NCBI RefSeq assembly: GCF_030412265.1
Contig: NZ_JAUHLN010000003.1
Span: forward strand, 248,001-312,000
Length of the DNA stretch: 64,000 nucleotides
From: Fictibacillus terranigra
Lineage (GTDB): Bacteria; Bacillota; Bacilli; Bacillales; Fictibacillaceae
Reading direction: 5' to 3'
Below, piece by piece: positions 1 to 64,000 of this stretch. Each line of letters opens with the position of its first letter. The stretch's first letter is position 1. Under the pieces are notes generated by a model. That model did not search any database. It had not been told where the DNA came from and was given only the letters and a program-made list of their open reading frames with translations. A program made the position numbers and the translations under genes.

Positions 1-346
1 ACACGGAAAGAAGGTTAAGCTGTGAAGCACTGACAAACAGCAAAACAAAAGAACCGGCAATAAATAATACGGCTTCTTTCATGCTGATTAATTTTGAAGG
101 GATGGCCCTTGTTGCCGTCCTTGGATTTTTTTGGTCAATCCTTGCGTCGATGACACGGTTTAGCGTCATCGCTGCGCTGCGCGCACCGACCATGGCAAGA
201 GTAATCCAGATCCATTCGCTGATCGATGGAAAAGATCCTTCCTCCACCACATTACCAAGTATGGCCCCCAAAAATGCAAACGGGAGCGCAAATAGAGTAT
301 GTTCAAACTTGATCATTTCAAGAATGATAGCTAATTTCTTAAACAC
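1..346 (-). CDS. mqnP: UbiA-family prenyltransferase (MqnP-like), 3' end beyond the window
   Basis: About 115 N-terminal residues are visible; the gene runs off the left edge. They contain the UbiA signature NRVIDARIDQKNPRT (an Asn/Asp-rich prenyl-diphosphate and Mg site) followed by TRAIP, plus hydrophobic stretches, as expected of a membrane aromatic prenyltransferase. The start is a GTG with a GAGAG-type Shine-Dalgarno just upstream, 15 bases after the menG stop. Known: UbiA-type enzymes beside menG in Bacillaceae are usually MqnP, which prenylates the naphthoate ring in the futalosine route to menaquinone. MenA is a more distant family. Inferred from context: MqnP. It could be a generic 4-hydroxybenzoate prenyltransferase, and the missing C-terminus prevents a firmer call. 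Confidence 0.75.
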   Translation of the reverse strand, partial: MFKKLAIILEMIKFEHTLFALPFAFLGAILGNVVEEGSFPSISEWIWITLAMVGARSAAMTLNRVIDARIDQKNPRTATRAIPSKLISMKEAVLFIAGSFVLLFVSASQLNLLSV

Positions 347-361
347 AAGCGATCTCTCTTT

Positions 362-1069
362 CTATGTTTGTTTAATTCCCATATGCATGGCAGCCGTTCC
401 AAACGTATAAGGCTTAACGGTTACATGGGATAGACCGGCTTCTTCGAATAAAGTCTTAAGCTCATTTCTGTCCAGGAATTCTCCGGCTGATTCCTGAAGC
501 CAGGAATATTCACTATAGCTCTTTGCCAGAAGTTTCCCCAGGAACGGCATAACGACCGAGAAGTAAAAACGGAATACATGCTTAACGACAGGTGTGGTAG
601 TCTGAGAGGTTTCCAGGCAGACCACTTTCCCGCCAGGCTTTACGACACGGTGCATCTCCCTGATTACCTGGAGATAATCAGGAACGTTCCGAAGACCGAA
701 CCCGATGGTCACGTAATCGAACGTATTATCGGGAAAAGGCAGCTCCATAGCATTTCCATGGATCAACTTTACATTCGTGCACCTGAGTTCTGAAACCTTT
801 TTCTTGCCGACTTCCAGCATGTTCTGGCTGAAATCCAGTCCGGTTACAGACCCGGATGCCCCGACCGCTTTCGCGAGAGCGATGCTCCAATCCCCTGTGC
901 CGCAGCACACATCAAGCGCCTGGCTTCCTTCTTTCACGGCCATGCGTTTCATCGTATCATTTCGCCATCTGGTATGCTGTTTAAAGCTGATCACGTTGTT
1001 CATAAAATCATATTGGCCTGAGATTTTTTCAAAGACCGAATGGACCCGCTGTTCTTTTAAATGTTCCAT
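362..1069 (-). CDS. menG: demethylmenaquinone methyltransferase MenG (UbiE family)
   Basis: Transfers a methyl group from S-adenosylmethionine to demethylmenaquinone, the last step of menaquinone synthesis, at the inner face of the membrane. The 235-residue protein has the usual UbiE length. The SAM site [10 protein letters not shown] lies near residues 53-62, the UbiE hallmark [12 protein letters not shown] near 13-24, and GFGLRNVPD follows in the middle. It starts 3 bases after the hepS stop, so the two are co-transcribed. In B. subtilis hepT normally follows; here a UbiA-type prenyltransferase follows instead. Start ATG at 1069; nothing is missing. Confidence 0.95.
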
Positions 1070-1072
1070 CGC

Positions 1073-1780
1073 TTATCCTTCCTCCGGCAATAAATAGTGA
1101 GGTGCTTCAAGCAGTGCCCTCATTCTCTTTTCCATGAATGGCTTTAATATGTCCGGCTGCTTTTGTGTCTTGAGCCTATGACGGGAAAGCAGCAGATCAT
1201 TTTTGATCTGATGATGATAATCTGAAAAAAGAGGATCAGGGCATTGAGAAGCGGCAGATACAAACAAAAACTCAGAGATAAAAGGAATGAACTCTTCCTT
1301 GCCAAAGTGTCGTGCCACCCTCGACAGGATCCCAGCCTCCAAGCTTTTGATTCCGCTTGTGATTTCTTCGGGTTTTGATTGTTTGCTGTAGTAAAGCCTC
1401 ATCTTGCTCTCGTTCACATCCTGAATCCCGAGTGAAAGTGCCCGGATGAGCGGGAGATCTTCACAGAGAGACAGCATGAAATAGTACAGGCTGCTGTAAT
1501 AATCTCCCGCCAGAACGGTTAATTGCCGTCCTTTCACATTGTCCTTTTCAATCTGAAGTATGTATTCATGTGTATCGAGCGCACTTTGAACGAGCATTAC
1601 AGCTGCGTAATATTCCTGCAATTCTTCGCCTTCCAGCCCGCTTTCTCTCAAAAGCGAATACGCAATGAGGCATTTATCCTTGTTCATCCGGGGAACATCG
1701 ACATACTTATTTAAAAAGGAATGTTCCATCGTACGTAAAACGTATTCATTTAATTTTTTTATTTCTTGGATGATCTTCAT
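1073..1780 (-). CDS. hepS: heptaprenyl diphosphate synthase component I HepS
   Basis: Small regulatory subunit of the heterodimeric heptaprenyl diphosphate synthase that makes the C35 side chain of menaquinone-7. The sequence (235 residues) matches the HEPPP_synt_1 family: an all-helical protein without the DDxxD motifs of the catalytic subunit HepT, which is not in this window. It is soluble with no signal peptide. It sits between mtrB and menG in the conserved mtrB-hepS-menG order. Recognition rests on overall resemblance and position, since the family has few sharp motifs. Confidence 0.9.
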   Translation of the reverse strand: MKIIQEIKKLNEYVLRTMEHSFLNKYVDVPRMNKDKCLIAYSLLRESGLEGEELQEYYAAVMLVQSALDTHEYILQIEKDNVKGRQLTVLAGDYYSSLYYFMLSLCEDLPLIRALSLGIQDVNESKMRLYYSKQSKPEEITSGIKSLEAGILSRVARHFGKEEFIPFISEFLFVSAASQCPDPLFSDYHHQIKNDLLLSRHRLKTQKQPDILKPFMEKRMRALLEAPHYLLPEEG

Positions 1781-1893
1781 GTCCCTGCCCCCACATCCTG
1801 CAAATACAGCATACTCTATCTATTATGTATTATATCATACAGGCCACTCAACAATCCTTTACGCCATAAAGAAAACTTGGCTCGAGCCAAGCT

Positions 1894-2127
1894 TTATACT
1901 TCCGTGTCAACTTCACCATGCCTTGTATATATGACCGCCTTGCCCCGTACTTTGACTGCTGATGTATGCTCAGTGAACTGCGCCAGCATGACCTCGCCCT
2001 TATCCAGTTTCTCCGAGTGGTGAAATCTGGTCTCCGTCCCTCTGGTCAATCCTATGACGTTAACACCGTTTTCTTTCGCTTTGATCACAAAAAACTCATT
2101 CTCGTTCATCTTCTCGTTCGCCTTCAT
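1894..2127 (-). CDS. mtrB: trp RNA-binding attenuation protein TRAP
   Basis: TRAP forms an 11-subunit ring that, with bound tryptophan, wraps GAG/UAG repeats in the trp leader RNA and stops transcription or translation. The core [20 protein letters not shown] and the [14 protein letters not shown] segment, with the RNA-contacting Lys and Arg residues, are intact. I place the start at the ATG at 2127 (77 residues), 8 bases after GGAG. A GTG at 2136 with its own AAAGGA would add three residues and cannot be excluded. It is downstream of folE, the mtrA-mtrB order of B. subtilis. The C-terminal tail is slightly divergent. Confidence 0.94.
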
Positions 2128-2151
2128 GCCGTCCACTCCATTTCCTTTAAA

Positions 2152-2733
2152 TTAACCGCGAATAAACGTTAAGACTTCTGCCCTGGCGGCTGCATCCTTC
2201 ACAAATATTCCTCTTACTGCAGATGTAATGGTTTTAGAGCCCGGCTTCTTCACACCGCGCATCGTCATGCACATATGCTCTGCCTCGACAACGACAATGA
2301 CACCATGCGGGTCAAGCGTTTCTACCAGCGCATCAGCAACATTAGAAGTAATTCTTTCCTGCAGCTGCGGTCTTCGGGTCACCGCCTCGACTGCTCTTGC
2401 AAGTTTGCTGAGCCCGGTAACTTTTCCTCCTCTTGGGATATAGCCGATATGCGCCTTCCCAAAGAATGGGACAAGATGGTGTTCACACATGGAATAGAAC
2501 GGAATGTCTTTTACAAGAACCAGTTCCTCATGGTCTTCCCCGAAAATCGTAGCAAAATGTTCTTTAGGATCCTGGTTCAGACCCTGAAATACTTCCTGGT
2601 ACATTTTAGCCACTCTTTTGGGTGTATCAACGAGTCCTTCTCGGGATGGGTCTTCTCCAATGGCCTCAAGTATCATAGTTACTGCTTGCTGTATTTTCTC
2701 CTGATCGAATTCCTTCACTGCGGTAGCCTCCAT
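2152..2733 (-). CDS. folE: GTP cyclohydrolase I FolE (MtrA)
   Basis: Converts GTP to 7,8-dihydroneopterin triphosphate, the first committed step of folate synthesis. The zinc ligands are visible: Cys83 in SMCEHH, His86, and Cys155 in EHMCMTMRG. The 193-residue length is typical. The ATG at 2733 is preferred because AGGA lies 6 bases before it; the upstream ATG at 2739 abuts the AGGA. The gene begins the folE-mtrB-hepS-menG run and has a good SigA-type promoter at 2797-2825. No regulator site was seen. Confidence 0.96.
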
Positions 2734-2796
2734 TTTCATTCCTGCAACGTTTTATGTAGGTTCATTCCCACGTTCGCTGTACGTTTTCTAAAACCG

Positions 2797-2825
2797 ATTC
2801 TAGCATATGTAACAAGCAATGGCAA
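2797..2825 (-). promoter_or_regulatory. SigA-type promoter of folE
   Basis: On the minus strand TTGCCA (2820-2825) and TAGAAT (2797-2802) are separated by 17 bases, about 65 bases before the folE start. It lies downstream of the HU terminator, so folE-mtrB-hepS-menG is probably its own unit. Confidence 0.6.
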
Positions 2826-2856
2826 AAAAGGAAGGCTCCTGGCGCATTTTTCTTCC

Positions 2857-2886
2857 AAAATAAAAGAACCGCATAATGCGGTTCTT
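2857..2886 (-). terminator. intrinsic terminator of the HU gene
   Basis: A perfect stem AAGAACCGCA/TGCGGTTCTT at 2864-2886, followed on the minus strand by TTATTTT, starts about 20 bases after the HU stop codon. Confidence 0.85.
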
Positions 2887-2905
2887 GCTTGCCCTATGTA
2901 TAAGC

Positions 2906-3178
2906 TTATTTTAGAGCATCCTTAAGGGCTTTTCCTGGTTTGAAAGCAGGCACTTTGCTTGCTGCGATTTCGATCTCTTGACCAGTTTGCGGGTTGCGAC
3001 CCTTACGAGCGGCACGCTCACGAACTTCGAAGTTACCAAAACCGATAAGTTGTACCTTGTTACCTTCTTTAAGAGTTTCAGCGATTGCCTCGAATACTGC
3101 ATCAACAGCTTTAGTGGCATCCTTTTTAGAAAGTTGAGTTTGTTCAGATACTGCATTTACAAGATCAGTCTTGTTCAT
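2906..3178 (-). CDS. hbs: DNA-binding protein HU (HBsu)
   Basis: The 90-residue nucleoid protein binds and bends DNA as a dimer. The HU signature [21 protein letters not shown] and the C-terminal [11 protein letters not shown] are intact. The start is the ATG at 3178, 8 bases after AGGAGG. An in-frame GTG at 3187 lies inside that Shine-Dalgarno and is rejected. The gene is monocistronic, with promoter at 3299-3327 and terminator at 2864-2886. Its position between spoIVA and folE is conserved in Bacillus. Confidence 0.98.
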
Positions 3179-3298
3179 TCCATTCACCTCCTCTCAAAGA
3201 ACACTATCATCTATATATGTTTCTCGGCTGTCTTACTATCATAAAGCGCTGAGCCCTGTTTTATACAGGATTTACTAAATACTTTCGTGACAAGCCTT

Positions 3299-3327
3299 AT
3301 ATTAAACGATAAGTCATAAGAATTCAA
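3299..3327 (-). promoter_or_regulatory. SigA-type promoter of the HU gene
   Basis: Minus strand TTGAAT (3322-3327), 17-base spacer, TAATAT (3299-3304). The implied leader of about 115 bases is long for a short gene. It also holds a small dyad, CCTGT/ACAGG near 3257-3270. Confidence 0.6.
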
Positions 3328-3393
3328 TATTTTTATGAGGAAAATAGCGAAAATCCGACTTTTACAGAGCCAATTTGACTTTTTTCAACAAAA

Positions 3394-3415
3394 AAGACTC
3401 CTTTAAAGGAGCCTT
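3394..3415 (-). terminator. intrinsic terminator of spoIVA
   Basis: Stem AAGGCTCC/GGAGTCTT read on the minus strand, followed by TTTTTTG, a few bases after the spoIVA stop at 3419. Confidence 0.85.
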
Positions 3416-3418
3416 TCA

Positions 3419-4897
3419 TTATAAAATAATAGCGATTAAACCTCCAGAACCTTCATTAATTATGCGTTCCAGTGTTTCTTTCAGCTTGTATCTTGCATTC
3501 TCCGGCATGAGTGAAATCTTCCCTTGAATGCCTTCTCTTACGATGGAATTGAGGGATCGCCCAAAGATATCTGAGTTCCAGATCGACAGCGGATCTTCCT
3601 CAAAATCCTGCATGAGATACCTTACGAGCTCTTCGCTCTGTTTCTCTGTACCGATGATCGGCGCAAACTCTGATTCGACATCTACTTTAATCATATGAAT
3701 CGATGGTGCTACCGCTTTCAGCCTGACACCAAACCTTGAGCCCTGACGGATAATTTCCGGCTCATCGAGGCTCATATCGGTCAGAGCCGGAGCCGCTATT
3801 CCATATCCTGTTTGTTTCACCATCCTTAAGGCGTCAGCGACCTGATCGTACTCCTGCTTGGCATAGGCGAACTCCTGCATCAGCTGCAGCAAGTGGTCTT
3901 TCCCCCTGATCTCCACACCGACGACTTCTTTTAATATCTGGTCATACAGGTCATCCGGAGCAAACAAGTCAATTTCGGCAATCCCCTGCCCCATCTCGAT
4001 GCCTGCGAGACGTGCATCATCGATAAATTCGAAGTCGCTGAAGCTTCCTACGACCCGGTCGACATCTCTAAGCCTTTTAATGTCCTTCACCGTTTCCCTT
4101 ACCGCTTCTTCGTAGCTTTCCCGCAGCCAATGCTCCTCTCTAAGCACCATGACCCAGCTTGGCAGGTTCACGTTGACTTCAAGAACCGGGAACTCATACA
4201 GCACTTCCCTGAGAACATTGTTTATATCATGCTCTGTCATACTCTCAACACTCATGGCGAGAACAGGAATATCATACTTCTCGCAAAGTTCCTTGCGAAG
4301 CTGCTCTGTATCTGGATGATGAGGGTGCACAGAGTTCACTACAAGTATAAAAGGTTTGCCGACTTCTTTCAGTTCATCGATCACTCTTTCTTCCGATTCG
4401 ATATAGTCATATCTTGGAATCTCACCGATCGAGCCGTCAGTAGTGACTACGACACCGAGAGTGGAATGCTCCTGAATGACTTTTCTCGTACCGATCTCAG
4501 CCGCTTCATGAAAAGGAATCGGTTCATCATACCATGGTGTATGGATCATTCTCGGGCCGTTCTCATCCTCATAGCCTTTTGCACTCGGCACGGCATAGCC
4601 TACACTGTCCACTAGCCGGACATTGACATCCAAACCTTCCCCAACATGGATGCTCACAGCGTTGTTCGGAACAAATTTAGGCTCTGTCGTCATGATGGTC
4701 TTCCCTGCTGCACTCTGAGGAAGCTCATCCTGTGCCCGCTGTCGTTCACCATCATTTTGAATGTTAGGCAGCACGACCAGCTCCATAAACCGTTTGATAA
4801 AGGTAGATTTCCCTGTGCGAACAGCACCGACTACTCCGAGATAAATGTCTCCTCCTGTCCGTTCAGCGATATCTTTGAAAATATCGATTTTTTCCAT
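3419..4897 (-). CDS. spoIVA: stage IV sporulation protein A SpoIVA, spore-coat basement ATPase
   Basis: SpoIVA hydrolyses ATP to polymerise on the forespore surface and forms the base of the coat; it is made in the mother cell. The 492-residue length equals the B. subtilis protein. The Walker A motif GAVRTGKST is at residues 24-32 near the N-terminus of a TRAFAC-type NTPase domain, followed by DSVGYAVP. The C-terminal region that binds SpoVM at the membrane is present up to the terminal AIIL. It is monocistronic, with terminator at 3394-3415 and a SigE-like promoter candidate at 4950-4977. Start ATG follows GGGAGG. Confidence 0.98.
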   Translation of the reverse strand: MEKIDIFKDIAERTGGDIYLGVVGAVRTGKSTFIKRFMELVVLPNIQNDGERQRAQDELPQSAAGKTIMTTEPKFVPNNAVSIHVGEGLDVNVRLVDSVGYAVPSAKGYEDENGPRMIHTPWYDEPIPFHEAAEIGTRKVIQEHSTLGVVVTTDGSIGEIPRYDYIESEERVIDELKEVGKPFILVVNSVHPHHPDTEQLRKELCEKYDIPVLAMSVESMTEHDINNVLREVLYEFPVLEVNVNLPSWVMVLREEHWLRESYEEAVRETVKDIKRLRDVDRVVGSFSDFEFIDDARLAGIEMGQGIAEIDLFAPDDLYDQILKEVVGVEIRGKDHLLQLMQEFAYAKQEYDQVADALRMVKQTGYGIAAPALTDMSLDEPEIIRQGSRFGVRLKAVAPSIHMIKVDVESEFAPIIGTEKQSEELVRYLMQDFEEDPLSIWNSDIFGRSLNSIVREGIQGKISLMPENARYKLKETLERIINEGSGGLIAIIL

Positions 4898-4949
4898 TCA
4901 TTTCCCTCCCGATCCAAATAAGTTCCGGATGCTATTCTTGGACAATACA

Positions 4950-4977
4950 TACTTATGATGTTGTCCCAAAAATATGA
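4950..4977 (-). promoter_or_regulatory. SigE-like promoter candidate of spoIVA
   Basis: Minus strand TCATATT (4971-4977), 13-base spacer, CATAAGTA (4950-4957). This resembles the SigE -35 and -10 elements, with two differences in the -10. It is placed about 55 bases before the spoIVA start. SigE control of spoIVA is known in B. subtilis; the exact site here is inference. Confidence 0.4.
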
Positions 4978-5110
4978 TAAGGAATGAAAGTTTTTTCATA
5001 CAAAAATCAGCGATGGACCTCAGTTCGTTGTATAGACCGGGAGAGAAGCACAAACACTTGTGATCTTCCGTGTGCAAACTGTCCAGGTTATCACCATGTC
5101 CGTTTTTATA

Positions 5111-5155
5111 TAAAAAACCCTCCTCCTTTTCTATGAATGTATTAAAAAGGAGGAG
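5111..5155 (-). terminator. intrinsic terminator downstream of yphF
   Basis: Stem CTCCTCCTTTT/AAAAGGAGGAG with a 14-base loop (5120-5155), followed on the minus strand by GGTTTTTTA. It ends the yphE-yphF unit 36 bases after the yphF stop. The rest of 4978-5190 shows no gene. Confidence 0.8.
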
Positions 5156-5190
5156 AGTTCATGCCAATTATTTATGGGTGCCGTGGAAAG

Positions 5191-5907
5191 TTATTGATCC
5201 GTTACCTGAAACTCGGGTTCTCCGTTCTTAACCGTATAAGGAACGGACCGTACTGGAACAAAGAAGGAATTTTTAGTAAGAAGCGTCCGAACATCTTCCC
5301 CCTTTTTCACAGGGAGTCCCTTTTTGATGAGCGGATAAAGATCCATGGAATAGTCCACGTGGACTTTTGAATCATTATCAACAATAAATGGCAGGTTCTT
5401 TCCGGAGTAAGGGCTGACAGCGTATGGCGCTTCTTTGTAGCCCATCTTTTTGTAATCAAGGGTGTACCTGCCATTGGCCAATATCTTTTGATATGGCGGA
5501 TATTTATGGGTTCGGACATACTCCTTCAGTCTGGCTTCCAGATCCTGTGCTTTGTTCACGATCACCAGATCTATCAGCCTTACTTTTGGCTTTGTTTCTG
5601 CATCAATGAGTACATACTGGAACGTTCCGCCTTTTTCAAACGAATTTCCTGGAGGCTGCTGCATGTACTTTGGGACAAGCCTTCCAAAATCAATCGGGTA
5701 TTTTTCATAGACGTCTGTTGAGGCGTCTTTGTTTTTGATCGGCAGCACTGACGTCTCTTTATGGTAATCGTCCACCGCAGACTGCACCATGGCAATCTGG
5801 TCTTTATAAGGGACCCGGTTTTCACTTTTTTGGCTGTCGGGATACAGACACCCCGTCAGGCTGAAGAGCAGGCAAACTAAAAACGTGAGAGTACATATCT
5901 TTTTCAT
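5191..5907 (-). CDS. yphF: YphF-type lipoprotein of unknown function
   Basis: The 238-residue protein begins with a lipoprotein signal peptide: MKK, a hydrophobic core, then lipobox LTGC with Cys20. It should be anchored to the outer face of the membrane. The remaining part has no catalytic motif that I recognise. Length and position (between spoIVA and a DUF2768 gene) match B. subtilis YphF. It is the second gene of a yphE-yphF unit, starting 13 bases after the yphE stop, with a weak Shine-Dalgarno. Function unknown; a role in sporulation is suggested only by the neighbours. Confidence 0.8.
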   Translation of the reverse strand: MKKICTLTFLVCLLFSLTGCLYPDSQKSENRVPYKDQIAMVQSAVDDYHKETSVLPIKNKDASTDVYEKYPIDFGRLVPKYMQQPPGNSFEKGGTFQYVLIDAETKPKVRLIDLVIVNKAQDLEARLKEYVRTHKYPPYQKILANGRYTLDYKKMGYKEAPYAVSPYSGKNLPFIVDNDSKVHVDYSMDLYPLIKKGLPVKKGEDVRTLLTKNSFFVPVRSVPYTVKNGEPEFQVTDQ

Positions 5908-5920
5908 GTTTCTGGCGTAC

Positions 5921-6121
5921 CTATCCTTTCACCGGTCCGCTAAAGACTACGAGTACAATTAAGATGCCTGCTGTAATCATGCAAATATATGCGATAGCTG
6001 CCAGTATGTATTTAAAAATCCCTTTTAGTTTTAACCTGCTGATCATGATTGAAAAAACCGCGATAAACATCAATGCGATGGATGAAAGCGCAACCCACAT
6101 TTTCATTAATCCAGCGTCCAT
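5921..6121 (-). CDS. yphE: YphE-type small membrane protein (DUF2768)
   Basis: The 66-residue protein has two hydrophobic helices, about residues 9-28 and 36-60, joined by a basic loop SRLKLKGIFK. This is the layout of the DUF2768 family, to which B. subtilis YphE belongs. It starts at an ATG preceded by GGGGGA. A TATAAT at 6149-6154 on the minus strand would suit a -10, but I see no convincing -35. Function unknown. Confidence 0.8.
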   Translation of the reverse strand: MDAGLMKMWVALSSIALMFIAVFSIMISRLKLKGIFKYILAAIAYICMITAGILIVLVVFSGPVKG

Positions 6122-6431
6122 TTATATCCCCCTTTGCATACAGCGTAAATTATAGCATAAAACAAAAGAAATGCGTATGTGCTCATGTTTTGGTCCGACA
6201 AACGCTGGAGCAATTCTGGCGGTAGTGTGAAGACGGCTAGGGATGAAAAGAAGATCTCACTTTTCATCTTTCGAGGACCAGGGTGAAATATGATTCAAAT
6301 TCATCTTTTAAGCTGTAGATGGACACTTCTTTCTTACATCAAAAAAAAGACAGGCCGGTGTCTGATACACCGCCTGCCGAATGACTAAATACACCAATTT
6401 GCAGATTGATTGGCTATCCGTTGAAGCATAC
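6122..6431. other. gene-free stretch between yphE and the SpoVIF-family gene
   Basis: No coding region with a ribosome site was found. It holds a minus-strand terminator (6342-6376), a 9-base perfect inverted repeat GATGAAAAG/CTTTTCATC at 6242-6268 without a T tract, and the likely yphE promoter region at 6149-6185. Confidence 0.6.
6342..6376 (-). terminator. intrinsic terminator after the SpoVIF-family gene
   Basis: Minus-strand stem CAGGC GGTGT/ACACC G GCCTG (6351-6376) with one bulge, followed by TCTTTTTTTT. Confidence 0.8.
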
Positions 6432-6692
6432 CTATTTGTTATCGAACATTTTGGATAATGTGCTGAAATCCAGAGGTACATTGTTATTAATAACCGCATT
6501 GACAATTTGATCTTCTTTTTGCCTAGAAACAGGGACACCGGCCAAGGAGGCTACCTGGGAGATCAGTCTTCTTAAAGTGCGTTCATCCCGCAGATTTTCA
6601 TTGCTGACGGTCTGGGCTAGTTTAAAAATATCTTCTTTCTTAACGTTCGTTTTCTTCTCAACTTTATCAAAAAATTGATTGTTCCGATCCAT
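6432..6692 (-). CDS. stage VI sporulation protein F family (SpoVIF-like)
   Basis: The 86-residue acidic/basic soluble protein matches the SpoVIF family of late mother-cell sporulation proteins. It shows an N-terminal NQFFDKVEKKTNVK, a central region rich in charged residues, and the C-terminal LDFSTLSKMFDNK. In B. subtilis the family member spoVIF (yjcC) lies elsewhere and affects coat assembly. A second family member beside gpsA is common in Bacillaceae, so I do not assign the gene symbol. Start ATG follows GGAGGACGAAAA. It ends in a strong terminator. Confidence 0.8.
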   Translation of the reverse strand: MDRNNQFFDKVEKKTNVKKEDIFKLAQTVSNENLRDERTLRRLISQVASLAGVPVSRQKEDQIVNAVINNNVPLDFSTLSKMFDNK

Positions 6693-6799
6693 TTTTCGTC
6701 CTCCTCCAACAACCTATTCACCATTATCCTATGCGTTAGTCTAATAATCGTGATAGAAATCGGGAAGATAACCGTATGGATGATTCGGACATTTTTTTC

Positions 6800-7822
6800 C
6801 TATAAAAGAGAAGATACGTCTTCCACCTCATGGGTCCTGCTTCTTCTCATCAGCTCATCCACAGCTTCCTTTGCATTCTTTCCGTCAAACAGAACATCGT
6901 GAAGAACATTCGTGATCGGCATCTCCACATTTTCTTTCTGAGCGAGCTGATATGCTGCTTTCGTTGTTCTTACCCCTTCAACGACCATCCCCATCTTTTC
7001 AAGCACAGCTTCGAGTGCTTCTCCTTTGCCCAGCATGTTTCCGGCCCTCCAGTTTCTGCTGTGGACACTCGTACAAGTAACGATTAAGTCTCCAATTCCG
7101 GTCAAACCTGCGAACGTCAGCGGGTTAGCCCCCATCTTCGTTCCCAGTCTGGCGATCTCAGCGAGCCCTCTTGTAATCAGAGCGGCTTTCGCGTTGTCTC
7201 CATAGCCAAGACCGTCGGACATGCCCGCCCCAAGGGCGATGATATTCTTCAATGATCCGCCGAGTTCAACGCCCACAATATCTGGATTGGTGTACACCCT
7301 GAAATTCTGGTTAATAAACAGATCCTGAACAAATTCCGCTTCCTCAATATCCGATGAGGAAACAGTGACGGTAGTAGGCTGTCTCAGAGAAACTTCCTCC
7401 GCATGGCTTGGCCCGGACAATACAACGATGGATTTTCGTTTATCTGCAGGCACTTCCTCCTCAATGATCTCGGATACCCGTTTATACGTTTCCGGTTCGA
7501 TCCCTTTGCTGGCATGAACGATGGTGACTGGCTGATCTAAATGAGCTGTCAGATCCCCCAGTACCTCTCGAATCGCTTTAGTAGGAGCGACGAGCAGGAT
7601 CGTTCCAGCTCCTGAGACCGCTTCCTGGAGATCGGTAAAACCCCGAAGCTCTTCAGGAAGTGAAACGCCCGGCAAATATTTTTCATTGGTATGTAGGGAA
7701 TTAATTTCTTCAATCTGTTTTTGTCTTCTTCCCCATATGCGAACATCGTGTCCGTTATCCGCTAGTACGAGGGCCAGCGCTGTGCCCCAGCTGCCGGCAC
7801 CGACTACTGCTACTTTTTCCAT
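6800..7822 (-). CDS. gpsA: NAD(P)-dependent glycerol-3-phosphate dehydrogenase GpsA
   Basis: Reduces dihydroxyacetone phosphate to sn-glycerol-3-phosphate for phospholipid synthesis in the cytoplasm. The 340-residue protein has the Rossmann motif [10 protein letters not shown] at residues 8-17, HASKGIEP near the substrate site, and the family segment [30 protein letters not shown] with the catalytic Lys. It follows plsY by 18 bases, so the enzyme that makes G3P and the acyltransferase that uses it form one unit with der. Start ATG at 7822. Confidence 0.97.
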
Positions 7823-7840
7823 TGCTAATCCACTCCTTGC

Positions 7841-8428
7841 TTAATGCCCTATTTTTCTTTCATTTCCTTTTAAAAGTCTGGAGATATTGGTGCGGTGCCT
7901 CCATATCGAGAGAACACCGATCAATGAGGCGAATAGCGCCGCCTCCGTAGGTATAGTTTTTAAAATAAACATTAAAACAGGCGTCAAAATCATAAATACG
8001 ATGGAGCCTAACGAAACAAATCGGGTAGCTGCAATGATCAGAATGACGAAGAATCCCGCTATGAGAGCAGGAATAAACGAAGCCACCACAAAAACACCAA
8101 TCGTCGTCGCCACCCCTTTTCCGCCCTTGAATCCATAATAGACCGGCCAGTTATGGCCGATGATGGACATTGCGCCCGCCGCAATCGCCGCGGTCATATT
8201 GTATTGCATGGCAAGTGCTGCCCACACAGGGATCATTCCTTTCAGCCCGTCCAGCAGGAGCACGCAGATGGCAGGACCCACACCGATCACACGCAGTGTG
8301 TTCGTCGCCCCGGCATTACCGCTCCCCAGCTTGCGTATATCACCTTTTTTCATACCTTTAGTGATCATATAGCTGAAACTGATCGAACCTAATAAATAAG
8401 CACCGATAAACAACAAGACAATCTGCAT
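7841..8428 (-). CDS. plsY: acyl-phosphate:glycerol-3-phosphate acyltransferase PlsY
   Basis: Membrane enzyme that transfers the acyl group from acyl-phosphate to glycerol-3-phosphate, giving lysophosphatidate. The 195-residue protein has several membrane segments and the three PlsY loops: GSISFSYMI...GSGNAGATNTLR, GHNWPVYYGFKGGKGVATTIG and the late RHRTNISRLL. The start is the ATG at 8428 after AGGTGA; a GTG at 8437 falls within that site. In B. subtilis plsY (yneS) is elsewhere; here it lies between der and gpsA, which links the three in one likely operon. Confidence 0.95.
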   Translation of the reverse strand: MQIVLLFIGAYLLGSISFSYMITKGMKKGDIRKLGSGNAGATNTLRVIGVGPAICVLLLDGLKGMIPVWAALAMQYNMTAAIAAGAMSIIGHNWPVYYGFKGGKGVATTIGVFVVASFIPALIAGFFVILIIAATRFVSLGSIVFMILTPVLMFILKTIPTEAALFASLIGVLSIWRHRTNISRLLKGNERKIGH

Positions 8429-8437
8429 GAAGTTCAC

Positions 8438-9751
8438 CTATTCATTTTTTTTGCGGGCAACGATTCTGATCGGAGTGCCAGTAAAGCCAAACGTCTCCCT
8501 CACTTTGTTTTCAAGGAACCGGCGGTATGAAAAATGAAGAAGTTCCGGATCATTGACAAAAAGTGCGATGGTAGGCGGCTTGATGGCAACCTGTGTAGCA
8601 TAATTGATCTTCAGGCGTTTACCGTTGTCCGTCGGTGTAGGGTTCATCGCCACCGCATCCATAATAACATCGTTAAGGACGTTTGTCTGGATACGAAGAG
8701 AATGGTTCTCAGCCACTTGGTTGATCAAAGGATAGAGCGTATGAAGCCTTTGTTTTGTTTTTGCGGATACGAAAAGGATCGGAGCATAGCTTAAATACAA
8801 GAAATGATCGCGGATCTTCTGTTCAAATTCGCGGAGTGTTTTATCATCTTTTTCAATGGCATCCCATTTATTTACGATAATAATCACGGCTTTGCCTGCT
8901 TCATGCGCGAAGCCTGCCACTTTTTTATCCTGCTCGATAATTCCTTCTTCTGCGTTTAGTACAACACAAACGACATCAGCCCGTTCGATGGCCTTTAAAG
9001 CACGAAGAACGCTATATTTTTCGGTATGTTCATAGACTTTCCCTCTTTTTCTCATGCCTGCCGTGTCAATGATCGTATATTTCTGGCCTTCACGAGTAAA
9101 TTCCGAATCGATCGCGTCTCTCGTTGTTCCGGCGATATCGCTGACGATGACACGCTCTTTACCTAATATCGCATTAACGAGCGATGACTTGCCAACGTTT
9201 GGACGTCCGATAAGACAGAAACGGATTGTTTCATCATCTTCCTCTTCCTCAGGCTGTTCTGGAAAATGGCTGAATACAGCATCCAGAAGGTCTCCTAAAC
9301 CAATGCCGTGAGATCCTGATACAGGATAAGGCTCTCCCATTCCAAGAGAATAAAAATCATAGATCAAATCCTTGCGTTCCGGATTATCAATTTTATTTAC
9401 CCCAAGGACAACCGGTTTCTTTGACCGATATAGGAGTTTTGCGACTTCTTCATCAGCTGCTGTCACCCCTTCTTTTCCATCCGCAAGAAAAAGGATCACA
9501 TCGGCTTCATCGATAGCGACCTCTGCCTGCTGCCTCATGAGATGCAATAGAGGTTCATCACCGATTTCGATTCCACCGGTATCAATTATATTAAATTCAC
9601 GGTTCAGCCATTCAGCTGAACTATAGATTCTGTCCCTTGTCACACCCGGCATATCTTCCACGATAGAAACCCGGTCTCCGACAATACGGTTAAATATTGT
9701 GGACTTTCCCACATTCGGTCTTCCGACGATGGCCAAAACTGGCTTTTGCAT
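8438..9751 (-). CDS. der: ribosome-assembly GTPase Der (EngA)
   Basis: Double-GTPase needed for 50S subunit maturation. The 437-residue protein shows G domain 1 with [11 protein letters not shown] (near 10), DTGG and NKID. G domain 2 has [11 protein letters not shown] (near 182), DTAGMRKRG and NKWD. A C-terminal KH-like domain ends in RKKNE. Length is typical. The stop overlaps the upstream part of the plsY Shine-Dalgarno region. Start ATG at 9751, then a 54-base-distant terminator belongs to the upstream membrane gene. Confidence 0.98.
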
Positions 9752-9782
9752 GTCGACACATCCTTTTAACTTAATAGTCCCA

Positions 9783-9810
9783 AAAAAGAAAACCCTTCCG
9801 CAATGAAGGG
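9783..9810 (-). terminator. intrinsic terminator after the YphA-type gene
   Basis: Stem CCCTTC/GAAGGG at 9793-9810, followed on the minus strand by TTTTCTTTTTT. It separates the membrane-protein gene from der. Confidence 0.8.
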
Positions 9811-9864
9811 CCTAGAGATAGCTAATTAATTTTAGCAGATAAAAGTATAACCTACAACTCTCAT

Positions 9865-10482
9865 TCAGCGCGCCCTCACCCTAGATACCCGTTTTATCAT
9901 TTTTCCCTTCCCTGCTTCAGCAGACAAGAAGTGCCCGAACTGCTGCACGCCCCTCGAGACAAAGCATAAAGCCAGCGACAAGGTCACAACATCAAGGAAA
10001 TTAAGGCTTCCGAGCTCGATGCCCGATGTTAATTTTTGAATTACCAGATGATAGAGAGCCTCTCCCACGCAGAATCCGCCTGCCAGCACGAGCGGGCGAT
10101 AATGAGAATCCTTGATCAGCATCAGAGAAAAAACAAAAAGGGCGCCGGCCAGCAGCCATTTCACTTGGACGACGATCCAGACTGGATCATACATCGAGAA
10201 CAGCAGCATTGCATTATAGGAAAGGGCAATAAGAAATGTGCAGAAAACATAATACAGCACCATCTTAAACGGTAATCTTAAAATCCAAAGATAACAGCTT
10301 AAAGCTAAAATCAGAAATGAACAATGAATGCTTAAACGCCCCGTGTCCAATACGAGCCCATGCGTGATCAGCAAAATCAGAAGCAATGCTGAATAGACAG
10401 TCCTCCGAGGCGCTGCTTTCATCAAAAAAGTGCTGTAGGCCCAGCCGATCCATGCAAACCAATAAAAGAAAATACCCTCCAA
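9865..10482 (-). CDS. YphA-type polytopic membrane protein
   Basis: The 205-residue protein has six or so hydrophobic segments and no enzyme motif. It resembles the YphA family found next to der in Bacillus. I start it at the TTG at 10482: GAGGAG lies 7 bases upstream and the resulting N-terminus MEGIFFYWFAWIGW is family-like. The longer reading to an ATG at 10506 would translate the Shine-Dalgarno itself. Function unknown; sporulation links have been reported for its B. subtilis neighbours but are not shown here. It ends in its own terminator. Confidence 0.65.
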   Translation of the reverse strand: MEGIFFYWFAWIGWAYSTFLMKAAPRRTVYSALLLILLITHGLVLDTGRLSIHCSFLILALSCYLWILRLPFKMVLYYVFCTFLIALSYNAMLLFSMYDPVWIVVQVKWLLAGALFVFSLMLIKDSHYRPLVLAGGFCVGEALYHLVIQKLTSGIELGSLNFLDVVTLSLALCFVSRGVQQFGHFLSAEAGKGKMIKRVSRVRAR

Positions 10483-10573
10483 CCTGCTCTCCTCCTCTAC
10501 CACCATTATGGCTCAATCGCATAAAACCTAATCAAGCAGTCATAATAAAAGCAAATAGAAAGGAGGCAGCATC

Positions 10574-10714
10574 ATGGGAAAAGACCGCCAGGAAAAAAAA
10601 CTTCGTGAATCACACCGGGTAGAATCCGACCGTGACCAGAGCCTGAAATACGCTGGGGCAACATCACTCGAAGGCCCTGAAGAAGCGAGAAGAAGAAATA
10701 ACCAGAAAAGCTAA
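10574..10714 (+). CDS. ypzI: YpzI-family small protein
   Basis: A 46-residue, highly charged, soluble protein (MGKDRQEKKLRESHRVESDR at the start, ending NNQKS) preceded by AGGAGG at 8 bases. The sequence matches the YpzI family of small Bacillus proteins of unknown function. It is on the plus strand, divergent from the YphA-type gene and convergent with the S1-type gene, and shares a bidirectional terminator with the latter. Its size keeps it out of most gene lists. Confidence 0.8.
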   Translation: MGKDRQEKKLRESHRVESDRDQSLKYAGATSLEGPEEARRRNNQKS

Positions 10715-10721
10715 GAACAAA

Positions 10722-10746
10722 AAAGAACTCCTAAACGGAGTTCTTT
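10722..10746. terminator. bidirectional terminator between ypzI and ypfD
   Basis: Stem AAAGAACTCC/GGAGTTCTTT with a 5-base loop. A T run follows on both strands, between convergent stop codons at 10714 and 10752. Confidence 0.85.
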
Positions 10747-10751
10747 TAATC

Positions 10752-11897
10752 TTACTCTTTATTTAAACCTTTAAGCTTATCGCCGATCATATCAGCAAGC
10801 GAGAATCCTTTTTCTTCTTTCGGGAAGTTCTCACGGATGTTCTGCTGTTCTTTAGCTTCTTGTGCAGCGCGGATGCTAAGTGAAATTCTTTTTTCTTTCC
10901 TGTCAATATCCAGCACTTTTACTGTCACTTTCTCGCCTTCAGACAGCACTTCTCCAGGATTTCCAATATGGCGGTTGCTGATTTCGGAGATATGCACAAG
11001 CCCTTCAACACCCTGTGCCACCTCAACAAAAGCACCGAAGGAAACAAGGCGCTTCACCGTCCCCTGGATGACTTTGCCTGGTGCAAGACCCGCTTCAAGG
11101 CTTTCCCAAGGTCCCGGCTGAGTCTCTTTAATGGAGAGTGAGACACGTTCGTTATCCCGGTCGACAGAAAGGACTTTCACTTTTACAGCCTCCCCTTCTG
11201 AGACGACTTCTGAAGGATTATCCACACGTTTATGGGATAGCTGGGAAATATGGACAAGGCCGTCTAGCCCGCCGATATCAACAAACGCACCGAAATCTGT
11301 TAAACGCTGGACAGTGCCATCGAGCACCTGGCCAGCTTCCAGATTGTTCAGCAGCTCCTGCTTTCGTTGAGATTCCTGATCCTCCTCTACCGCCCGATGG
11401 GAGAGGATCACTCGGTTTTTCTCTTCATCCAGCTCAACAATTTTCACCGTTAATGTTCGGTTTTTATAGTCGCTGAAGTCTTCAATAAACCTTTTTTCGA
11501 CCATGGATGCGGGAATGAAGCCGCGCACTCCAAGATCCACGACCAAACCGCCTTTTACCACCTCATGAACGGTCACTTCAAACGTTTCGTTCTGGTCAAA
11601 CTTTTGCTTTAGCTCTTCCCACGACTTGACCGTGTCCACCGCCTTTTTGGAAACGGTGAGCTGATCTTCTGTAAGAGACGTGACTTTTACTGTCACTCTG
11701 TCTCCTTCGGTCAGAAAATCTGATGCTTTTTCAACAAAAACATTGGAAATCTCGTTCACAGGCAATACAGCATCCTGCTTATAGCCCACATCTATAATGG
11801 CCAGCTTATCTTCAACCTTTAGGACAGTCCCTTCTACCACATTTCCAACTTCCAGCACTTTTGTTTCTTCTAAACTTGTGTTCAACTCATCAGCCAT
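10752..11897 (-). CDS. ypfD: S1-domain RNA-binding protein YpfD (ribosomal protein S1 homologue)
   Basis: The 381-residue protein carries four S1 (OB-fold) repeats. The third and fourth are the clearest, with LVSFGAFVEVAQGVEGLVHISEIS and DFGAFVDIGGLDGLVHISQLS type cores. It is shorter than the six-repeat E. coli S1, as is usual in Firmicutes. The ATG at 11897 is used, 9 bases after GAGGAGG; the upstream TTG at 11915 lies just before the Shine-Dalgarno. It follows plsC and cmk, the cmk-rpsA order seen in many bacteria. Probably translation-related, but it is dispensable in B. subtilis. Confidence 0.93.
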   Translation of the reverse strand: MADELNTSLEETKVLEVGNVVEGTVLKVEDKLAIIDVGYKQDAVLPVNEISNVFVEKASDFLTEGDRVTVKVTSLTEDQLTVSKKAVDTVKSWEELKQKFDQNETFEVTVHEVVKGGLVVDLGVRGFIPASMVEKRFIEDFSDYKNRTLTVKIVELDEEKNRVILSHRAVEEDQESQRKQELLNNLEAGQVLDGTVQRLTDFGAFVDIGGLDGLVHISQLSHKRVDNPSEVVSEGEAVKVKVLSVDRDNERVSLSIKETQPGPWESLEAGLAPGKVIQGTVKRLVSFGAFVEVAQGVEGLVHISEISNRHIGNPGEVLSEGEKVTVKVLDIDRKEKRISLSIRAAQEAKEQQNIRENFPKEEKGFSLADMIGDKLKGLNKE

Positions 11898-11971
11898 ACC
11901 ACAATGCCTCCTCAATTTCGTATAAGTATATATTTCAACCTTCTATATGAAGGAAGTATACAGTATTCCTT

Positions 11972-12574
11972 TTACGATACAGATTCCTTTAGAAGCTTTT
12001 CTATATTTAACATTATAAGGTTTGTTGCGTCTTTTGCGGAAGCTTTTTGCACTCTCATTTCTGTAAAATCAATCGGCTTTCCGAAACTAACAGTGATTTT
12101 TTTGCCGCGTTTATACTCACCTTTGATCGCACATGGCACGACAGCAGCTTCTGATTTCAGTGCAAAAAAACCTGCTCCCGCCAGCCCCTGGCCTAATTCG
12201 CCTGTTTTGCTTCTCGTACCCTCTGGAAATAATCCAAGAACTTTTCCTTCTTTCAGTATGCCGAGTCCATTCCTTAACGCCTGTTTATCGCTCATACCGC
12301 GTTTAACAGGAAAAGCATTAATCATTGGCAGGATCGTCTTTAGGACAGGCATGCTGAAAAGTTCTGCTTTTGCCATAAAATGAACGTCTCTTGGTGCGGC
12401 CACTCCGACAAGCGGAGGATCAAAATTATTAATATGATTGCTGCATAACAGGATTCCGCCCTCGGCAGGCACATTTTCAATCCCTTGAATTTCTATTCTG
12501 TACATGCTTTTCAAAAAAGCACTGCACACCGCTTTACCGAATTTGTAAAGGTTCAATTTATCCAGCCCTTTCAC
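11972..12574 (-). CDS. plsC: 1-acyl-sn-glycerol-3-phosphate acyltransferase PlsC
   Basis: Adds the second acyl chain to make phosphatidic acid at the membrane. The acyltransferase motifs are present: NHINNFDP (HxxxxD variant with His and Asp) and [10 protein letters not shown], plus the VPCAIKG block. The annotated start is a GTG at 12574, which overlaps the cmk end by 17 bases. A TTG 18 bases further on, 9 bases after AAGGG, is an alternative start and would give 194 residues. Overlap with cmk suggests translational coupling. Together with gpsA and plsY, three phospholipid steps are within 6 kb. Confidence 0.9.
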
Positions 12575-13232
12575 TCACCAAATGAAGAATTTCATTAACA
12601 ACATCTTGAATGGACATTGATGTGGTGTCAAGCTCTATCGCGTCATCCGCCTTTTTCAATGGAGCAAACTCACGTTCTGAATCACGTTTATCTCGGAGAC
12701 TGATCTCTTCCTTCAATTTCTCTAGATCCGCTTCAAATCCTTTGCTTGTATTTTCATCGAATCTTCTTCTTGCACGCTCTTCTACAGATGCGATCAGAAA
12801 TACTTTCAGTTCTGCATCTGGCATGACATGAGTCCCTATGTCCCGGCCGTCCATCACGACACCGCCCGCACTTGCCAGCTCCTGCTGGCGTCTGACCATC
12901 TCTTCTCTTACCTGTTGAGGTGCTGCGACAAAAGACACATTATTCGTGACTTCCGAGCTTCTGATCTCTTTGGAGACATCGTTTCCGTCAAGGATGACAG
13001 CCTGGCCGTTCTCTGTAATCTCTAATTCTATATTTGTATCTTTAAGAAGAGATTGCAGGATCCTGCCGTCATGTAAATCAGACTTTGAAGACAGGGCTTT
13101 ATAGGTTAATGCCCGGTACATGGCACCCGTGTCTATGTATATATAAGAAAGCTTGTCCGCGACCAATTTGGCAACTGTACTTTTGCCGGCTCCTGCCGGG
13201 CCGTCAATGGCGATCTTTAGTTTCTTGTTCAT
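12558..13232 (-). CDS. cmk: cytidylate kinase Cmk
   Basis: Phosphorylates CMP and dCMP with ATP. The 224-residue protein has the P-loop GPAGAGKST near residues 10-18, YIDTGAMYR, and [17 protein letters not shown] at the NMP-binding part. It starts at the ATG at 13232, 4-5 bases after AGGAGG; the longer reading would begin inside the leader. It heads the cmk-plsC-ypfD group, whose order is conserved in Bacillus. Confidence 0.97.
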
Positions 13233-13280
13233 GTTTCCTCCTGCATACACAAAAATCTTTTATTGAAACCATACGAATAA

Positions 13281-13306
13281 AAGCAGGTATACACCCTGCT
13301 TTTTTA
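13281..13306. terminator. terminator-like hairpin between ypfB and cmk
   Basis: Stem AAGCAGG/CCTGCTT at 13281-13301. The minus strand continues TTTATTC; the plus side has six T. It lies 53 bases after the ypfB stop and probably ends the ypfA-ypfB transcript. Confidence 0.6.
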
Positions 13307-13353
13307 ACGTATTCGTAGGCCACATTCCGCCATTAACTATACCATAAACCCAA

Positions 13354-13530
13354 CTAGCGGTCTATGGTTTCCATCGTGCCTGAGCTCTTGCCTTTTATGA
13401 CGCCTTCATAATAAATGCTTTTGTTTACGTTCCGTTTCCATGTTTCATGTGTAAGTATCCATTGAGAGAGAATAAGAAAAACAAAATGGATAATGGCGAG
13501 CTTTAAGAGCAGGCTTTCAATTTTTTTCAC
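13354..13530 (-). CDS. ypfB: YpfB-type small membrane protein (DUF5359)
   Basis: The 58-residue protein has one N-terminal membrane helix (about residues 9-26) after a KKIESLLLK start and a short basic tail. This matches YpfB of B. subtilis, which lies between cmk and ypfA as here. I choose the GTG at 13530 because AGGAGG sits 9 bases before it; the longer reading from 13569 would translate through the ribosome site. Function unknown. Confidence 0.75.
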   Translation of the reverse strand: MKKIESLLLKLAIIHFVFLILSQWILTHETWKRNVNKSIYYEGVIKGKSSGTMETIDR

Positions 13531-13581
13531 GCCGATCAGCCTCCTGATACTTGAAACTAATATGTCCAAGCATCATCGGAT

Positions 13582-14241
13582 CTATTCGTTCAACAACTTC
13601 TTTTTCTCGGCAAGCTGCTGCTCAAAACAGTAGCGTACAAGATTTTGCTGCGCGGCTTCACCAATGCTGCTAAAGTGCACAGACACCTTTTCTTTGCCGT
13701 TGTGCTCAAGGATGCGCAGCACATTGCATTCTGCCCTGAGGCAATGAACAGTACCTGAATTCATCGGGAGTATGACCCCGCAGATGATCCTCATGCCTTC
13801 CTTTAACGGATGTCCGGCAGGTAAAGCCATTCGCAAACCGCCAGCACTGATGTCCGAGGTGACTGAAGTAAACGGTATGAACACAGTATCTGACGGGTGC
13901 ACAGCGATATCCAGCATGGTCTCAATGCGAATAAATTGGCGCCTCTGGAGCTTTACTAAAGATTTTTCATCCGGATGCTGGATCGCTAAGAGTGGGATAC
14001 GGTCAATTTTTCGTCCGCTCAGCTCGGTTTGAAACATATATACATTTTGATCTTGATGGTAGAATGTCGCTTTGAACGCTGTACCATTCACAAAAAACTC
14101 TGTTTTTCCTGTTATTTCATTGATCGGATAATCAATGTAGATCTGGTCATCAGACAGTTCCATCACTTTGCATTTATAGCGTATTTCCTGTCTTGAAACT
14201 GCCGGCTCCAAAATTAGCGAGTCACCTATAGCAAACAACAC
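13582..14241 (-). CDS. motI: PilZ-domain c-di-GMP-binding protein, MotI/YpfA type
   Basis: The 219-residue protein has an N-terminal YcgR-like domain and a C-terminal PilZ domain. The c-di-GMP motifs are present: RRQFIR at residues 100-105 (RxxxR) and DISAGG at 130-135. The B. subtilis homologue YpfA/MotI (DgrA) binds c-di-GMP and slows flagellar rotation by contacting MotA. Position between ypeB and ypfB agrees. The start is a GTG at 14241, 2 bases past GGGGGA; a TTG three bases on has better spacing. I infer a motility role, which requires flagella outside this window. Confidence 0.85.
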   Translation of the reverse strand: MLFAIGDSLILEPAVSRQEIRYKCKVMELSDDQIYIDYPINEITGKTEFFVNGTAFKATFYHQDQNVYMFQTELSGRKIDRIPLLAIQHPDEKSLVKLQRRQFIRIETMLDIAVHPSDTVFIPFTSVTSDISAGGLRMALPAGHPLKEGMRIICGVILPMNSGTVHCLRAECNVLRILEHNGKEKVSVHFSSIGEAAQQNLVRYCFEQQLAEKKKLLNE

Positions 14242-14303
14242 AATCCCCCATTATAAGACTATTTTACCATTTATTATGCCATAGTTCCCAAAAAGCACAA
14301 GTG

Positions 14304-14337
14304 CATAAAAAAAAGGAAAGCAGCGAAGCTTTCCTTT
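14304..14337 (-). terminator. intrinsic terminator after ypeB
   Basis: Stem AAAGGAAAGC/GCTTTCCTTT at 14312-14337, followed on the minus strand by TTTTTTTATG. It ends the sleB-ypeB unit. Confidence 0.88.
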
Positions 14338-14344
14338 TACCAAC

Positions 14345-15694
14345 TTACATGGAGCTGTAATCCGGTTCTCCTTCTTTTAATTTCTTCACTTGCTCTTCAT
14401 CTCCGTTTTCCGCACTGACATAGATCACGTACGTTTCATCTCCAAGTACTCCTAAAAACTCATAGCAATAGATCTCCTGCTGAACATCATTCTTGATGAT
14501 AGCCATGTGTTTTTCCATCATTTTGAACTTCGGATTAAGCTTCGTTCTCGCCTGCTTTTCACTGACTTTTGCAGGCGGGATGGTCCGTTCATGATGGGAA
14601 GTTAAGAAATCGGTCCCCTGGTACCCCATAATATCTCCATTATCCAGTGCCACTTTAACAGAGACACTGTCCGGATAGATTCTTACACCATCTTGAACAT
14701 TTACGAAAGTGAAGACACCGATGTTATCGTACTGATTAGCTGAGACAACTTCCATTTTACTCTTCATGTGAAGGTTAAGGAACGAAACGGCTTGTTTCTG
14801 AGCCTCATTCAGGCTGATCTTCTGGGCGGCTACTTTTCGGTCTTGCAGCACCCATAATGGATAACCGCCTTTTTTTGTAACATCCATGTAGGTTGTTGCT
14901 TTTGTTTCCGGATTGTACATGGTGAGGGAATACGCTTTATATTCTGAGCCTTTACCCGTTTCTTTTACGCTTATTCTTACGTTTTTCTTGAGCTGGAAGA
15001 ACTTGATCGCGAGTTTTTTTGCATCCTCTCTAGAGATATTTTCTCCCTTCAGTTTGGATACGTTCCGTTTTTTAGCGTTGTGGATATTTGTTACTTCCGG
15101 GCCAAAATCTGTCTGTGAATAACCTTCAGAAGATTTATCTACCGTTTTAAAACCATCGATGATCGTATTGTCGTCAGGCTGTTTGTTGTTTGCAAGCGCC
15201 ATCTCAACATCCATCCAGCGAAGGTTCTTTTTTGAAGCGAGTGCTTCTGTCTTGCGAAGTTCATTTTGAATTTCTGACGAGTTGACATAAAGACTTTTTA
15301 GTGTTGAATATTCTTTATCCGACAGCGGCTTCTTCTCAAGATCTCTCAATGAGACACGGTAGCTGAAATCACCCATTTTCGTTAAGAAATCTTCTGTCTT
15401 GTTAAACGGGAGTAAAGAAAGCGGCAATTGTCCGACGTTGTTATGGGCTTCCGAAGTGAGCCTCCATACTTGAGAGAGAGTTGGAGACAACTGGCGTCTA
15501 GAGTTCATAGCCAGAGTCTCCCCGATCTTATCATGCAGGGCGTCAACATTAAAGTTTAAATCATGAAAGGCACGCTGATAGTTGTTTTCCGCCTGAATGA
15601 GGATGGCGTTCTTTTTCTGGTGTTCACTATATCCCCAATACCCCGTACCTGCTATAGCTACTACTAATAAAGCGATTAATACTGTCCGTATCAA
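14345..15694 (-). CDS. ypeB: germination protein YpeB
   Basis: YpeB is made in the forespore, sits in the spore inner membrane and stabilises the cortex-lytic enzyme SleB. The 449-residue protein has an N-terminal membrane helix (IRTVLIALLVVAIAGTGYWG), a long helical region, and C-terminal PepSY-type repeats ending near the GDEEQV segment. I use the TTG at 15694, 8 bases after GGAGG. This gives the family N-terminus MIRTVLIA; the GTG at 15703 lies inside the Shine-Dalgarno. It follows sleB by 14 bases; the pair is always found together in sporulating bacilli. Confidence 0.96.
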   Translation of the reverse strand: MIRTVLIALLVVAIAGTGYWGYSEHQKKNAILIQAENNYQRAFHDLNFNVDALHDKIGETLAMNSRRQLSPTLSQVWRLTSEAHNNVGQLPLSLLPFNKTEDFLTKMGDFSYRVSLRDLEKKPLSDKEYSTLKSLYVNSSEIQNELRKTEALASKKNLRWMDVEMALANNKQPDDNTIIDGFKTVDKSSEGYSQTDFGPEVTNIHNAKKRNVSKLKGENISREDAKKLAIKFFQLKKNVRISVKETGKGSEYKAYSLTMYNPETKATTYMDVTKKGGYPLWVLQDRKVAAQKISLNEAQKQAVSFLNLHMKSKMEVVSANQYDNIGVFTFVNVQDGVRIYPDSVSVKVALDNGDIMGYQGTDFLTSHHERTIPPAKVSEKQARTKLNPKFKMMEKHMAIIKNDVQQEIYCYEFLGVLGDETYVIYVSAENGDEEQVKKLKEGEPDYSSM

Positions 15695-15708
15695 GGAAAT
15701 CACCTCCG

Positions 15709-16593
15709 TTATTTGGTATAGATGTGCTTACCAATTTTTTTGATTTGAGGCCTTGTCCAAATCCAGCCGGATGTTGCTGTATCAGGATTAAAATAATAAA
15801 GCGCTTCCCCGGTAGGATCCCATCCGTTTAAAGCATCCATGACCGCTTTTTTCGCTTGTTGATTCGGCGTCAGGTAAATTTGTCCGTCTGCAACGGCCGT
15901 GAACGCTCCTGGTTCAAAAATAACCCCGGATACAGTGTTGGGAAACTCTGGGTTTTCCACCCTGTTGATGATCACCGCGGCTACCGCGACCTGGCCGATA
16001 TAAGGCTCTCCACGAGATTCACCATAAACAGCGTTCGCCATCAAATTTATATCATTTTGAGAATACCCATCCGGAATGTTTTTGCCGGGTCTCGGCTTGC
16101 TGACTTTGGCAGCCTGCTTTTGGCCCGGCTTTGCCGGTGCTGCATTTTTCCCTGGTGCGGCGGGCTGCTGTGCAGCCTTCCTTCCAGCATTTTTCTTCAC
16201 TTGCTTTTCTTTTGGAACTCCGCCGTAAGTAGTAAATTTATTGCCTTTGCGAATTTGTTTATGAACCCATCCATAATCAAATTTCGACTGGTCCGCCAGC
16301 TTCTTCTTCGTTGTAAATCCAGCGAGTCCATCGACCTTTAACCTGTTTTCATACTGAAAATTACGAAGAGCCCAGTATGTTCTCCAGCTGAAGACACCGT
16401 CTATTGGACCATTGTAGAACCCGATATATTGCAGCCTCGACTGCAGCTCAACTACATCTTCACCTGTTGCACCCTTTTGAATGACCTGGGGAGTAAAGGC
16501 ATGGGTCGTTTCCGGAGTATATCCGGCCATAATACATGTCATAGCAACTAAAAAAAACAGCGTCCGTCTAATGTAACGCATTGGTTTTTTCAT
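15709..16593 (-). CDS. sleB: spore cortex-lytic enzyme SleB
   Basis: Lytic transglycosylase that degrades muramic-lactam cortex during germination. The 294-residue precursor has a signal peptide with a hydrophobic core at about residues 10-25. A PG-binding_1 domain follows at about 36-95 (GATGEDVVELQSRL). A Lys/Pro/Ala-rich linker leads to a C-terminal Hydrolase_2 domain from about 178, with the catalytic Glu segment NAVYGESRGEPYIGQVAVAA. RBS AGGAGG is strong. Upstream, CATACAA resembles a SigG -10, but no matching -35 is convincing. First gene of sleB-ypeB. Confidence 0.97.
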   Translation of the reverse strand: MKKPMRYIRRTLFFLVAMTCIMAGYTPETTHAFTPQVIQKGATGEDVVELQSRLQYIGFYNGPIDGVFSWRTYWALRNFQYENRLKVDGLAGFTTKKKLADQSKFDYGWVHKQIRKGNKFTTYGGVPKEKQVKKNAGRKAAQQPAAPGKNAAPAKPGQKQAAKVSKPRPGKNIPDGYSQNDINLMANAVYGESRGEPYIGQVAVAAVIINRVENPEFPNTVSGVIFEPGAFTAVADGQIYLTPNQQAKKAVMDALNGWDPTGEALYYFNPDTATSGWIWTRPQIKKIGKHIYTK

Positions 16594-16691
16594 GAGAAAG
16601 TGCCTCCTGTGAAATATTCTCAGCTTTGTATGATAAAAGTAGCTTTTGTAAATCTGAGCATTTTATGCAATGAATTGCTGAAGAATTAGAC

Positions 16692-16726
16692 AAGAAAAAA
16701 CCCGGAGCTTTAAATTCTCCGGGTTT
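16692..16726 (-). terminator. intrinsic terminator overlapping the prsW stop codon
   Basis: Stem AAACCCGGAG/CTCCGGGTTT at 16698-16726, followed on the minus strand by TTTCTTG. Its 5' arm includes part of the prsW stop codon at 16725-16727. Confidence 0.85.
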
Positions 16727-17405
16727 AGGATCCTACATTTTTCTGCCGTGTCATCCAGGCTGTTTTATGGGCATTGGCGAGCTTCACTTTTTTCAATCCC
16801 AGCCACCAAAGGAACAGCATAAAAGGCAGCATGGCGATAAGAAAATCCTTTTCGAAAACAAGTAATATCCAATTGTAGATGGCATGCAATACAAACGGTA
16901 TAAGAAAGGAAAGGGTTAAGAACATTTTTCTCTTCTTACCAGAAGAAAACTTAGCCTTCCCAAAATAATACCCGCTGATCACACCGAACAGGGCATGGCT
17001 GGAAACGGGCATCAATGCTCTGCCGAACGCTTCAGTCAGTCCATGCACGTACAGGTATAAAATATTCTCCATTGAAGCGAATCCAAGGGATAAAGCCACG
17101 GCATAGACGATCCCGTCATATGGCTCATTGAACTCCGCATGCTGATAGGCACAATAAAAAACTAGAAACCACTTTAAGAATTCTTCGAGAAGAGCAGACA
17201 GAAAAAAGCCCTCTGTAAAAGAAGAAACCATTATTTCTTCTTTAAATCCGAATTGGATAACCATAATGGGAAAAACGAGCAAAGCTCCAAAAATATATAA
17301 TCGAATGACCATAGAAACAGGCTCAGTTTCATATTTATCTTTTAAATAGAAGAAAGCAAGCAGGGCGACAGCAGGAGCAACCCCTGCCGAAATAATTCCA
17401 ATCAT
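16725..17405 (-). CDS. prsW: intramembrane protease PrsW (cleaves anti-sigma factor RsiW)
   Basis: A 226-residue membrane protein with about seven hydrophobic segments. It has the PrsW motifs: EE in ALLEEFLKWF, the segment EPYDGIVYAVALSLGFASMEN with the conserved E and N, and SSHALFGVISGYYFG with His. In B. subtilis it performs site-1 cleavage of RsiW and so releases SigW under cell-envelope stress. Position near sleB-ypeB and ypdA is as in B. subtilis. Single gene with its own terminator; start ATG at 17405. Confidence 0.92.
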   Translation of the reverse strand: MIGIISAGVAPAVALLAFFYLKDKYETEPVSMVIRLYIFGALLVFPIMVIQFGFKEEIMVSSFTEGFFLSALLEEFLKWFLVFYCAYQHAEFNEPYDGIVYAVALSLGFASMENILYLYVHGLTEAFGRALMPVSSHALFGVISGYYFGKAKFSSGKKRKMFLTLSFLIPFVLHAIYNWILLVFEKDFLIAMLPFMLFLWWLGLKKVKLANAHKTAWMTRQKNVGS

Positions 17406-17501
17406 AGAAGCCCTCTTTTCAGCTGTTTTTTACAATCGTATCATGGAACACATAGAATGGAAACCGTTAGCTGATGTTTATGAAGAAATTGTAACATCTG
17501 C

Positions 17502-18467
17502 CTAGAAAATCGTCTGTATGCGGTCTCCCTCTCCTGCAGCCAGAAGTACGGCAAGCCGGATTCTGGCCTTCTTGCTGTCATAATCCTTGCCCAATATCAC
17601 TCCATGTTCAGCAAGATCAAACGTACTTCCGAGATAATCATAGGTCGGATAGACTTGGCCTTCTTCAGAACTGGTCGTAATGACAACCTTAATACCTGCT
17701 GCAACAGCTTCAATAATGGATTCCATCATCAATGGGGCAACCTGTCCCCTTCCAGCACCCTCAAGGACAATCCCCTGAACTCCGCTGTCCATGGCGGCTT
17801 TCACAAATTTTCCGTCCGCACCGATGTAACACTTGATGATGTCAACAGCAGGCACTTCTTGTACTGCCGTATAAAATTCTCTTCCAATAGGCTTTTGATA
17901 AGCTACCACCTTATCATTGTCAATGATCCCCAAGTAACCAAATCCGAACGAATTAAATCCCTGCAGGTTGGATGCATGGACTTTTTTTACATACCTTGCT
18001 GTAAAGATCCGCTCGTTAAAAACAACCACCGTTCCGGAACCTTTTAAATTGGGATCGCAAGCGGTATAGATGGCATGCCTCATATTCGTATACGAGTCAC
18101 TGCCGATCTCGCCGGGCGAACGCTGTGACCCGGTTACAACCACTGTCCTGGGATCAGCAATGGTGAGATCAAGAAAATATGCGGTTTCCTCAATACTGTC
18201 CGTTCCGTGGGTGATGACTACTCCATCATAAGCGGAATCTTCATACAAGTTTTCAATCGCTTCTTTAAGCACGTTTAAATGTTCAAAGGTCATGTGCATA
18301 CTTGGCACTTGGAACAGTGAAAAGATATTCACTTCAATATCGTTCGGGAGTTCAATCATTGCAGCCAGCTCTTCTCCCGTTAAAGCCCCTGATGACAGCA
18401 GTCCTGTCGTTTCATTCGGCTTACTGGCAATCGTTCCTCCGGTTGTGATCAACGCTACTTTTTTCAT
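17502..18467 (-). CDS. ansA: L-asparaginase (type I, AnsA family)
   Basis: Hydrolyses asparagine to aspartate and ammonia. The 321-residue protein has the two catalytic threonine segments: TTGGTIAS near residues 8-15 and HGTDSIEETAYFLDLT near 87. No signal peptide, so cytoplasmic. The ATG at 18467 has GAGGAGG upstream; the longer reading has no ribosome site. It neither overlaps nor closely follows ypdA, and a hairpin at 18548-18574 separates them. In B. subtilis ansA is linked to ansB; here it stands alone. Confidence 0.93.
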   Translation of the reverse strand: MKKVALITTGGTIASKPNETTGLLSSGALTGEELAAMIELPNDIEVNIFSLFQVPSMHMTFEHLNVLKEAIENLYEDSAYDGVVITHGTDSIEETAYFLDLTIADPRTVVVTGSQRSPGEIGSDSYTNMRHAIYTACDPNLKGSGTVVVFNERIFTARYVKKVHASNLQGFNSFGFGYLGIIDNDKVVAYQKPIGREFYTAVQEVPAVDIIKCYIGADGKFVKAAMDSGVQGIVLEGAGRGQVAPLMMESIIEAVAAGIKVVITTSSEEGQVYPTYDYLGSTFDLAEHGVILGKDYDSKKARIRLAVLLAAGEGDRIQTIF

Positions 18468-18540
18468 ATGTAAACACCTCCTCAGTATCATAACACATGC
18501 TATTCGCTACAAAAACATCCATTCTTAACGAAGCACAAAC

Positions 18541-18574
18541 AAAAAAACAGCCCGGTTCTAAAGAAGCGAGGCTG
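18541..18574 (-). terminator. terminator-like hairpin over the ypdA stop codon
   Basis: Minus strand GGCAGCC...GGGCTG stem core CAGCC/GGCTG at 18548-18574, followed by TTTTTTTG. The stem is short with a large loop, so termination is likely but not certain. Confidence 0.55.
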
Positions 18575-19538
18575 CCAGCGTTTCGGCGATCAAACCGCCA
18601 TGGAATCTTCCGTTCTCAATAAAAATTTCATTGGCATTGTTTCCCGCCGCAATCACACCGCAGATAAACACATTTTTCACATTGGTTTCCATCGATTCAG
18701 GATTGTAGGCCGGCCGACCGGATTCATGGTCAATAAGAATCCCAATTTTCTTTAGGAAATCATGGTCGGGATGATATCCGGTCATCGCAAACACAAAATC
18801 CGCTTTTACGGTTTCTCTGTTTCCTTTTTTATCAAAAATAACTGTATTTTTTCCGATCTCAAGAACATTTGATTGAAAATGCATCGAGATTTTCCCGCTG
18901 TTCACATGGGAAACAAACTCAGGCAGCACCCATGGTTTCACACTTTTTGAATAATCTTCTCCCCGATAAAGAACCGTCACTCTAGCACCCGCTTTTTGAA
19001 GCTCGAGAGCTGTATCGACTGCTGAATTTTTTCCTCCGATGACCGTTACATCTTTATTATAGTAAGGATGGCCTTCTTTAAAATAATGAAACACATGGTT
19101 CTGATCCTCCCCTGGGATGTTCATATAGGCAGGATTATCATAATATCCGGTTGCAATAACAACAGCCTTCGCTTCATACTCATATATATCGTCCTTCGCC
19201 GTTTTAGTTCGGATATAATAGGTTGTATTGTTCTTTTTTTGAACTTCTGTTACTTTCTCAAAGGTACGGATATTCAGTTGTTTTCGTTTGGCCACCTCGC
19301 GATAGTAGGTCAGGGCATGAATTCTTCTCGGTTTCCTTTCCTCATTCACAAAAGGCACATTACCGATCTCGAGCTTTTCACTTGTGCTGAAAAATGTTTG
19401 ATGGGTCGGATAGTTATAGATCGACTCCACAATGTTTCCCTTTTCAATCACCACATAGGATAGCCCTTTCTCTTTCACGGAGATGGCTGCGGATAAACCG
19501 CATGGACCCCCGCCGATAATACACACATCGTACTTCAT
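18558..19538 (-). CDS. ypdA: YpdA-type bacillithiol disulfide reductase (Bdr)
   Basis: FAD-dependent pyridine nucleotide-disulfide oxidoreductase that regenerates bacillithiol from its disulfide. The 326-residue protein has the FAD-binding GGGPCGLSAA at residues 9-18, the NADPH-binding GGKNSAVDTA near 167, and the late FAD motif NVFICGVIAAGNNANEIF. It lacks the CxxC of thioredoxin reductase, as usual for YpdA, whose catalytic Cys is in GPCG. Start ATG after AGGAGAG. Position between gudB and the prsW region is as in B. subtilis. Confidence 0.93.
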   Translation of the reverse strand: MKYDVCIIGGGPCGLSAAISVKEKGLSYVVIEKGNIVESIYNYPTHQTFFSTSEKLEIGNVPFVNEERKPRRIHALTYYREVAKRKQLNIRTFEKVTEVQKKNNTTYYIRTKTAKDDIYEYEAKAVVIATGYYDNPAYMNIPGEDQNHVFHYFKEGHPYYNKDVTVIGGKNSAVDTALELQKAGARVTVLYRGEDYSKSVKPWVLPEFVSHVNSGKISMHFQSNVLEIGKNTVIFDKKGNRETVKADFVFAMTGYHPDHDFLKKIGILIDHESGRPAYNPESMETNVKNVFICGVIAAGNNANEIFIENGRFHGGLIAETLAASLL

Positions 19539-19601
19539 TTCTCCACTCTCCTGGTTTCACTAATCTATCGAATTAATCTTTTTTAAGCTCACCCAAAAAC
19601 A

Positions 19602-19637
19602 ATAAAAAATTCCCTATCCATTAATGATAGGGAATTT
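19602..19637. terminator. bidirectional-looking terminator after gudB
   Basis: Perfect stem AAATTCCCTATC/GATAGGGAATTT at 19607-19637, with T-rich flanks on both strands, 20 bases after the gudB stop. Confidence 0.88.
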
Positions 19638-19656
19638 TTTCGCCTTTTGCAAAGTA

Positions 19657-20937
19657 TTAAATCCAGCCCCTGAATCGAGAAGCTTCAGCCATTTTTCGCA
19701 CGCCCACCATATAAGCAGCGAGACGCATGTTTACCTTTCGGTTCGTTGAAGTTGTGTAAACGTTATTAAAAGACTTCACCATAACGCTTTCAAGTTTCTC
19801 TTCCACTTCTTCTTCTGTCCAATAATACCCCTGGTTGTTCTGTACCCACTCAAAATAAGATACCGTTACTCCGCCAGCACTTGCCAAAACATCTGGAACG
19901 AGAAGAATGCCACGCTCGGTTAGAATTTTTGTTCCTTCAAGTGTTGTTGGGCCGTTGGCGGCTTCAACTACGATTGAAGCTTTAATATTATGAGCATTTT
20001 CTGCAGTGATCTGGTTTTCTATCGCTGCCGGAACAAGAATGTCGCAATCGAGTTCTAAAAGCTCTTTGTTGGAGATGGTATCTTTGAATAATTTAGTTAC
20101 GGTACCAAAGCTGTCTCGTCTTTCAAGCAGATAGTCAATGTCAAGGCCATCAGGATCATGCAATGCACCATAAGCATCCGAGATTCCGATAACCTTTGCA
20201 CCTGAATCATGCATAAATTTCGCTAAGAAGCTTCCTGCGTTACCGAATCCTTGGATAACGACTCTTGCACCCTCAAGTTGGAACCCGCGTTTTGCAGCCG
20301 CTTCACGAATGCAAATGGTTACACCCTTTGCTGTAGCAGTTTCTCTGCCGTGAGAACCGCCGAGAACCAATGGCTTGCCTGTGATGAAACCCGGAGAATC
20401 AAACTCTCTGATTCGGCTGTATTCATCCATCATCCATGCCATGATTTGTGAATTGGTAAATACGTCTGGCGCTGGAATATCCTTTGTAGGTCCAACGAGT
20501 TGGCTGATCGCTCGGACATAGCCGCGGCTCAGGCGCTCCAGTTCACGGAACGACATGTTGCGGGGATCACAAATGATTCCGCCTTTTCCGCCACCGTAGG
20601 GAAGATCTACAATTCCCGCCTTCAAGCTCATCCAAATCGAAAGTGCTTTCACTTCTGTCTCTGTTACGCTTGGGTGGAACCGTACTCCCCCTTTAGTCGG
20701 TCCGACAGAGTCGTTATGCTGTGAACGGTATCCCGTGAAAATTTTAGTAGAGCCGTCATCCATCTTCACTGGAATGCGGACTGTCAGCATCCGGATCGGT
20801 TCTTTAAGAAGTTCATATACTTCTTCTGGGTACCCTAATTTATCAAGTGCTTCGCCAATCACCGACTGTGTTGCGGTAAGCACGTTGTTATTTTCATGGT
20901 TATCTGATTTGTGATCTGCTGCGTTTTGGGCAGTCAT
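19657..20937 (-). CDS. gudB: NAD-dependent glutamate dehydrogenase GudB/RocG
   Basis: Catabolic enzyme converting glutamate to 2-oxoglutarate and ammonia. The 426-residue protein has the catalytic Lys segment [27 protein letters not shown], and the Rossmann motif [15 protein letters not shown]. No 9-base duplication like that of the cryptic B. subtilis 168 gudB is apparent. Two starts are possible: ATG 20937 after GGAGG at 7 bases (used) and ATG 20952 after AGAGGTG. Upstream, a cre-like sequence at 21046-21059 suggests CcpA control, as known for rocG. gudB versus rocG cannot be separated from the sequence alone. Confidence 0.93.
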
Positions 20938-21045
20938 TTGGTTACCTCCCATAATTGTCACCTCTAAAGTTTAGTCCATCTTCAGAGACAGTATACACCT
21001 TTGTTAGTCCTATGAGAAGGGAATTTTAAAGATTATCGCGAAAAA

Positions 21046-21059
21046 GGTAAGCGCTTTCG
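21046..21059. promoter_or_regulatory. cre-like CcpA site upstream of gudB
   Basis: The sequence GGTAAGCGCTTTCG matches 12 of 14 positions of the cre consensus TGWAARCGYTWNCW. It lies 109 bases before the gudB start, where it could overlap or precede the promoter. Confidence 0.45.
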
Positions 21060-21090
21060 TTACTATTTTACTATCCTATCGCCCGCATAA

Positions 21091-21119
21091 TGAAACCCTC
21101 CCAAGATACGGCGGGAGGG
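21091..21119 (-). terminator. terminator-like hairpin after ddl
   Basis: GC-rich stem CCCTCCC/GGGAGGG at 21096-21119, just after the ddl stop at 21127. The following T run on the minus strand is short (TTTCATT). Confidence 0.55.
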
Positions 21120-21126
21120 CATCCAT

Positions 21127-22044
21127 TTATTTTTGAAGGGAGAGCTGGATCAGCTTTTCGATCATATCAGGGTAAGAAAGACCTACTTCTTTTGCTGCGT
21201 CAGGGAACAAGCTGGTAGGTGTCATTCCAGGCAGTGTATTCACTTCAAGAATGACCGGTGCACTTCCGTCGTTCGGAACAATGAAATCTACCCGGGAATA
21301 CACTTCGCATCCCAGTACTTCATGCGCCAAGACCGCCTGTTTTTGAAGCAACGCAGTCGTACGATCGTCAAGGCGCGCAGGTACATAATGCACACTCCCG
21401 CCTTCCGCATATTTAGACTCATAATCGTAATACGCATTTTTCGGTACGATTTCAACCACCGGGAGAGCACTTACTTTACCTTTTTCCCCCATTACCGCCA
21501 CTGTCACTTCTTTGCCAGAAATAAATTCTTCCACCATCACTGTATGATCATGCAAGAGCGCGGATGTGATGCCGCTCAGCATTTCATTTTTGTTTTGGGC
21601 GATGGTCAATCCGATCGTAGATCCCTCATGATTAGGTTTGACGACTAGCGGATATCCAAAAGGAACATCCAATTGATCTTCACTGTAGAGTTTTTTCTCC
21701 AAAACCAACTCATTTGCTGTACGGATTCCGGCAATTTTAAAGAACTGCTTCGAACGGGCTTTATCCATCGCCAGTGCCGAAGCAAGCACTCCAGAACCGA
21801 CATAAGGTATTTTAAGCATATCAAGCAAACTTTGCAGCTTTCCGTCCTCACCATACTTTCCATGCAATCCGATGAATACGATATCCGCATTCAGACCAAT
21901 AATTTCTTCCAAACGGTCAGGATGAAAGTCAACTCCGATTACTTCATGCCCTTTCGATTCCAAAGCGTTCATAATCTGTTTTCCACTTGATAAGGATACC
22001 TCTCGCTCTGCAGATACCCCTCCGTATAAGACTGCAATTTTCAT
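21127..22044 (-). CDS. ddl: D-alanine--D-alanine ligase Ddl
   Basis: ATP-dependent ligation of two D-alanines for the peptidoglycan precursor. The 305-residue length is that of the short DdlB type rather than the about 354-residue B. subtilis Ddl. Motifs: the N-terminal GGVSAEREVSLSSG, ATP-grasp segments HEGSTIG and ILEVNTLPGMTPTSLFP. The ATG at 22044 has GGGAGTG about 9-11 bases before it. A GTG 12 bases upstream (22056) is possible. It is monocistronic, with a hairpin after it. In B. subtilis ddl is next to murF; this location differs. Confidence 0.93.
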   Translation of the reverse strand: MKIAVLYGGVSAEREVSLSSGKQIMNALESKGHEVIGVDFHPDRLEEIIGLNADIVFIGLHGKYGEDGKLQSLLDMLKIPYVGSGVLASALAMDKARSKQFFKIAGIRTANELVLEKKLYSEDQLDVPFGYPLVVKPNHEGSTIGLTIAQNKNEMLSGITSALLHDHTVMVEEFISGKEVTVAVMGEKGKVSALPVVEIVPKNAYYDYESKYAEGGSVHYVPARLDDRTTALLQKQAVLAHEVLGCEVYSRVDFIVPNDGSAPVILEVNTLPGMTPTSLFPDAAKEVGLSYPDMIEKLIQLSLQK

Positions 22045-22183
22045 GTGTGTAATCACTCCCACCCCAATAAATATATGTAGTTCATTATATTCCCTGCCAC
22101 GTTTTGTGAGCTTTTCTATAAGGAAATCCCATCTATCATACCATGTTTGGAGGATGATGTAATGGCATATGTGTTTTTTTAAA

Positions 22184-22213
22184 ACAAAAAAACTCCCGGA
22201 TTTCCGGGAGTTT
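22184..22213 (-). terminator. intrinsic terminator overlapping the ypbH stop codon
   Basis: Perfect stem AAACTCCCGGA/TCCGGGAGTTT at 22190-22213 with a 2-base loop, followed on the minus strand by TTTTTGTTTT. The ypbH stop at 22212-22214 forms its 5' edge. Confidence 0.9.
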
Positions 22214-22802
22214 ACTTAAAATAGGAATTGATCTGTGATATGGCATTGCTCTTCATCAGCGCTTTTCCATATTCGATCACCCTGTAGCTTGTTATGGTTG
22301 AAGAGCTTCCGAATTCGGCCAATAATGCAATAAGTGTATCCAGTTCTATATCAGGAAGATCCTGTTCTTCAAATTTTAGATAAAAACAGCTTTCGAATGA
22401 ATAGAGTGCTCCGCCGTCGATGTTAAGCTGGCCAAGGCGTTTTGCCAATGAGATCACATCTTCAAATGACGAAAATTCATAGAAGATTTCGTCACTTTCA
22501 TCCAAGGTAACCTGCATTTCAATATAGTCTTCATCATAATCGTCTTCGAGTTCATACTCGTTATGACCTTTTGTCACAATGACCACCATTCCTTGCGCCG
22601 GTAAAGCAAAAACTTCAACAGCAATCGGTCCGTCTGCTTTGAATCCTACTTCATCGTCTGCTTCGGTCATCATATCTCTGAATAGTTGATGAACTTTCGG
22701 AATATCCTGCCAAATTTCATCTTTGGAGATTCCGCGTTCCTTCAAATCATCAAACGTTAGGAAGATCTTGATTTTGTTATAAGTTAATCGCTCTACCCGC
22801 AT
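22212..22802 (-). CDS. mecB: MecA-family adaptor protein YpbH (MecB)
   Basis: Paralogue of MecA, the adaptor that brings substrates to the ClpCP protease. The 196-residue protein keeps the family N-terminus MRVERLTYNKIKIFLTFDDL, an acidic linker (about residues 95-125) and the C-terminal ClpC-binding domain ending SNAISQINSYF. The overall sequence is closer to YpbH than to MecA, and it sits in the ypb region. In B. subtilis YpbH has a minor role in competence and sporulation. Monocistronic by its terminator; the promoter was not identified. Confidence 0.9.
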   Translation of the reverse strand: MRVERLTYNKIKIFLTFDDLKERGISKDEIWQDIPKVHQLFRDMMTEADDEVGFKADGPIAVEVFALPAQGMVVIVTKGHNEYELEDDYDEDYIEMQVTLDESDEIFYEFSSFEDVISLAKRLGQLNIDGGALYSFESCFYLKFEEQDLPDIELDTLIALLAEFGSSSTITSYRVIEYGKALMKSNAISQINSYFK

Positions 22803-22891
22803 TTCTGGTCCCCCTTACGATCGATTCCGCATCTCTTTAATACACTATATGAGTGAGCAGAAAGTTGGTGCTAACTTCTCTTTGCCACTGT

Positions 22892-23830
22892 TCAATGATT
22901 AAGAAGCGGTCGTTTTTCATGTTTTCGTTTTTTATGAATCCATTGTTCCCAATCTGTTTTTGTGTTCCCTATTATCATGTCTTTAAATTTGGTTTTTATA
23001 TCATTGGATAAATATTCAATCCCCAAGCCCCCCAAGCCGATCTGAAGGCAGGGATATTCTTTTTCCACCACTTCAAGCCATTTCAAGGTGTCTGAAAGAT
23101 GTTCTTCCATTGTACAGGAAACCACTAACAGCTTAGGGTCGATTTCGTCAATGACCACACTGAGATCTTCTGGAGGAATCCCTTCACCAAGATAGATGAC
23201 TTCAAAGCCCTTTTGCCTTAAGTAAAGCGTGAAGATGAGCAAACCTAATTCATGTGTCTCTTTCAATCCGCATACCGCCAGAACCTTTGGCCGATATCCG
23301 TCTACAGGCAGATGATAAATGACATTGCCGATCTTCGCTTTCAAAAAAGATGTTGCGTAATGCTCATGGGCGACTGTGATTTTTTGATTTTCCCACATGT
23401 GCCCAATTTTTACGAGTAAAGAACCTAATATATCAATCGTAACTTTTTCTATTGTAAACAGGCTGAATGCACGGTCCAATACTTCCTTGGCTTTGTTTTC
23501 CTGAAAAGAAAGCAGAGCAGCCAGCAGCTCGTCCGCCAATTGAACTGCCAGATCCTTCTGGCTGCTGTTTTCCATGACGAACTCGTCGATATTATTCCCG
23601 TGATGATCAAGCAGACCTACAGCCTGACTTATGGTGAAACCATGTTTAATTTTGTTCATGAGCCATTTGATGATATAGATGTGTTCATCTGTATAAAGCC
23701 GGTGTCCTGCTTCATTTCGCTTGGGCTGGATGATGGAGTATCTTCGTTCCCAGGCTCTTAAAGTTCCTGCTTGGATGCCAAGCATCTTTGACACAGCTTT
23801 AATATTATACTTCCCTTCCTGTGAAGCCAT
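22892..23830 (-). CDS. MerR-family regulator with B12-binding domain (CarH/LitR-like)
   Basis: The 312-residue protein has an N-terminal MerR winged helix (VSKMLGIQAGTLRAWERRY...HRLYTDEH), a helical bundle, and a C-terminal cobalamin-binding fold. In the bundle, Trp146 and Glu156-His157 match the W-x9-EH motif of light-sensing CarH proteins. In the Rossmann part, Glu191-x-His193-xx-Gly196 matches the ExHxxG loop whose His is the lower cobalt ligand. Glu follows the Trp. Known: CarH/LitR proteins repress genes in the dark when loaded with adenosylcobalamin. Inference: this is a B12-dependent, possibly light-dependent repressor; targets unknown. ATG at 23830 after GGGGGA. Confidence 0.85.
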   Translation of the reverse strand: MASQEGKYNIKAVSKMLGIQAGTLRAWERRYSIIQPKRNEAGHRLYTDEHIYIIKWLMNKIKHGFTISQAVGLLDHHGNNIDEFVMENSSQKDLAVQLADELLAALLSFQENKAKEVLDRAFSLFTIEKVTIDILGSLLVKIGHMWENQKITVAHEHYATSFLKAKIGNVIYHLPVDGYRPKVLAVCGLKETHELGLLIFTLYLRQKGFEVIYLGEGIPPEDLSVVIDEIDPKLLVVSCTMEEHLSDTLKWLEVVEKEYPCLQIGLGGLGIEYLSNDIKTKFKDMIIGNTKTDWEQWIHKKRKHEKRPLLNH

Positions 23831-23863
23831 CTCTATATCCCCCAATAGCTGATTATACCTTTA

Positions 23864-23902
23864 AGTATAGCGGACTGCTTTCCTTGTGTAAAATTTGTAC
23901 AA
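23864..23902 (-). promoter_or_regulatory. SigA-type promoter of the B12-MerR gene with an overlapping dyad
   Basis: Minus strand TTTACA (23887-23892), 17-base spacer, TATACT (23864-23869). An imperfect palindrome TTGTGTAAAATTTGTACAA at 23884-23902 covers the -35 and contains two TACA units. It is a candidate operator for autoregulation, since CarH operators are TACA-rich. The 11-base spacing of CarH operators is not seen, so this is only suggestive. Confidence 0.5.
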
Positions 23903-24006
23903 CGGCTCACAATCATACGCGTACATGCATAGTACTAAAACTAAGGGAGTATTGGTTAAATCCCCGTTAATAACTTTTTGTAAAACACATTTTAACTGAA
24001 AATTGA

Positions 24007-24037
24007 TAAAAAGGACAGCCCCTGCATTTCAGGGCTG
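24007..24037 (-). terminator. intrinsic terminator of the CBS-domain gene
   Basis: Stem CAGCCC/GGGCTG at 24016-24037, followed on the minus strand by TCCTTTTTATC, 7 bases after the stop codon. Confidence 0.78.
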
Positions 24038-24043
24038 GCCGGA

Positions 24044-24676
24044 TCAGTCTTCATGTATGCTTAATATTCTGAACCCAGACTGGCTGAGCTTTTCCACAAA
24101 CTTTTCAAGGTTTGGCGTTTTTTCCACTTTCATGACCATCCTTCTTACGAGCTGATCGGTTTCATCAAAAGTGGTCAGCGAGATAATATTTTCGTGGAAT
24201 TGTTTAGTAATTTCAGACAGCCGGGCTATTCTGCCTTCTGTTTCAAGGGAAGCGAAGGAGATTCTGACCCCAGGCTTCTTCATGCCGAACGCACTTTGAA
24301 ACTGCTCCAGAACATCATACCGGGTCACAACGCCAAGCAAATGATTGTGCTTGTCAGTGACAGCAACGATCGGCATGTCTTTCACAATGAGGAGCGTTCT
24401 TTCAAACATTTCATCCTCACAGATGGTCTGGTTTTTACAGCAAGCAATATCGCCGGCTTTGGTTTTTTCTAGAAACTGCTCCTTCGACTTGCCGCTTGCA
24501 AAGAAAGCTTCATAGATGGAATGCCGGGTAAGAATTCCTTTAAACCGTTTGTCCGAGACAACCGGAACACCATCGATATCATGTTTTTCCAGAAGGTCAA
24601 GCACTTGTTTGACGGAATCTTTTTCCATCACAAAATGTGTTTTTCGCAGCGGGATCATATTGCTTTTTACAAACAT
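24044..24676 (-). CDS. CBS-pair protein with C-terminal ACT-like region
   Basis: The 210-residue soluble protein has two CBS motifs, about residues 5-65 (DIDGVPVVSDKRFKGILTRHSIYEA) and 75-130 (MPIVAVTDKHNHLLGVVTRYDVLE). A C-terminal part, about 135-210, resembles an ACT-type ligand domain. CBS pairs bind adenosine nucleotides. AcuB of B. subtilis has the same domain order and length, but the sequence identity looks low and the neighbours differ, so I give no symbol. It has its own terminator and stands alone upstream of the B12-MerR gene. Confidence 0.8.
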   Translation of the reverse strand: MFVKSNMIPLRKTHFVMEKDSVKQVLDLLEKHDIDGVPVVSDKRFKGILTRHSIYEAFFASGKSKEQFLEKTKAGDIACCKNQTICEDEMFERTLLIVKDMPIVAVTDKHNHLLGVVTRYDVLEQFQSAFGMKKPGVRISFASLETEGRIARLSEITKQFHENIISLTTFDETDQLVRRMVMKVEKTPNLEKFVEKLSQSGFRILSIHED

Positions 24677-24736
24677 ATCCTCACTTCCTCCCCGTCTTCA
24701 CACGATTTAAATTTTGAGAATATTTAAAATCTTTTA

Positions 24737-24765
24737 TTGAAAATACTGTAAAATTGCCTTATCAT
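24737..24765 (+). promoter_or_regulatory. SigA-type promoter of the 72-residue gene
   Basis: TTGAAA (24737-24742), 17-base spacer, TATCAT (24760-24765), about 45 bases before the start. Confidence 0.55.
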
Positions 24766-24809
24766 GAGATTAACCATTTAAAATATTTAAAAGAATGGAG
24801 AGGAACATC

Positions 24810-25028
24810 ATGACTTTATTAAAAATCAAGACAAAATCTCTCGTGTTGAATAAAGATTTACAATATAATGAAAAACTTGGCCTACCTGTAGAAGTGTATT
24901 GCCCGCTTTCCCACCAAACGATCGCTTTCGGTCGCATTGAAACAATGGATGATTGTTTTGTAGTGATTAATTCAGAAAAGCATTCCATTGCAGACCATTT
25001 CTTTTTCGGATGCCCCTGCGCATGCTAA
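24810..25028 (+). CDS. small protein of unknown function with a CPCAC end
   Basis: A 72-residue plus-strand gene with a good Shine-Dalgarno (GGAGAGGAA) and a promoter candidate. I do not recognise the family. The protein is soluble, rich in Lys, Leu and Val, and ends in HSIADHFFFGCPCAC, a Cys-x-Cys-rich tail after a hydrophobic patch. This could bind metal or be a site of lipidation or disulfide; none is shown. It converges with ypbF, the two stop codons being 4 bases apart, with no terminator visible. The start is ATG 24810; the longer reading has no ribosome site. Confidence 0.65.
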   Translation: MTLLKIKTKSLVLNKDLQYNEKLGLPVEVYCPLSHQTIAFGRIETMDDCFVVINSEKHSIADHFFFGCPCAC

Positions 25029-25032
25029 CACT

Positions 25033-25485
25033 TCATTTATGATATAGATTAATGTTGTACTCTGCCTTGACATACTCCAATACCTGATGCCTATTCTTCC
25101 ACATTTCCGGCCTTGGCCATAAATCGTCTCCGCGTTCAATAATCTCTTTCCTGATGCTTTCATATTCTTCATCTGCTTTTGCACATTTCTTTTTAAGCCG
25201 TTTCCACTGAACCCCAGCCAATAGAAAATAGATCCCGATAAACCAGATCATCTTGTCACCGGCCAGTGAAAGCATTGCCGCCCTGACACCTTCCATATGG
25301 TTTAGCTTAAATCCGTACAAGTAAATCAAACCAAGACAACCCATTAATGCACTGTAAAATGCCCACCACTTCATCTGTCTGTCATACAAGTCTTTTTGTT
25401 CTTTTTTTTCAATCAGCGTGTTAAGGACCACTTTGCAGATTTCTGAGATAAAAGGCTCGACCTTCCAGTAGTTGATTGCGTTCAT
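25033..25485 (-). CDS. ypbF: YpbF-type membrane protein (DUF2663)
   Basis: The 150-residue protein has two hydrophobic helices near residues 42-60 and 80-100, flanked by charged helices; the C-terminus ends NINLYHK. This matches the DUF2663 family and B. subtilis YpbF, which follows ypbE in the same order. The ATG at 25485 has AGGAGG 8 bases before it. Function unknown. No terminator separates it from the convergent small gene. Confidence 0.78.
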   Translation of the reverse strand: MNAINYWKVEPFISEICKVVLNTLIEKKEQKDLYDRQMKWWAFYSALMGCLGLIYLYGFKLNHMEGVRAAMLSLAGDKMIWFIGIYFLLAGVQWKRLKKKCAKADEEYESIRKEIIERGDDLWPRPEMWKNRHQVLEYVKAEYNINLYHK

Positions 25486-25612
25486 ATAAGCCCCCTCCTG
25501 CTTCAACGTATGCGTAATGGGAATAAATCATTCCCATTCACATACTGTTTTTGAACCAGTTGCCCCGAGGCTTTTCAGATGACACTCAGCACCATCGACG
25601 AACAGAACAAAT

Positions 25613-25656
25613 TGATAAAAAAAGGATGATGACGTAAGTTTAGTCACCATCCTTTA
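25613..25656 (-). terminator. intrinsic terminator after the YpbE-like gene
   Basis: Stem AAAGGATG.TGAC/GTCA.CATCCTTT at 25621-25656, with one mismatch, followed on the minus strand by TTTTTATC. Confidence 0.85.
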
Positions 25657-25661
25657 ACACC

Positions 25662-25955
25662 TCATGATTCAATTTTCACTTTCTGTACATCATCATTGCC
25701 TTTTAACGGATCCGTTACTTTCGGAAACCAATAGTTATAAGTAAGGATAAATACCACGAGAAGCAAGAAGATCACTAAAAGGGACTTGGCCAGGGGCAGC
25801 CGGTCCTTTTTTTCCGTTGCCGATGGAGAACTTTCAGATTCGGGTTCTGCCGCATGTTCTTTTCTAATCCGTTCGGATTTTCTTTTATGAAATTCCTTCC
25901 TCGAAGGCAGCGGACGATCGCTGATTAATTCAGATTGTTCACTCATGTTCTTCAT
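25662..25955 (-). CDS. YpbE-like single-pass membrane protein lacking a LysM domain
   Basis: The 97-residue protein has a basic, Ser/Glu-rich cytoplasmic part (about residues 1-53), one membrane helix (LAKSLLVIFLLLVVFILTY) and a short outer tail ending KVKIES. It occupies the place of B. subtilis ypbE, but that protein is about 240 residues and carries a C-terminal LysM domain, which is absent here. Start ATG 25955 after GGAGG. It overlaps the end of ypbD by 17 bases, so translation is coupled. Function unknown. Confidence 0.7.
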   Translation of the reverse strand: MKNMSEQSELISDRPLPSRKEFHKRKSERIRKEHAAEPESESSPSATEKKDRLPLAKSLLVIFLLLVVFILTYNYWFPKVTDPLKGNDDVQKVKIES

Positions 25956-26577
25956 GAGTACCACCTCCGTTGTCCTCTAGTGGGTAAGATTCGATATGGG
26001 CTGAAAGCCATCCCTTTGAAATCAGCAGTCCCAGCAAAAAATCGATAAAAAAATGAGCAGTCATTGGAACAAGGAGATTTCCGGTATATTCGTATAAATA
26101 TCCAAGAAGAAAGCTAAGTAGAACCGCCGCAGTGAAAAGTACTGGTTTTTTTATATACCGTACATGAAGAACAGCAAACAGTAAACTGGTCAAGCTTAGT
26201 CCCAGCAGGGGCTGTACTGCTCCCCGAAAGAGCCACTCTTCCGAGAAAGAAATAACTGCTGTAAGAACAGCAATATGCCAGACCGGCATTGATCGGAAAA
26301 TCCGAACATTGATTCCTCCATCGTCCAGGGATCCTTTCGGCAGCCATTTATGCAAAAGAAGATTGATCAGGACGACTCCAATAGCCGTTCCCGCCCCAAA
26401 GACAATGATGTTAAAGCTTTCCCACCTGAGCCGGGTCAGGTCAAAATGTGTAAACCACATGACCGCTATGCCAGCCGTAAAAAACAGGAATTGGGAAAAA
26501 TAAATATTAATGCGTAATTCTCTGTCGCTCATCTGCCGGATCAGCTGTGCTTGATCCCAATTCTTCATGTTGATCAT
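25939..26577 (-). CDS. ypbD: CPBP-family intramembrane metalloprotease YpbD
   Basis: The 212-residue polytopic protein has the CPBP/CAAX motifs: EEWLFRG (EExxxR), FAVLH (FxxxH) and HFFID (HxxxD). Such proteins act as membrane proteases or bacteriocin-immunity-like factors. The start at 26577 has AGGA 5 bases upstream and overlaps the recQ 3' end by 71 bases; other in-frame ATGs have no ribosome site. It belongs to the recQ-ypbD-ypbE gene string. Substrate unknown. Confidence 0.8.
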   Translation of the reverse strand: MINMKNWDQAQLIRQMSDRELRINIYFSQFLFFTAGIAVMWFTHFDLTRLRWESFNIIVFGAGTAIGVVLINLLLHKWLPKGSLDDGGINVRIFRSMPVWHIAVLTAVISFSEEWLFRGAVQPLLGLSLTSLLFAVLHVRYIKKPVLFTAAVLLSFLLGYLYEYTGNLLVPMTAHFFIDFLLGLLISKGWLSAHIESYPLEDNGGGTHEEHE

Positions 26578-28069
26578 CACTTTCCTGATTAAAGATTAGC
26601 TTCAGCTCTTTTTGCCAATTTATTGGAGCTTCAGTCTGCAGCTGTTGTTGGCTATCTTCTTGAAAAAAAAGCTCTATATCCGCCCTGCAAAAACTGCAGC
26701 ATTGCTCCGGTCGCTCCTCCAGCTCTTCATGAAAGATATGCGCAATCCTTTTCCGCTTGCAAAAATCACCCTTTATCCATTCTACCATTTCATCTATTTT
26801 TTTGCGTTTTTGAGCTTTTCTGCTTCTTATTTTTTGAAGGATACGTTTTTTCGCATCTTCTGGAAGCACGTCCCCTTCGTTTGCAAAATAACCTTCTTTT
26901 TCGAACTGATAAACGAGAAATCGCCTTGCACTTTCGTTCATCTCAAATCGCTCGAGCATAGCGGCAAAAGATTCACGGCCGGCTGCCGGAAGTGACGCAC
27001 AGTGGAGCACTTGCCCTTCTTCAGGGAACTCATGGTCAATAAACATTCCAGGAATCTCTTCATCTCCGCTGCAGTATAACATAACAGCAAGACTTTTTTT
27101 CCCGTCTCTCCCGGCACGGCCGATTTCCTGGACATAGGACTCCATCGCCGAAGGCATATGGAAATGGATGACAAACCGAATGTTCGGCTTATTGATGCCC
27201 ATTCCAAATGCGTTCGTACAGCAGATGATATCTAGCTCATCATTAAGAAACTGCTTCTGGATCAGCAGCCGCTCTTCATTTTCCATACCTCCATGATAGG
27301 CAGCCACACGATGCGTCCCTCTTTGCCTAAGATGCTCGGCCAGATTTTCAGCCCAGGACCTTGTAGAGGCATAAAGAATGCCAGGACCACATAAAGTGGA
27401 GGCTAGCCCAATCGCGCGGTTCAGTTTATCCAAATGCTCGGTATATTGCTCGACAGTTAGTGCGATGTTCGGCCTGTCCACTTGATAGATATGCATCGAA
27501 CAGCCTGTCATTTCAAGCTTTTCCCTAATATCGTCTCGGACTTCCGGTGTTGCAGTTGCAGTCAGGGCGAGGCATGGAGGATTCCCGAGAGCAGAGCGGC
27601 AAGAAGCCAGTTTTAAATAGCTGGTCCTGAACTCATGGCCCCATTGTGAGATACAATGCGCCTCATCAACGACAAAAAGCGAGACGCTGATTTTTTTCAA
27701 TTCGTTGATCACGTATTCATTCTCAAGAATTTCAGGGGAAACATATATAAATCGATAAGAGGAGAGCCTGTGAAGTACTCGTTTTTTCTCTTCGAAATCC
27801 ATGAAACTGTTCAAAGCCACTGTCCTTTTTTCCCCTGAACGCTTCAGCTGCTCCACCTGGTCTTCCATTAAAGACAGCAGTGGAGATACAACAATGATGG
27901 AGCCTGAAAAAATATAGCCTGGAAGCTGATAGCAGATAGATTTCCCCGTACCGGTAGGCATCATCGCCAGTACATCCTTTCTCATCAGGAGATCTTCTAT
28001 CACTTCCCTCTGGCCCGTACGGAAATCTCTGTATCCAAATTTTTCACTTAATAGATCTGCCAGTTTCAT
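26507..28069 (-). CDS. recS: RecQ-family ATP-dependent DNA helicase (RecS)
   Basis: 3'-to-5' DNA helicase of genome maintenance. The 520-residue protein has the RecQ motif 0 (FGYRDFRTGQREVI), Walker A MMPTGTGKS, Walker B VVDEAHCISQWGHEFR, motif VI IQEIGRAGRDGK, and a zinc-binding Cys cluster near the C-terminus (CCSFCRADIE). It is the short type without HRDC, like B. subtilis RecS (about 496). The ATG at 28069 follows AGGTG by 6 bases and overlaps the ypbB end by 26 bases, so the two are coupled. Confidence 0.93.
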   Translation of the reverse strand: MKLADLLSEKFGYRDFRTGQREVIEDLLMRKDVLAMMPTGTGKSICYQLPGYIFSGSIIVVSPLLSLMEDQVEQLKRSGEKRTVALNSFMDFEEKKRVLHRLSSYRFIYVSPEILENEYVINELKKISVSLFVVDEAHCISQWGHEFRTSYLKLASCRSALGNPPCLALTATATPEVRDDIREKLEMTGCSMHIYQVDRPNIALTVEQYTEHLDKLNRAIGLASTLCGPGILYASTRSWAENLAEHLRQRGTHRVAAYHGGMENEERLLIQKQFLNDELDIICCTNAFGMGINKPNIRFVIHFHMPSAMESYVQEIGRAGRDGKKSLAVMLYCSGDEEIPGMFIDHEFPEEGQVLHCASLPAAGRESFAAMLERFEMNESARRFLVYQFEKEGYFANEGDVLPEDAKKRILQKIRSRKAQKRKKIDEMVEWIKGDFCKRKRIAHIFHEELEERPEQCCSFCRADIELFFQEDSQQQLQTEAPINWQKELKLIFNQESDDQHEELGSSTADPADERQRITH

Positions 28070-29117
28070 TCCGATCACCTGCCCTTCCAAGCACGAGCCG
28101 TATTTTAAAGTAAGAGATATCATCTCCGAGGCTTTCTTTAATACGTTTCAGTTTTTTGGTCTGAAGCTGTTGAAAGGCTGTTACAATTCGGGCATGTTCC
28201 TGCTCAGAAACATAAGGCCTGATCGAAAAATCCGGACGATGGATTGAAATCTCTACCAGATGGTCTTCAATCGTGCTTCTCTTCATCCTTCTGATGCTGA
28301 TGATCTGTTCCATGCTCTTCCCCGATTTCAGCAGTCTCCATGTCTTTTGGGCGGATACAGTGAGGGGATCGTTTACTTCCAGACAATTTACGAGCCTGTT
28401 TAATATCGGATAAGTGACCGCCTCACGACCTTCGGCATATTTAAGAAGATAGTGAAGAACAAAACGGAAATTAAACTCCGCATCTTCTTCCTGCAGCCCA
28501 AGGACTGCAGCCGCTTGCTGATTTGTCAGGCCCGTCCTGCCATAACGGCTGAGCTTGAGTACAAATACCTCTGCATAGGGCTCCGGCAGTTTGCTCAAAA
28601 GCGCAAAGAATTCTTCGTATAACCTGCCGGCAACAGCCTGCCTCTCCTGTCGTTTAGGAAAAATTCGTTTCACCCTAAAATGGGTCACCGGGTCTCTTGT
28701 TGCTGGAAGAAAATCATATACGTTCCGGGTACTGTAAGACAATGCTTGTATGTATTCAGCGAGGAGTCTGGAAAACGGCATTTCTGCATCCCGGTACCGA
28801 AGTCCGTTGAACGCAAAAATGTATGGCCGCTCCTTTAAAAATTTCGTAAGTTGTTCTTCGCCTTCCTCGGAAATGATGTACCGGTCTTTCAGTTTTTTAA
28901 CGAAATGGGCCTCGACCAGATGGTTCACCGTCTGTTCGAATTCTTCACGCCCGAGCCCTGGGAAGACTGCAAATAAAAAGGAAAGCTCAAAAAGGTGCCC
29001 GTCAGAAAGCGTTTGTGACGTTTTTTTCCCGTTGATCAGATGCAAGATTCCTGACAGGCTCCGCTCACCATTGAATTTTTTAAAACAATAGAGCAGCAGC
29101 CCTTCTCGTGTATTCAT
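28044..29117 (-). CDS. ypbB: YpbB-type helix-turn-helix protein, partner gene of recS
   Basis: The 357-residue protein is mainly helical. It has a C-terminal helix-turn-helix-like region (KSMEQIISIRRMKRSTIEDHLVEI) of the HTH_40 type that in other bacteria is fused to RecQ. YpbB of B. subtilis (about 352 residues) lies directly upstream of recS, as here. The coupling and HTH_40 relation suggest that YpbB works with RecS on DNA. Upstream is the divergent fer gene. Start ATG at 29117; Shine-Dalgarno is weak. Confidence 0.85.
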   Translation of the reverse strand: MNTREGLLLYCFKKFNGERSLSGILHLINGKKTSQTLSDGHLFELSFLFAVFPGLGREEFEQTVNHLVEAHFVKKLKDRYIISEEGEEQLTKFLKERPYIFAFNGLRYRDAEMPFSRLLAEYIQALSYSTRNVYDFLPATRDPVTHFRVKRIFPKRQERQAVAGRLYEEFFALLSKLPEPYAEVFVLKLSRYGRTGLTNQQAAAVLGLQEEDAEFNFRFVLHYLLKYAEGREAVTYPILNRLVNCLEVNDPLTVSAQKTWRLLKSGKSMEQIISIRRMKRSTIEDHLVEISIHRPDFSIRPYVSEQEHARIVTAFQQLQTKKLKRIKESLGDDISYFKIRLVLGRAGDRNETGRSIK

Positions 29118-29314
29118 TATCTTTCACCACACTTACTAAACTTGAGTCTTGATGCGAAGACTGATAAAGAAGCAGAACTTCGTTTCATGGAGAAACACCC
29201 GGGGAAACATGTAAATAGAGGGAGTAAAGAGATAAACCGTTATTTTTTCTATTGAAATATTGGTAGCTAATAAATTACAATATGAATAGCACACATATAT
29301 TGAAGTATAACATT

Positions 29315-29343
29315 TTGAATGTATACGTGTTTTACTGTATAGT
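29315..29343 (+). promoter_or_regulatory. SigA-type promoter of fer
   Basis: TTGAAT (29315-29320), 17-base spacer, TATAGT (29338-29343), 28 bases before the fer start. Confidence 0.6.
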
Positions 29344-29358
29344 TCTTACCATGATTAG

Positions 29359-29619
<261 letters not shown>

Positions 29620-29633
29620 AAAAATGAAACAAG

Positions 29634-29664
29634 ACCCTTCATGCTCACGCTGGAGGGTTTTTTG
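29634..29664 (+). terminator. intrinsic terminator of fer
   Basis: Stem ACCCTTCA/TGGAGGGT with a wobble pair, then GTTTTTTG. Confidence 0.82.
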
Positions 29665-29688
29665 TATTCCATTTCATTTAAAAACAAA

Positions 29689-29703
29689 TGATAACCATTG
29701 TCA
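29689..29703. promoter_or_regulatory. Fur-box-like palindrome between fer and serA
   Basis: TGATAACCATTGTCA differs from the Bacillus 7-1-7 Fur box (TGATAATNATTATCA) at two positions. It lies 30 bases past the fer terminator and 108 bases before the serA -35, with no iron gene adjacent. Confidence 0.45.
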
Positions 29704-29796
29704 ATTACATTTTTTCGAAAGAGGCAGCATCTTTTCATCTCTTCGTCTGAAAGCCTTTCATTTCTAGTTACCTCATATGATCTTCTCAATTTTCGT

Positions 29797-29825
29797 TTGT
29801 ACTCTATATAGGCGTGTGGTAAATT
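29797..29825 (+). promoter_or_regulatory. SigA-type promoter of serA
   Basis: TTGTAC (29797-29802), 17-base spacer, TAAATT (29820-29825), 60 bases before the serA ATG. No T-box or serine-type leader structure is seen between them. Confidence 0.5.
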
Positions 29826-29885
29826 ATCAATATTATAAAAATATTCTGCCTAGTTAAGAAAAATTACAAACCGGGAGTGGATGAA

Positions 29886-31457
29886 ATGTTTCGAGTGCTG
29901 GCAGCAGATTCAATTGCAAAAGAAGGTATGGCGGCTCTGGAGAGTGAGTCAGAGGTTTCCGTCATCTATGGCAAGGCGGAGGACATACAAGATCCTGAAA
30001 GTATAGACGCGCTAATCGTACGGAGTGCCACTAAAGTGACAAAAGAACTTCTTACTCGTTTTAAAAACATCCGGATCGTAGCGCGTGCTGGTGTCGGAGT
30101 GGATAACATAGATCTTGATGCCGCTACAGAGAACGGTGTACTTGTTATAAATGCCCCGGACGGAAATACAATCTCTACTGCTGAACATACATTTGCGATG
30201 ATTATGGCCACCCTGCGAAAAATTCCTCAGGCCAACCAGTCGATTAAAGATGGAAAGTGGAGCCGCTCCAGCTTCACAGGCGCGGAGCTCTCAGGAAAAA
30301 TACTCGGCATCGTAGGGCTTGGAAGAATTGGGACGGAACTGGCTAAGCGGGCTCGTGCGTTTGGCTCTAAAGTACTGGTATTTGATCCTTTTTTAACGAC
30401 TGAGAGGGCCAAAACACTGCAGGTGGCTCCAGTCACTCTTGATGAACTCCTTGAGAGCAGTGATATTATTACTGTCCATACCCCCCTTACGAAAGAAACT
30501 AAGAATCTCATCAATGCCGACAATCTATCAAAGACAAAGAAGGGGGTTTATTTGATCAATTGTGCCAGAGGTGGCATCCTCGATGAGGAGGCACTGTACA
30601 CCTACTTATCAAACGGCCATATCGCCGGCTGTGCGCTTGACGTGTTTGTGCAGGAACCCGCGGTGGAAAACCGGCTTGTTCACTTGCCGAACGTGATTGC
30701 AACACCTCATATTGCAGCATCAACTGCAGAAGCACAGATGAATGTAGCTGCCCAGGTTGCCCAAGAGATCCTGGCTTTTTCCAAAGGAAAACCGGTTAAA
30801 AACGCGATCAACCTGCCAGCTCTCTCCAATGACGACTTTCAAAAGATTTATCCGTTTTATGAGCTTGCTAAAGTTTCAGGCCAGTTTTTATCCCAATCTT
30901 TTTCTTCTCCAATAAAAGAAATCAAGATTACCTTTTCAGGTTCAATCACAGAAATGGACACTGGCTTAGTTTCTAGAGGACTTCTTTCCGGCTTCCTACA
31001 GCCAAGAGTCGACCGAATTGTCAATGATATCAATGCCACTCTTATCGCGAAAGAACAAGGCTTTTCGTTTGGCGAGAAGTATAGTACAGAAACACAAGGC
31101 TATGAAAATCTCATCGAAGCCCGTGTCATTGGAGAAACAGAAAGCTTCAGCCTTCAATCTACCTTTATTTATGGCTATGGCCCTAGAGTCGTCAACATCA
31201 ATGGTTATTCTACGGACTTTGACCCCGAAGGATTTCTAGTGTACATCGAGCATGTCGATAGGCCCGGGGTCATCGGCAGGGTCGGGAAGCTGCTTGGTGA
31301 CCTGGAGGTTAACATTGCGGCGATGCAGGTCGGCAGAAAGATGGCCGGCGGTGAAGCGATCATGATGCTTACCTTTGACAAAGAACTGGATCAGGACATC
31401 TTGCTGAAGATTAAAGCACTTTCAGATGTTGTATCGGCTACGACCATTAACCTGTAA
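29886..31457 (+). CDS. serA: D-3-phosphoglycerate dehydrogenase SerA
   Basis: First step of serine synthesis: oxidises 3-phosphoglycerate to 3-phosphohydroxypyruvate with NAD. The 523-residue protein has the NAD motif GLGRIGTELAK (near 145), the INCARGGILDEEAL active-site segment, and PHIAASTAEAQ with the catalytic His. The allosteric ASB domain spans about 315-440 and the ACT domain about 450-523 (VDRPGVIGRVGKLLG). The ATG at 29886 has GGAG 8 bases before it; the GTG at 29877 lies inside the Shine-Dalgarno region. A shared terminator follows. Confidence 0.96.
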   Translation: MFRVLAADSIAKEGMAALESESEVSVIYGKAEDIQDPESIDALIVRSATKVTKELLTRFKNIRIVARAGVGVDNIDLDAATENGVLVINAPDGNTISTAEHTFAMIMATLRKIPQANQSIKDGKWSRSSFTGAELSGKILGIVGLGRIGTELAKRARAFGSKVLVFDPFLTTERAKTLQVAPVTLDELLESSDIITVHTPLTKETKNLINADNLSKTKKGVYLINCARGGILDEEALYTYLSNGHIAGCALDVFVQEPAVENRLVHLPNVIATPHIAASTAEAQMNVAAQVAQEILAFSKGKPVKNAINLPALSNDDFQKIYPFYELAKVSGQFLSQSFSSPIKEIKITFSGSITEMDTGLVSRGLLSGFLQPRVDRIVNDINATLIAKEQGFSFGEKYSTETQGYENLIEARVIGETESFSLQSTFIYGYGPRVVNINGYSTDFDPEGFLVYIEHVDRPGVIGRVGKLLGDLEVNIAAMQVGRKMAGGEAIMMLTFDKELDQDILLKIKALSDVVSATTINL

Positions 31458-31511
31458 TTTTAAAAGCTCCGTCAGCCTGCTGAATTTCTCTAGCCTGCGG
31501 CTCTAAAGGAT

Positions 31512-31549
31512 AAAAAAAGCATGGAGACTGCTGTCTCCATGCCTTTTTT
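31512..31549. terminator. bidirectional terminator between serA and hisJ
   Basis: Stem GCATGGAGAC/GTCTCCATGC at 31519-31542, T-rich on both sides, between convergent stops at 31457 and 31551. Confidence 0.88.
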
Positions 31550-31550
31550 G

Positions 31551-32360
31551 TTAAAACGCGATTTCTTTTCTTTCTCCCTTATCAAAGGTCATTACAGACG
31601 TATAACCGGCTTCTCTCGCAAGCTCAAATGCCTGTCCATAATCCAAGCCCACATGTGAAGGCTCATGGGCATCGGAAGAAAACACGATTGGAATCCCTTT
31701 GCTGCGGCACATCTTTAAAAGAACAGGCTCTGGATACAGACGCTGGACCGGTTTTCGCAGCCCTGCAGTAGAGATCTCTACGCACGTTTTTGAATTTTTT
31801 AGAGCGTCTGTTGCCCGTTCATACTGTTCAAGAAGAAATTCTTCATCTTTCGGTATGTAGTTAAAAATTTTAACAAGGTCGATATGGCCGATGATATCAA
31901 ATAGGTTAGACTCTGCCAGCGTGACGACTTGGTCATAATATTGCCGGTATACTTCATATAGATCCCTTCTGTCCCACTCCTTGCGGAACTCTGCGAGATC
32001 AATGCCAAAGTCCCCTACCCAATGGACAGAACCGATCACATAATCAAAATCATAGCTTGATATAAAACGTTCCATCTCTTTGTGACGTCCTGGCGTATAA
32101 TCCATCTCAATTGACATCTTTACATCGAGATCCTTTGACCATGCATCATGAAACAAGTTTACATAGTCTTTCATGTCATAGTATCTGCGTTCTTCCATCC
32201 AAGGCTTGCTCACAATATCTTTTGTTTGGTAAAAATGGTAGGCATGTTCGGAGATTCCGAAGTGGCTGATCTCTCTTTCCCTAGCCTGTGCAACAAATTT
32301 TTCAAGATAGTCCAGTGTGAGCGTTCCTTTTTCTAAATGATTGTGATAGTCTGTCGGCAA
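31551..32360 (-). CDS. hisJ: PHP-family histidinol-phosphatase HisJ
   Basis: Metal-dependent phosphatase that removes phosphate from histidinol phosphate. The 269-residue protein carries the PHP-domain metal motifs in order: DYHNHLEKG, SEHAYHF, SIEMDY, GSVHWVG, IGHIDL and FSSDAHEP. The B. subtilis enzyme (ytvP, hisJ) lies elsewhere. Here it follows serA in convergent orientation and is upstream of a tiny gene. A general PHP phosphoesterase with another substrate remains possible. Confidence 0.85.
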   Translation of the reverse strand: MPTDYHNHLEKGTLTLDYLEKFVAQAREREISHFGISEHAYHFYQTKDIVSKPWMEERRYYDMKDYVNLFHDAWSKDLDVKMSIEMDYTPGRHKEMERFISSYDFDYVIGSVHWVGDFGIDLAEFRKEWDRRDLYEVYRQYYDQVVTLAESNLFDIIGHIDLVKIFNYIPKDEEFLLEQYERATDALKNSKTCVEISTAGLRKPVQRLYPEPVLLKMCRSKGIPIVFSSDAHEPSHVGLDYGQAFELAREAGYTSVMTFDKGERKEIAF

Positions 32361-32386
32361 GCTTGCTCCTCCTCAAATTGTCCAAC

Positions 32387-32560
32387 CTAATTCTGATGCA
32401 AATCCTTATCCACTTTTGTATCATGAATTTCCGGTTCCTTCAAGTGTTTTTCAAAACTTTCTCCTGACTTTGCATTCCCTCCTTTCCCCCCCACAAACAG
32501 AATGCCGATGCACAAGGTGATGGCCAAAACAACAAGAAAACGTCGTCCATAATCTTTCAT
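32387..32560 (-). CDS. 57-residue single-pass membrane protein, unknown
   Basis: ATG at 32560, 5 bases after GGGAGGAT, opens a 57-codon frame that ends in TAG. The protein begins MKDYGRRFL, has one hydrophobic segment at about residues 8-24 (LVVLAITLCIGILFVGG), and a charged tail ending KDLHQN. It has the shape of a signal-anchored protein with an outer tail. It lies between hisJ and the res genes, where B. subtilis has other genes (sigX-rsiX follow resE there). I do not recognise the family. Confidence 0.6.
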   Translation of the reverse strand: MKDYGRRFLVVLAITLCIGILFVGGKGGNAKSGESFEKHLKEPEIHDTKVDKDLHQN

Positions 32561-32620
32561 CTTATCCTCCCTGAAACTAGAATCACCTTTTCATGTTATG
32601 CGTCTATGTATGAAACAGAA

Positions 32621-32670
32621 CAAAAAAACGGCATTAGTGAAACTTCAACTGGGTGAAGTTCATCGCCGTT
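32621..32670 (-). terminator. intrinsic terminator after resE
   Basis: Composite stem AACGGC...GCCGTT with an inner GAACTTCA/TGAAGTTT pair at 32627-32670. The minus strand continues TTTTTG. It can also act on the plus strand. Confidence 0.8.
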
Positions 32671-32734
32671 TGTTTTGTTTTCATCCCATGATTCATTTTG
32701 TTTCTTATGGAACAAGAAAAATCGAGCCGTTTTC

Positions 32735-34525
32735 CTATTCTTCAACAGCTAGCGGCAAAAAGAACGAAAACGTCGTCCCTTCGTTCAGCTTGCTGTGAAC
32801 AGAGATCGTTCCTCCGTGGCTGACCACGATATTTTTGGCGATCGCCAGACCGAGGCCGGTGCCGCCTTTCTTGCCGCGTGTCCTTGCTTTATCCGCTTTA
32901 TAAAACCGTTCAAAAACGAAAGGAAGGTCTTCATCGGCAATTCCCGAGCCGTTGTCGGTCACTTCTATTTTTAATCTTTTCCCTGTATCACCGACCCGGA
33001 TGGAAACTTTGCCGCTGCTTGCGGTATGGCGGAGCGCATTATCGATCAGATTGGTCAGAACCTGTTCGATCCGGTCAGGATCGAATTGGGCCATCCCGTC
33101 TGTATCGATGGTCAGTGAAAGATCAATCTCCCTCTCTCGTGCGATGCCGTAAAACTTGCGAACAACCCGTTCAAAAAATTCAGTAACCTGCACATTGACC
33201 GGGTGAAGCTTCATCTGTCCGGCTTCCAGTCTGGCAAGGTCGAGCAGTTCATTTACGAGACGGCCCATGCGGAGAGATTCATCATGTATGATCCTGACGA
33301 TTTCCTTTTCTTCTTCCTTCGAGCCTGCCACATCATCAACGATGGCTTCACTGTATCCTTGCAGCATGGCGATGGGTGTTCGGAGTTCATGAGAGACGTT
33401 CGCGATAAAATCTTTTCTTAATTTATCCATCCGTCTCTCTTCCGTCATGTCCCTTAAGACAGCGACTGCTCCCCTGACATACGACTGATTATAGAGAGGC
33501 GTCATGACTACCACCCAGCTTCTCCCCTGAATATCAATTTCAATGTACTGTTCTTTTTCGAGCGTAACCACATTTTCAAACAACTCCGTCAGCTCATCAG
33601 GCAGAGTTCCTTCCTCGCGGCGATCCATGCCCTGTTCATAATACCAGGCCTGCAGGAACCGTTCAGCAGGCGGATTGGACACGAGCATGCTCATCCTTCT
33701 GTCAAAGGTAATGACCCCGTCCGCCATCGAACTCAAGATTCCTGACAGCTGTTCCTTTTCCTGATTCAGAGCAGTGATAAAGTTTTTCAGCTGTCTTCCC
33801 ATCCTGTTAAAGGCCATGGCAAGCTCGCCGATCTCGTCATGTGTCAGCATAGGAACCTTCATATCAAACTCTCCTCTTGCCATATGAGAGGCTGCCTCCC
33901 TCATTTTTCTGAGCGGGGCCGTTATCCGGGTAGAGAGAAAGAAGGCAAAAATGGTTGTTAAAATGATCGCGATGCCCGCTGATAAAAAGATCAAACGCTT
34001 CGTATAGTTCGTGCTTTCAGCAATGTTTTCAAGTGACTGGTAGATATAGACCGCACCCGTTTTTCCGTTTTGCATTTTAAAAGGCAATCCGACGATCAAC
34101 AGCCTGTTATGTTTTTCTTTCCCTTTTGACATTACCGGAAAGTCGCCTTTTTTTACGACCTTGTCCCCATTTTTGTAGACAGAGGACAGGGATTCATTTT
34201 TGAAGAACACCTTTACGGGCAAATCCGGTTCCTCGTTTTTCTTCGGAACGGGGGAATAATACTCCTTTTTATCCATGATGAACATAGCATTTAATGAGTA
34301 TGCATCGACCAGTTCTGAGGAAATGCGCAAAGCCTCTTCCCTGTCGTCATAATGTTCAACGAGCTCCACCATTTTTTTAGCAAGCTTGGTGAGCTGCTGT
34401 TCTGCCTGTTCATCGTGGTATCTCTCTACGAATTGTGTAAGCAGGACAGTTAAAATAAAAAGGACGACGGAAACCAAAAGTAATATGGTTACCCAGAGCT
34501 TTCCGACTACACTGCGCCAGATCAT
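32735..34525 (-). CDS. resE: sensor histidine kinase ResE
   Basis: Membrane sensor of the ResDE system controlling aerobic and anaerobic respiration genes. In the 596-residue protein, two membrane helices (about 10-32 and 178-198) bracket an extracytoplasmic domain. A HAMP domain (about 197-250), a PAS domain (about 255-360), a HisKA domain with phospho-acceptor His379 in NVSHELRTP, and a HATPase domain with NALRHT, DNGSGI and GTGLGLAI follow. It overlaps resD by 4 bases (ATGA). The gene order resA-B-C-D-E is as in B. subtilis. Confidence 0.96.
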   Translation of the reverse strand: MIWRSVVGKLWVTILLLVSVVLFILTVLLTQFVERYHDEQAEQQLTKLAKKMVELVEHYDDREEALRISSELVDAYSLNAMFIMDKKEYYSPVPKKNEEPDLPVKVFFKNESLSSVYKNGDKVVKKGDFPVMSKGKEKHNRLLIVGLPFKMQNGKTGAVYIYQSLENIAESTNYTKRLIFLSAGIAIILTTIFAFFLSTRITAPLRKMREAASHMARGEFDMKVPMLTHDEIGELAMAFNRMGRQLKNFITALNQEKEQLSGILSSMADGVITFDRRMSMLVSNPPAERFLQAWYYEQGMDRREEGTLPDELTELFENVVTLEKEQYIEIDIQGRSWVVVMTPLYNQSYVRGAVAVLRDMTEERRMDKLRKDFIANVSHELRTPIAMLQGYSEAIVDDVAGSKEEEKEIVRIIHDESLRMGRLVNELLDLARLEAGQMKLHPVNVQVTEFFERVVRKFYGIAREREIDLSLTIDTDGMAQFDPDRIEQVLTNLIDNALRHTASSGKVSIRVGDTGKRLKIEVTDNGSGIADEDLPFVFERFYKADKARTRGKKGGTGLGLAIAKNIVVSHGGTISVHSKLNEGTTFSFFLPLAVEE

Positions 34526-35241
34526 TGTTGTTCGGCTACCTCAAATTTGTAGCCCACTCCCCAGACCGTCGCAATCATCGAGGCTGCTTCCGGTGAAACT
34601 TTGTTTAGCTTCTCACGAAGACGTTTAACATGCGTGTCTACTGTCCGCAGATCACCGAAGAACTCATAGTTCCATACATCTTTTAAAAGCTGCTCCCTTG
34701 CATATACTTTATCCGGTGTCTTCGCCAGATAATACAGCAGCTCGTACTCTTTTGGCGTAAGATTGACTTCCTTTCCTCCGGCGATCACGCGGTGTGCGTC
34801 ATGATCAATCGTCAGATGCGGGAATACGATAATATTTTTAGCGACGGATTCCGTCTGAAGGAACTTAGTTGATGAAGACCTGCGCAGCAGCGCCTTCACT
34901 CTCAGGATGACCTCCCTTGGGCTGAAAGGTTTTACGATATAATCATCAGCACCGGATTCAAAGCCGTGGATCCGGTTCATCTCTTCTCCTTTTGCCGTAA
35001 GCATGATGACAGGCGTCGCTTTCCTTTGACGCAGTTTTTCACAGACTTCCATACCATCCATACCCGGCATCATCACGTCCAGCAAGATGAGGTCATAATT
35101 TAAGGTCAAAGAGTAGTCAAGCGCTTCCTCTCCGTTCTCCGCTTCATCTACATCATAATTTTCTCTTTCAAGATACATTTTTAAGAGCTTGCGAATCCTT
35201 TCTTCATCATCAACAACAAGAATTTTTGCTTCTTTTTCCAC
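34522..35241 (-). CDS. resD: response regulator ResD
   Basis: OmpR-family transcription activator of respiration genes (ctaA, resA, nas, hmp in B. subtilis). The 239-residue protein has a receiver domain with Asp11/Asp12, phospho-acceptor Asp55 in LLDVMMPG and Lys in VKPFSPREV, then a winged-helix DNA-binding domain (about 140-235). The resC terminator at 35305-35346 lies before it, so resDE probably has its own promoter between 35242 and 35300 plus read-through. Confidence 0.96.
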   Translation of the reverse strand: MEKEAKILVVDDEERIRKLLKMYLERENYDVDEAENGEEALDYSLTLNYDLILLDVMMPGMDGMEVCEKLRQRKATPVIMLTAKGEEMNRIHGFESGADDYIVKPFSPREVILRVKALLRRSSSTKFLQTESVAKNIIVFPHLTIDHDAHRVIAGGKEVNLTPKEYELLYYLAKTPDKVYAREQLLKDVWNYEFFGDLRTVDTHVKRLREKLNKVSPEAASMIATVWGVGYKFEVAEQQ

Positions 35242-35298
35242 TGCTGTTCCTCCATTTCTTATGTATCTGCTCTTCTATCATACATGAACACTCTGTAT

Positions 35299-35346
35299 AT
35301 CACAAAACCCTTCATACCAGGCATTAAATCCTGACATGAAGGGTTT
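35299..35346 (-). terminator. terminator between resC and resD
   Basis: Stem AAACCCTTCAT/ATGAAGGGTTT at 35305-35346, with an inner CCAGG/CCTG pair, followed on the minus strand by TGTGATA. The T tract is short (TTTTG), so partial read-through into resDE is plausible. Confidence 0.7.
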
Positions 35347-35360
35347 GTCTTTCTCCATAT

Positions 35361-36551
35361 TTATGCGTAAGAATGCAGTCCGGAAATGACCAGGTTCACC
35401 GCAACCAGGTTGAACATGATGATGACAAAACCGATGACGCAAAGCCAGGCAGACTTTTCGCCATGCCAGCCCCGTGAAAGCCTGAAGTGCAGATAGGCAG
35501 CATAGAACAGGAACGTGATCAGAGCCCAAACCTCCTTTGGATCCCATCCCCAGAACCTTGTCCATGCCTGCTGAGCCCAGATCATCGCAAAAATGAGTGC
35601 GCCAAGTGTAAAGACAGGAAAACCGATGGCCACCGATCGATAGCTGATCTCATCCACAAGATCCGGTTTTAAATTCTTGAGCTTTGGCTGAATGGCTGCC
35701 GCGATCCGTTTTCTTAAGATCAGCCGGATGATGCCATACAGCACACCGCCCGTAAGCAGGGACCAAATGAATGTATTAAATTTCTTTGGCGCTTCTTCAC
35801 CGTTCATCCAGGAAGGAGCGTTCAGAAGCGGTCCGAAGTGATTGTCTGCCTGTGTTCCATTCGGCGGACCGACAAGAGCCGGCACATTATACGTGAGTTC
35901 AGTTTTTTGATCCTTCTTGTCCGTCCAATCAAATTTCGTCTCATAACCAGCAGCAGAAGAGATTGCACTGACAAGCACGAATCCAAGCACACATAAGAGC
36001 AGGTACATGATGATTTCAATCATCTTTGTCTTTTTGGAAGAAACCGTTTGGTCGACCATGCGGATCAGATAGATGAAACCTGCTACAAATGAGATCGACA
36101 AGATCCCTTCTCCGAGTGCTGCAGTTGTTACGTGTATTTTCAGCCAGTCACTTTGAAGGGCTGGAATCAGAGGTGCGATATCTCTCGGGAACATGCTTCC
36201 GTATGCGATGACCAGCAGGGCGATCGGCATCGCAAAAACCCCGAGGGCATTCGTTCTGTAGATGCCATACAACAGAATGAAAGCAAACACCATCATCATT
36301 CCGAAGAACGTTGTAAATTCAAAAAGGTTGCTGACCGGAGCATGGCCGCTCGCGATCCACCGCGTAACGAAATATCCAAGCTGTGAAATAAAGCCCAGGA
36401 TGGAAAGACCATATCCGATTCTCCCCCACTTCCTGGTATAAGCTGCTTTCTCGTTTCCTTTTTTGTCGGAAAGCGACATGGCAAAGACAGCTGTTGCAAT
36501 TAGATAGATAATAAAGGCGATATAAAGCAGATTACTGCTAAGTTCAGCCAT
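35361..36551 (-). CDS. resC: cytochrome c biogenesis protein ResC (CcsA type)
   Basis: Part of the ResB-ResC (system II) haem-handling complex that attaches haem to apocytochromes c outside the membrane. The 396-residue protein has about eight membrane helices and the WWD-type haem motif [22 protein letters not shown] with its conserved Trp residues and His. It follows resB by 19 bases. ResA supplies reduced cysteines and ResB is the partner. Confidence 0.95.
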
Positions 36552-36570
36552 AATAACCTCCTGTCAGGGC

Positions 36571-38184
36571 TTAAGCGCTTTTTTCATCGCTTTGGTCAAC
36601 AGGCATGACCAGCCCGGATTCCTGTGATATGGCCTGCATTTCTTTTTTCAGGCCAAACCAGTTTTTATTCGTATGGGCAGCGATCCACAATTGCCCGTTT
36701 TTCTGCTGAATCCAAATTCTGCGGTGGTTCCAGTACAGACCCTGAACTACTCCAAGCATGAAGATGATTCCGCCAACGATAATGATTGGAAGTGTTCTGT
36801 CTTTTTTCACGGTTAATGCTGATACGTTTTTCGTTTCGAGTCCGGAGAAAGTCATCTTATACTTGTTCTTTCCGGCCTCGACGTTCTTCCGGATTCCAAT
36901 AAAAGCGGTTTCTCCTTTTGGTGTTTCAGGAGTAAACATCTTAAATACGAATGCAGGATTGTCGGGAACACTGTTTTCTGTTGCAGGCTGGCCGTCTTCA
37001 TCAAGCTTGAAGTTAGGGAAATATTCTATCATTTTCACTTTGTAGCCGTTTCCAAGATTATACTCGGATTTAGGATTAAAGAGATTGATCTTGATTTCTC
37101 CAAAGCTTTTGCCCGTCGATTTCTTTTCAAGCTTCAGGTTCATTCTATGAAACTCGTTCAGCTTGAAATCCACTTGATAGAGGGCATAGTCCCCAAAAGC
37201 AAGCGGCTCGTTCACTTTGATCTTAGCATCTTTGACTTTTTTGAGTTGAGGAGCTTCTCCAACCACATGTGAAGGATCGGCATGATAAAGCGTGACATTG
37301 CTCTGATAGTTCTTCGGCACCTCATTGTTCACCTGATTCAGTGCATTGGAAAACTGCTTGTCCTTTTTATTGTAGAGCTCCATGACGAATTTATGGTTCT
37401 TGGCATAGTACTGGCCTTCATCCGTTTTTGTGCCAGGGATGGCGGCAGTCTCCCCTTCTCTGATCCAGAGGGTCTGATCGGTATACATGCCAGGGAAGAA
37501 ACGGAGCATGGCACCGATCAGGAAGATGATGAGCCCGGTATGGTTTACGTATGGGCCCCATCTGGAAAATCGGTTCTTCTCAGCGAGGATATTGCCGTTG
37601 TCTTCTTTTATTTTGTAGCGCTTTCCCAAGAGAACCTTCTTCACTTGTTCAAATGAGATTCCATGATCTGAAACTGCAAAAAGGCGCTGTCTTTTCATAA
37701 AGCTTTCATGGCGTGTCACCCGCTGGTGCTTTAAGGCCCTGTATAGGGGAACACCCCTGTCAATACTCACAATAATTAAAGAAATACCTAAAGCGGCGAG
37801 CAGCAGTAAAAACCACCAAGACCCGTAAAGATTGTGAAAACCGAGCAGATAGAAGATCTGCCCCGGAGTGCCGTACTCTTGTTTATAATACGTCGTTGGA
37901 TCCACATTGGGAGGTATGTACATTTCCTGCGGAAATATAGTGCCGATCGCAGCCGCTACCAGGATGACAATGATAATTCCAATGCCCACTTTTACAGAAG
38001 AAAAGAAGTTCCAAATCTTATCGATAAAGGTTTTATTGTAGGTCTGTGAACGAACCGCGCTGCCCTCATATCTCATGTTGATGAGCTCTCGCGAATGTTC
38101 GTTGCTTAACGGCTTCCCGCACGATTCACAAATCTCAGTTCCGAACGGATTCTTGTGGCCGCATTCACATTGCATGGTTTTCAA
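36571..38184 (-). CDS. resB: cytochrome c biogenesis protein ResB (Ccs1 type)
   Basis: The 537-residue membrane protein works with ResC to transfer haem. It has a short cytoplasmic zinc-ribbon-like N-terminus (CECGHKNPFGTEICESCGKP, four Cys), three early membrane helices, a large outer domain, and a final helix (about 450-470). The Cys-rich N-terminus is also present in B. subtilis ResB. The start is a TTG at 38184, 7 bases after GGGGTG; the first ATG is 16 bases from that site. It follows resA by 14 bases. Confidence 0.93.
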   Translation of the reverse strand: MKTMQCECGHKNPFGTEICESCGKPLSNEHSRELINMRYEGSAVRSQTYNKTFIDKIWNFFSSVKVGIGIIIVILVAAAIGTIFPQEMYIPPNVDPTTYYKQEYGTPGQIFYLLGFHNLYGSWWFLLLLAALGISLIIVSIDRGVPLYRALKHQRVTRHESFMKRQRLFAVSDHGISFEQVKKVLLGKRYKIKEDNGNILAEKNRFSRWGPYVNHTGLIIFLIGAMLRFFPGMYTDQTLWIREGETAAIPGTKTDEGQYYAKNHKFVMELYNKKDKQFSNALNQVNNEVPKNYQSNVTLYHADPSHVVGEAPQLKKVKDAKIKVNEPLAFGDYALYQVDFKLNEFHRMNLKLEKKSTGKSFGEIKINLFNPKSEYNLGNGYKVKMIEYFPNFKLDEDGQPATENSVPDNPAFVFKMFTPETPKGETAFIGIRKNVEAGKNKYKMTFSGLETKNVSALTVKKDRTLPIIIVGGIIFMLGVVQGLYWNHRRIWIQQKNGQLWIAAHTNKNWFGLKKEMQAISQESGLVMPVDQSDEKSA

Positions 38185-38198
38185 TTTTGCACACCCCG

Positions 38199-38726
38199 TT
38201 ACGGCTTGATTTTTTCCATGTACGTTTTAATTGTTTGATTGGTTAATGATTCACTCGTTTTTTCAATGATGTTTCCATTCTTGTCAACAAGGAATGTTGT
38301 TGGAATGGGACCTATGCCATAAGCTTTCGTCACTTCACGAGAACCATCGAGCGGAATGGGGAAAGACAAATGGAAACGGTCTGCAAAGTTTTTTACAGAA
38401 ACATTGGATTCCCCGACATTGACGGCGAGAATCTCTACTCCTTGTTTCTGATACTTTTTATACTCTTTTTGCATGTACGGCATCTCCCGCTGACAAGGCT
38501 TGCACCATGTTCCCCAGAAGTTCAGGAACACTCCTTTGCCTTTATAGTCTGAAAGCCGGACTTTGTTTCCCTGCAAATCCGTCAGCTCAAAATCGGGTGC
38601 TTTATTTCCCTTTTGCACACTGCCGTTCCTGTCTTGAAACACATTATTATAGAAGGTATAACCGACGGCAATGGCTATGATGGCAAGAAGAATTGAGCGA
38701 AACACCAGTCTTCTTTTCTTTTTCAA
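38199..38726 (-). CDS. resA: thiol-disulfide oxidoreductase ResA
   Basis: Membrane-anchored thioredoxin-like protein that reduces the disulfide of apocytochrome c before haem attachment. The 175-residue protein has an N-terminal membrane anchor (about 10-25) and the active site Cys75-Lys-Pro-Cys78; B. subtilis ResA has CEPC. The cis-Pro segment PIPTTFLVDKNG is present. It is the first gene of the res operon; rluB follows the other way upstream in the same strand order. Confidence 0.95.
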   Translation of the reverse strand: MKKKRRLVFRSILLAIIAIAVGYTFYNNVFQDRNGSVQKGNKAPDFELTDLQGNKVRLSDYKGKGVFLNFWGTWCKPCQREMPYMQKEYKKYQKQGVEILAVNVGESNVSVKNFADRFHLSFPIPLDGSREVTKAYGIGPIPTTFLVDKNGNIIEKTSESLTNQTIKTYMEKIKP

Positions 38727-38778
38727 TTATGACGCCCCCATCTTATATGTTCCCAACTTAACTATAACGCTTGAAATT

Positions 38779-39528
38779 TTATTTATGGCCTCTCTTTTTT
38801 GACGGTTGTGTGACAGCTTGGTTGCGAAGCTGTTTGACTTCATGCGGTGTCAGTTCTCTAAATTCACCGGGATTGAGACCTTTCACATCTAAAAACGCAT
38901 AGCGCTCCCTCTTCAGTTTCATAACCGGATGCCCGATCGCTTCAAACATTCTTCTGACTTGCCGGTTTCTTCCTTCATGGATGATCAACTCAATAATAGA
39001 GGTTTGTTTCTTTCTGTCCCCTGAGATGAACTTCACTTTTGCAGGCGCTGTCTTTCCATCCTCAAGCATGACACCTTTTTCCATTTTTTTCAGCACTTCG
39101 CGTTCAGGAATTCCTTTAACTTTGGCGATATATGATTTGTCCACCTTGTATTTGGGATGCATCAGTTCATTGGCGAATGCTCCGTCATTGGTCATGATCA
39201 ATACACCAGATGTGTCATAATCCAAACGGCCGACAGGAAAAATGCGCTCCTCTACGATATCCTGAAAATAATCGGTTACGACTTTTCTTCCTTTATCATC
39301 TGAAACAGCGGTAATGACACCAGATGGCTTGTACAGCAGAAAATACACCGGTGCCTCCCTTTCTATCTGCACTCCATTCACTTCAATGCGGTCCTTTGCG
39401 GTAACCTTCGTGCCAAGCTCCTGCACAACGGATCCGTTGACTTTAACTTTTCCTTCCAATATCAACTCTTCAGCTTTACGCCTTGATGTAATTCCGCTCT
39501 GGGCAATTACCTTTTGTAAACGTTCCAT
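38779..39528 (-). CDS. rluB: ribosomal large subunit pseudouridine synthase RluB
   Basis: Converts a uridine in helix 89/93 region of 23S rRNA to pseudouridine. The 249-residue protein has an N-terminal S4 RNA-binding domain (MERLQKVIAQSGITSRRKAEELI) and the RsuA/RluB catalytic domain with GRLDYDTSGVLIMTNDG (catalytic Asp), HEGRNRQVRRMFEAIGHPV. A basic tail ends the protein. It lies between spmB and resA as in B. subtilis (ypuL). Confidence 0.95.
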   Translation of the reverse strand: MERLQKVIAQSGITSRRKAEELILEGKVKVNGSVVQELGTKVTAKDRIEVNGVQIEREAPVYFLLYKPSGVITAVSDDKGRKVVTDYFQDIVEERIFPVGRLDYDTSGVLIMTNDGAFANELMHPKYKVDKSYIAKVKGIPEREVLKKMEKGVMLEDGKTAPAKVKFISGDRKKQTSIIELIIHEGRNRQVRRMFEAIGHPVMKLKRERYAFLDVKGLNPGEFRELTPHEVKQLRNQAVTQPSKKRGHK

Positions 39529-39597
39529 GATTTCACCTCATTTAACATCATACTCTGTACATCTTTATTTCTCAAGTTGAGCTTTGACATCTTCTTG

Positions 39598-39634
39598 ACA
39601 CAAAAACACACCGAACCATGAAGATTCGGTGTGT
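39598..39634 (-). terminator. intrinsic terminator after spmB
   Basis: Perfect stem ACACACCGAA/TTCGGTGTGT at 39606-39634, followed on the minus strand by TTTTTGTGTC. It ends dacB-spmA-spmB directly behind the spmB stop. Confidence 0.85.
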
Positions 39635-39635
39635 T

Positions 39636-40166
39636 CTATGAAAATACGATGGTAACGACGACAATGGATGCAATAAATCCCACCAAGTCGGCAAGGAGTC
39701 CAACCTTCAGCGCGTATCCCATCTTGCGGATGCCAACAGCACCAAAGTAGACCGTCAATACGTAGAACGTCGTATCCGTGCTTCCTTGAATGGTAGAAGC
39801 CAGCCTGCCAATGAATGAATCAGGCCCATGCGAAGCAATAAGGTCAGAGGTCATGCCTAGCGCTCCGCTTCCAGAGATTGTGCGCATCAGCCCAAGCGGC
39901 ACTACTTCACCGGGCACGTGTATCAAGTCAAATATCGGTTTGCCGAAGTCCAACAGCAGATCAAGAGCACCTGAGGCTCGAAACACAGAGATGGAAACAA
40001 GCATCCCCACCAGGTAAGGAATCATGGAGACCGCAAGAGAGAAACCTTCTTTGCCTCCTTCCACAAACGCTTCATAGGTCGGTACTTTTTTCACTGTTCC
40101 ATACAGCAGGATTAAACCGATTAAAAAAGGGATAAACCAGATGGAAAATGAATTTATGAAACTCAT
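39636..40166 (-). CDS. spmB: spore maturation protein SpmB
   Basis: Membrane protein needed for full dehydration of the spore core. The 176-residue protein has about five hydrophobic segments and the family segment ISGSGALGMTSDLIASHGPDSFIGRLASTIQGSTDTTFY shared with nucleoside-recognition (Gate) proteins. It starts 3 bases after spmA, forming the dacB-spmA-spmB operon known in B. subtilis, made in the mother cell. Molecular activity is not known. Confidence 0.95.
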   Translation of the reverse strand: MSFINSFSIWFIPFLIGLILLYGTVKKVPTYEAFVEGGKEGFSLAVSMIPYLVGMLVSISVFRASGALDLLLDFGKPIFDLIHVPGEVVPLGLMRTISGSGALGMTSDLIASHGPDSFIGRLASTIQGSTDTTFYVLTVYFGAVGIRKMGYALKVGLLADLVGFIASIVVVTIVFS

Positions 40167-40169
40167 AAT

Positions 40170-40763
40170 CTACTTTTTCCCCTTCCTGATCGACCGATAA
40201 TAGAAAAAACGGTCAATACAAAGTGCAAACACCGTTGAGACGGCAGTAGCCAGCAGTGTTGTACCTACAATGTCTGTTGGATTGGAGGATCCATAATTCA
40301 TTCTGATCGCAATAATAGTTGTAGGAATTAACGTGATGCTCGACGTGTTGATGGCGAGAAGAGTAATCATCGACCGGCTCGCTTCATTCTTTCCCCCGTT
40401 CAATTTCTTAAGCTGTTCCATCGCTTTAATTCCCATAGGTGTCGCTGCGTTCCCCAGACCAAAGAGATTTGCTACCATGTTGGATAATATATATCCAAGT
40501 GCCGGATGGCCCTCTGGAACATCAGGGAAAAGCCGTTTGACGAGAGGGCGGAAGAGAAGGGCGAGCATTTCAAGGAGACCGCCCTTTTCCGCAATTTTCA
40601 TAAGCCCTAGCCAAAAAACAAGGATACTGACCATTCCGAGGCTGATGGTTACCGCTTCCTGAGCGCTTTTAAACACAGCAGCATTCACTTTATCCACGTT
40701 TCCAGTCAGCATGGCGACAATAAATCCAATCACCATCATTCCTACCCAAATATAATTAACCAT
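40170..40763 (-). CDS. spmA: spore maturation protein SpmA
   Basis: Partner of SpmB in core dehydration. The 197-residue membrane protein has the Gate-domain segment NMVANLFGLGNAATPMGIKAMEQL and LLAINTSSITLIPTTIIAIR. The ATG at 40763 has AGGTG 6 bases upstream; a GTG at 40772 falls in the Shine-Dalgarno. It overlaps the dacB stop by 8 bases, so translation is coupled. Length is close to B. subtilis SpmA (196). Confidence 0.95.
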   Translation of the reverse strand: MVNYIWVGMMVIGFIVAMLTGNVDKVNAAVFKSAQEAVTISLGMVSILVFWLGLMKIAEKGGLLEMLALLFRPLVKRLFPDVPEGHPALGYILSNMVANLFGLGNAATPMGIKAMEQLKKLNGGKNEASRSMITLLAINTSSITLIPTTIIAIRMNYGSSNPTDIVGTTLLATAVSTVFALCIDRFFYYRSIRKGKK

Positions 40764-41928
40764 GTCTTGCACCTGAGGTGATGGAGAATAGGAAAGCCAC
40801 CATATCTTTTAACACACTCCAGAAGCTCTTGCTGTCTTCCTTCACCAAACCTTTTCCCTCATAATACAGAGGCATGTCTGCAATCATCGTGTCCCCCAGC
40901 ATCACTTTCATTTTGCCAATCGGTTTAGGAACCGCCCCATCCTTCCATTTTCCGCCTTTTGGAGGCTGATACAGGGTGACAGATTTCTGAATTTGTTTTT
41001 TCTCGGTTTTCATCAGTGGATAACGAAGATCTCTTGAGGCTTCAATCTTATTTTTATAGGCTTTCAGCTTGATTCCGCCCACTACCCCTTTTTTTACCAC
41101 TCTGACCAGATCGAACGATTGAAATCCCCAATTGAACATTGCCGCATGATCATCCCAGTCGTTTGGATCGTTCAGTGTTACAGCGATCAGCCCCATTCCA
41201 TCTTTCTTGGCCGTTGATACGAGCGTCCGTTTTGCAAGCTTCGTATAGCCCGTTTTTCCTCCCGTAGAATAAGGATACCGTTTTAGCATTTTATTCTTAT
41301 TGCGCCAGACGCGGTCCCATTTTTCACCTTCTTGCGGCGAACGGTAGATTTCCGAGGCTGAAATCTCTGTAAACTGCGGATTCTCCATCGCATAACGTGT
41401 GAGCACCGCCATGTCGTAAGCGGTGGAATAATGGTCATCATGATCATCCAGCCCATGAGGGTTGCGGAACAGCGTGTTCTTCATCCCGATCTCCTGTGCT
41501 TTTTGATTCATCATATATACGAAGCCGTCGAGGCTGCCTCCGACATATTCAGCGATGGCCACTGCTGAATCATTTCCCGAACGAAGCATGAGACCGTATA
41601 TGAGATCTTTCAGGGGAATGCGCTCACCAGGCTTTAAATAAAGCGATGAGCCTTCCGTTTTCGTCGCTCTATCACTAACCTTCACCCGGTCCTGAAGTTT
41701 TCCGGACTCGATGGCAAGGATAGCAGTCATGATCTTCGTAATGCTTGCGATCCTCATTTGCCGGTGTTCGTTTCTTGCATATAGAATCCTGCCTGAATCC
41801 TGATCCATAAGGATGGCAGCCCTCGCTGAAACACCAGGCCCGTCCGCATGAGCGGCAAATGGTGTACAAACAAAGGCCAAGATGGCTATTAGTATCGGCA
41901 ATATCCATTTTTTCGTTGTATAGAGCAT
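40756..41928 (-). CDS. dacB: D-alanyl-D-alanine carboxypeptidase DacB (PBP5*), sporulation
   Basis: Trims D-Ala from cortex stem peptides and so sets cortex cross-linking; acts in the mother cell. The 390-residue precursor has a signal peptide and the penicillin-binding motifs Ser62-x-x-Lys65 in ASITKIM, SGN in RSGNDSA and KTG in GGKTGYTK. A C-terminal domain and amphipathic tail follow. Start ATG 41928 follows AAGGACGGGA; the longer reading has no ribosome site. First gene of dacB-spmA-spmB. No convincing SigE promoter was found. Confidence 0.94.
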   Translation of the reverse strand: MLYTTKKWILPILIAILAFVCTPFAAHADGPGVSARAAILMDQDSGRILYARNEHRQMRIASITKIMTAILAIESGKLQDRVKVSDRATKTEGSSLYLKPGERIPLKDLIYGLMLRSGNDSAVAIAEYVGGSLDGFVYMMNQKAQEIGMKNTLFRNPHGLDDHDDHYSTAYDMAVLTRYAMENPQFTEISASEIYRSPQEGEKWDRVWRNKNKMLKRYPYSTGGKTGYTKLAKRTLVSTAKKDGMGLIAVTLNDPNDWDDHAAMFNWGFQSFDLVRVVKKGVVGGIKLKAYKNKIEASRDLRYPLMKTEKKQIQKSVTLYQPPKGGKWKDGAVPKPIGKMKVMLGDTMIADMPLYYEGKGLVKEDSKSFWSVLKDMVAFLFSITSGARHG

Positions 41929-42002
41929 ATGTATCCCGTCCTTAGTTGTTTTGTACAAGTTTATGCAAAAACAGGACGGTTATGATGGTAAATTATATCC
42001 AA

Positions 42003-42557
42003 TTATGTTTTATCACTTGGAATGAACCTTTGTTTCCGGCCAAACCGCTGACTGTAATCGGTTGCTTCCTTAAGAGCTCTTTCTTCTGCCGGAATGCGGA
42101 CAGAAAGGATCAATGCATTCAAAACAAGAAAAAGAAAGGCTGTGAAATAGGCCTGGAAAACAAGCGGTATCGTAATGATCTCAAGGGTTACAATACAATA
42201 GTTTGGATGTCTGATATATTTGTATGGCCCTCTTGCCACCACTTGTGCCCCGGGTAGTATAATAATCTTTGTGTTCCAATACATTCCCAGCGTTGTCAGG
42301 CACCAAACACGGGCAAGCTGTGCCAGTAAAAAGACGGAGAAGGGAATCCACCACCATGCAGCGGGCTCTTTATGGAAAAGAGTGACTTCCATAAACAATG
42401 AAACAAAAAAAGAAGCATGGATCATGACCATCCATTTGTAATGTCGCTGCCCTGCCTCAACTGCTCCTTTGGAAAGCATCAGCTTTTCATTCCTCCTGGC
42501 TATGAAGAGCTCTCCCAGCCTTTGAAGAATGAGCATACCGAGAAAAAGAAAAAACAT
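42003..42557 (-). CDS. bpsB: isoprenylcysteine methyltransferase-family O-methyltransferase BpsB (YpbQ)
   Basis: The 184-residue membrane protein belongs to the ICMT family: several hydrophobic helices and the SAM-binding motif GPYKYIRHPNYCIVTLE near residues 111-127, with a late EERAL. In B. subtilis YpbQ (BpsB) methylates the alkylpyrones made by BpsA. It follows bpsA by 12 bases, which supports the same job here. Downstream dacB is a separate unit. Start ATG 42557. Confidence 0.88.
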   Translation of the reverse strand: MFFLFLGMLILQRLGELFIARRNEKLMLSKGAVEAGQRHYKWMVMIHASFFVSLFMEVTLFHKEPAAWWWIPFSVFLLAQLARVWCLTTLGMYWNTKIIILPGAQVVARGPYKYIRHPNYCIVTLEIITIPLVFQAYFTAFLFLVLNALILSVRIPAEERALKEATDYSQRFGRKQRFIPSDKT

Positions 42558-42569
42558 AGCATCTCCCCC

Positions 42570-43658
42570 TTACGACCATTGAATATACAGCAGTTCAGAA
42601 GAAAAACCAGGTCCCAGTGCAGCCATCAGTCCGGTTTCACCCTTATCCGGCATTCTTGCCATAAACCGTTCCATGACATAAAACACCGTAGCGGACGACA
42701 TATTGCCAAATTCCCTGAGCACCGCTTTGGATATCGCCGTCTTCTCCGGCCGCATCTCCAGTGCATCCAAATAGGCGTCCAATACTTTTTTACCTCCGGG
42801 ATGAGCGATAAAGTGCTGTATGTCTCGTCCGGATAAATTGTTATTTTCGAGAAACTCATCTACATTCGGTTTAAGCCATTCCCGTATGATATTTGGAATG
42901 TCCCGTGAAAACACAACGTATAGCCCGTTGTCTTTCACATCCCATCCCATCACATCTTCGGAGTTTGGCATAAGGGTTGACATTGTATCCTTCACCTCGG
43001 GAATCGACAGAAGGGCTGAAGCTTCTGCCACATCAGATTCATCTCCGCAAAGAAGCGCACATCCCACGCCATCTGAAAAGAGTGATGTCCCGACAAGGTT
43101 GCTCTTACTGTGATCATCGTGCTGAAACGTTAAACTGCAAAGCTCCACACTAAGAACGAGAACGCTTGCTTTTGGATACGCACGGCAATAGTCATATGCC
43201 CTTGAAAAACCGGCAGCCCCTCCTGCACAGCCAAGCCCCCAGATCGGCACCCGTTTTGTATGCGGCGAGAATGGGAGCTCGTTCATGATTCTCGCCTCAA
43301 TGCTCGGTGTAGAAAACCCTGAACTGGAAATAAAGAAAATCGCATCAATTTCCTGGAAATCGACTTTACGCTTCAAAAATGGGGAATCCTGCAGGCATTT
43401 ACTAATTGCCCTGCTCCCATACTTCGTTGAAGTCTCAATGTAAATATCGTTTTTCTCCTGAAGAGTATGTGTTTCCTTGAACCATTCCAGCGGTTTTGTG
43501 AAATGCCTTGTCTCAATTTCTCCGTTGTGAAATACTTTTAAAAGTCTCTCAATATCTTTAAACGACGAAGAAAATAACCCTCGTGCAAATTCGAGAGCCT
43601 GCTCCTGTTTCAGCTTATGTGGAAGATTAGTGGTTTGGACGGATACTATTTTGGGCAT
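42570..43658 (-). CDS. bpsA: type III polyketide synthase BpsA (chalcone-synthase family)
   Basis: Condenses long-chain acyl-CoA with malonyl units into alkylpyrones. The 362-residue protein has the catalytic triad of the thiolase fold: Cys144 in WGLGCAGGAAGFSRA, His in FIAHPGGKKVLDA and Asn in EFGNMSSATVFY. The start is the ATG at 43658 with GGAGG 7 bases before it; upstream in-frame sequence has no ribosome site. It forms the bpsA-bpsB pair known in B. subtilis. The lipid product and its use are not shown by the sequence. Confidence 0.93.
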   Translation of the reverse strand: MPKIVSVQTTNLPHKLKQEQALEFARGLFSSSFKDIERLLKVFHNGEIETRHFTKPLEWFKETHTLQEKNDIYIETSTKYGSRAISKCLQDSPFLKRKVDFQEIDAIFFISSSGFSTPSIEARIMNELPFSPHTKRVPIWGLGCAGGAAGFSRAYDYCRAYPKASVLVLSVELCSLTFQHDDHSKSNLVGTSLFSDGVGCALLCGDESDVAEASALLSIPEVKDTMSTLMPNSEDVMGWDVKDNGLYVVFSRDIPNIIREWLKPNVDEFLENNNLSGRDIQHFIAHPGGKKVLDAYLDALEMRPEKTAISKAVLREFGNMSSATVFYVMERFMARMPDKGETGLMAALGPGFSSELLYIQWS

Positions 43659-43732
43659 GTTTGAACCTCCGTATAGGTTGTTATATAAGTTTTCCCTCTT
43701 TACACCCGTTTTACGCCAGTATTTGCAGCCAC

Positions 43733-43756
43733 AAAAAAAGTCTCCCGAAAGGAGAC
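43733..43756 (-). terminator. terminator after the 120-residue gene
   Basis: Stem GTCTCC/GGAGAC with loop CGAAA or TTTCG at 43740-43756, followed on the minus strand by TTTTTTTGTGG. Confidence 0.82.
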
Positions 43757-43762
43757 GCTTTT

Positions 43763-44125
43763 TCAACGGTGCTTCGCTTTTTTCCAGATTTCTTTTAATT
43801 CCATCCAGTCCATGTTCTGAAAAAGAGACCGAAAGTTTTCTTCATTGTTCATGTAAATCCTTCTTCGTTTTTGGGCTTCCTTTAACTGAAGCAAGGCTGC
43901 AAGTGCTGCGATGTCTTTGATCATCAGCTGTTCTCCGTTCTCTGTGGCCAATTGTTCGGAGATGAGAGGCTGAAGCCGTTCTTCAAAATATTTCACATAC
44001 AGCAGCTTAAGATTCCTTTCGTTTCCATCCTGTTCATAGACTACCTCTGAACGGTTAAAGAATTCTTCTGGCGAGTTTGGCTTTTCCTTCACCAGCTCAT
44101 AGCCGGTACATGCTTTAATTTTCAA
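43763..44125 (-). CDS. uncharacterised 120-residue protein after scpB
   Basis: Starts at a TTG at 44125, 9 bases after AGGAG, and follows scpB by 21 bases, so probably in the scpA-scpB unit. The protein is soluble and highly charged, with a helical middle (KDIAALAALLQLKEAQKRRRIY) and a Trp-rich end (NMDWMELKEIWKKAKHR). B. subtilis has ypuI (DUF3907, about 179 residues) at this place, but I do not see a clear match. Family unknown. Confidence 0.6.
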   Translation of the reverse strand: MKIKACTGYELVKEKPNSPEEFFNRSEVVYEQDGNERNLKLLYVKYFEERLQPLISEQLATENGEQLMIKDIAALAALLQLKEAQKRRRIYMNNEENFRSLFQNMDWMELKEIWKKAKHR

Positions 44126-44146
44126 AGCATTCAGCTCCTGTCCTCT

Positions 44147-44731
44147 TTATTCCATCGTCTCTTGAAACTTTGAAAAAAACAGATCCGCTTCCTCTTCGAT
44201 GGACTGATCGTTCACCTGTTCAGGCAGCGGAGGAAGTTCCTGTAATGATTTTAGGCCGAAATGCTCCAAAAAGTTTTTAGTTGTTCCATAAAGAATGGCC
44301 CGCCCGGTTCCTTCTGCACGGCCTGTTTCAGTGATAAGGCCTTTTGTGGAGAGCGTCTGCAGCGGCTTTTCGGTCTTCACTCCTCTGACCTCCTCAATCT
44401 CAGCCCGTGTAATCGGCTGTTTATAGGCGATGATGGCAAGAGTTTCCAAAGCAGCCTGAGATAGACTGGCGTGGGAGGGAGCAGACACAAGCCGTTCATA
44501 ATAAGCTGCATGCTCTCGCTTTGTGACAAACTGGAAGGATCCGGCGATCTCTATGATTTCCATGCCTCTCTCTTCAGATTTGTAGCTCTGGATCAGCTCA
44601 ACAAGCAGTTCTTCGACCGAAGCCACGGTGATCTGCAGAACGTCGGCGATCTGCTTTTTGTCAATGCCCTCCTCTCCTGATACAAATATTAGTCCCTCAA
44701 TGACTGCTTTATGTTCTGCTGATCGACTCAA
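44147..44731 (-). CDS. scpB: chromosome segregation and condensation protein ScpB
   Basis: Kleisin-associated subunit of the SMC-ScpAB condensin complex. The 194-residue protein has two winged-helix domains. The family segments AALETLAIIAYKQPITRAEIEEVRGV and LITETGRAEGTGRAILYGTT are intact, and an acidic tail ends it. Overlap with scpA by 4 bases (ATGA) shows coupled translation. Confidence 0.96.
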   Translation of the reverse strand: MSRSAEHKAVIEGLIFVSGEEGIDKKQIADVLQITVASVEELLVELIQSYKSEERGMEIIEIAGSFQFVTKREHAAYYERLVSAPSHASLSQAALETLAIIAYKQPITRAEIEEVRGVKTEKPLQTLSTKGLITETGRAEGTGRAILYGTTKNFLEHFGLKSLQELPPLPEQVNDQSIEEEADLFFSKFQETME

Positions 44732-45480
44732 ACTTCATTCTCCTTTGTTGCATAAATAAAAATTTCACTAAAATTGTTTTCCTGTTCACACGTCACATCT
44801 TTTGTCTTCATGAGCTCAAGAACGGCCAGAAACGTTACGACGAGGTGTTCCCTGTTTGATGACGCAAACAGTTCCGAGAATTTTCTCCTGCCCGAAGAAC
44901 GGATATCATTTATTATCTGCTTCATCCTTGTCTCGATCGGTATCTCCTGCCGTTCAATCGTTGTTCTTCTTGGCGCCTTCTCCAGCTTTTTCGTAAAAAT
45001 CTTCTGCATTGCCGCGAGCATGTCATAGATCGTAACGTTAGCTACGGGATTAACATCTTCTTCCTGACTCTCATAATATGTCAGATCCATAGCCTCTCTT
45101 GTAAAGATCATGCTTCTGGCCGTTTCTTTTTCTTTCAGGCCGACGGCAGCCTGCTTGAATTTCCGGTATTCAATAAGCCTGCGGACGAGGTCTTCCCTTG
45201 GATCCTCATCCATCTCGATCTCCATCTGCTGATCAAAATCCTGTACCTCCTGTTTGGGAAGGAGCATCTTGCTCTTGATGGCGAGAAGCGTTGCCGCCAT
45301 GACGAGGTATTCGCTGGCCACGTCCAGTTTTAATTCCTGCATCGTATGTATATAGTTCATATATTGTTCTGTAATCGCAGCAACAGGTATATCGTATATA
45401 TCAACCTCGTACGAAGTGATCAGATGCAGAAGGAGATCGAGCGGCCCTTCAAATGCATCGACTTTCACGCTATACTTCAT
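44728..45480 (-). CDS. scpA: segregation and condensation protein ScpA (kleisin)
   Basis: Bridges the two SMC heads in bacterial condensin. The 250-residue protein has the N-terminal signature YSVKVDAFEGPLDLLLHLI and a C-terminal winged helix (VVTFLAVLELMK) that binds the SMC head. The ATG at 45480 gives this start; Shine-Dalgarno is weak (GGGGTTA). The gene is divergent from ypuF; an extended -10 promoter candidate is at 45520-45528. Confidence 0.96.
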   Translation of the reverse strand: MKYSVKVDAFEGPLDLLLHLITSYEVDIYDIPVAAITEQYMNYIHTMQELKLDVASEYLVMAATLLAIKSKMLLPKQEVQDFDQQMEIEMDEDPREDLVRRLIEYRKFKQAAVGLKEKETARSMIFTREAMDLTYYESQEEDVNPVANVTIYDMLAAMQKIFTKKLEKAPRRTTIERQEIPIETRMKQIINDIRSSGRRKFSELFASSNREHLVVTFLAVLELMKTKDVTCEQENNFSEIFIYATKENEV

Positions 45481-45519
45481 AGTAGTAACCCCTGTAGTCA
45501 AATTCTTTATCGTACCGGA

Positions 45520-45528
45520 ATTATACCA
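45520..45528 (-). promoter_or_regulatory. extended -10 promoter candidate of scpA
   Basis: Minus strand TGGTATAAT, a full TGn-TATAAT extended -10, 40 bases before the scpA start. No clear -35 is seen 17 bases upstream. Confidence 0.45.
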
Positions 45529-45607
45529 TATTTTAAACGCAGTTCCTTTTTAGCATTTCAAAAATTTTAGTAAAATATATGTAGAAGAGAAACAAGGAGG
45601 ACATTTC

Positions 45608-46126
45608 ATGTACCCGGAAGCATACATCGAATATCTAGCCTACTTCCATGGATCGAGGGACTTTTTCGAATGCCATGAAGTACTTGAAGAGCATTGGAAA
45701 GACGAAGGGCAGCATAACGGCGTGTGGGTCGGTCTGATCCAGATAGCGGTCTCCCTGTACCATCAGCGGAGAGGCAATTATAATGGCGCACTCCGGATGA
45801 TGAAGAGCGCGATCGATAAACTGACTGTACATAAAGAGGAGATTGAGCGTCTGGGTCTTAAGTATGAGGCATTATTGGAAGTGCTTGGCAAGCGATTGGA
45901 TGAAATAGAACGGTTCGTTCCTTTTAGAGATGTTGACCTCCCTCTTGCGGATCCATTACTGATCAATCTTTGCTCTGAACGCATCGAAAAAGAAGGCTCG
46001 GTCTGGGGCAGAGAAAGCAATATGGATGATGAGCTAATCGTTCATAAACATAAGCTTCGTGACCGGAGCGAGGTGATCCGCGAACGGGAGGCTCAAAAAA
46101 AACTGCGGCTGAAAAAGAACAGCTGA
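45608..46126 (+). CDS. ypuF: DUF309-family protein YpuF
   Basis: The 172-residue soluble protein has the DUF309 core FHGSRDFFECHEVLEEHWKDE with conserved His, Cys and Glu, and GLIQIAVSLYHQRRGNYNGA. DUF309 proteins are helical with a metal-binding-like motif but no known function. Position next to scpA matches B. subtilis YpuF. RBS AAGGAGG. Convergent with ppiB; they share a terminator. Confidence 0.88.
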   Translation: MYPEAYIEYLAYFHGSRDFFECHEVLEEHWKDEGQHNGVWVGLIQIAVSLYHQRRGNYNGALRMMKSAIDKLTVHKEEIERLGLKYEALLEVLGKRLDEIERFVPFRDVDLPLADPLLINLCSERIEKEGSVWGRESNMDDELIVHKHKLRDRSEVIREREAQKKLRLKKNS

Positions 46127-46149
46127 TCTTGCCAAGGAATGAATTTCCA

Positions 46150-46183
46150 CAAAAAAACCCCCGGCTAACCGGGGGTTTTCTCT
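46150..46183. terminator. bidirectional terminator between ypuF and ppiB
   Basis: Stem AAAACCCCCGG/CCGGGGGTTTT with 4-base loop at 46154-46179, between convergent stops. Confidence 0.9.
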
Positions 46184-46187
46184 TGTT

Positions 46188-46622
46188 TTATTCTTCCCAA
46201 ACTTTTACTTCTTTCATAACGTCGCCTTGCTTGATTCTTAAAACAGTATCCATGCCTTCAGTAACTTGTCCGAAAACAGTATGCACGCCGTTTAGGTGAG
46301 GCTGCGGCTCATGAACGATAAAGAATTGGCTTCCGCCTGTGTCTTTTCCAGCATGTGCCATAGAAAGTGAACCAGCTACGTGTTTGTGCGGGTTGCCGGC
46401 AGTTTCGCATTTGATCGTATAGCCAGGACCGCCTGCACCTGTTCCTGTTGGGTCTCCCCCTTGTGCTACGAAGCCTGGGATGACACGGTGGAACGTTACA
46501 CCATTGTAGAATCCTTCGTTCGCTAATTTTTCAAAGTTAGCGACCGTACCAGGTGCTTCTTCTGGATAAAATTCGAGCATGATTTTTTCGCCGTTTTCAA
46601 ATTCAATTGAACCTTTTTTCAT
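46188..46622 (-). CDS. ppiB: peptidyl-prolyl cis-trans isomerase PpiB (cyclophilin)
   Basis: Cytoplasmic cyclophilin that catalyses proline isomerisation. The 144-residue protein has the catalytic and cyclosporin-site residues in [22 protein letters not shown] (Phe, Arg, Gln) and [16 protein letters not shown]. No signal peptide. The ATG at 46622 follows AGGAGG; the longer reading runs through it. It lies after lysA in the B. subtilis order. Confidence 0.97.
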
Positions 46623-46705
46623 TAGAAATAACCTCCTGAATTCAACATACTCCATTATTTTATGCTTTTTTTGCCTCAGAGTCCAGCGAGGTCAGCTAGC
46701 ACTTC

Positions 46706-48031
46706 TTAATTGCCGGCAAACACGCCATTCTTTAAAGGAAGATCCAGGCGTAAAAGGTCTTCATACGATTCTCTTCTAACGACGAGTCGGCCTTCTCCTT
46801 TTTCCGCGAACACGACTGCAGGTCTCGGAATGCGATTGTAATTGTTGGACATGGAATAGCCATAGGCACCCGTACAGAACACGGCCAGCAAGTCTCCGGT
46901 CCTCGCTTCGGGCAGTACGATATCCCAGATCAGCATATCTCCTGATTCACAGCATTTCCCAGCGATTGATACTTTTTTCGTCCCTTTTTCACCGGCCCTG
47001 TTCGCCAGCGCTGCTTCGTACTGCGCCTGATAAAGTGCAGGACGGATATTATCGCTCATGCCTCCATCAACCGCCACATAGTGGCGAACAGAAGGAATTT
47101 CTTTTTGTGAGCCGACCGAGTAGACCGTCGTTCCTGCATCCCCTACAAGTGAACGGCCGGGTTCAATCCAGATCTCCGGTATCGGAAGAGAAGACGCTGC
47201 GGATAGCCTTGTAATCTCCCCTATCATCGCATCGATGTATTCTTTCGGTTCGAGCGGTTCATCTTCTTCTGTGTAGCGGATCCCAAAACCGCCTCCCAGA
47301 TTTAAAACTTCAGGAACGAACGAATATTTTTTATCCCAGTTCTGAAGAAACCCATAGAGTTTTTGAATGGCCAACACGAATCCCGCTGTCTCAAAGATTT
47401 GTGAACCGATATGGAAATGAACGCCCAAAAGGTTCAGATGGCGCGATTCAAGCGATTCGAGAACAGCCTCTTCCGCCTGCCCGTTCTGAAGGTCAAAACC
47501 AAATTTGGAATCCTCCTGTCCTGTGAGAATGTACTCATGGGTGTGTGCTTCAATTCCCGGAGTGATCCTCAGCAGGATGGATGTATCCTTGTTGTGCTGA
47601 TTGCACAAGCTTTCAAGCATGCGGAGTTCATGAAAGTTATCGACGACAAAGCAACCGATGTCCGACTGAAGCGCGTATTGCAGTTCTTCATAGCTTTTGT
47701 TGTTTCCATGAAAATGGATCCGGTCCGCAGGGAAACCGGCCGAAAGCGCAGTGTAAAGTTCTCCACCTGAAACGACATCCAGGCTCATCCCTTCCTCATC
47801 CATCAGCTGGACTTGCGCGAGACAGGAAAACGCTTTGCTTGCATATGCGACCTGTGCCTTGATCCCTTGATCCTCAAACGCCTTCTTGAAAGACCTCGCC
47901 CGCTGTCTGATCAGCTCCACATCATAAATGTAAAGCGGTGTACCATATTCATGCGCCAGCTGAACCGTGTCAACCCCGCCGATTGTTAAGTGATTATCAT
48001 CATTGATTGAACTTGTACCGTGTAAATACAT
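46706..48031 (-). CDS. lysA: diaminopimelate decarboxylase LysA
   Basis: PLP enzyme that makes lysine from meso-diaminopimelate, the last step of the pathway. The 441-residue protein has the PLP Lys66 in VAYASKAFSC, the glycine-rich PLP phosphate site LNLGGGFGIRY, and the EPGRSLVG and CESGDMLIWD segments. The ATG at 48031 is used, 8 bases after GGGGAG; a longer reading would run through the riboswitch. It follows spoVAF, as in B. subtilis, and is preceded by a lysine riboswitch and terminator. Confidence 0.96.
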   Translation of the reverse strand: MYLHGTSSINDDNHLTIGGVDTVQLAHEYGTPLYIYDVELIRQRARSFKKAFEDQGIKAQVAYASKAFSCLAQVQLMDEEGMSLDVVSGGELYTALSAGFPADRIHFHGNNKSYEELQYALQSDIGCFVVDNFHELRMLESLCNQHNKDTSILLRITPGIEAHTHEYILTGQEDSKFGFDLQNGQAEEAVLESLESRHLNLLGVHFHIGSQIFETAGFVLAIQKLYGFLQNWDKKYSFVPEVLNLGGGFGIRYTEEDEPLEPKEYIDAMIGEITRLSAASSLPIPEIWIEPGRSLVGDAGTTVYSVGSQKEIPSVRHYVAVDGGMSDNIRPALYQAQYEAALANRAGEKGTKKVSIAGKCCESGDMLIWDIVLPEARTGDLLAVFCTGAYGYSMSNNYNRIPRPAVVFAEKGEGRLVVRRESYEDLLRLDLPLKNGVFAGN

Positions 48032-48076
48032 GAAAGATTCTCCCCTCTGCTTTTCCATTAGAGATTCTGTTCCGAC

Positions 48077-48121
48077 ATAAAAATAAAGACAGCTAATGTA
48101 ATAAGGTACATTAACTGTCTT
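48077..48121 (-). terminator. riboswitch-linked terminator before lysA
   Basis: Stem AAGACAGTTAATGTA/TACATTAGCTGTCTT (48086-48121, one mismatch) with a 6-base loop, followed on the minus strand by TATTTTTATG. It lies between the lysine aptamer and the lysA start, 54 bases before the ATG, so it fits a lysine-controlled transcription terminator. Confidence 0.85.
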
Positions 48122-48141
48122 ACACCGTACCCCCATTTGCC

Positions 48142-48312
48142 GGAATAGTTCTCCACTGCGTGCATTGCAGTGACAGTCCGCTGTCTGTTCGGCAGCGACC
48201 CAGCATGAGGATGTATGGACCATCTTCACACTTCGGCAAATTGGCCTTTAAAATGATTTCTTCATGTCCATTCACTCCATCATCCTACTCATCCGCTTTG
48301 CGCCTCTACCCC
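48142..48312 (-). ncRNA. lysine riboswitch (L-box) controlling lysA
   Basis: The 5' leader of lysA shows the L-box landmarks in order on the minus strand: GGGGTAG (P1 5' arm, 48306-48312), AGAGGCGC (48300-48307), GATGAGTA (48286-48293), GCCGAAG (48231-48237), GCTGGGTCG (48196-48204), CTGTCA (48171-48176) and GGAGAACTATTCC (48142-48154), whose CTATTCC pairs with the P1 5' arm. Lysine binding should favour the downstream terminator and lower lysA transcription. Promoter position is not firm; a TTGGAT...TAATGG pair just upstream is one possibility. Confidence 0.88.
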
Positions 48313-48385
48313 ATTATCAATAAATGAGGCATATCCAATTGTTATGAACAAATTTATCACAAATTTATTATTTCGGCAATACTTC

Positions 48386-49867
48386 TCAGGAAGTCGGCTG
48401 TTTTTTGCTGTTCTGTGGATGAACGATGCTCGGCCTGATATTTGAGAGCGGCACGGCGATCCTGATGACGATCTGCAGGAACGCTTTGGCGTTAAACGGA
48501 ATGAATGGCCATAAGTAAGGAGTGTTCAGGTTTTTCATCGAACAGAGATAAAGGATTAAAACGGTAGATCCCCCTACAAGGCCTGGAACTTGGAAGATGG
48601 CCGTCAAGATGAGCAGCAGCAGACGCAGCATCTTGTTGGCTATACTCAGCTCGTAGCTTGGAGTCGAGAATCCTCCAATCGCAGCCACAGCAACATAGAG
48701 AATTACTTCTGGAACGAAGAGCCCGACATCGATCGCGATCTGCCCGATCAATACGGCTGCGATCAATCCCATCGCCGTCGACAGCGGACTGGGTGTATGG
48801 ATGGCCGCTACCCTCAGTATTTCTATCCCAATCTCAGCGAAGAGGATCTGAAGGAATAAGGGGATGTGCGTCGTCTTGTTCGGGCCGATAAAGTCTATGT
48901 TGGGGGGCAGAAGTCCATCCTGAGTGGCGTAGAGATACCATAGCGGCAGAAGCAGCAGCGAAGCGACGATCCCCGTGAATCGTACCCACCGGAGAAAGGC
49001 CCCTACCATAGGGGTCTGCCTGAACTCCTCTGCATGCTGAATATGATGGAAGTAAGTGGTCGGCGTAATAATGACCGATGGGCTTGTATCTGTAATAATC
49101 AGAACATGCCCTTCCATGAGATGCTGAGCAGCTACATCCGGCCTCTCCGTATAACGGACGAGGGGAAAGGGATCCCAGCCCTGCTTGAGAAGAAACTCTT
49201 CGATCGTCTTATCCGCCATTGGGATGCCATCGATGTTAATGCTCTGCAATTCTTGTTTTACGAGGTCGACGAGCCCCGGATCGGCGATGTCTTCAATATA
49301 GCAGATGCAGATGTCGGTCTTGGACCGCTTGCCGACCTGCATGATTTCATGCCGCAGCCGTTCATCCCTGATCCGCCTTCGGGTTAGGGCTGTATTGATG
49401 ATGATATTTTCCGTGTATCCATCACGGGAGCCGCGGACGACCTTTTCAACGTCCGGTTCTTCAGGCTGTCTGCCAGGATAGCTACGTACGTCCACGATGA
49501 ACGCTTGGTCCTCCCCTTCAAGAAAGACCGAAATCAATCCAGAAAGCATGCGGTCAATAGCGATCTCCAAATTATCGGTCAGTTCCACCTGCTGGTGAGA
49601 CAGATGGTTATGAAGTATCTCTTTTACATTGGAGGGCGCACGATGCCCATGGTCCATATCCATGAGCTCTCTCATGATCTCAATAATAAATAAGCTGTCG
49701 CATAAACCTGTACAGTAATAGATCTGAACTTCTTTCTTCATTACGTGCAGTTTTCTGACACCCACATCAAAGCTGATTCCGATTCCCAGCCGTTTTTTCA
49801 GCTGATGTTCGTTTTCTTGGATCTTTTTACTGATTGGTGTCTTCTGCTGTTCTTTCGATCCCTGCAT
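48386..49867 (-). CDS. spoVAF: stage V sporulation protein AF, SpoVAF (GerA-like)
   Basis: Spore inner-membrane protein homologous to GerA-type A subunits. The 493-residue protein has a large N-terminal domain, with [30 protein letters not shown] typical of the GerA family. A C-terminal membrane part has about five helices, including [26 protein letters not shown]-like sequence. Start ATG 49867 follows AGGAG and overlaps spoVAEA by 41 bases. Seventh gene of the spoVA operon; its loss mainly affects germination rate. Confidence 0.94.
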
Positions 49868-50435
49868 GATAACCGCTCCTTTCTAAAATGGTCGCCACCG
49901 CCAGACTTGTGATCGGGGCTCCTTTTTCGACCGCGTCATGGCCGGCCATCTTTCCGATATCACCGATCCCGATGACCATCGGGAGGTTTAATTCATCAAG
50001 AATATACACCGTGTCTCCGTTGATTCTTCCTGTCTCAATATCAGGAAGCCCGCTCTTGTCGATTCCGTATTCAGTAAAGGCCCCATAACGGTCGATGGAA
50101 AAATGGACTTTGGTCCATTCCGAATAACGGGTTTTGGATGCGACGGCTATCGCACCAAGCACTTCGATGTCCGGATGGCCGCACACGATTCTCATTGCGA
50201 GCTCTCCCGGGCCCTCCCCGCGAAACCCGCAATCATCGAACATGACGAGGACGGGATCGTACGGTGTCTGCAGGATCATTTGGACAAGCTGGTGCCCGCT
50301 AATTTTTGAAGGGTTCCCCCAGGACTGGGAAATACAGCGTCCACCTATTTTTCTGGCTACATGCTCTACTGCCCGCAGAGCATATAAATCTCCGTCTGTA
50401 ATGAGGATGACACGCTTTTTTCCCACTGTTTTCAC
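49827..50435 (-). CDS. spoVAEA: stage V sporulation protein AE (SpoVAEA)
   Basis: Soluble member of the SpoVA group; 202 residues. It has the fold segment [36 protein letters not shown], a Rossmann-like N-terminal part, and [19 protein letters not shown] at the C-terminus. It overlaps spoVAEB by 4 bases and spoVAF by 41. In B. subtilis it is not essential but lies in the same operon that moves dipicolinic acid across the inner spore membrane. Confidence 0.94.
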
Positions 50436-50782
50436 CCCTTAGGCTTAAAGATTAAAGCGACCAAAAAACCGAATAGAATAGCAGAAGAGATCCCGGCAGA
50501 CGTCAGTTCAAAGATTCCCATGGCGATCCCGATAAAGCCATGATCTTCTGAAGATGCCATCGCACCGTGCAGCAGATTATGTCCAAAACTCGTGATCGGA
50601 ACTGTAGCTCCTCCGCCTGCAAATTTTATAAGATTATCATAAATGCCGAATGCATCCAGTGCAGCTCCCGCGACAACAAAGGAGGTGGTGACGTGTGCAG
50701 GGGTTAATTTAAACACATCCATCAGGATCTGGCCGACCACACACATGGCGCCTCCCACTAAAAATGCCCAAAGATACTCCAT
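50432..50782 (-). CDS. spoVAEB: stage V sporulation protein AE (SpoVAEB), membrane channel part
   Basis: The 116-residue membrane protein has four hydrophobic segments and the family sequence [42 protein letters not shown]. It is similar to SpoVAC, and with SpoVAC and SpoVAD forms the essential dipicolinate channel. Its start codon overlaps the spoVAD stop (TAATG), so translation is coupled. Confidence 0.95.
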
Positions 50783-51801
50783 TAGTTATGCCCCCCCTTT
50801 GTACTTTCAAGGACCACTCCATGAGCGATCGTAGGTATGGATTCCTTTTGCTGGATCATGGTCGGATTCAGGAGTGCCCCAGTGGCAACGACCAGAATCC
50901 GTTTCAAATGACCTGATTGGAGTTCTTTTACAAGATGGCCGTATGTTACGACTGCAGAACAGGCGCATCCGCTTCCCCCGGCGAACACTTCCTGATCCGG
51001 CCGATACACCATCAGTCCGCAATCTCTGTGGTTCTTTGAGATATCAACTCCTCGCTCACTTAAGAGCATCTTCACGATCGGGGCCCCGACTGCAGAAAGG
51101 TCCCCGGTTACGATTAAATCGTAGTAATCGGGGTCATTTCCTGTCTCTTTAAGATGAGCCGCGATGGTATCTGCTGCTGCTGGCGCCATCGCTGAGCCCA
51201 TATCAAAAGGATCCTTGATCCCGAAGTCTTTTACTTTTCCGATCGTCGCAGCGGTTATTTTTATAGATGACGGTTCACTGCTGACGAGAGCGGCCCCTGC
51301 TCCTGTCACTGTGAATGTTGCGGTATCCGGTTTCTGTCCGCCATATTCAGTCGGGTACCGGAATTGGCGCTCTGCTGTTGCGTTATGTGAACTGACCGCT
51401 GCCACTACACGTTTGGCATATCCGCCGTCCACTAAAGCTGCACCAACTGCAAGAGATTCCATCGAAGTGGAACATGCACCGAAGACACCTAGAAACGGGA
51501 TCTCATTGGTTCTAGCTGCGTAGTTCGCGGTTACGACTTGATTAAGGAGATCGCCGGCAAGGAAAAAGTTAATATCCTCGTTCTTCAATTTCGCCTTTTT
51601 CAAACAGCTTTCGATGGAATCTTCCATCAATCGCCGTTCTGCCAGTTCCCAGTTCTTCTCGTTGCAATGAAGATCGTTGTATTTCACGTCAAACATCGCT
51701 CCGAGCGGCCCCTCACTTTCCATCGGCCCTGCAGCCGTTCCTGTTGAATTTAAATAAACCTCATCTCCAAATTTCCATGTTTGCCTGCCGAGCAGTTTCA
51801 T
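50782..51801 (-). CDS. spoVAD: stage V sporulation protein AD, dipicolinate-binding SpoVAD
   Basis: Thiolase-fold protein on the inner spore membrane that binds Ca-dipicolinate during uptake. The 339-residue protein keeps the family hallmarks [43 protein letters not shown], and [17 protein letters not shown]. It starts with MKLLGRQTW at the ATG at 51801, 9 bases after AAAGGA; an ATG at 51807 is too near that site. Essential in the SpoVA channel. Confidence 0.97.
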
Positions 51802-51814
51802 ATCCATCGTTCCT

Positions 51815-52273
51815 TTACATTAAAATTTTAAATGCGTACCGGATCATCCCGAAGATATAAGCGGATACAGCTCCGAATACAATAACAGCCCCCGCCAGTT
51901 TGAACAGATTCGTAGCGATACCAAGGACAATGCCTTCACTCTTATGTTCCAGAGCAGCACTCGTCACTGCGTTGGCGAATCCAGTTACCGGAACTGCCGA
52001 TCCTGCTCCTCCGAATTGTCCGATCTTGTCATACACGCCAATGCCTGTCAGCAAAGCTGAGATGAGGATCAGCGTGGCTGCAGTTGGATTGCCTGCTGTT
52101 TGTTCATTAAAATTAAAATAGGTCATATAAAACTTCTGGAGGGCTTCTCCTATAATGCAGATGAACCCTCCCACTAAAAAGGCCTTCAGACAGTTCATAA
52201 AATACGGTGGTTTTGGCTGCAAAGGCTTGATCTTTTCTGCGTAAGCCTGCTGCTGTTCTTTATTCGACATCAT
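51815..52273 (-). CDS. spoVAC: stage V sporulation protein AC, SpoVAC
   Basis: Mechanosensitive-like membrane protein that forms the dipicolinate channel with SpoVAEB. The 152-residue protein has about four helices and the repeat-family sequence GGAGSAVPVTGFANAVTSAALEHKSEGIVLGIATNLFKLAG. The start ATG at 52273 (or 52270) follows AGGAG. It lies 13 bases after spoVAB and 13 bases before spoVAD. Confidence 0.96.
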   Translation of the reverse strand: MMSNKEQQQAYAEKIKPLQPKPPYFMNCLKAFLVGGFICIIGEALQKFYMTYFNFNEQTAGNPTAATLILISALLTGIGVYDKIGQFGGAGSAVPVTGFANAVTSAALEHKSEGIVLGIATNLFKLAGAVIVFGAVSAYIFGMIRYAFKILM

Positions 52274-52286
52274 CTTTTCTCCTATC

Positions 52287-52709
52287 TTATTGATTTACGT
52301 ATACCATCCAATGAAACAAAGAGCCCAGCACTTTTCCTAAAACAATCGCCATGATGATCACCAGAAGCTTTTCTCCAAATCCAATCCTTTTTGCCAGGAT
52401 CGGAAGGACATTCAATACTTCCGTCAGTGCGGCTGCGAGCATTCCTATAAACACACCGCTGAAGAGCCCGATCGCGATAAGCAGCATCGGCGAGCCATGA
52501 AAAGAAGCATTCCGCAAGTTCAGCCAACCGCCGATCACTGCCCCCAACACAACACTCCATTCATACGCGCGTATAAAACAGTACGTTTTGCTCAGCTGCA
52601 TGAGGCGGGGAATAATTCCGAGAACGGTTAGAAAAGCAACCACCCCAGAACCAACCGCAATGCCTCCGCCAAATCCGATGAACGCCAGGAACAGACTCTT
52701 AATCCCCAT
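52287..52709 (-). CDS. spoVAB: stage V sporulation protein AB, SpoVAB
   Basis: The 140-residue membrane protein has about four hydrophobic segments: GIKSLFLAFIGFGGGIAVG at the start and LVIIMAIVLGKVLGSLFHW at the end. It overlaps the spoVAA stop by 11 bases. The ATG at 52709 is chosen because the following sequence matches the B. subtilis length (141). Shine-Dalgarno GAGAAG is weak, in keeping with coupled translation. Confidence 0.9.
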   Translation of the reverse strand: MGIKSLFLAFIGFGGGIAVGSGVVAFLTVLGIIPRLMQLSKTYCFIRAYEWSVVLGAVIGGWLNLRNASFHGSPMLLIAIGLFSGVFIGMLAAALTEVLNVLPILAKRIGFGEKLLVIIMAIVLGKVLGSLFHWMVYVNQ

Positions 52710-53322
52710 GAATCTTCTTCTCGGTTTCTTTGTTCTCATGAATAATGACATACTGGTCAAGGTCCTGCTGGTACTTAAACATCTCTACTTCCAGCGGGCT
52801 TGGTTCTTCGTTCAGTCTCTTTTTGAACACATGGTTAAAAAATAAGACCATCCCGAGCCCAAGACCAAAGGAATAAGGGATCTGCAGAAGGAGCGGCTGA
52901 CTATTATAACTGCCGGTAATCATGTGATAGATCTTTTGATGGACGATCTGCATACTCACATCTTCATGGAAGTTCATGATTGCGAGAGCTGAACCGATAA
53001 ATAGGAGCAGCCAAACGAGTACAAAATAGACTGCCGCCATCTTTTTCTTCTTAAACTGGATCTCCAGTATCGTCTGGGCGGGACCGACCGTTTGGACCTC
53101 GCAATTCGGCAGCACCTCCCCTATCTGTTTAACTACCTTCATCACATCAATAACAACCAAGTGCTTATCCGCCGGTTTCACCTGATAAATGACCAGGTCC
53201 TTCAGCTTTTTGAAAGCTGAAGGAGATGCGACGATTTGTGCGACCGTTTCAAGTGTAACGGGCTGCTGAAGAACAACCTGAACCTTTTGTCTCATGCGTA
53301 TGTAAACAGTAGATTCCTGCAT
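52699..53322 (-). CDS. spoVAA: stage V sporulation protein AA, SpoVAA
   Basis: The 207-residue protein has a soluble N-terminal domain and two C-terminal membrane helices (about 94-112 and 148-166). It is the first gene of spoVA, made in the forespore. Start ATG with AGGAGG. Candidate SigG promoter 36 bases upstream at 53358-53387. It fits B. subtilis SpoVAA (206 residues). Confidence 0.93.
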   Translation of the reverse strand: MQESTVYIRMRQKVQVVLQQPVTLETVAQIVASPSAFKKLKDLVIYQVKPADKHLVVIDVMKVVKQIGEVLPNCEVQTVGPAQTILEIQFKKKKMAAVYFVLVWLLLFIGSALAIMNFHEDVSMQIVHQKIYHMITGSYNSQPLLLQIPYSFGLGLGMVLFFNHVFKKRLNEEPSPLEVEMFKYQQDLDQYVIIHENKETEKKIHGD

Positions 53323-53357
53323 GGTTGTACCTCCTGATTATCTTCGACATACGTTTT

Positions 53358-53387
53358 TAGTATGTATTTGGTAAAGTTGTCTCATTC
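53358..53387 (-). promoter_or_regulatory. SigG-type promoter of the spoVA operon
   Basis: Minus strand GAATG (53383-53387), 18-base spacer, CATACTA (53358-53364). Both elements and spacer fit the SigG consensus GHATR-N18-CATDHTA without a mismatch. In B. subtilis the operon is SigG-dependent. Confidence 0.72.
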
Positions 53388-53421
53388 TTCATCCGATGAT
53401 TATCCATCAATTCCCAACAAG

Positions 53422-53474
53422 AAAAGCGCTGGCGCCTTGCTAATGTCCGACAAGCTCCAGCAATACGCTTTTTT
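53422..53474. repeat. imperfect palindromic element between spoVAA and sigF
   Basis: Nested inverted repeats AAAAGCG...CGCTTTT and CTGG...CCAG around a CGCCTTG/CAAG core, with a T run on the plus side. It looks like the short interspersed GC-rich elements scattered in some Bacillus chromosomes. No second copy was found in this window, so the repeat status is an inference. Confidence 0.35.
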
Positions 53475-53525
53475 GTGTTGAGGGGTATGAGTGAAGCCAC
53501 CTTGAGGACAGCTAAGATAATTCAT

Positions 53526-53564
53526 TCAAAAAAAAAGCCAGATGGACTGTTAATCCATCTGGCT
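53526..53564 (-). terminator. intrinsic terminator built over the sigF stop codon
   Basis: Perfect stem AGCCAGATGGA/TCCATCTGGCT at 53536-53564, followed on the minus strand by TTTTTTTTTG. The sigF stop at 53550-53552 lies in the loop, so the last codons form the 5' arm. Confidence 0.9.
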
Positions 53565-54305
53565 CTTCATCTGAGCTAATATTTTCTTTTCAAGGCGGGA
53601 GACTTGCACTTGTGATATTCCAAGGCGTTCAGCTACTTCCGACTGTGTCTGGTCTTTGTAGTAACGGAGGTACACGATGACCCGCTCCCTTTCGTCCAGG
53701 GATTCAATGGCTTCCTGCAGCGTGATCTTATCAAACCACTTGTTCTCGGCCGTATCAGCGATCTGGTCGAGGAGAGTGATGGGATCTCCGTCGTTTTCAT
53801 AAACGGTTTCGTGGATCGACGTAGGTGCACGCACTGCTTCCTGTGCAAGCACAACTTCCTCAACCGTGATGTCCAGTTTTTCAGCAACCTCGTTAACAGT
53901 CGGTGTCCTGCCGAGCACTTTTGCAAGCTCATCCTTCGCTTTTCTTACTTTGTTCCCCATTTCCTTCAAGGACCTGCTGACCTTAACTGTTCCATCGTCC
54001 CGGATGAACCGCTGGATCTCCCCGATGATCATAGGAACGGCATACGTGGAAAAACGGACATCATAACTCAAGTCAAACTTATCCACTGATTTCAGAAGGC
54101 CGATGCTTCCGATTTGAAAAAGGTCGTCAGGTTCGTATCCCCTGTTGATAAAACGCTGTACAACAGACCAGACAAGGCGCATGTTTTTCTCCACGATCAG
54201 GTCTCGGGCAGACTGGTCGCCTCCCTGGCTTCGTTTGATCAGTAACTTGATTTCCTCATCCTTAAAGTACGATTCATTCTTACCGCCTTTAACCTCGACA
54301 TCCAT
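53550..54305 (-). CDS. sigF: forespore sigma factor SigF (SpoIIAC)
   Basis: First forespore-specific sigma factor. The 251-residue protein has region 2 (AEKNMRLVWSVVQRF..GYEPDDLFQIGSIGLLKSVDKF-like), region 3 (RDDGTVKVSRSLKEMGNKVRKAKDELAKVLGR) and region 4 with the -35-binding helix QSEVAERLGISQVQVSRLEKKIL. SpoIIAB binds and holds it until SpoIIAA frees it. Third gene of spoIIA, after spoIIAB by 12 bases. In B. subtilis the operon is read by SigH. Confidence 0.98.
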   Translation of the reverse strand: MDVEVKGGKNESYFKDEEIKLLIKRSQGGDQSARDLIVEKNMRLVWSVVQRFINRGYEPDDLFQIGSIGLLKSVDKFDLSYDVRFSTYAVPMIIGEIQRFIRDDGTVKVSRSLKEMGNKVRKAKDELAKVLGRTPTVNEVAEKLDITVEEVVLAQEAVRAPTSIHETVYENDGDPITLLDQIADTAENKWFDKITLQEAIESLDERERVIVYLRYYKDQTQSEVAERLGISQVQVSRLEKKILAQMKSQMD

Positions 54306-54317
54306 AAGGCATACCCC

Positions 54318-54758
54318 TTAATTGATAACCGCTTTATTTTTTGCCAGGAATTTAGTCAAGTGAATCGTGGTGCCATAGGAAGGTTCGGAAATCACTTCCA
54401 CCTCGTCCATAAAATTCTCCATGATTGTAAAGCCCATACCAGAACGTTCAAGCTCCGGCTTAGAGGTGAACAATGGCTGTCTCGCCTCATCCAGGTCTTG
54501 AATTCCAATCCCTTTATCCCTAATCGTAAGTTTCACCCTATCCTCGTCAAGAACCGCTTCAATGCATACAATTCCGTCCGCTCGGTTTTCGTATCCATGA
54601 ATGATCGCGTTGGTCACCGCTTCAGAGACGACGGTCTTAATCTCGGTCAGTTCATCCACCGTCGGATCAAGCTGGGCTATGAACGCAGCAACAGTTACCC
54701 TGGCGAACGATTCATTCTGGCTCAGTGCCGAAAACTGAATTTTCATTTCGTTTCTCAT
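54318..54758 (-). CDS. spoIIAB: anti-sigma F factor and SpoIIAA kinase, SpoIIAB
   Basis: Binds SigF and phosphorylates SpoIIAA. The 146-residue length equals the B. subtilis protein, and the GHKL boxes are intact: [14 protein letters not shown] (N), RDKGIGIQD (G1) and [10 protein letters not shown] (G2). The start ATG at 54758 is 1 base after the spoIIAA stop; the longer reading runs through spoIIAA. GGGGGTGG serves as ribosome site. Confidence 0.98.
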
Positions 54759-54759
54759 G

Positions 54760-55110
54760 TTAAGCCACCCCCAATGTTTGTAGGGCATACTCTTCGTTTT
54801 CTTCCAGCCTGATGATCTTAAAAAGGCCTGACATATCGAATAAACGCTTGACCGCCGGTGAGATTGCACAGACCACCATCTCGCCGTGATTGCTCTTGAT
54901 CTGCTTATACCTTCCAAGGATTACGCCAAGTCCTGAGCTGTCCATAAAAGCCAGCCCTTCAAGGTTCAGCATAATATGTTCAATATTTTTATTCTTTAAA
55001 ATATCATCAACCTTCGTCCTCAGTTCATCAGCAGTATGATGGTCAAGTTCACCTTCGAGGCGAATACATAATACAGTATGCTTAATTTCCAGCCCGATGT
55101 TAAGACTCAA
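54760..55110 (-). CDS. spoIIAA: anti-anti-sigma factor SpoIIAA
   Basis: STAS-domain protein which, when dephosphorylated by SpoIIE, binds SpoIIAB and frees SigF. The 116-residue protein has Ser58 in [12 protein letters not shown], the phosphorylated serine, and the conserved [19 protein letters not shown] block. The start is a TTG at 55110, 8 bases after AGGAGG; B. subtilis uses the same frame start MSL. Candidate SigH -35 at 55163-55169. Confidence 0.97.
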
Positions 55111-55142
55111 CTTTCTCTCCTCCTTTTTCTTGATGTAAAAAT

Positions 55143-55169
55143 GTTTCGATAGCAAAAGGACGAAATCCT
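55143..55169 (-). promoter_or_regulatory. SigH-type promoter candidate of the spoIIA operon
   Basis: Minus strand AGGATTT (55163-55169) fits the SigH -35 AGGAWWT exactly. After 14 bases comes CGAAA (55144-55148), which differs from RGAAT at two positions. The -35 lies in the 3' arm of the dacF hairpin at 55156-55200. Confidence 0.5.
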
Positions 55170-55200
55170 CCACTGTTACAAAACTAGTGCGATTTCGTCC
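55156..55200 (-). terminator. long hairpin between dacF and spoIIAA, probable dacF terminator
   Basis: On the minus strand GGACGAAATC pairs with GATTTCGTCC (outer stem), and CACT/AGTG with GTT/AAC pair inside. CTTTTGC follows. It lies 20 bases after the dacF stop and shares sequence with the spoIIA promoter -35. In B. subtilis dacF can read into spoIIA, so this may limit read-through. Confidence 0.6.
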
Positions 55201-55219
55201 ATATTAGTCAATTCATGCA

Positions 55220-56383
55220 TTATTTCGTTTTTGCCATGTGGCCGATCGTCCGTTTGAATAAGCTCCACCATGAAGCGCTCTTTACATTTTCCGATGCAAG
55301 CAGCGGGCTCTTGGTGATTGTCTTCCCATCCTTAACAATGCTCAGCATTCCGACTTGCTCGCCTTTTTTAATCGGCATTTTTAAATCTGGCATGACAGTA
55401 ACCTTTGGAATGACTTTGTTTTCTTTTTCACCGCGCTTTGACAGGATAGAAATGCTTTCAGAAGTAACAACGGCTAGGTTCTGCTTGTTTGCCTTCTGAA
55501 TTTTGACCTGTTTCACGATTTGATGGCGGTCAAATAATTTTTTTGTTGCGTACTGAGAAAATGCATAGTCGAACATGGATGTGATCTGCTTGTTTCGTTC
55601 TTTTGGATTGGGTGCTCCCATTACGACCGCGATGACACGCATGTCATGCTTTTTAGCTGTCGCGGTCAGGCAGTATTTGGCCTCTTGAGTGAATCCGGTC
55701 TTTAAACCATCTGTTCCCGGATAAAATTTGACGAGTCTGTTCGTGTTCACAAGCCAGAATTTGTTCGGAGTGTTTTGGCGAAGGTATTGCTCATACTGGC
55801 CTGTATATTTAGTGATTTCTTCATGCTTCAGAAGTTCTTTGCCCATGATCGCCATATCATGAGCGGATGAATAATGGCCCGCTGCAGGCAGCCCGGTCAC
55901 ATTTTTAAAGAAGGTATCATTAAGCCCAAGCTGTTTCGCTTTTTTGTTCATCATATCGACAAAGGAAGATTCGGATCCGCCGACTTTCTCAGCCATCGCA
56001 ACGGATGCATCATTGGCGCTGCCGATCGCAATTCCTTTCATCAGATCATGCACGGTCATCTCTTCGCCCGGTTCAAGGAAAATTTGGGATCCACCCATGG
56101 AAGCGGCATACTCGCTGACCCGGACAGGATCGGTCAGTTTGATTTTACCGGAATCCAGCGCTTCCATGATTAGAATCATCGTCATAATTTTCGTCATGCT
56201 TGCAGGCGGCAATTTTTTGTGGCTGTTTTTATCAAATAATACCGTCCCTGTATCACGCTCTATTAAAATGGCAGATGATGCATTTGGAGCCAGCGATAAT
56301 GTTTTTTCAGCAGCGAACGTTCGCCCTCCGCCTGCAGACAGCAGTAGCGCCATGGCAACTGCAACCATTATGTATCGTTTCAT
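55220..56383 (-). CDS. dacF: D-alanyl-D-alanine carboxypeptidase DacF
   Basis: Forespore penicillin-binding carboxypeptidase that adjusts peptidoglycan cross-linking. The 387-residue precursor has a signal peptide and the motifs SMTK (LPPASMTKIM), SAN (GSANDAS) and KTG (DGLKTGFT), followed by the PBP5-type C-terminal domain. The ATG at 56383 has GGAGG 9 bases upstream. A SigF-type promoter candidate is at 56413-56441. It lies between pdp and spoIIAA. Confidence 0.96.
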   Translation of the reverse strand: MKRYIMVAVAMALLLSAGGGRTFAAEKTLSLAPNASSAILIERDTGTVLFDKNSHKKLPPASMTKIMTMILIMEALDSGKIKLTDPVRVSEYAASMGGSQIFLEPGEEMTVHDLMKGIAIGSANDASVAMAEKVGGSESSFVDMMNKKAKQLGLNDTFFKNVTGLPAAGHYSSAHDMAIMGKELLKHEEITKYTGQYEQYLRQNTPNKFWLVNTNRLVKFYPGTDGLKTGFTQEAKYCLTATAKKHDMRVIAVVMGAPNPKERNKQITSMFDYAFSQYATKKLFDRHQIVKQVKIQKANKQNLAVVTSESISILSKRGEKENKVIPKVTVMPDLKMPIKKGEQVGMLSIVKDGKTITKSPLLASENVKSASWWSLFKRTIGHMAKTK

Positions 56384-56412
56384 TGCATTTTCCCTCCAAT
56401 TCATGATACCCC

Positions 56413-56441
56413 TATTTTTTCCATTAATTTTGGGTTTATAC
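56413..56441 (-). promoter_or_regulatory. SigF-type promoter of dacF
   Basis: Minus strand GTATA (56437-56441), 14-base spacer, GGAAAAAATA (56413-56422). This fits the SigF consensus GYATA with GGNNANANT. Placed 30 bases before the dacF ATG. SigF control of dacF is known in B. subtilis. Confidence 0.65.
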
Positions 56442-56456
56442 AAAGGACGGAAGAAA

Positions 56457-56488
56457 ACAAAAAAGGATCATCCAAAAAAGGATGATCC
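56457..56488 (-). terminator. intrinsic terminator after pdp
   Basis: Stem GGATCATCC/GGATGATCC at 56465-56488 with a T-rich 6-base loop on the minus strand, followed by TTTTTTGTTTT. It ends the deoB-pnp-pnp-pdp transcript. Confidence 0.88.
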
Positions 56489-56499
56489 CAAACCGTTCA

Positions 56500-57804
56500 T
56501 TATTCTTTGATCTCTTTGTAAATAAGTGTTGGTGCAGCAGCTTTTCCCGCAGATATGGTATATGCGGCATGGATTTTATCTTCAACCGCTTTCACGTCTT
56601 CAGTGTTGCTGTAGATTGTCACAAGCGGTTCACCGGCAGCAACCTGCTCTCCAACTTTCTTTTTCAGCATCAATCCAACTGCTAAATCAATTTGAGATTC
56701 TTTAGTCGCACGGCCTGCACCCAGAAGCATGGCAGCTGTTCCGATTTCGTTCGCAACAATCTCGGATACATTTCCATCCTGTTTCGCTTCCACTTCAAAC
56801 GTATATTTTGCCTGCGGAAGCTTAGAAGGATCATCTACAACGGATGCATCTCCGCCTTGTGCACTTAAGAAAGTTTTTAGCTGATCTAACGCTTTGCCGT
56901 TCGTCATGACTTCTTTTAATTTTGTTCGTGCTTCTTCAAGGGAATCCGCCTGCTTTGCCAGATACACCATATGGCTTCCTAGCGTAAGGCAAAGCTCTTC
57001 AAGATCTTTAGGGCCTTCCCCTTTTAACGTATCGATCGCTTCTTTTACTTCCAGCGCATTTCCGATGGCAAACCCTAATGGCTGGCTCATGTCAGAGATG
57101 ACAGCCATTGTGTTTCGTCCTACAGCATTACCGATCTGAACCATCGCTTTTGCCAGTTTTTCTGCTTCTTCAACCGTCTTCATAAAAGCGCCAGCGCCCG
57201 TTTTCACATCAAGGACGATTGCATCCGCACCCGCCGCGATCTTTTTGCTCATGATCGAGCTTGCGATCAACGGGATCGAGTTAACCGTTGCCGTAACATC
57301 CCGCAAGCCATAAAGTTTTTTGTCCGCAGGAGTCAAGTTGCCGCTTTGTCCGATAACCGCTACTTTATTTTTATTGACAAGGGAGATGAATTCTTCGTTG
57401 TCGATCTCTACGTGGAACCCTGGCACCGCTTCAAGCTTGTCGATCGTTCCTCCAGTATGGCCTAGGCCTCGGCCGGACATTTTAGCGACAGGCACATTCA
57501 AAGCGGCTACTAGCGGAGCCAGTACTAAAGTTGTGGTATCCCCCACACCGCCTGTAGAGTGTTTATCCACTTTAATTCCTTCAATCGCAGACAAATCAAT
57601 CTGGTCTCCAGACTCTACCATCGCAAGGGTAAAGTTTGCACGCTCTTCAGTCGTCATGTCCTGGAAATAGACGGCCATCGCAAAGGCTGCCATCTGGTAA
57701 TCAGGCACGGTTCCGTTTGTATAGTTTGTAATGATAAAATTAATTTCTTCCTTTGTTAATTCTTTTCCGTCTCTTTTCTTTTCAATCAAATCGACCATTC
57801 TCAT
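56500..57804 (-). CDS. pdp: pyrimidine-nucleoside phosphorylase Pdp
   Basis: Splits uridine, thymidine and deoxyuridine to base and (deoxy)ribose-1-phosphate. The 434-residue protein has [21 protein letters not shown] (phosphate and nucleoside site) near residues 81-101, and the thymidine-phosphorylase signature [16 protein letters not shown]. The start is ATG 57804 (MRMVDLI as in B. subtilis). Last gene of the deoB-PNP-PNP-pdp unit. In B. subtilis pdp lies with dra-nupC; here it is next to the purine genes. Confidence 0.96.
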
Positions 57805-57822
57805 ATTCAAACACCGCTTTCC

Positions 57823-58653
57823 CTACAAAGTAACATTTTTGACTAATTCTTTAACTAAGTTGATAAATTTCGGTTTCGTACGGTTGGCAACTGCCACTAC
57901 TTGCTCGTGTGTCAGAGGTTCGAGCTCATCAGCGATGGCCATGTCCGTGATACAGGAAATGCCGATCACTTTCATGCCCATATGGCTTGCTACGATCACT
58001 TCAGGTACAGTAGACATTCCAATTGCATCCCCTCCTACTGTACGCAGCATGCGGAGCTCGGCCTTGGTCATGTAGGTCGGGCCTGTGATACCGGCGTAAA
58101 CTCCCTGCTGCACGTTAATGCCGAGGCTGGCTGCAGTCTCTTTTGTAAATTGTACAAGCTCAGGTGTATAAGCTGTACTCATGTCCGGGAAACGAGGCCC
58201 GAGCTCTGCGTCGTTTGGGCCGATCAGCGGGTTCGCTCCTGTCATGTTCAAATGATCGTCAATGATCATGAGATCGCCGGCTGAAAACTCAGGGTTCATG
58301 CCTCCGCACGCATTCGTCACGATTAATAGCTTTACGCCAAGCCCCTTCATCACCCGAACAGGGAACGTAACATCCTGCATGCTGTATCCTTCATAGAAAT
58401 GGAACCTTCCTTGCATCGCTACAACGGTTTTGCCGTTGAGTCTACCTACAACAAGCCTTCCTGCATGCCCTTCTACCGTCGAAACAGGAAAATGCGGGAT
58501 ATCACTGTAATCAATATGAACCGGATTTTCGATTTCGTCTGCCAGTTCTCCAAGGCCGGAACCAAGAATTAATCCAATTTCAGGTGCAGCCTTTTCAGCC
58601 TTAGACTGAATCGTGCTCACTGCTTCATTTATTTTTGATAAAAGAGTAGCCAT
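57823..58653 (-). CDS. divergent purine nucleoside phosphorylase paralogue (base specificity changed)
   Basis: A 276-residue member of the trimeric PNP family, following the canonical paralogue by 13 bases. The phosphate site is kept: [35 protein letters not shown]. Two purine-binding positions differ. Met195 in GPTYMTKAE replaces the Glu of GPSYET, and Asp237 in SCITDMAIA replaces the Asn of SCISN. Known: in human PNP these are Glu201 and Asn243, which select 6-oxopurines; the related MTA phosphorylases use Asp for 6-amino purines. Inference: substrate is not simply inosine/guanosine, perhaps an adenine nucleoside. ATG at 58653 after GGGAGG. Confidence 0.85.
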   Translation of the reverse strand: MATLLSKINEAVSTIQSKAEKAAPEIGLILGSGLGELADEIENPVHIDYSDIPHFPVSTVEGHAGRLVVGRLNGKTVVAMQGRFHFYEGYSMQDVTFPVRVMKGLGVKLLIVTNACGGMNPEFSAGDLMIIDDHLNMTGANPLIGPNDAELGPRFPDMSTAYTPELVQFTKETAASLGINVQQGVYAGITGPTYMTKAELRMLRTVGGDAIGMSTVPEVIVASHMGMKVIGISCITDMAIADELEPLTHEQVVAVANRTKPKFINLVKELVKNVTL

Positions 58654-58666
58654 TTTTCTTCCTCCC

Positions 58667-59485
58667 TTAAACTGATTTAACAATGCCTTTTACAAGACCC
58701 AAGAAGTTTGCTTTTACTCGTTCCGTTGTTTCCATCACTTCATCGTGGGTAAGCGGCTGATCCAGAATTCCGGCTGCCATGTTTGAGATGCATGAAAGGC
58801 CAAGGACCTTCATTCCGGAATGCCGGGCTACTATGACTTCCGGTACGGTGGACATTCCTACGGCGTCGCCGCCCAATGTTCTAAGCATGCGAATCTCGGC
58901 CGGCGTTTCATAACTCGGACCAGAGTTGGCAACATAAACTCCCTCTTTTAATGTGATGCCGAGGGATGAAGCAGTACTTCTGGCGATCTCCTGCAAGCTG
59001 AGTGTGTATGCTTCAGACATGTCGGGAAATCTCACCCCGAAAGAGCTGTCGTTTGGCCCGATCAGGGGATTGTCGTTCAGGTTATTGATATGGTCGGTGA
59101 TCAGCATCAGATCTCCTGCTTCAAACGAAGTGTTGATCCCGCCTGCCGCATTAGTCACGATGACACTCTCTACACCAAGCTCCTTCATCACCCTGACAGG
59201 GAAAGTAACCTTTTCAAGAGAGTAGCCTTCATAGTAATGAAAACGGCCTTGCATCGCAATGACTTGTTTTCCCTCCAGCTCGCCGATGACGAGCTGGCCG
59301 GCATGGCCTTCAACCGTCGAAACCGGAAATTCAGGTATTTCGCCATAAGGAAGAGTCACCGCATTCTCAATTTCATCAGCCAGTATCCCCAAACCAGATC
59401 CCAGGATGAGTCCGATATGCGGTTTAGTTGACAATTTTCCCTGGATATAACCTGCAGCAGTCTGTATTTGTTTCAAATCTCCCAT
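58667..59485 (-). CDS. pupG: purine nucleoside phosphorylase PupG (PunA), canonical
   Basis: Splits inosine, guanosine and their deoxy forms. The 272-residue trimeric PNP keeps Glu193 in GPSYETPAE and Asn235 in SCISNMAAG, both needed to recognise 6-oxopurines, and the phosphate segments GLILGSGLG and [11 protein letters not shown]. It follows deoB by 11 bases, so deoxyribose-1-phosphate passes straight to phosphopentomutase. RBS AGGAGGAA. Closely resembles B. subtilis PupG. Confidence 0.95.
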
Positions 59486-59496
59486 TGTTTTTCCTC

Positions 59497-60681
59497 CTAG
59501 TTCAGTTGATCAAGAAAGCTTTTGCCATATGCTGGCAGCTTCACATTGTAGTTATCGGCTACCGTTGCCCCTATATCGGCAAAGGTTTGGCTTACCTTTA
59601 ATGGTTTGCCTGACTCAATTCCTTTGTAGTACACGAGGAGCGGAACATATTCTCTCGTATGGTCTGTTCCATGATGCACCGGGTCATTTCCGTGATCAGC
59701 CGTGATGATCAGGACGTCATCTTCGTTCAGCTTCTCGAAAACCTCAGGAAGGCGGGCGTCAAAATCTTCAAGGGCTTGCCCATAGCCTTTCGGGTCTCTT
59801 CTGTGGCCGAATAACGCGTCAAAATCAACCAGGTTTAAGAAGTTCAGTCCAGTAAATGACTGATCCATCGATTTAACGAGCTGATCCATGCCGTCCATAT
59901 TGGATTTTGTGCGGATCGCTTCCGTAACCCCCTCGCCATCATAGATGTCGGAGATCTTACCGAGCGCGATTACATCATATCCGCTGTCCTTGAGTTCGTT
60001 CATGACCGTTCTGTCAAATGGCTTCAGTGCATAATCATGACGGTTGGCTGTCCGCTTGAAGTCACCGGGTTTGCCGACAAAAGGGCGCGCAATAATGCGT
60101 CCGACCATGTATTTATCATTTTTCGTAAGTTCTCTTGCCGTTTCACAGATTTTGTACAATTCCTCAAGCGGCACTACCTCTTCATGGGCCGCGATTTGCA
60201 GAACAGAGTCCGCAGAGGTATAGACGATGAGCGCCCCAGTCTTCACGTGCTCTTCGCCCAGTTCATCCAGAATTTCAGTTCCGGAAGCTGGCTTGTTCCC
60301 GATGATCTTGCGCCCTGACCTTTCTTCAAGCACCTGAATCAAATCATCTGGAAAGCCTTCCGGAAACGTTTGAAACGGCTGTTCGATATGAAGGCCCATG
60401 ATTTCCCAGTGCCCTGTCATCGTATCCTTGCCGTTCGATGCTTCCTGTAGCTTCGCATAATGCGCCTTCGGCTTTTCTGCCGGTTTGATACCCTTAATTT
60501 CACGGATGTTACTCAGTCCTAACGCTTCCATGTTCGGCATGTGCAGCCCGTTCATTTTTTCAGCGATATGACCGAGTGTATCCGATCCTTTATCATCAAA
60601 CTTCTCAGCATCCGGAGCCTCTCCGATTCCAACTGAATCCATTACAATCAAAAACGTCCGTTTAAATCGTTTATATTCCAT
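59497..60681 (-). CDS. deoB: phosphopentomutase DeoB (Drm)
   Basis: Interconverts ribose-1- and -5-phosphate (and the deoxy forms), feeding nucleoside sugars into central metabolism. The 394-residue protein of the alkaline-phosphatase-like fold has the metal sites DSVGIGE (near residue 15) and ADHGNDP with [16 protein letters not shown]. First gene of the nucleoside unit; RBS GGAGG 9 bases before the ATG. A 20-base palindrome at 60762-60781 lies upstream. Confidence 0.96.
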
Positions 60682-60761
60682 TATGAAAAACCTCCAAAAA
60701 CTATTTAATACATACTTAGATACTATATCCGCACAATCGTCTGAACAAACTCAGCAGCTAT

Positions 60762-60781
60762 GATGTCAGAAGTCAGACATC
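60762..60781. promoter_or_regulatory. palindrome upstream of deoB
   Basis: GATGTC...GACATC (20 bases) with TGTC/GACA symmetry, 80 bases before the deoB start. It could be an operator for a nucleoside regulator, but its sequence does not resemble the B. subtilis DeoR site. Confidence 0.3.
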
Positions 60782-60787
60782 TATGTG

Positions 60788-60818
60788 AAAAAAAAGACCT
60801 ATGCCCTTGGATGATAGG
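60788..60818 (-). terminator. terminator-like hairpin over the xerD stop codon
   Basis: Stem CCTAT/ATAGG with a 10-base loop at 60798-60818, followed on the minus strand by CTTTTTTTTTC. Short stem but strong T run. Confidence 0.6.
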
Positions 60819-61689
60819 CCGCATAAATATCTTTCAGCCTCGTTTTTGACACATGCGTGTAGATCTGGGTAGTCGAGATGTCTGCATGTCCCAGCATCTC
60901 CTGTACCGCCCTAAGATCGGCTCCATTTTCCAATAGATGTGTCGCGAATGAATGCCTAAGCGTATGGGGAGTCAATTCTTTTTCAATCCTTGCTTTTTTG
61001 GCAAGCTGCTTTAAAATTTTCCAAAAACCTTGTCTTGATAACCGATTGCCATGGTGATTCAAAAACAGGGCATTGCCGCTCTTTCCTTTTGAAAGTGCTG
61101 GCCGGCCAGTATCCAAGTACGTCTGAATGGCTTCTGTCGCCATCTTGCCGAGCGGGATAATCCGTTCTTTGTTTCCTTTTCCAAGGCAGCGCAAAAATCC
61201 CATCGATAAATGGACATCAGCAAGATCAAGACTTACCAGCTCCGATACCCTGATCCCGGTCGCATAAAGCAATTCCAGCATGGCTTTATCCCTGATCCCA
61301 AACGCTTCTTGAGTATCAGGAGTATCTAAAAGCGCTTCCACTTCGTTCATGGCAAGCACCTTCGGAAGCTTGCGTTCAGCTTTTGGTGTTTCGATATGTA
61401 CAGAAGGATCTGAATCGCATACTTTTTCACGAAGCAGAAACTGATGAAATGAACGTATGGAAGCGATGTTCCTGGCAATGGTGGTCGAAGCTTTGCCGTT
61501 TTCCTTCAGATGAAGCAGATAACCTATTATATTAGCACGCTGTATTTGATTGATATCTGAAATGTTTTCCACTTTTTCAATGAAAAGCACATACTGTCCC
61601 AGATCGCGGCGGTATGAATCCACCGTGTTTTTTGAAAGACCACGTTCGACTATTAAATAATGAATAAAATCCTGGACATGATCTGTCAT
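60799..61689 (-). CDS. xerD: tyrosine recombinase XerD
   Basis: Acts with XerC at dif to resolve chromosome dimers. The 296-residue protein has a SAM-like N-terminal domain and the catalytic residues Arg147 (ATGIRVSE), Lys171, His242 and Arg245 (PHTLRHS), His268 and nucleophile Tyr277 (IYTHVS). Length is typical; no element features beside it. It follows yqzK by 11 bases and precedes deoB as in B. subtilis (xerD was ripX). Confidence 0.96.
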
Positions 61690-61700
61690 ATCTGCGCTCC

Positions 61701-61940
61701 TTATTCACTGGATTCGTAGAAAAACAGCAATCGGATGAGCCAATTGCTCTCCTCTTTACCTGTAATGGAAGCATCACTTTGGAAAACCTTCACTGCTTTG
61801 CCCTTGGGCACGTCATACCGGTGATAATCCTGGTACTCCTGATTGATCCAAAGCAAGCCAAAGTAGAATAGCAATGTGCAGGCCGTGAAAGATAAAAAGA
61901 TTTTTGATGCGTTCCAGCATAATCTCAGCCAAGATCTCAT
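61701..61940 (-). CDS. yqzK: YqzK-family membrane protein (DUF4227)
   Basis: A 79-residue protein with one N-terminal hydrophobic segment (about residues 13-31, [19 protein letters not shown]) followed by [15 protein letters not shown]. This is the DUF4227/YqzK pattern. It lies between fur and xerD as in B. subtilis. Probably an anchored protein with its tail outside; role unknown. Confidence 0.82.
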
Positions 61941-62056
61941 AGTTCAGAGGCCTCCCGTACACTCATATTAGTACAGGTTATGCCAAAGAATTACCGTTCT
62001 ATACACATTTTCTAAATTTACTACAACTTTACGTTAACTGATTCTTTCGGTTTTGT

Positions 62057-62106
62057 AAATAAATAAAAAATGATGAGAACCTTTCGTCAGGAATTCTCAT
62101 CATTTT
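62057..62106 (-). terminator. intrinsic terminator overlapping the end of fur
   Basis: Stem AAAATGATGAGAA/TTCTCATCATTTT at 62067-62106, followed on the minus strand by TTATTTATTT. The fur stop at 62087-62089 falls in the 14-base loop. Confidence 0.85.
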
Positions 62107-62548
62107 GGTCCTTTCCGTTACAGCGGTGGCAGATGCCGTGAAAAGTAAGGCGGTGGTCCTTTATTTTAAAATTCCAACCCTCTTCAACGACTTTTTCAAC
62201 ATCTCCCAGGAGATCCTCTTGTATTTCATCAACCGCACCGCATTCCAGGCAAACGAGGTGATGATGAAAATGAGCCGCTCCTTCTGTACGGAGGTCATAC
62301 CTTGATACGCCATCTCCAAAATTTATTTTATCGACTACTTTCAGTTCAGTTAATAGTTCCAATGTACGGTATACAGTGGCAAGGCCTATCTCCGGTGATT
62401 TCTCTTTCACGAGCAGATAGACGTCTTCTGCACTTAAGTGATCTTCCTCATTTTCCAGGAGGACCCTAACTGTCGCTTCTCGCTGGGGAGTAAGCTTATA
62501 GCTCTGGGAATGCAGCTGTTTTTTGATCCGGTCTAGACGGCTTTCCAT
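62087..62548 (-). CDS. fur: ferric uptake regulator Fur
   Basis: Iron-responsive repressor. The 153-residue protein has an N-terminal winged helix (LTPQREATVRVLLENEEDHLSAEDVY) and a dimer domain with His-rich HFHHHLVCLECGAVDE and CHRCNGK, giving the structural-zinc cysteine pairs. It could be confused with PerR or Zur, but place and sequence fit Fur. Start ATG 62548 after GGGAGGATTAGGT. Two PerR-like boxes and a SigA-type promoter precede it. Confidence 0.9.
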   Translation of the reverse strand: MESRLDRIKKQLHSQSYKLTPQREATVRVLLENEEDHLSAEDVYLLVKEKSPEIGLATVYRTLELLTELKVVDKINFGDGVSRYDLRTEGAAHFHHHLVCLECGAVDEIQEDLLGDVEKVVEEGWNFKIKDHRLTFHGICHRCNGKDQNDENS

Positions 62549-62578
62549 ACCTAATCCTCCCTTATGTCTCACATGATT

Positions 62579-62647
62579 ATTATAAATCAACAGAAGAAAA
62601 GGTGTCAATTTAAAATAATTATAATTTGCTGTTTATAATTATTATTA
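62579..62647 (-). promoter_or_regulatory. fur promoter with two PerR-box-like sites
   Basis: Minus strand TTGACA (62603-62608), 18-base spacer, TATAAT (62579-62584). TTAAAATAATTATAA at 62610-62624, just upstream of the -35, and TTATAATTATTATTA at 62633-62647 each match the PerR box TTATAATNATTATAA at all but one defined position. The region is AT-rich, so chance similarity must be kept in mind. PerR control of fur is known in B. subtilis. Confidence 0.55.
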
Positions 62648-62665
62648 GATAATAATGAAAAGCTT

Positions 62666-63307
62666 TTATTTAGAGGACTTTAAACTCATGACTCCTTCCA
62701 TCAGCCACGGTGAGAGATACGCTTCAAAGGCAGATGCAACAGCCAAAAACAGTCCGACTGTTATAATAAGCGCCGAATATTTAAAGAACTTTGGAAAAAA
62801 GGGCTCACTTGATTTTTTCCAAAACTGCTGCCTGATCATTTTTATAGAAAATAGAATTGAGGCAGCAGCAGCGACGATCAACCCTGGAACCAGAATCAGG
62901 TTTTGCGGCAGAACGGAAACAAATGCGAGCAGGAATCCGTGCCAGCCCATCTGGTTGACGAGAAACCCGACGGTAAACCCGATGACTACCCCTTTTATGA
63001 ACAGCATGACCAGAATAACCGGCAGACCGATAACAGACAGCCCTAAAATCCACATGACCAGTATATATTTAATATAGTGGCTGTAGCTTTGTGAAAACAT
63101 ATCCTTTGGATCGGCGAAGCTTCCATTGGATACCTCTCCAAAAAAACGGGACAAATAATTCAGGAGGTCCTGTTTTTGGACGAGGGTGAGGCTGTTAACA
63201 ATCACAGCTCCAAAAATAACGCCCATCAGTAAGAGGACGGATACAAACACATACAGTGAATAATGCTCCTGAAGATGAAACAGTACAAACCTTTTCATAG
63301 ACCGCAT
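62666..63307 (-). CDS. spoIIM: stage II sporulation protein M, SpoIIM
   Basis: Subunit of the SpoIID-M-P engulfment machine in the mother-cell membrane. The 213-residue protein has about five membrane helices and the family core GLPVILVMLFIKGVVIGFTVGFLVNQMGWHG and SVLPQNLILVPGLIVAAAAS. The start ATG at 63307 follows GGAGG. A SigE-like ACATACC-N13-CATAGAAT pair (63337-63364) lies before it but the -35 fits poorly. Next to fur as in B. subtilis. Confidence 0.95.
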   Translation of the reverse strand: MRSMKRFVLFHLQEHYSLYVFVSVLLLMGVIFGAVIVNSLTLVQKQDLLNYLSRFFGEVSNGSFADPKDMFSQSYSHYIKYILVMWILGLSVIGLPVILVMLFIKGVVIGFTVGFLVNQMGWHGFLLAFVSVLPQNLILVPGLIVAAAASILFSIKMIRQQFWKKSSEPFFPKFFKYSALIITVGLFLAVASAFEAYLSPWLMEGVMSLKSSK

Positions 63308-63371
63308 CTCTATTTCCTCCCTTAATCTCTTAATTCATTCTATGAATGTCAGAGGGAGGTATGTCTATTTT

Positions 63372-64000
63372 TTAGTTGGTAGATTTGTCTGAAGCGACTT
63401 TACCGTACTTGCCGCCACCGCCTGAATGAAAAGACAGCTTGCCCTCCCTGGCACGCAGAATGTGATGAACGATCGGTTCCGGTGCGGCTTCCATTAAATC
63501 TTTTTCTTCCACTTCATGCAGGATCGCCATGTCCGTGCCAAAATGATTTCGTAATTTTTGCAGCGTTTTTGGTCCAAGTGCCGGGATGAACTCCAGCGGA
63601 ACTTGATGGATGTAGGGCGGTCTTTCCTTCGCATATGACAGTGGCCGGGCGGCAGCTCCTAGTTCGTTGATCCGGTTTTTTACTCCTCGTATCGTTTTGG
63701 AGCTCCCGCATTGCGGGCATGACGTCCCTTCCTCCTCCACGATCATCGCAGAGCAGTTGGCACAGGTCGTTTCATAGTACTTGCCAAGCCTCGGATTTAA
63801 GCCGTAGTTTGCCGTAACCCTTCTTCCCTGTTCCTGTCGAAGTGCCATTTTGAATTCCAGAAAGGTTGGCTTCTCCATTACAATCGTCTGATATTCCCGC
63901 CCGATTTTTTCCAAAGAATGCGCGTCTGAATTAGATAGGAATGGATAGGCTCTCAATTCTTCCACAGAAAGAGCCATTGTTGTATCTGAACTTAACCCAA
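63372..64000 (-). CDS. endonuclease Q (YqxK type), N-terminal part beyond the window
   Basis: About 209 C-terminal residues are visible; the frame stays open across the right edge, so the ATG at 63977 is internal. The PHP remnant LSSDTTMALS and NSDAHSL is followed by a zinc ribbon, CANCSAMIVEEEG then CPQCG, and a helix-hairpin-helix region (PALGPKTLQKLRNHFG). The domain order is that of EndoQ, a nuclease that cuts DNA at deaminated bases and apurinic sites. B. subtilis YqxK is of this type at the same place. Confidence 0.85.
   Translation of the reverse strand, partial: GLSSDTTMALSVEELRAYPFLSNSDAHSLEKIGREYQTIVMEKPTFLEFKMALRQEQGRRVTANYGLNPRLGKYYETTCANCSAMIVEEEGTSCPQCGSSKTIRGVKNRINELGAAARPLSYAKERPPYIHQVPLEFIPALGPKTLQKLRNHFGTDMAILHEVEEKDLMEAAPEPIVHHILRAREGKLSFHSGGGGKYGKVASDKSTN

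Follow-up and report, generated by a model that had tools for sequence, protein, structure and literature searches.

Class I CarH/LitR regulators are described in PMC9758184 chiefly for light-inducible carotenoid production. LitR/CarHBm of Bacillus (Priestia) megaterium is light-responsive according to PMC9304148 and PMC8156234, and in the light its tetramer goes over to a dimer, not to a monomer. The published CarH operator unit is nnnnTnnACAn in an 11-bp step, and the CarHBm operators are given as four such repeats, or three and one pseudo-repeat, lying over the -35 or -10 element (PMC9304148). The B12 motif of these proteins was defined as D/ExHx2G-x41-SxV/T-x22-27-GG (PMC8156234/PMC9304148), and PMC8156234 and PMC11796333 link the adenosyl-side residues Trp and Glu-His with the working of CarH and with the photoreceptor signature. 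A His at site 132 of Thermus thermophilus CarH is ascribed in PMC9304148 to "many" CarH proteins, not to all. As stated in PMC11796333, site 132 varies (Arg, Gln, Tyr) in other light-responsive cobalamin proteins, and CtMerR of Chloracidobacterium thermophilum (8jbs, by title) is a MerR-B12 protein that responds to light without His132 and has Arg there. Poddar et al. (PMC10442372) reported that the H132A variant of T. thermophilus CarH mostly stays tetrameric after light, and they mention an earlier study in which its disassembly was seen. CarA of Myxococcus xanthus, which has the MerR-B12 architecture, lacks the Trp of Wx9EH (PMC9304148).

The protein described here belongs to this known class, and what is new is an orthologue in Fictibacillus, where carotenoid and photolyase genes were not found. 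A conserved and strongly selected CarH in genomes lacking matches to a carotenoid synthase or a photolyase makes other uses of coenzyme-B12 light sensing testable. Nothing on the Fictibacillus locus was found in the open-access literature; subscription journals lay mostly outside the search, and no priority is claimed.

The merR-B12 gene and its product

The window, that is, the whole stretch of 64,000 nucleotides of Fictibacillus terranigra DNA that was analysed, contains the following gene, domains and pocket residues.

22892..23830, minus strand: merR-B12 gene (CarH/LitR class I regulator), 312 aa; ORF and domain searches, alignment, and fold
23606..23809, minus strand: MerR winged-helix DNA-binding domain, residues 8-75, containing GTLRAWERRY; Pfam and alignment
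23327..23539, minus strand: four-helix-bundle part of the B12 domain, residues 98-168; Pfam
23000..23287, minus strand: Rossmann B12-binding domain, residues 182-277; Pfam
23393..23395, minus strand: Trp146, equivalent to Trp131 of T. thermophilus CarH; alignment
23390-23392, minus strand: Glu147, at the position of T. thermophilus CarH His132; alignment
23360..23365, minus strand: Glu156-His157 of Wx9EH; alignment
23243..23260, minus strand: E191-x-H193-x2-G196; alignment

The ORF runs from an ATG at 23830 to a stop codon ending at 22892, and initiation at a TTG at 23845 instead would lengthen the product to 317 aa. Pfam searches with the 312-aa product returned MerR_1 (5.1e-15), B12-binding_2 (1.7e-12), and B12-binding (1.2e-12), and the RxWERRY recognition helix was found as RAWERRY at residues 25-31. 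By sequence, the nearest solved structures were chains of T. thermophilus CarH/LitR (3whp, 8.2e-25; 5c8d, 1.0e-24). An AlphaFold2 model (mean pLDDT 81.8, pTM 0.62) likewise gave CarH 5c8d and 5c8e as the top Foldseek matches (8.7e-16 for 5c8d), the structural alignments to full-length T. thermophilus chains showing 24-29% identity; identity to CtMerR, which has Arg rather than Glu at site 132, was 18-19%. The rmsd against full-length chains was 11-15 Å in the first twelve rows, whereas matches to the B12 domain mostly lay at about 2.5-4.6 Å; the large full-length values probably reflect a different placement of the domains in the model. The window genome encodes a single merR-B12 protein of the full type, four more weak matches having only the MerR part or only the B12 part.

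W146, E156-H157, and E191/H193/G196 share alignment columns with W131, E141-H142, and E175/H177/G180 of T. thermophilus CarH. Thus Wx9EH, on the adenosyl side of the pocket, is present, and so is the B12 motif, in the form E191-x-H193-x2-G196-x41-SCT-x26-GG, with His193 as the expected lower axial cobalt ligand. The first-pass annotation had recognised a MerR domain and both cobalamin-pocket motifs at these residues; the alignment to CarH and the Pfam searches agree with it, and the refuting case it named, His193 and Trp146 lying outside the pocket, did not materialise, as both align with CarH pocket columns. None of the six scored pocket residues is changed in the window protein or in any of the seven Fictibacillus proteins. 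Judged from its sequence, the protein is therefore a genuine class I CarH/LitR-type protein, sharing fold, Wx9EH, ExHx2G, and MerR domain with T. thermophilus CarH but differing in Glu147 for His132 and in Lys190 at the Gly of the SignatureFinder GxxH motif. It also shares the MerR-B12 architecture of CarA, from which it differs in having the Trp. We infer that it binds AdoCbl, forms an oligomer in the dark, and dissociates in the light.

Three of the four motifs of the SignatureFinder cobalamin-photoreceptor signature were present (GHMW, EH, and GEGIP), and GxxH was absent on account of Lys190; the Priestia orthologue (GPNETH) likewise lacks GxxH by reading. The score against the NCBIfam CarH equivalog NF052513 was 137.1 bits, below the cut-off of 400. 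This model looks narrow, since the Priestia orthologue also scored only 132.7 bits.

Genomic place

22212..22802, minus strand: ypbH (ClpC adaptor, MecA paralogue), 89 bp downstream of the merR-B12 gene; neighbour comparison

In all 51 loci found by a similarity search of genome contigs, ypbH comes straight after the merR-B12 gene, and it lies within 1.2 kb of that gene in 107 of 108 distinct orthologues. The order recQ-ypbD-ypbF-(ypbG)-merR-B12-ypbH-gudB-ypdA-ansA, in which we assigned the neighbour names by resemblance, was seen in most of the 51 loci. An odd position or a recent acquisition of the gene, which had been considered, is ruled out by this adjacency; what had been taken for an unusual place is instead a common home of the gene among Bacillaceae loci. 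To our knowledge, B. subtilis lacks this merR-B12 gene. A homologue at E≤1e-15 was present in 259 of 397 Bacillales genomes (79 of 135 genera), a count that includes paralogues, with up to five candidates scored per genome and the place checked for some only. The nearest named relative of the window protein is that of Fictibacillus sp. FJAT-27399 (91%).

Promoter and predicted operator

23864..23892, minus strand: sigma-A-type promoter TTTACA-N17-TATACT; promoter scan and orthologue comparison
23896..23901, minus strand: predicted operator repeat 1, TGTACA (TnnACA type); cross-locus comparison
23885..23890, minus strand: predicted operator repeat 2, TACACA, 11 bp after repeat 1 and overlapping the -35; cross-locus comparison

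The promoter scored 10/12 and was the strongest of four promoter-like sites in 22700-24100. Shuffled versions of this region contained 3.4 such sites on average, and the call therefore draws its weight from conservation in orthologues, the count itself being near the shuffle level.

A dyad upstream of the gene had been proposed earlier as a sign of autoregulation. The palindrome TTGTACAA is indeed present there but does not recur across genera; the element that recurs is a direct repeat, TRTACA-N5-TACACA, with an 11-bp step. This arrangement, often TATACAaagTTTACACA, was found again in Metabacillus, Rossellomorea, Bacillus, and Priestia loci. Two 11-bp direct repeats are thus the better reading of the dyad, and through them autoregulation of the gene is plausible. 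Two perfect TnnACA repeats over the -35 make up the predicted window operator, compared with three or four in characterised CarH operators. Among the seven Fictibacillus promoters, three have two perfect repeats (L001, L006, and L058), while the other four (L007, L008, L009, and L062) keep the -35 with the first repeat lost or degenerate.

Probable orthology with LitR/CarHBm

The window protein is 51-52% identical to the ypbH-locus protein of P. megaterium-like Priestia genomes. Five of these (G195, G220, G267, G308, and G366) gave one match each, a lower bound given that up to five candidates were scored per genome, and in each case the match stood beside ypbH. The promoter of the Priestia ypbH-locus gene carries four perfect tandem 11-bp TnnACA repeats in all five genomes. 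Four of the five have a strong crt-synthase match, and in the three whose crt operon was examined (G195, G220, and G366) it carries three perfect repeats and then a further unit that departs from the pattern at two positions. Because this layout matches the operator description in PMC9304148, and considering copy number and genus, we take the Priestia ypbH-locus protein to be LitR/CarHBm. Elsewhere, three perfect repeats were seen at the crt operon in G427 and in G013, and two in G119, which additionally encodes a second CarH-type paralogue.

A quick tree of 46 intact and 17 of 18 pocket-altered proteins placed the ypbH-locus proteins, including those of Priestia, in one clade (support 100, a starred branch). 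The window protein thus shares with LitR/CarHBm both the clade and the place beside ypbH, together with the motif residues and 11-bp TnnACA repeats over the -35, and very probably is its orthologue. The two differ in the number of perfect repeats at their own promoters, four for LitR/CarHBm versus two in the window, and in that the window genome lacks a crt-synthase or photolyase match.

The second CarH-type paralogue (about 35% identity, WE..AQEH) was seen beside SelO in L187 and near SelO in L188. Another copy, at L191:5972-6937, stands beside crt genes with triple 11-bp repeats.

Carotenoid and photolyase genes

PF00494 (phytoene/squalene synthase) and PF00875 (photolyase) gave no match in any of the seven Fictibacillus genomes, including the window genome (G000), while 7 and 8 of 14 control genomes, respectively, were positive. 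The earlier observation that carotenoid and photolyase genes were missing nearby therefore holds genome-wide for these two families. With no PF00494 match in the seven genomes, control of a carotenoid operon of the LitR/CarHBm kind was not found, and a carotenoid target appears to be absent from Fictibacillus.

We consider it likely that the window gene encodes an AdoCbl-dependent, light-released, autoregulating repressor of the LitR/CarHBm type with one or more other, non-carotenoid targets. The computed basis consists of the domains, the motif columns, the fold, the orthology, the promoter repeats, the absent crt and photolyase matches, and purifying selection; beyond it we infer that the protein binds AdoCbl, represses, is released by light, and has another target. 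In the dark, AdoCbl would be held between the helix bundle and the Rossmann domain, with Trp146 and Glu156/His157 on the adenosyl side and His193 beneath the cobalt. The AdoCbl-bound protein would oligomerise, and its MerR domains would occupy the tandem 11-bp TnnACA repeats over its own -35. On exposure to light below about 530 nm the Co-C bond would be cleaved, and the oligomer would fall apart and leave the promoter free. Since no carotenoid operon was found in Fictibacillus, the repressor would there serve its own promoter and another, non-carotenoid target.

Residue 147 and the supply of AdoCbl

A His next to the Trp, the light-state upper ligand, is a common rather than a defining feature, and the window protein has Glu147 instead. 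Among 90 intact-pocket orthologues, this residue was Glu in 87, Gly in two, and Arg in one, and its equivalent in the second paralogue type was Glu in 18 of 22. The first-pass annotation had read Glu147 as a hint of odd light chemistry; the hint is weak, because Glu is the norm of the clade. The light state may still differ in some way from that of T. thermophilus CarH, given the behaviour of H132A, and the dimer end-state of CarHBm would fit a light state formed without a bis-His clamp. The clade-wide Glu accordingly bears on whether the light state needs a His upper ligand at all.

No B12 gene was evident among the window ORFs 15000-32000, which were inspected by eye for such context. A cobalamin adenosyltransferase gene is present on another contig of the window genome, and AdoCbl can therefore probably be made from corrinoid. 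As a clue by co-occurrence the adenosyltransferase was uninformative, being present in all 80 genomes searched, the window genome included.

The protein could instead be a sensor of AdoCbl supply, which represses when coenzyme B12 is plentiful and for which light has no natural role. The lack of crt-synthase and photolyase matches throughout the seven Fictibacillus genomes would suit a role in metabolism better than one in photoprotection, Glu stands at the site whose His takes part in the bis-His ligation of the T. thermophilus CarH light state, and the ubiquitous adenosyltransferase is in keeping with such a role. Nevertheless, we regard it as unlikely: Trp146 and Glu156-His157, which belong to the photoreceptor signature in PMC8156234 and PMC11796333, are kept, and the five P. 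megaterium-like Priestia proteins, whose genes have the CarHBm operator layout, mostly carry Glu too (four with WEKGQITSAHEH around the Trp, one with WGKG and hence Gly).

Search for other targets

The 15-mer TRTACANNNTTTACA has three exact matches in the window genome, namely the gene's own promoter, a bioY/oxidoreductase intergenic region, and a site inside a coding ORF. The second (G000:C8:996825-996839, L216) resembles the BirA-box consensus and lies between bioY and a molybdopterin oxidoreductase-like gene, the genes being named by eye. With up to one mismatch allowed, the 15-mer occurred 79 times versus 70 for the reversed control, which is near background.

The search for triple TnnACA repeats covered 11 genomes, and all 15 triple matches of the seven Fictibacillus genomes were inspected. 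It misses degenerate repeats, which are known in CarH operators, and PhoP-box-like repeats mimic its pattern; triple matches before a phoP-like gene in G003 and G013 look like PhoP boxes, a real confounder. The window genome gave two triple matches, one upstream of glmU and the other in a T-rich stretch ahead of a gene that by eye looks O-acyltransferase-like, neither of them convincing. Hence the genome-wide operator check that had been suggested earlier yielded no second convincing operator in the window genome, whether by the 15-bp core or by triple repeats. The repeat upstream of glmU (G000:C4:18970-18997, L256) is of the type TTAACA-N5-TTGACA-N5-TTCACA without the TRTACA form; it occurs in similar form in all seven Fictibacillus genomes and is probably unrelated to CarH.

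In the F. fluitans-like genome G021, four perfect TnnACA units with an 11-bp step (L251:1501-1539, plus strand) are found some 90 bp upstream of an AcrB-family gene (PF00873, 5.6e-95). In a set of loci of 3.5 million bases with both strands counted, biased towards repeat matches, just one other distinct four-unit site turned up, at the Priestia litR promoter, and no exact triple repeat of this kind was among the matches listed for the other six Fictibacillus genomes. The AcrB-family gene is thus a lead to a non-carotenoid CarH target, a candidate in one genome of seven; its units also resemble PhoP boxes. Upstream of five photolyase genes (in G195, G220, G427, and G461) no good triple repeat was found, the best reaching 9/12. 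In Priestia G195, three 11-bp-spaced units (TATACA, TATACA, and TGTACA; L267:1501-1528, minus strand) precede an ArsC-family gene (PF03960, 5.1e-27), which is possibly a further CarH target, to judge from these repeats.

Pocket loss and selection among orthologues

In 18 of the 108 distinct ypbH-locus proteins at least one of the six pocket residues was changed, which is what we call pocket-altered; five of the 18 were changed at one residue only, while a Neobacillus group has lost nearly all six. This set omits the paralogue-type and distant loci, L050, L056, L108, L120, L131, and L149, the short MerR protein L003, and identical proteins; L002, L004, and L005 are absent from the pocket-residue alignment. 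On the quick tree, eight changes between the intact and altered states are needed, three of them forced by starred branches, with several altered rows on long branches. Decay of the pocket has thus been repeated elsewhere in the ypbH-locus orthologues.

The 15-bp operator core with up to one mismatch, which appears in 0.17% of mononucleotide shuffles, was found at the own promoter of 42 of the 90 intact-pocket orthologues and of none of the 18 pocket-altered ones (Fisher 8e-5, uncorrected for kinship); over half of the intact-pocket orthologues thus lack it. Carotenoid synthesis, scored as a PF00494 match above 200 bits, was compared in 37 genomes drawn from the 51 loci (Table 1); weaker PF00494 matches, up to 99.7 bits, are presumably YisP-like. 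Three more pocket-altered genomes (G087, G209, and G230; L128-L130) had no strong crt match either, bringing the coverage to the genomes of 14 of the 18 pocket-altered proteins. A wider set of 57 rows contained five crt-positive rows without the core and eight crt-negative rows with it. Independent-pairs tests controlled for kinship pointed in the same direction in one to three pairs and never in the opposite one, and were not significant.

Table 1 Pocket state, crt synthase, and operator core in 37 genomes.
Intact pocket, crt synthase present: 13 genomes, operator core in 13
Intact pocket, crt synthase absent: 13 genomes, operator core in 5
All intact pockets: 26 genomes, crt synthase in 13, operator core in 18
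Altered pocket: 11 genomes, crt synthase in 0, operator core in 0

Selection was compared as median dN/dS, using only pairs with dS between 0.1 and 1.5. For the B12 domain it was 0.057 in the P. megaterium-like group (6 of 10 pairs usable), 0.075 in Fictibacillus (5 of 21, thus few), 0.085 in crt-positive relatives (4 of 55, also few), 0.108 in Peribacillus (all 36), and 0.245 in the pocket-lost Neobacillus clade (27 of 28). For the DNA-binding domain the medians ranged across groups from 0.024 to 0.081, Fictibacillus having 0.024. By these estimates, purifying selection on both Fictibacillus domains appears strong, and constraint on the B12 domain looks equal to that in carotenoid producers, with few usable pairs behind the comparison.

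It is quite improbable, in view of these values, that the gene is a remnant of a former carotenoid photoregulator, reduced to controlling only itself or nothing at all. Such a relic would account for the missing crt synthase, for the want of a second convincing operator in the window genome, and for the degenerate operator in four of the seven Fictibacillus promoters, and elsewhere decayed pockets do go with genomes lacking a crt-synthase match. Against it, all seven Fictibacillus genomes retain the gene with every signature residue, at a dN/dS well below that of the Neobacillus B12 domain.

The pocket-altered proteins keep their DNA-binding domain: GTLRAWERRY is unchanged in the 15 that were compared, and in the pocket-lost orthologues this domain has 93% pairwise identity and a dN/dS of about 0.04. 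CarA is a model for these Neobacillus proteins, and the family seems able to act without B12 as well, yet a B12-independent, CarA-like role of the window protein, in which the pocket would be ornamental, is most improbable with its six scored residues intact there and in all the Fictibacillus proteins.

The light-released repressor with a non-carotenoid target, which we prefer for Fictibacillus, could be part of a wider history that we offer tentatively and rate as somewhat doubtful. The ypbH-locus CarH may be an ancestral Bacillaceae light/AdoCbl switch, with the carotenoid operon as one lineage's output; the regulon of Fictibacillus, and of Peribacillus, would be neither carotenoid nor photolyase, and Neobacillus and several other lines would have dropped the B12 pocket while keeping the DNA-binding domain. 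On this view, the conversion of a green-light photoreceptor to a B12-free regulator, its DNA target conserved, would have taken place on more than one occasion. The Bacillaceae series of intact pockets with crt, intact pockets without crt, and lost pockets offers a natural experiment on the upkeep and dismantling of a photoreceptor.

Neighbouring genes

No terminator-like hairpin was found in the gap between the merR-B12 gene and ypbH in the window, and only one of 107 orthologous gaps has one, making read-through into ypbH possible. An ACC-N14..16-CATAnnnT element is present before ypbH in 101 of the 107 gaps, compared with 0.2% of shuffles, and lies at 22844-22869 (minus strand) in the window. 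It resembles the sigma-K/sigma-E consensus and looks like a sporulation-type promoter of ypbH's own. Rfam gave no match in window positions 15000-30000.

Two further genes distinguish the surroundings. A D-Ala-D-Ala ligase gene (PF07478, 1.1e-52; window 21127-22062, minus strand) lies between ypbH and gudB in the window, in L006-L010, and in L192, and is absent from the other listed loci. Directly upstream of the merR-B12 gene, a CBS-domain gene (PF00571; window 24044-24676, minus strand) takes the place that ypbG, not seen here, holds in most Bacillaceae loci.
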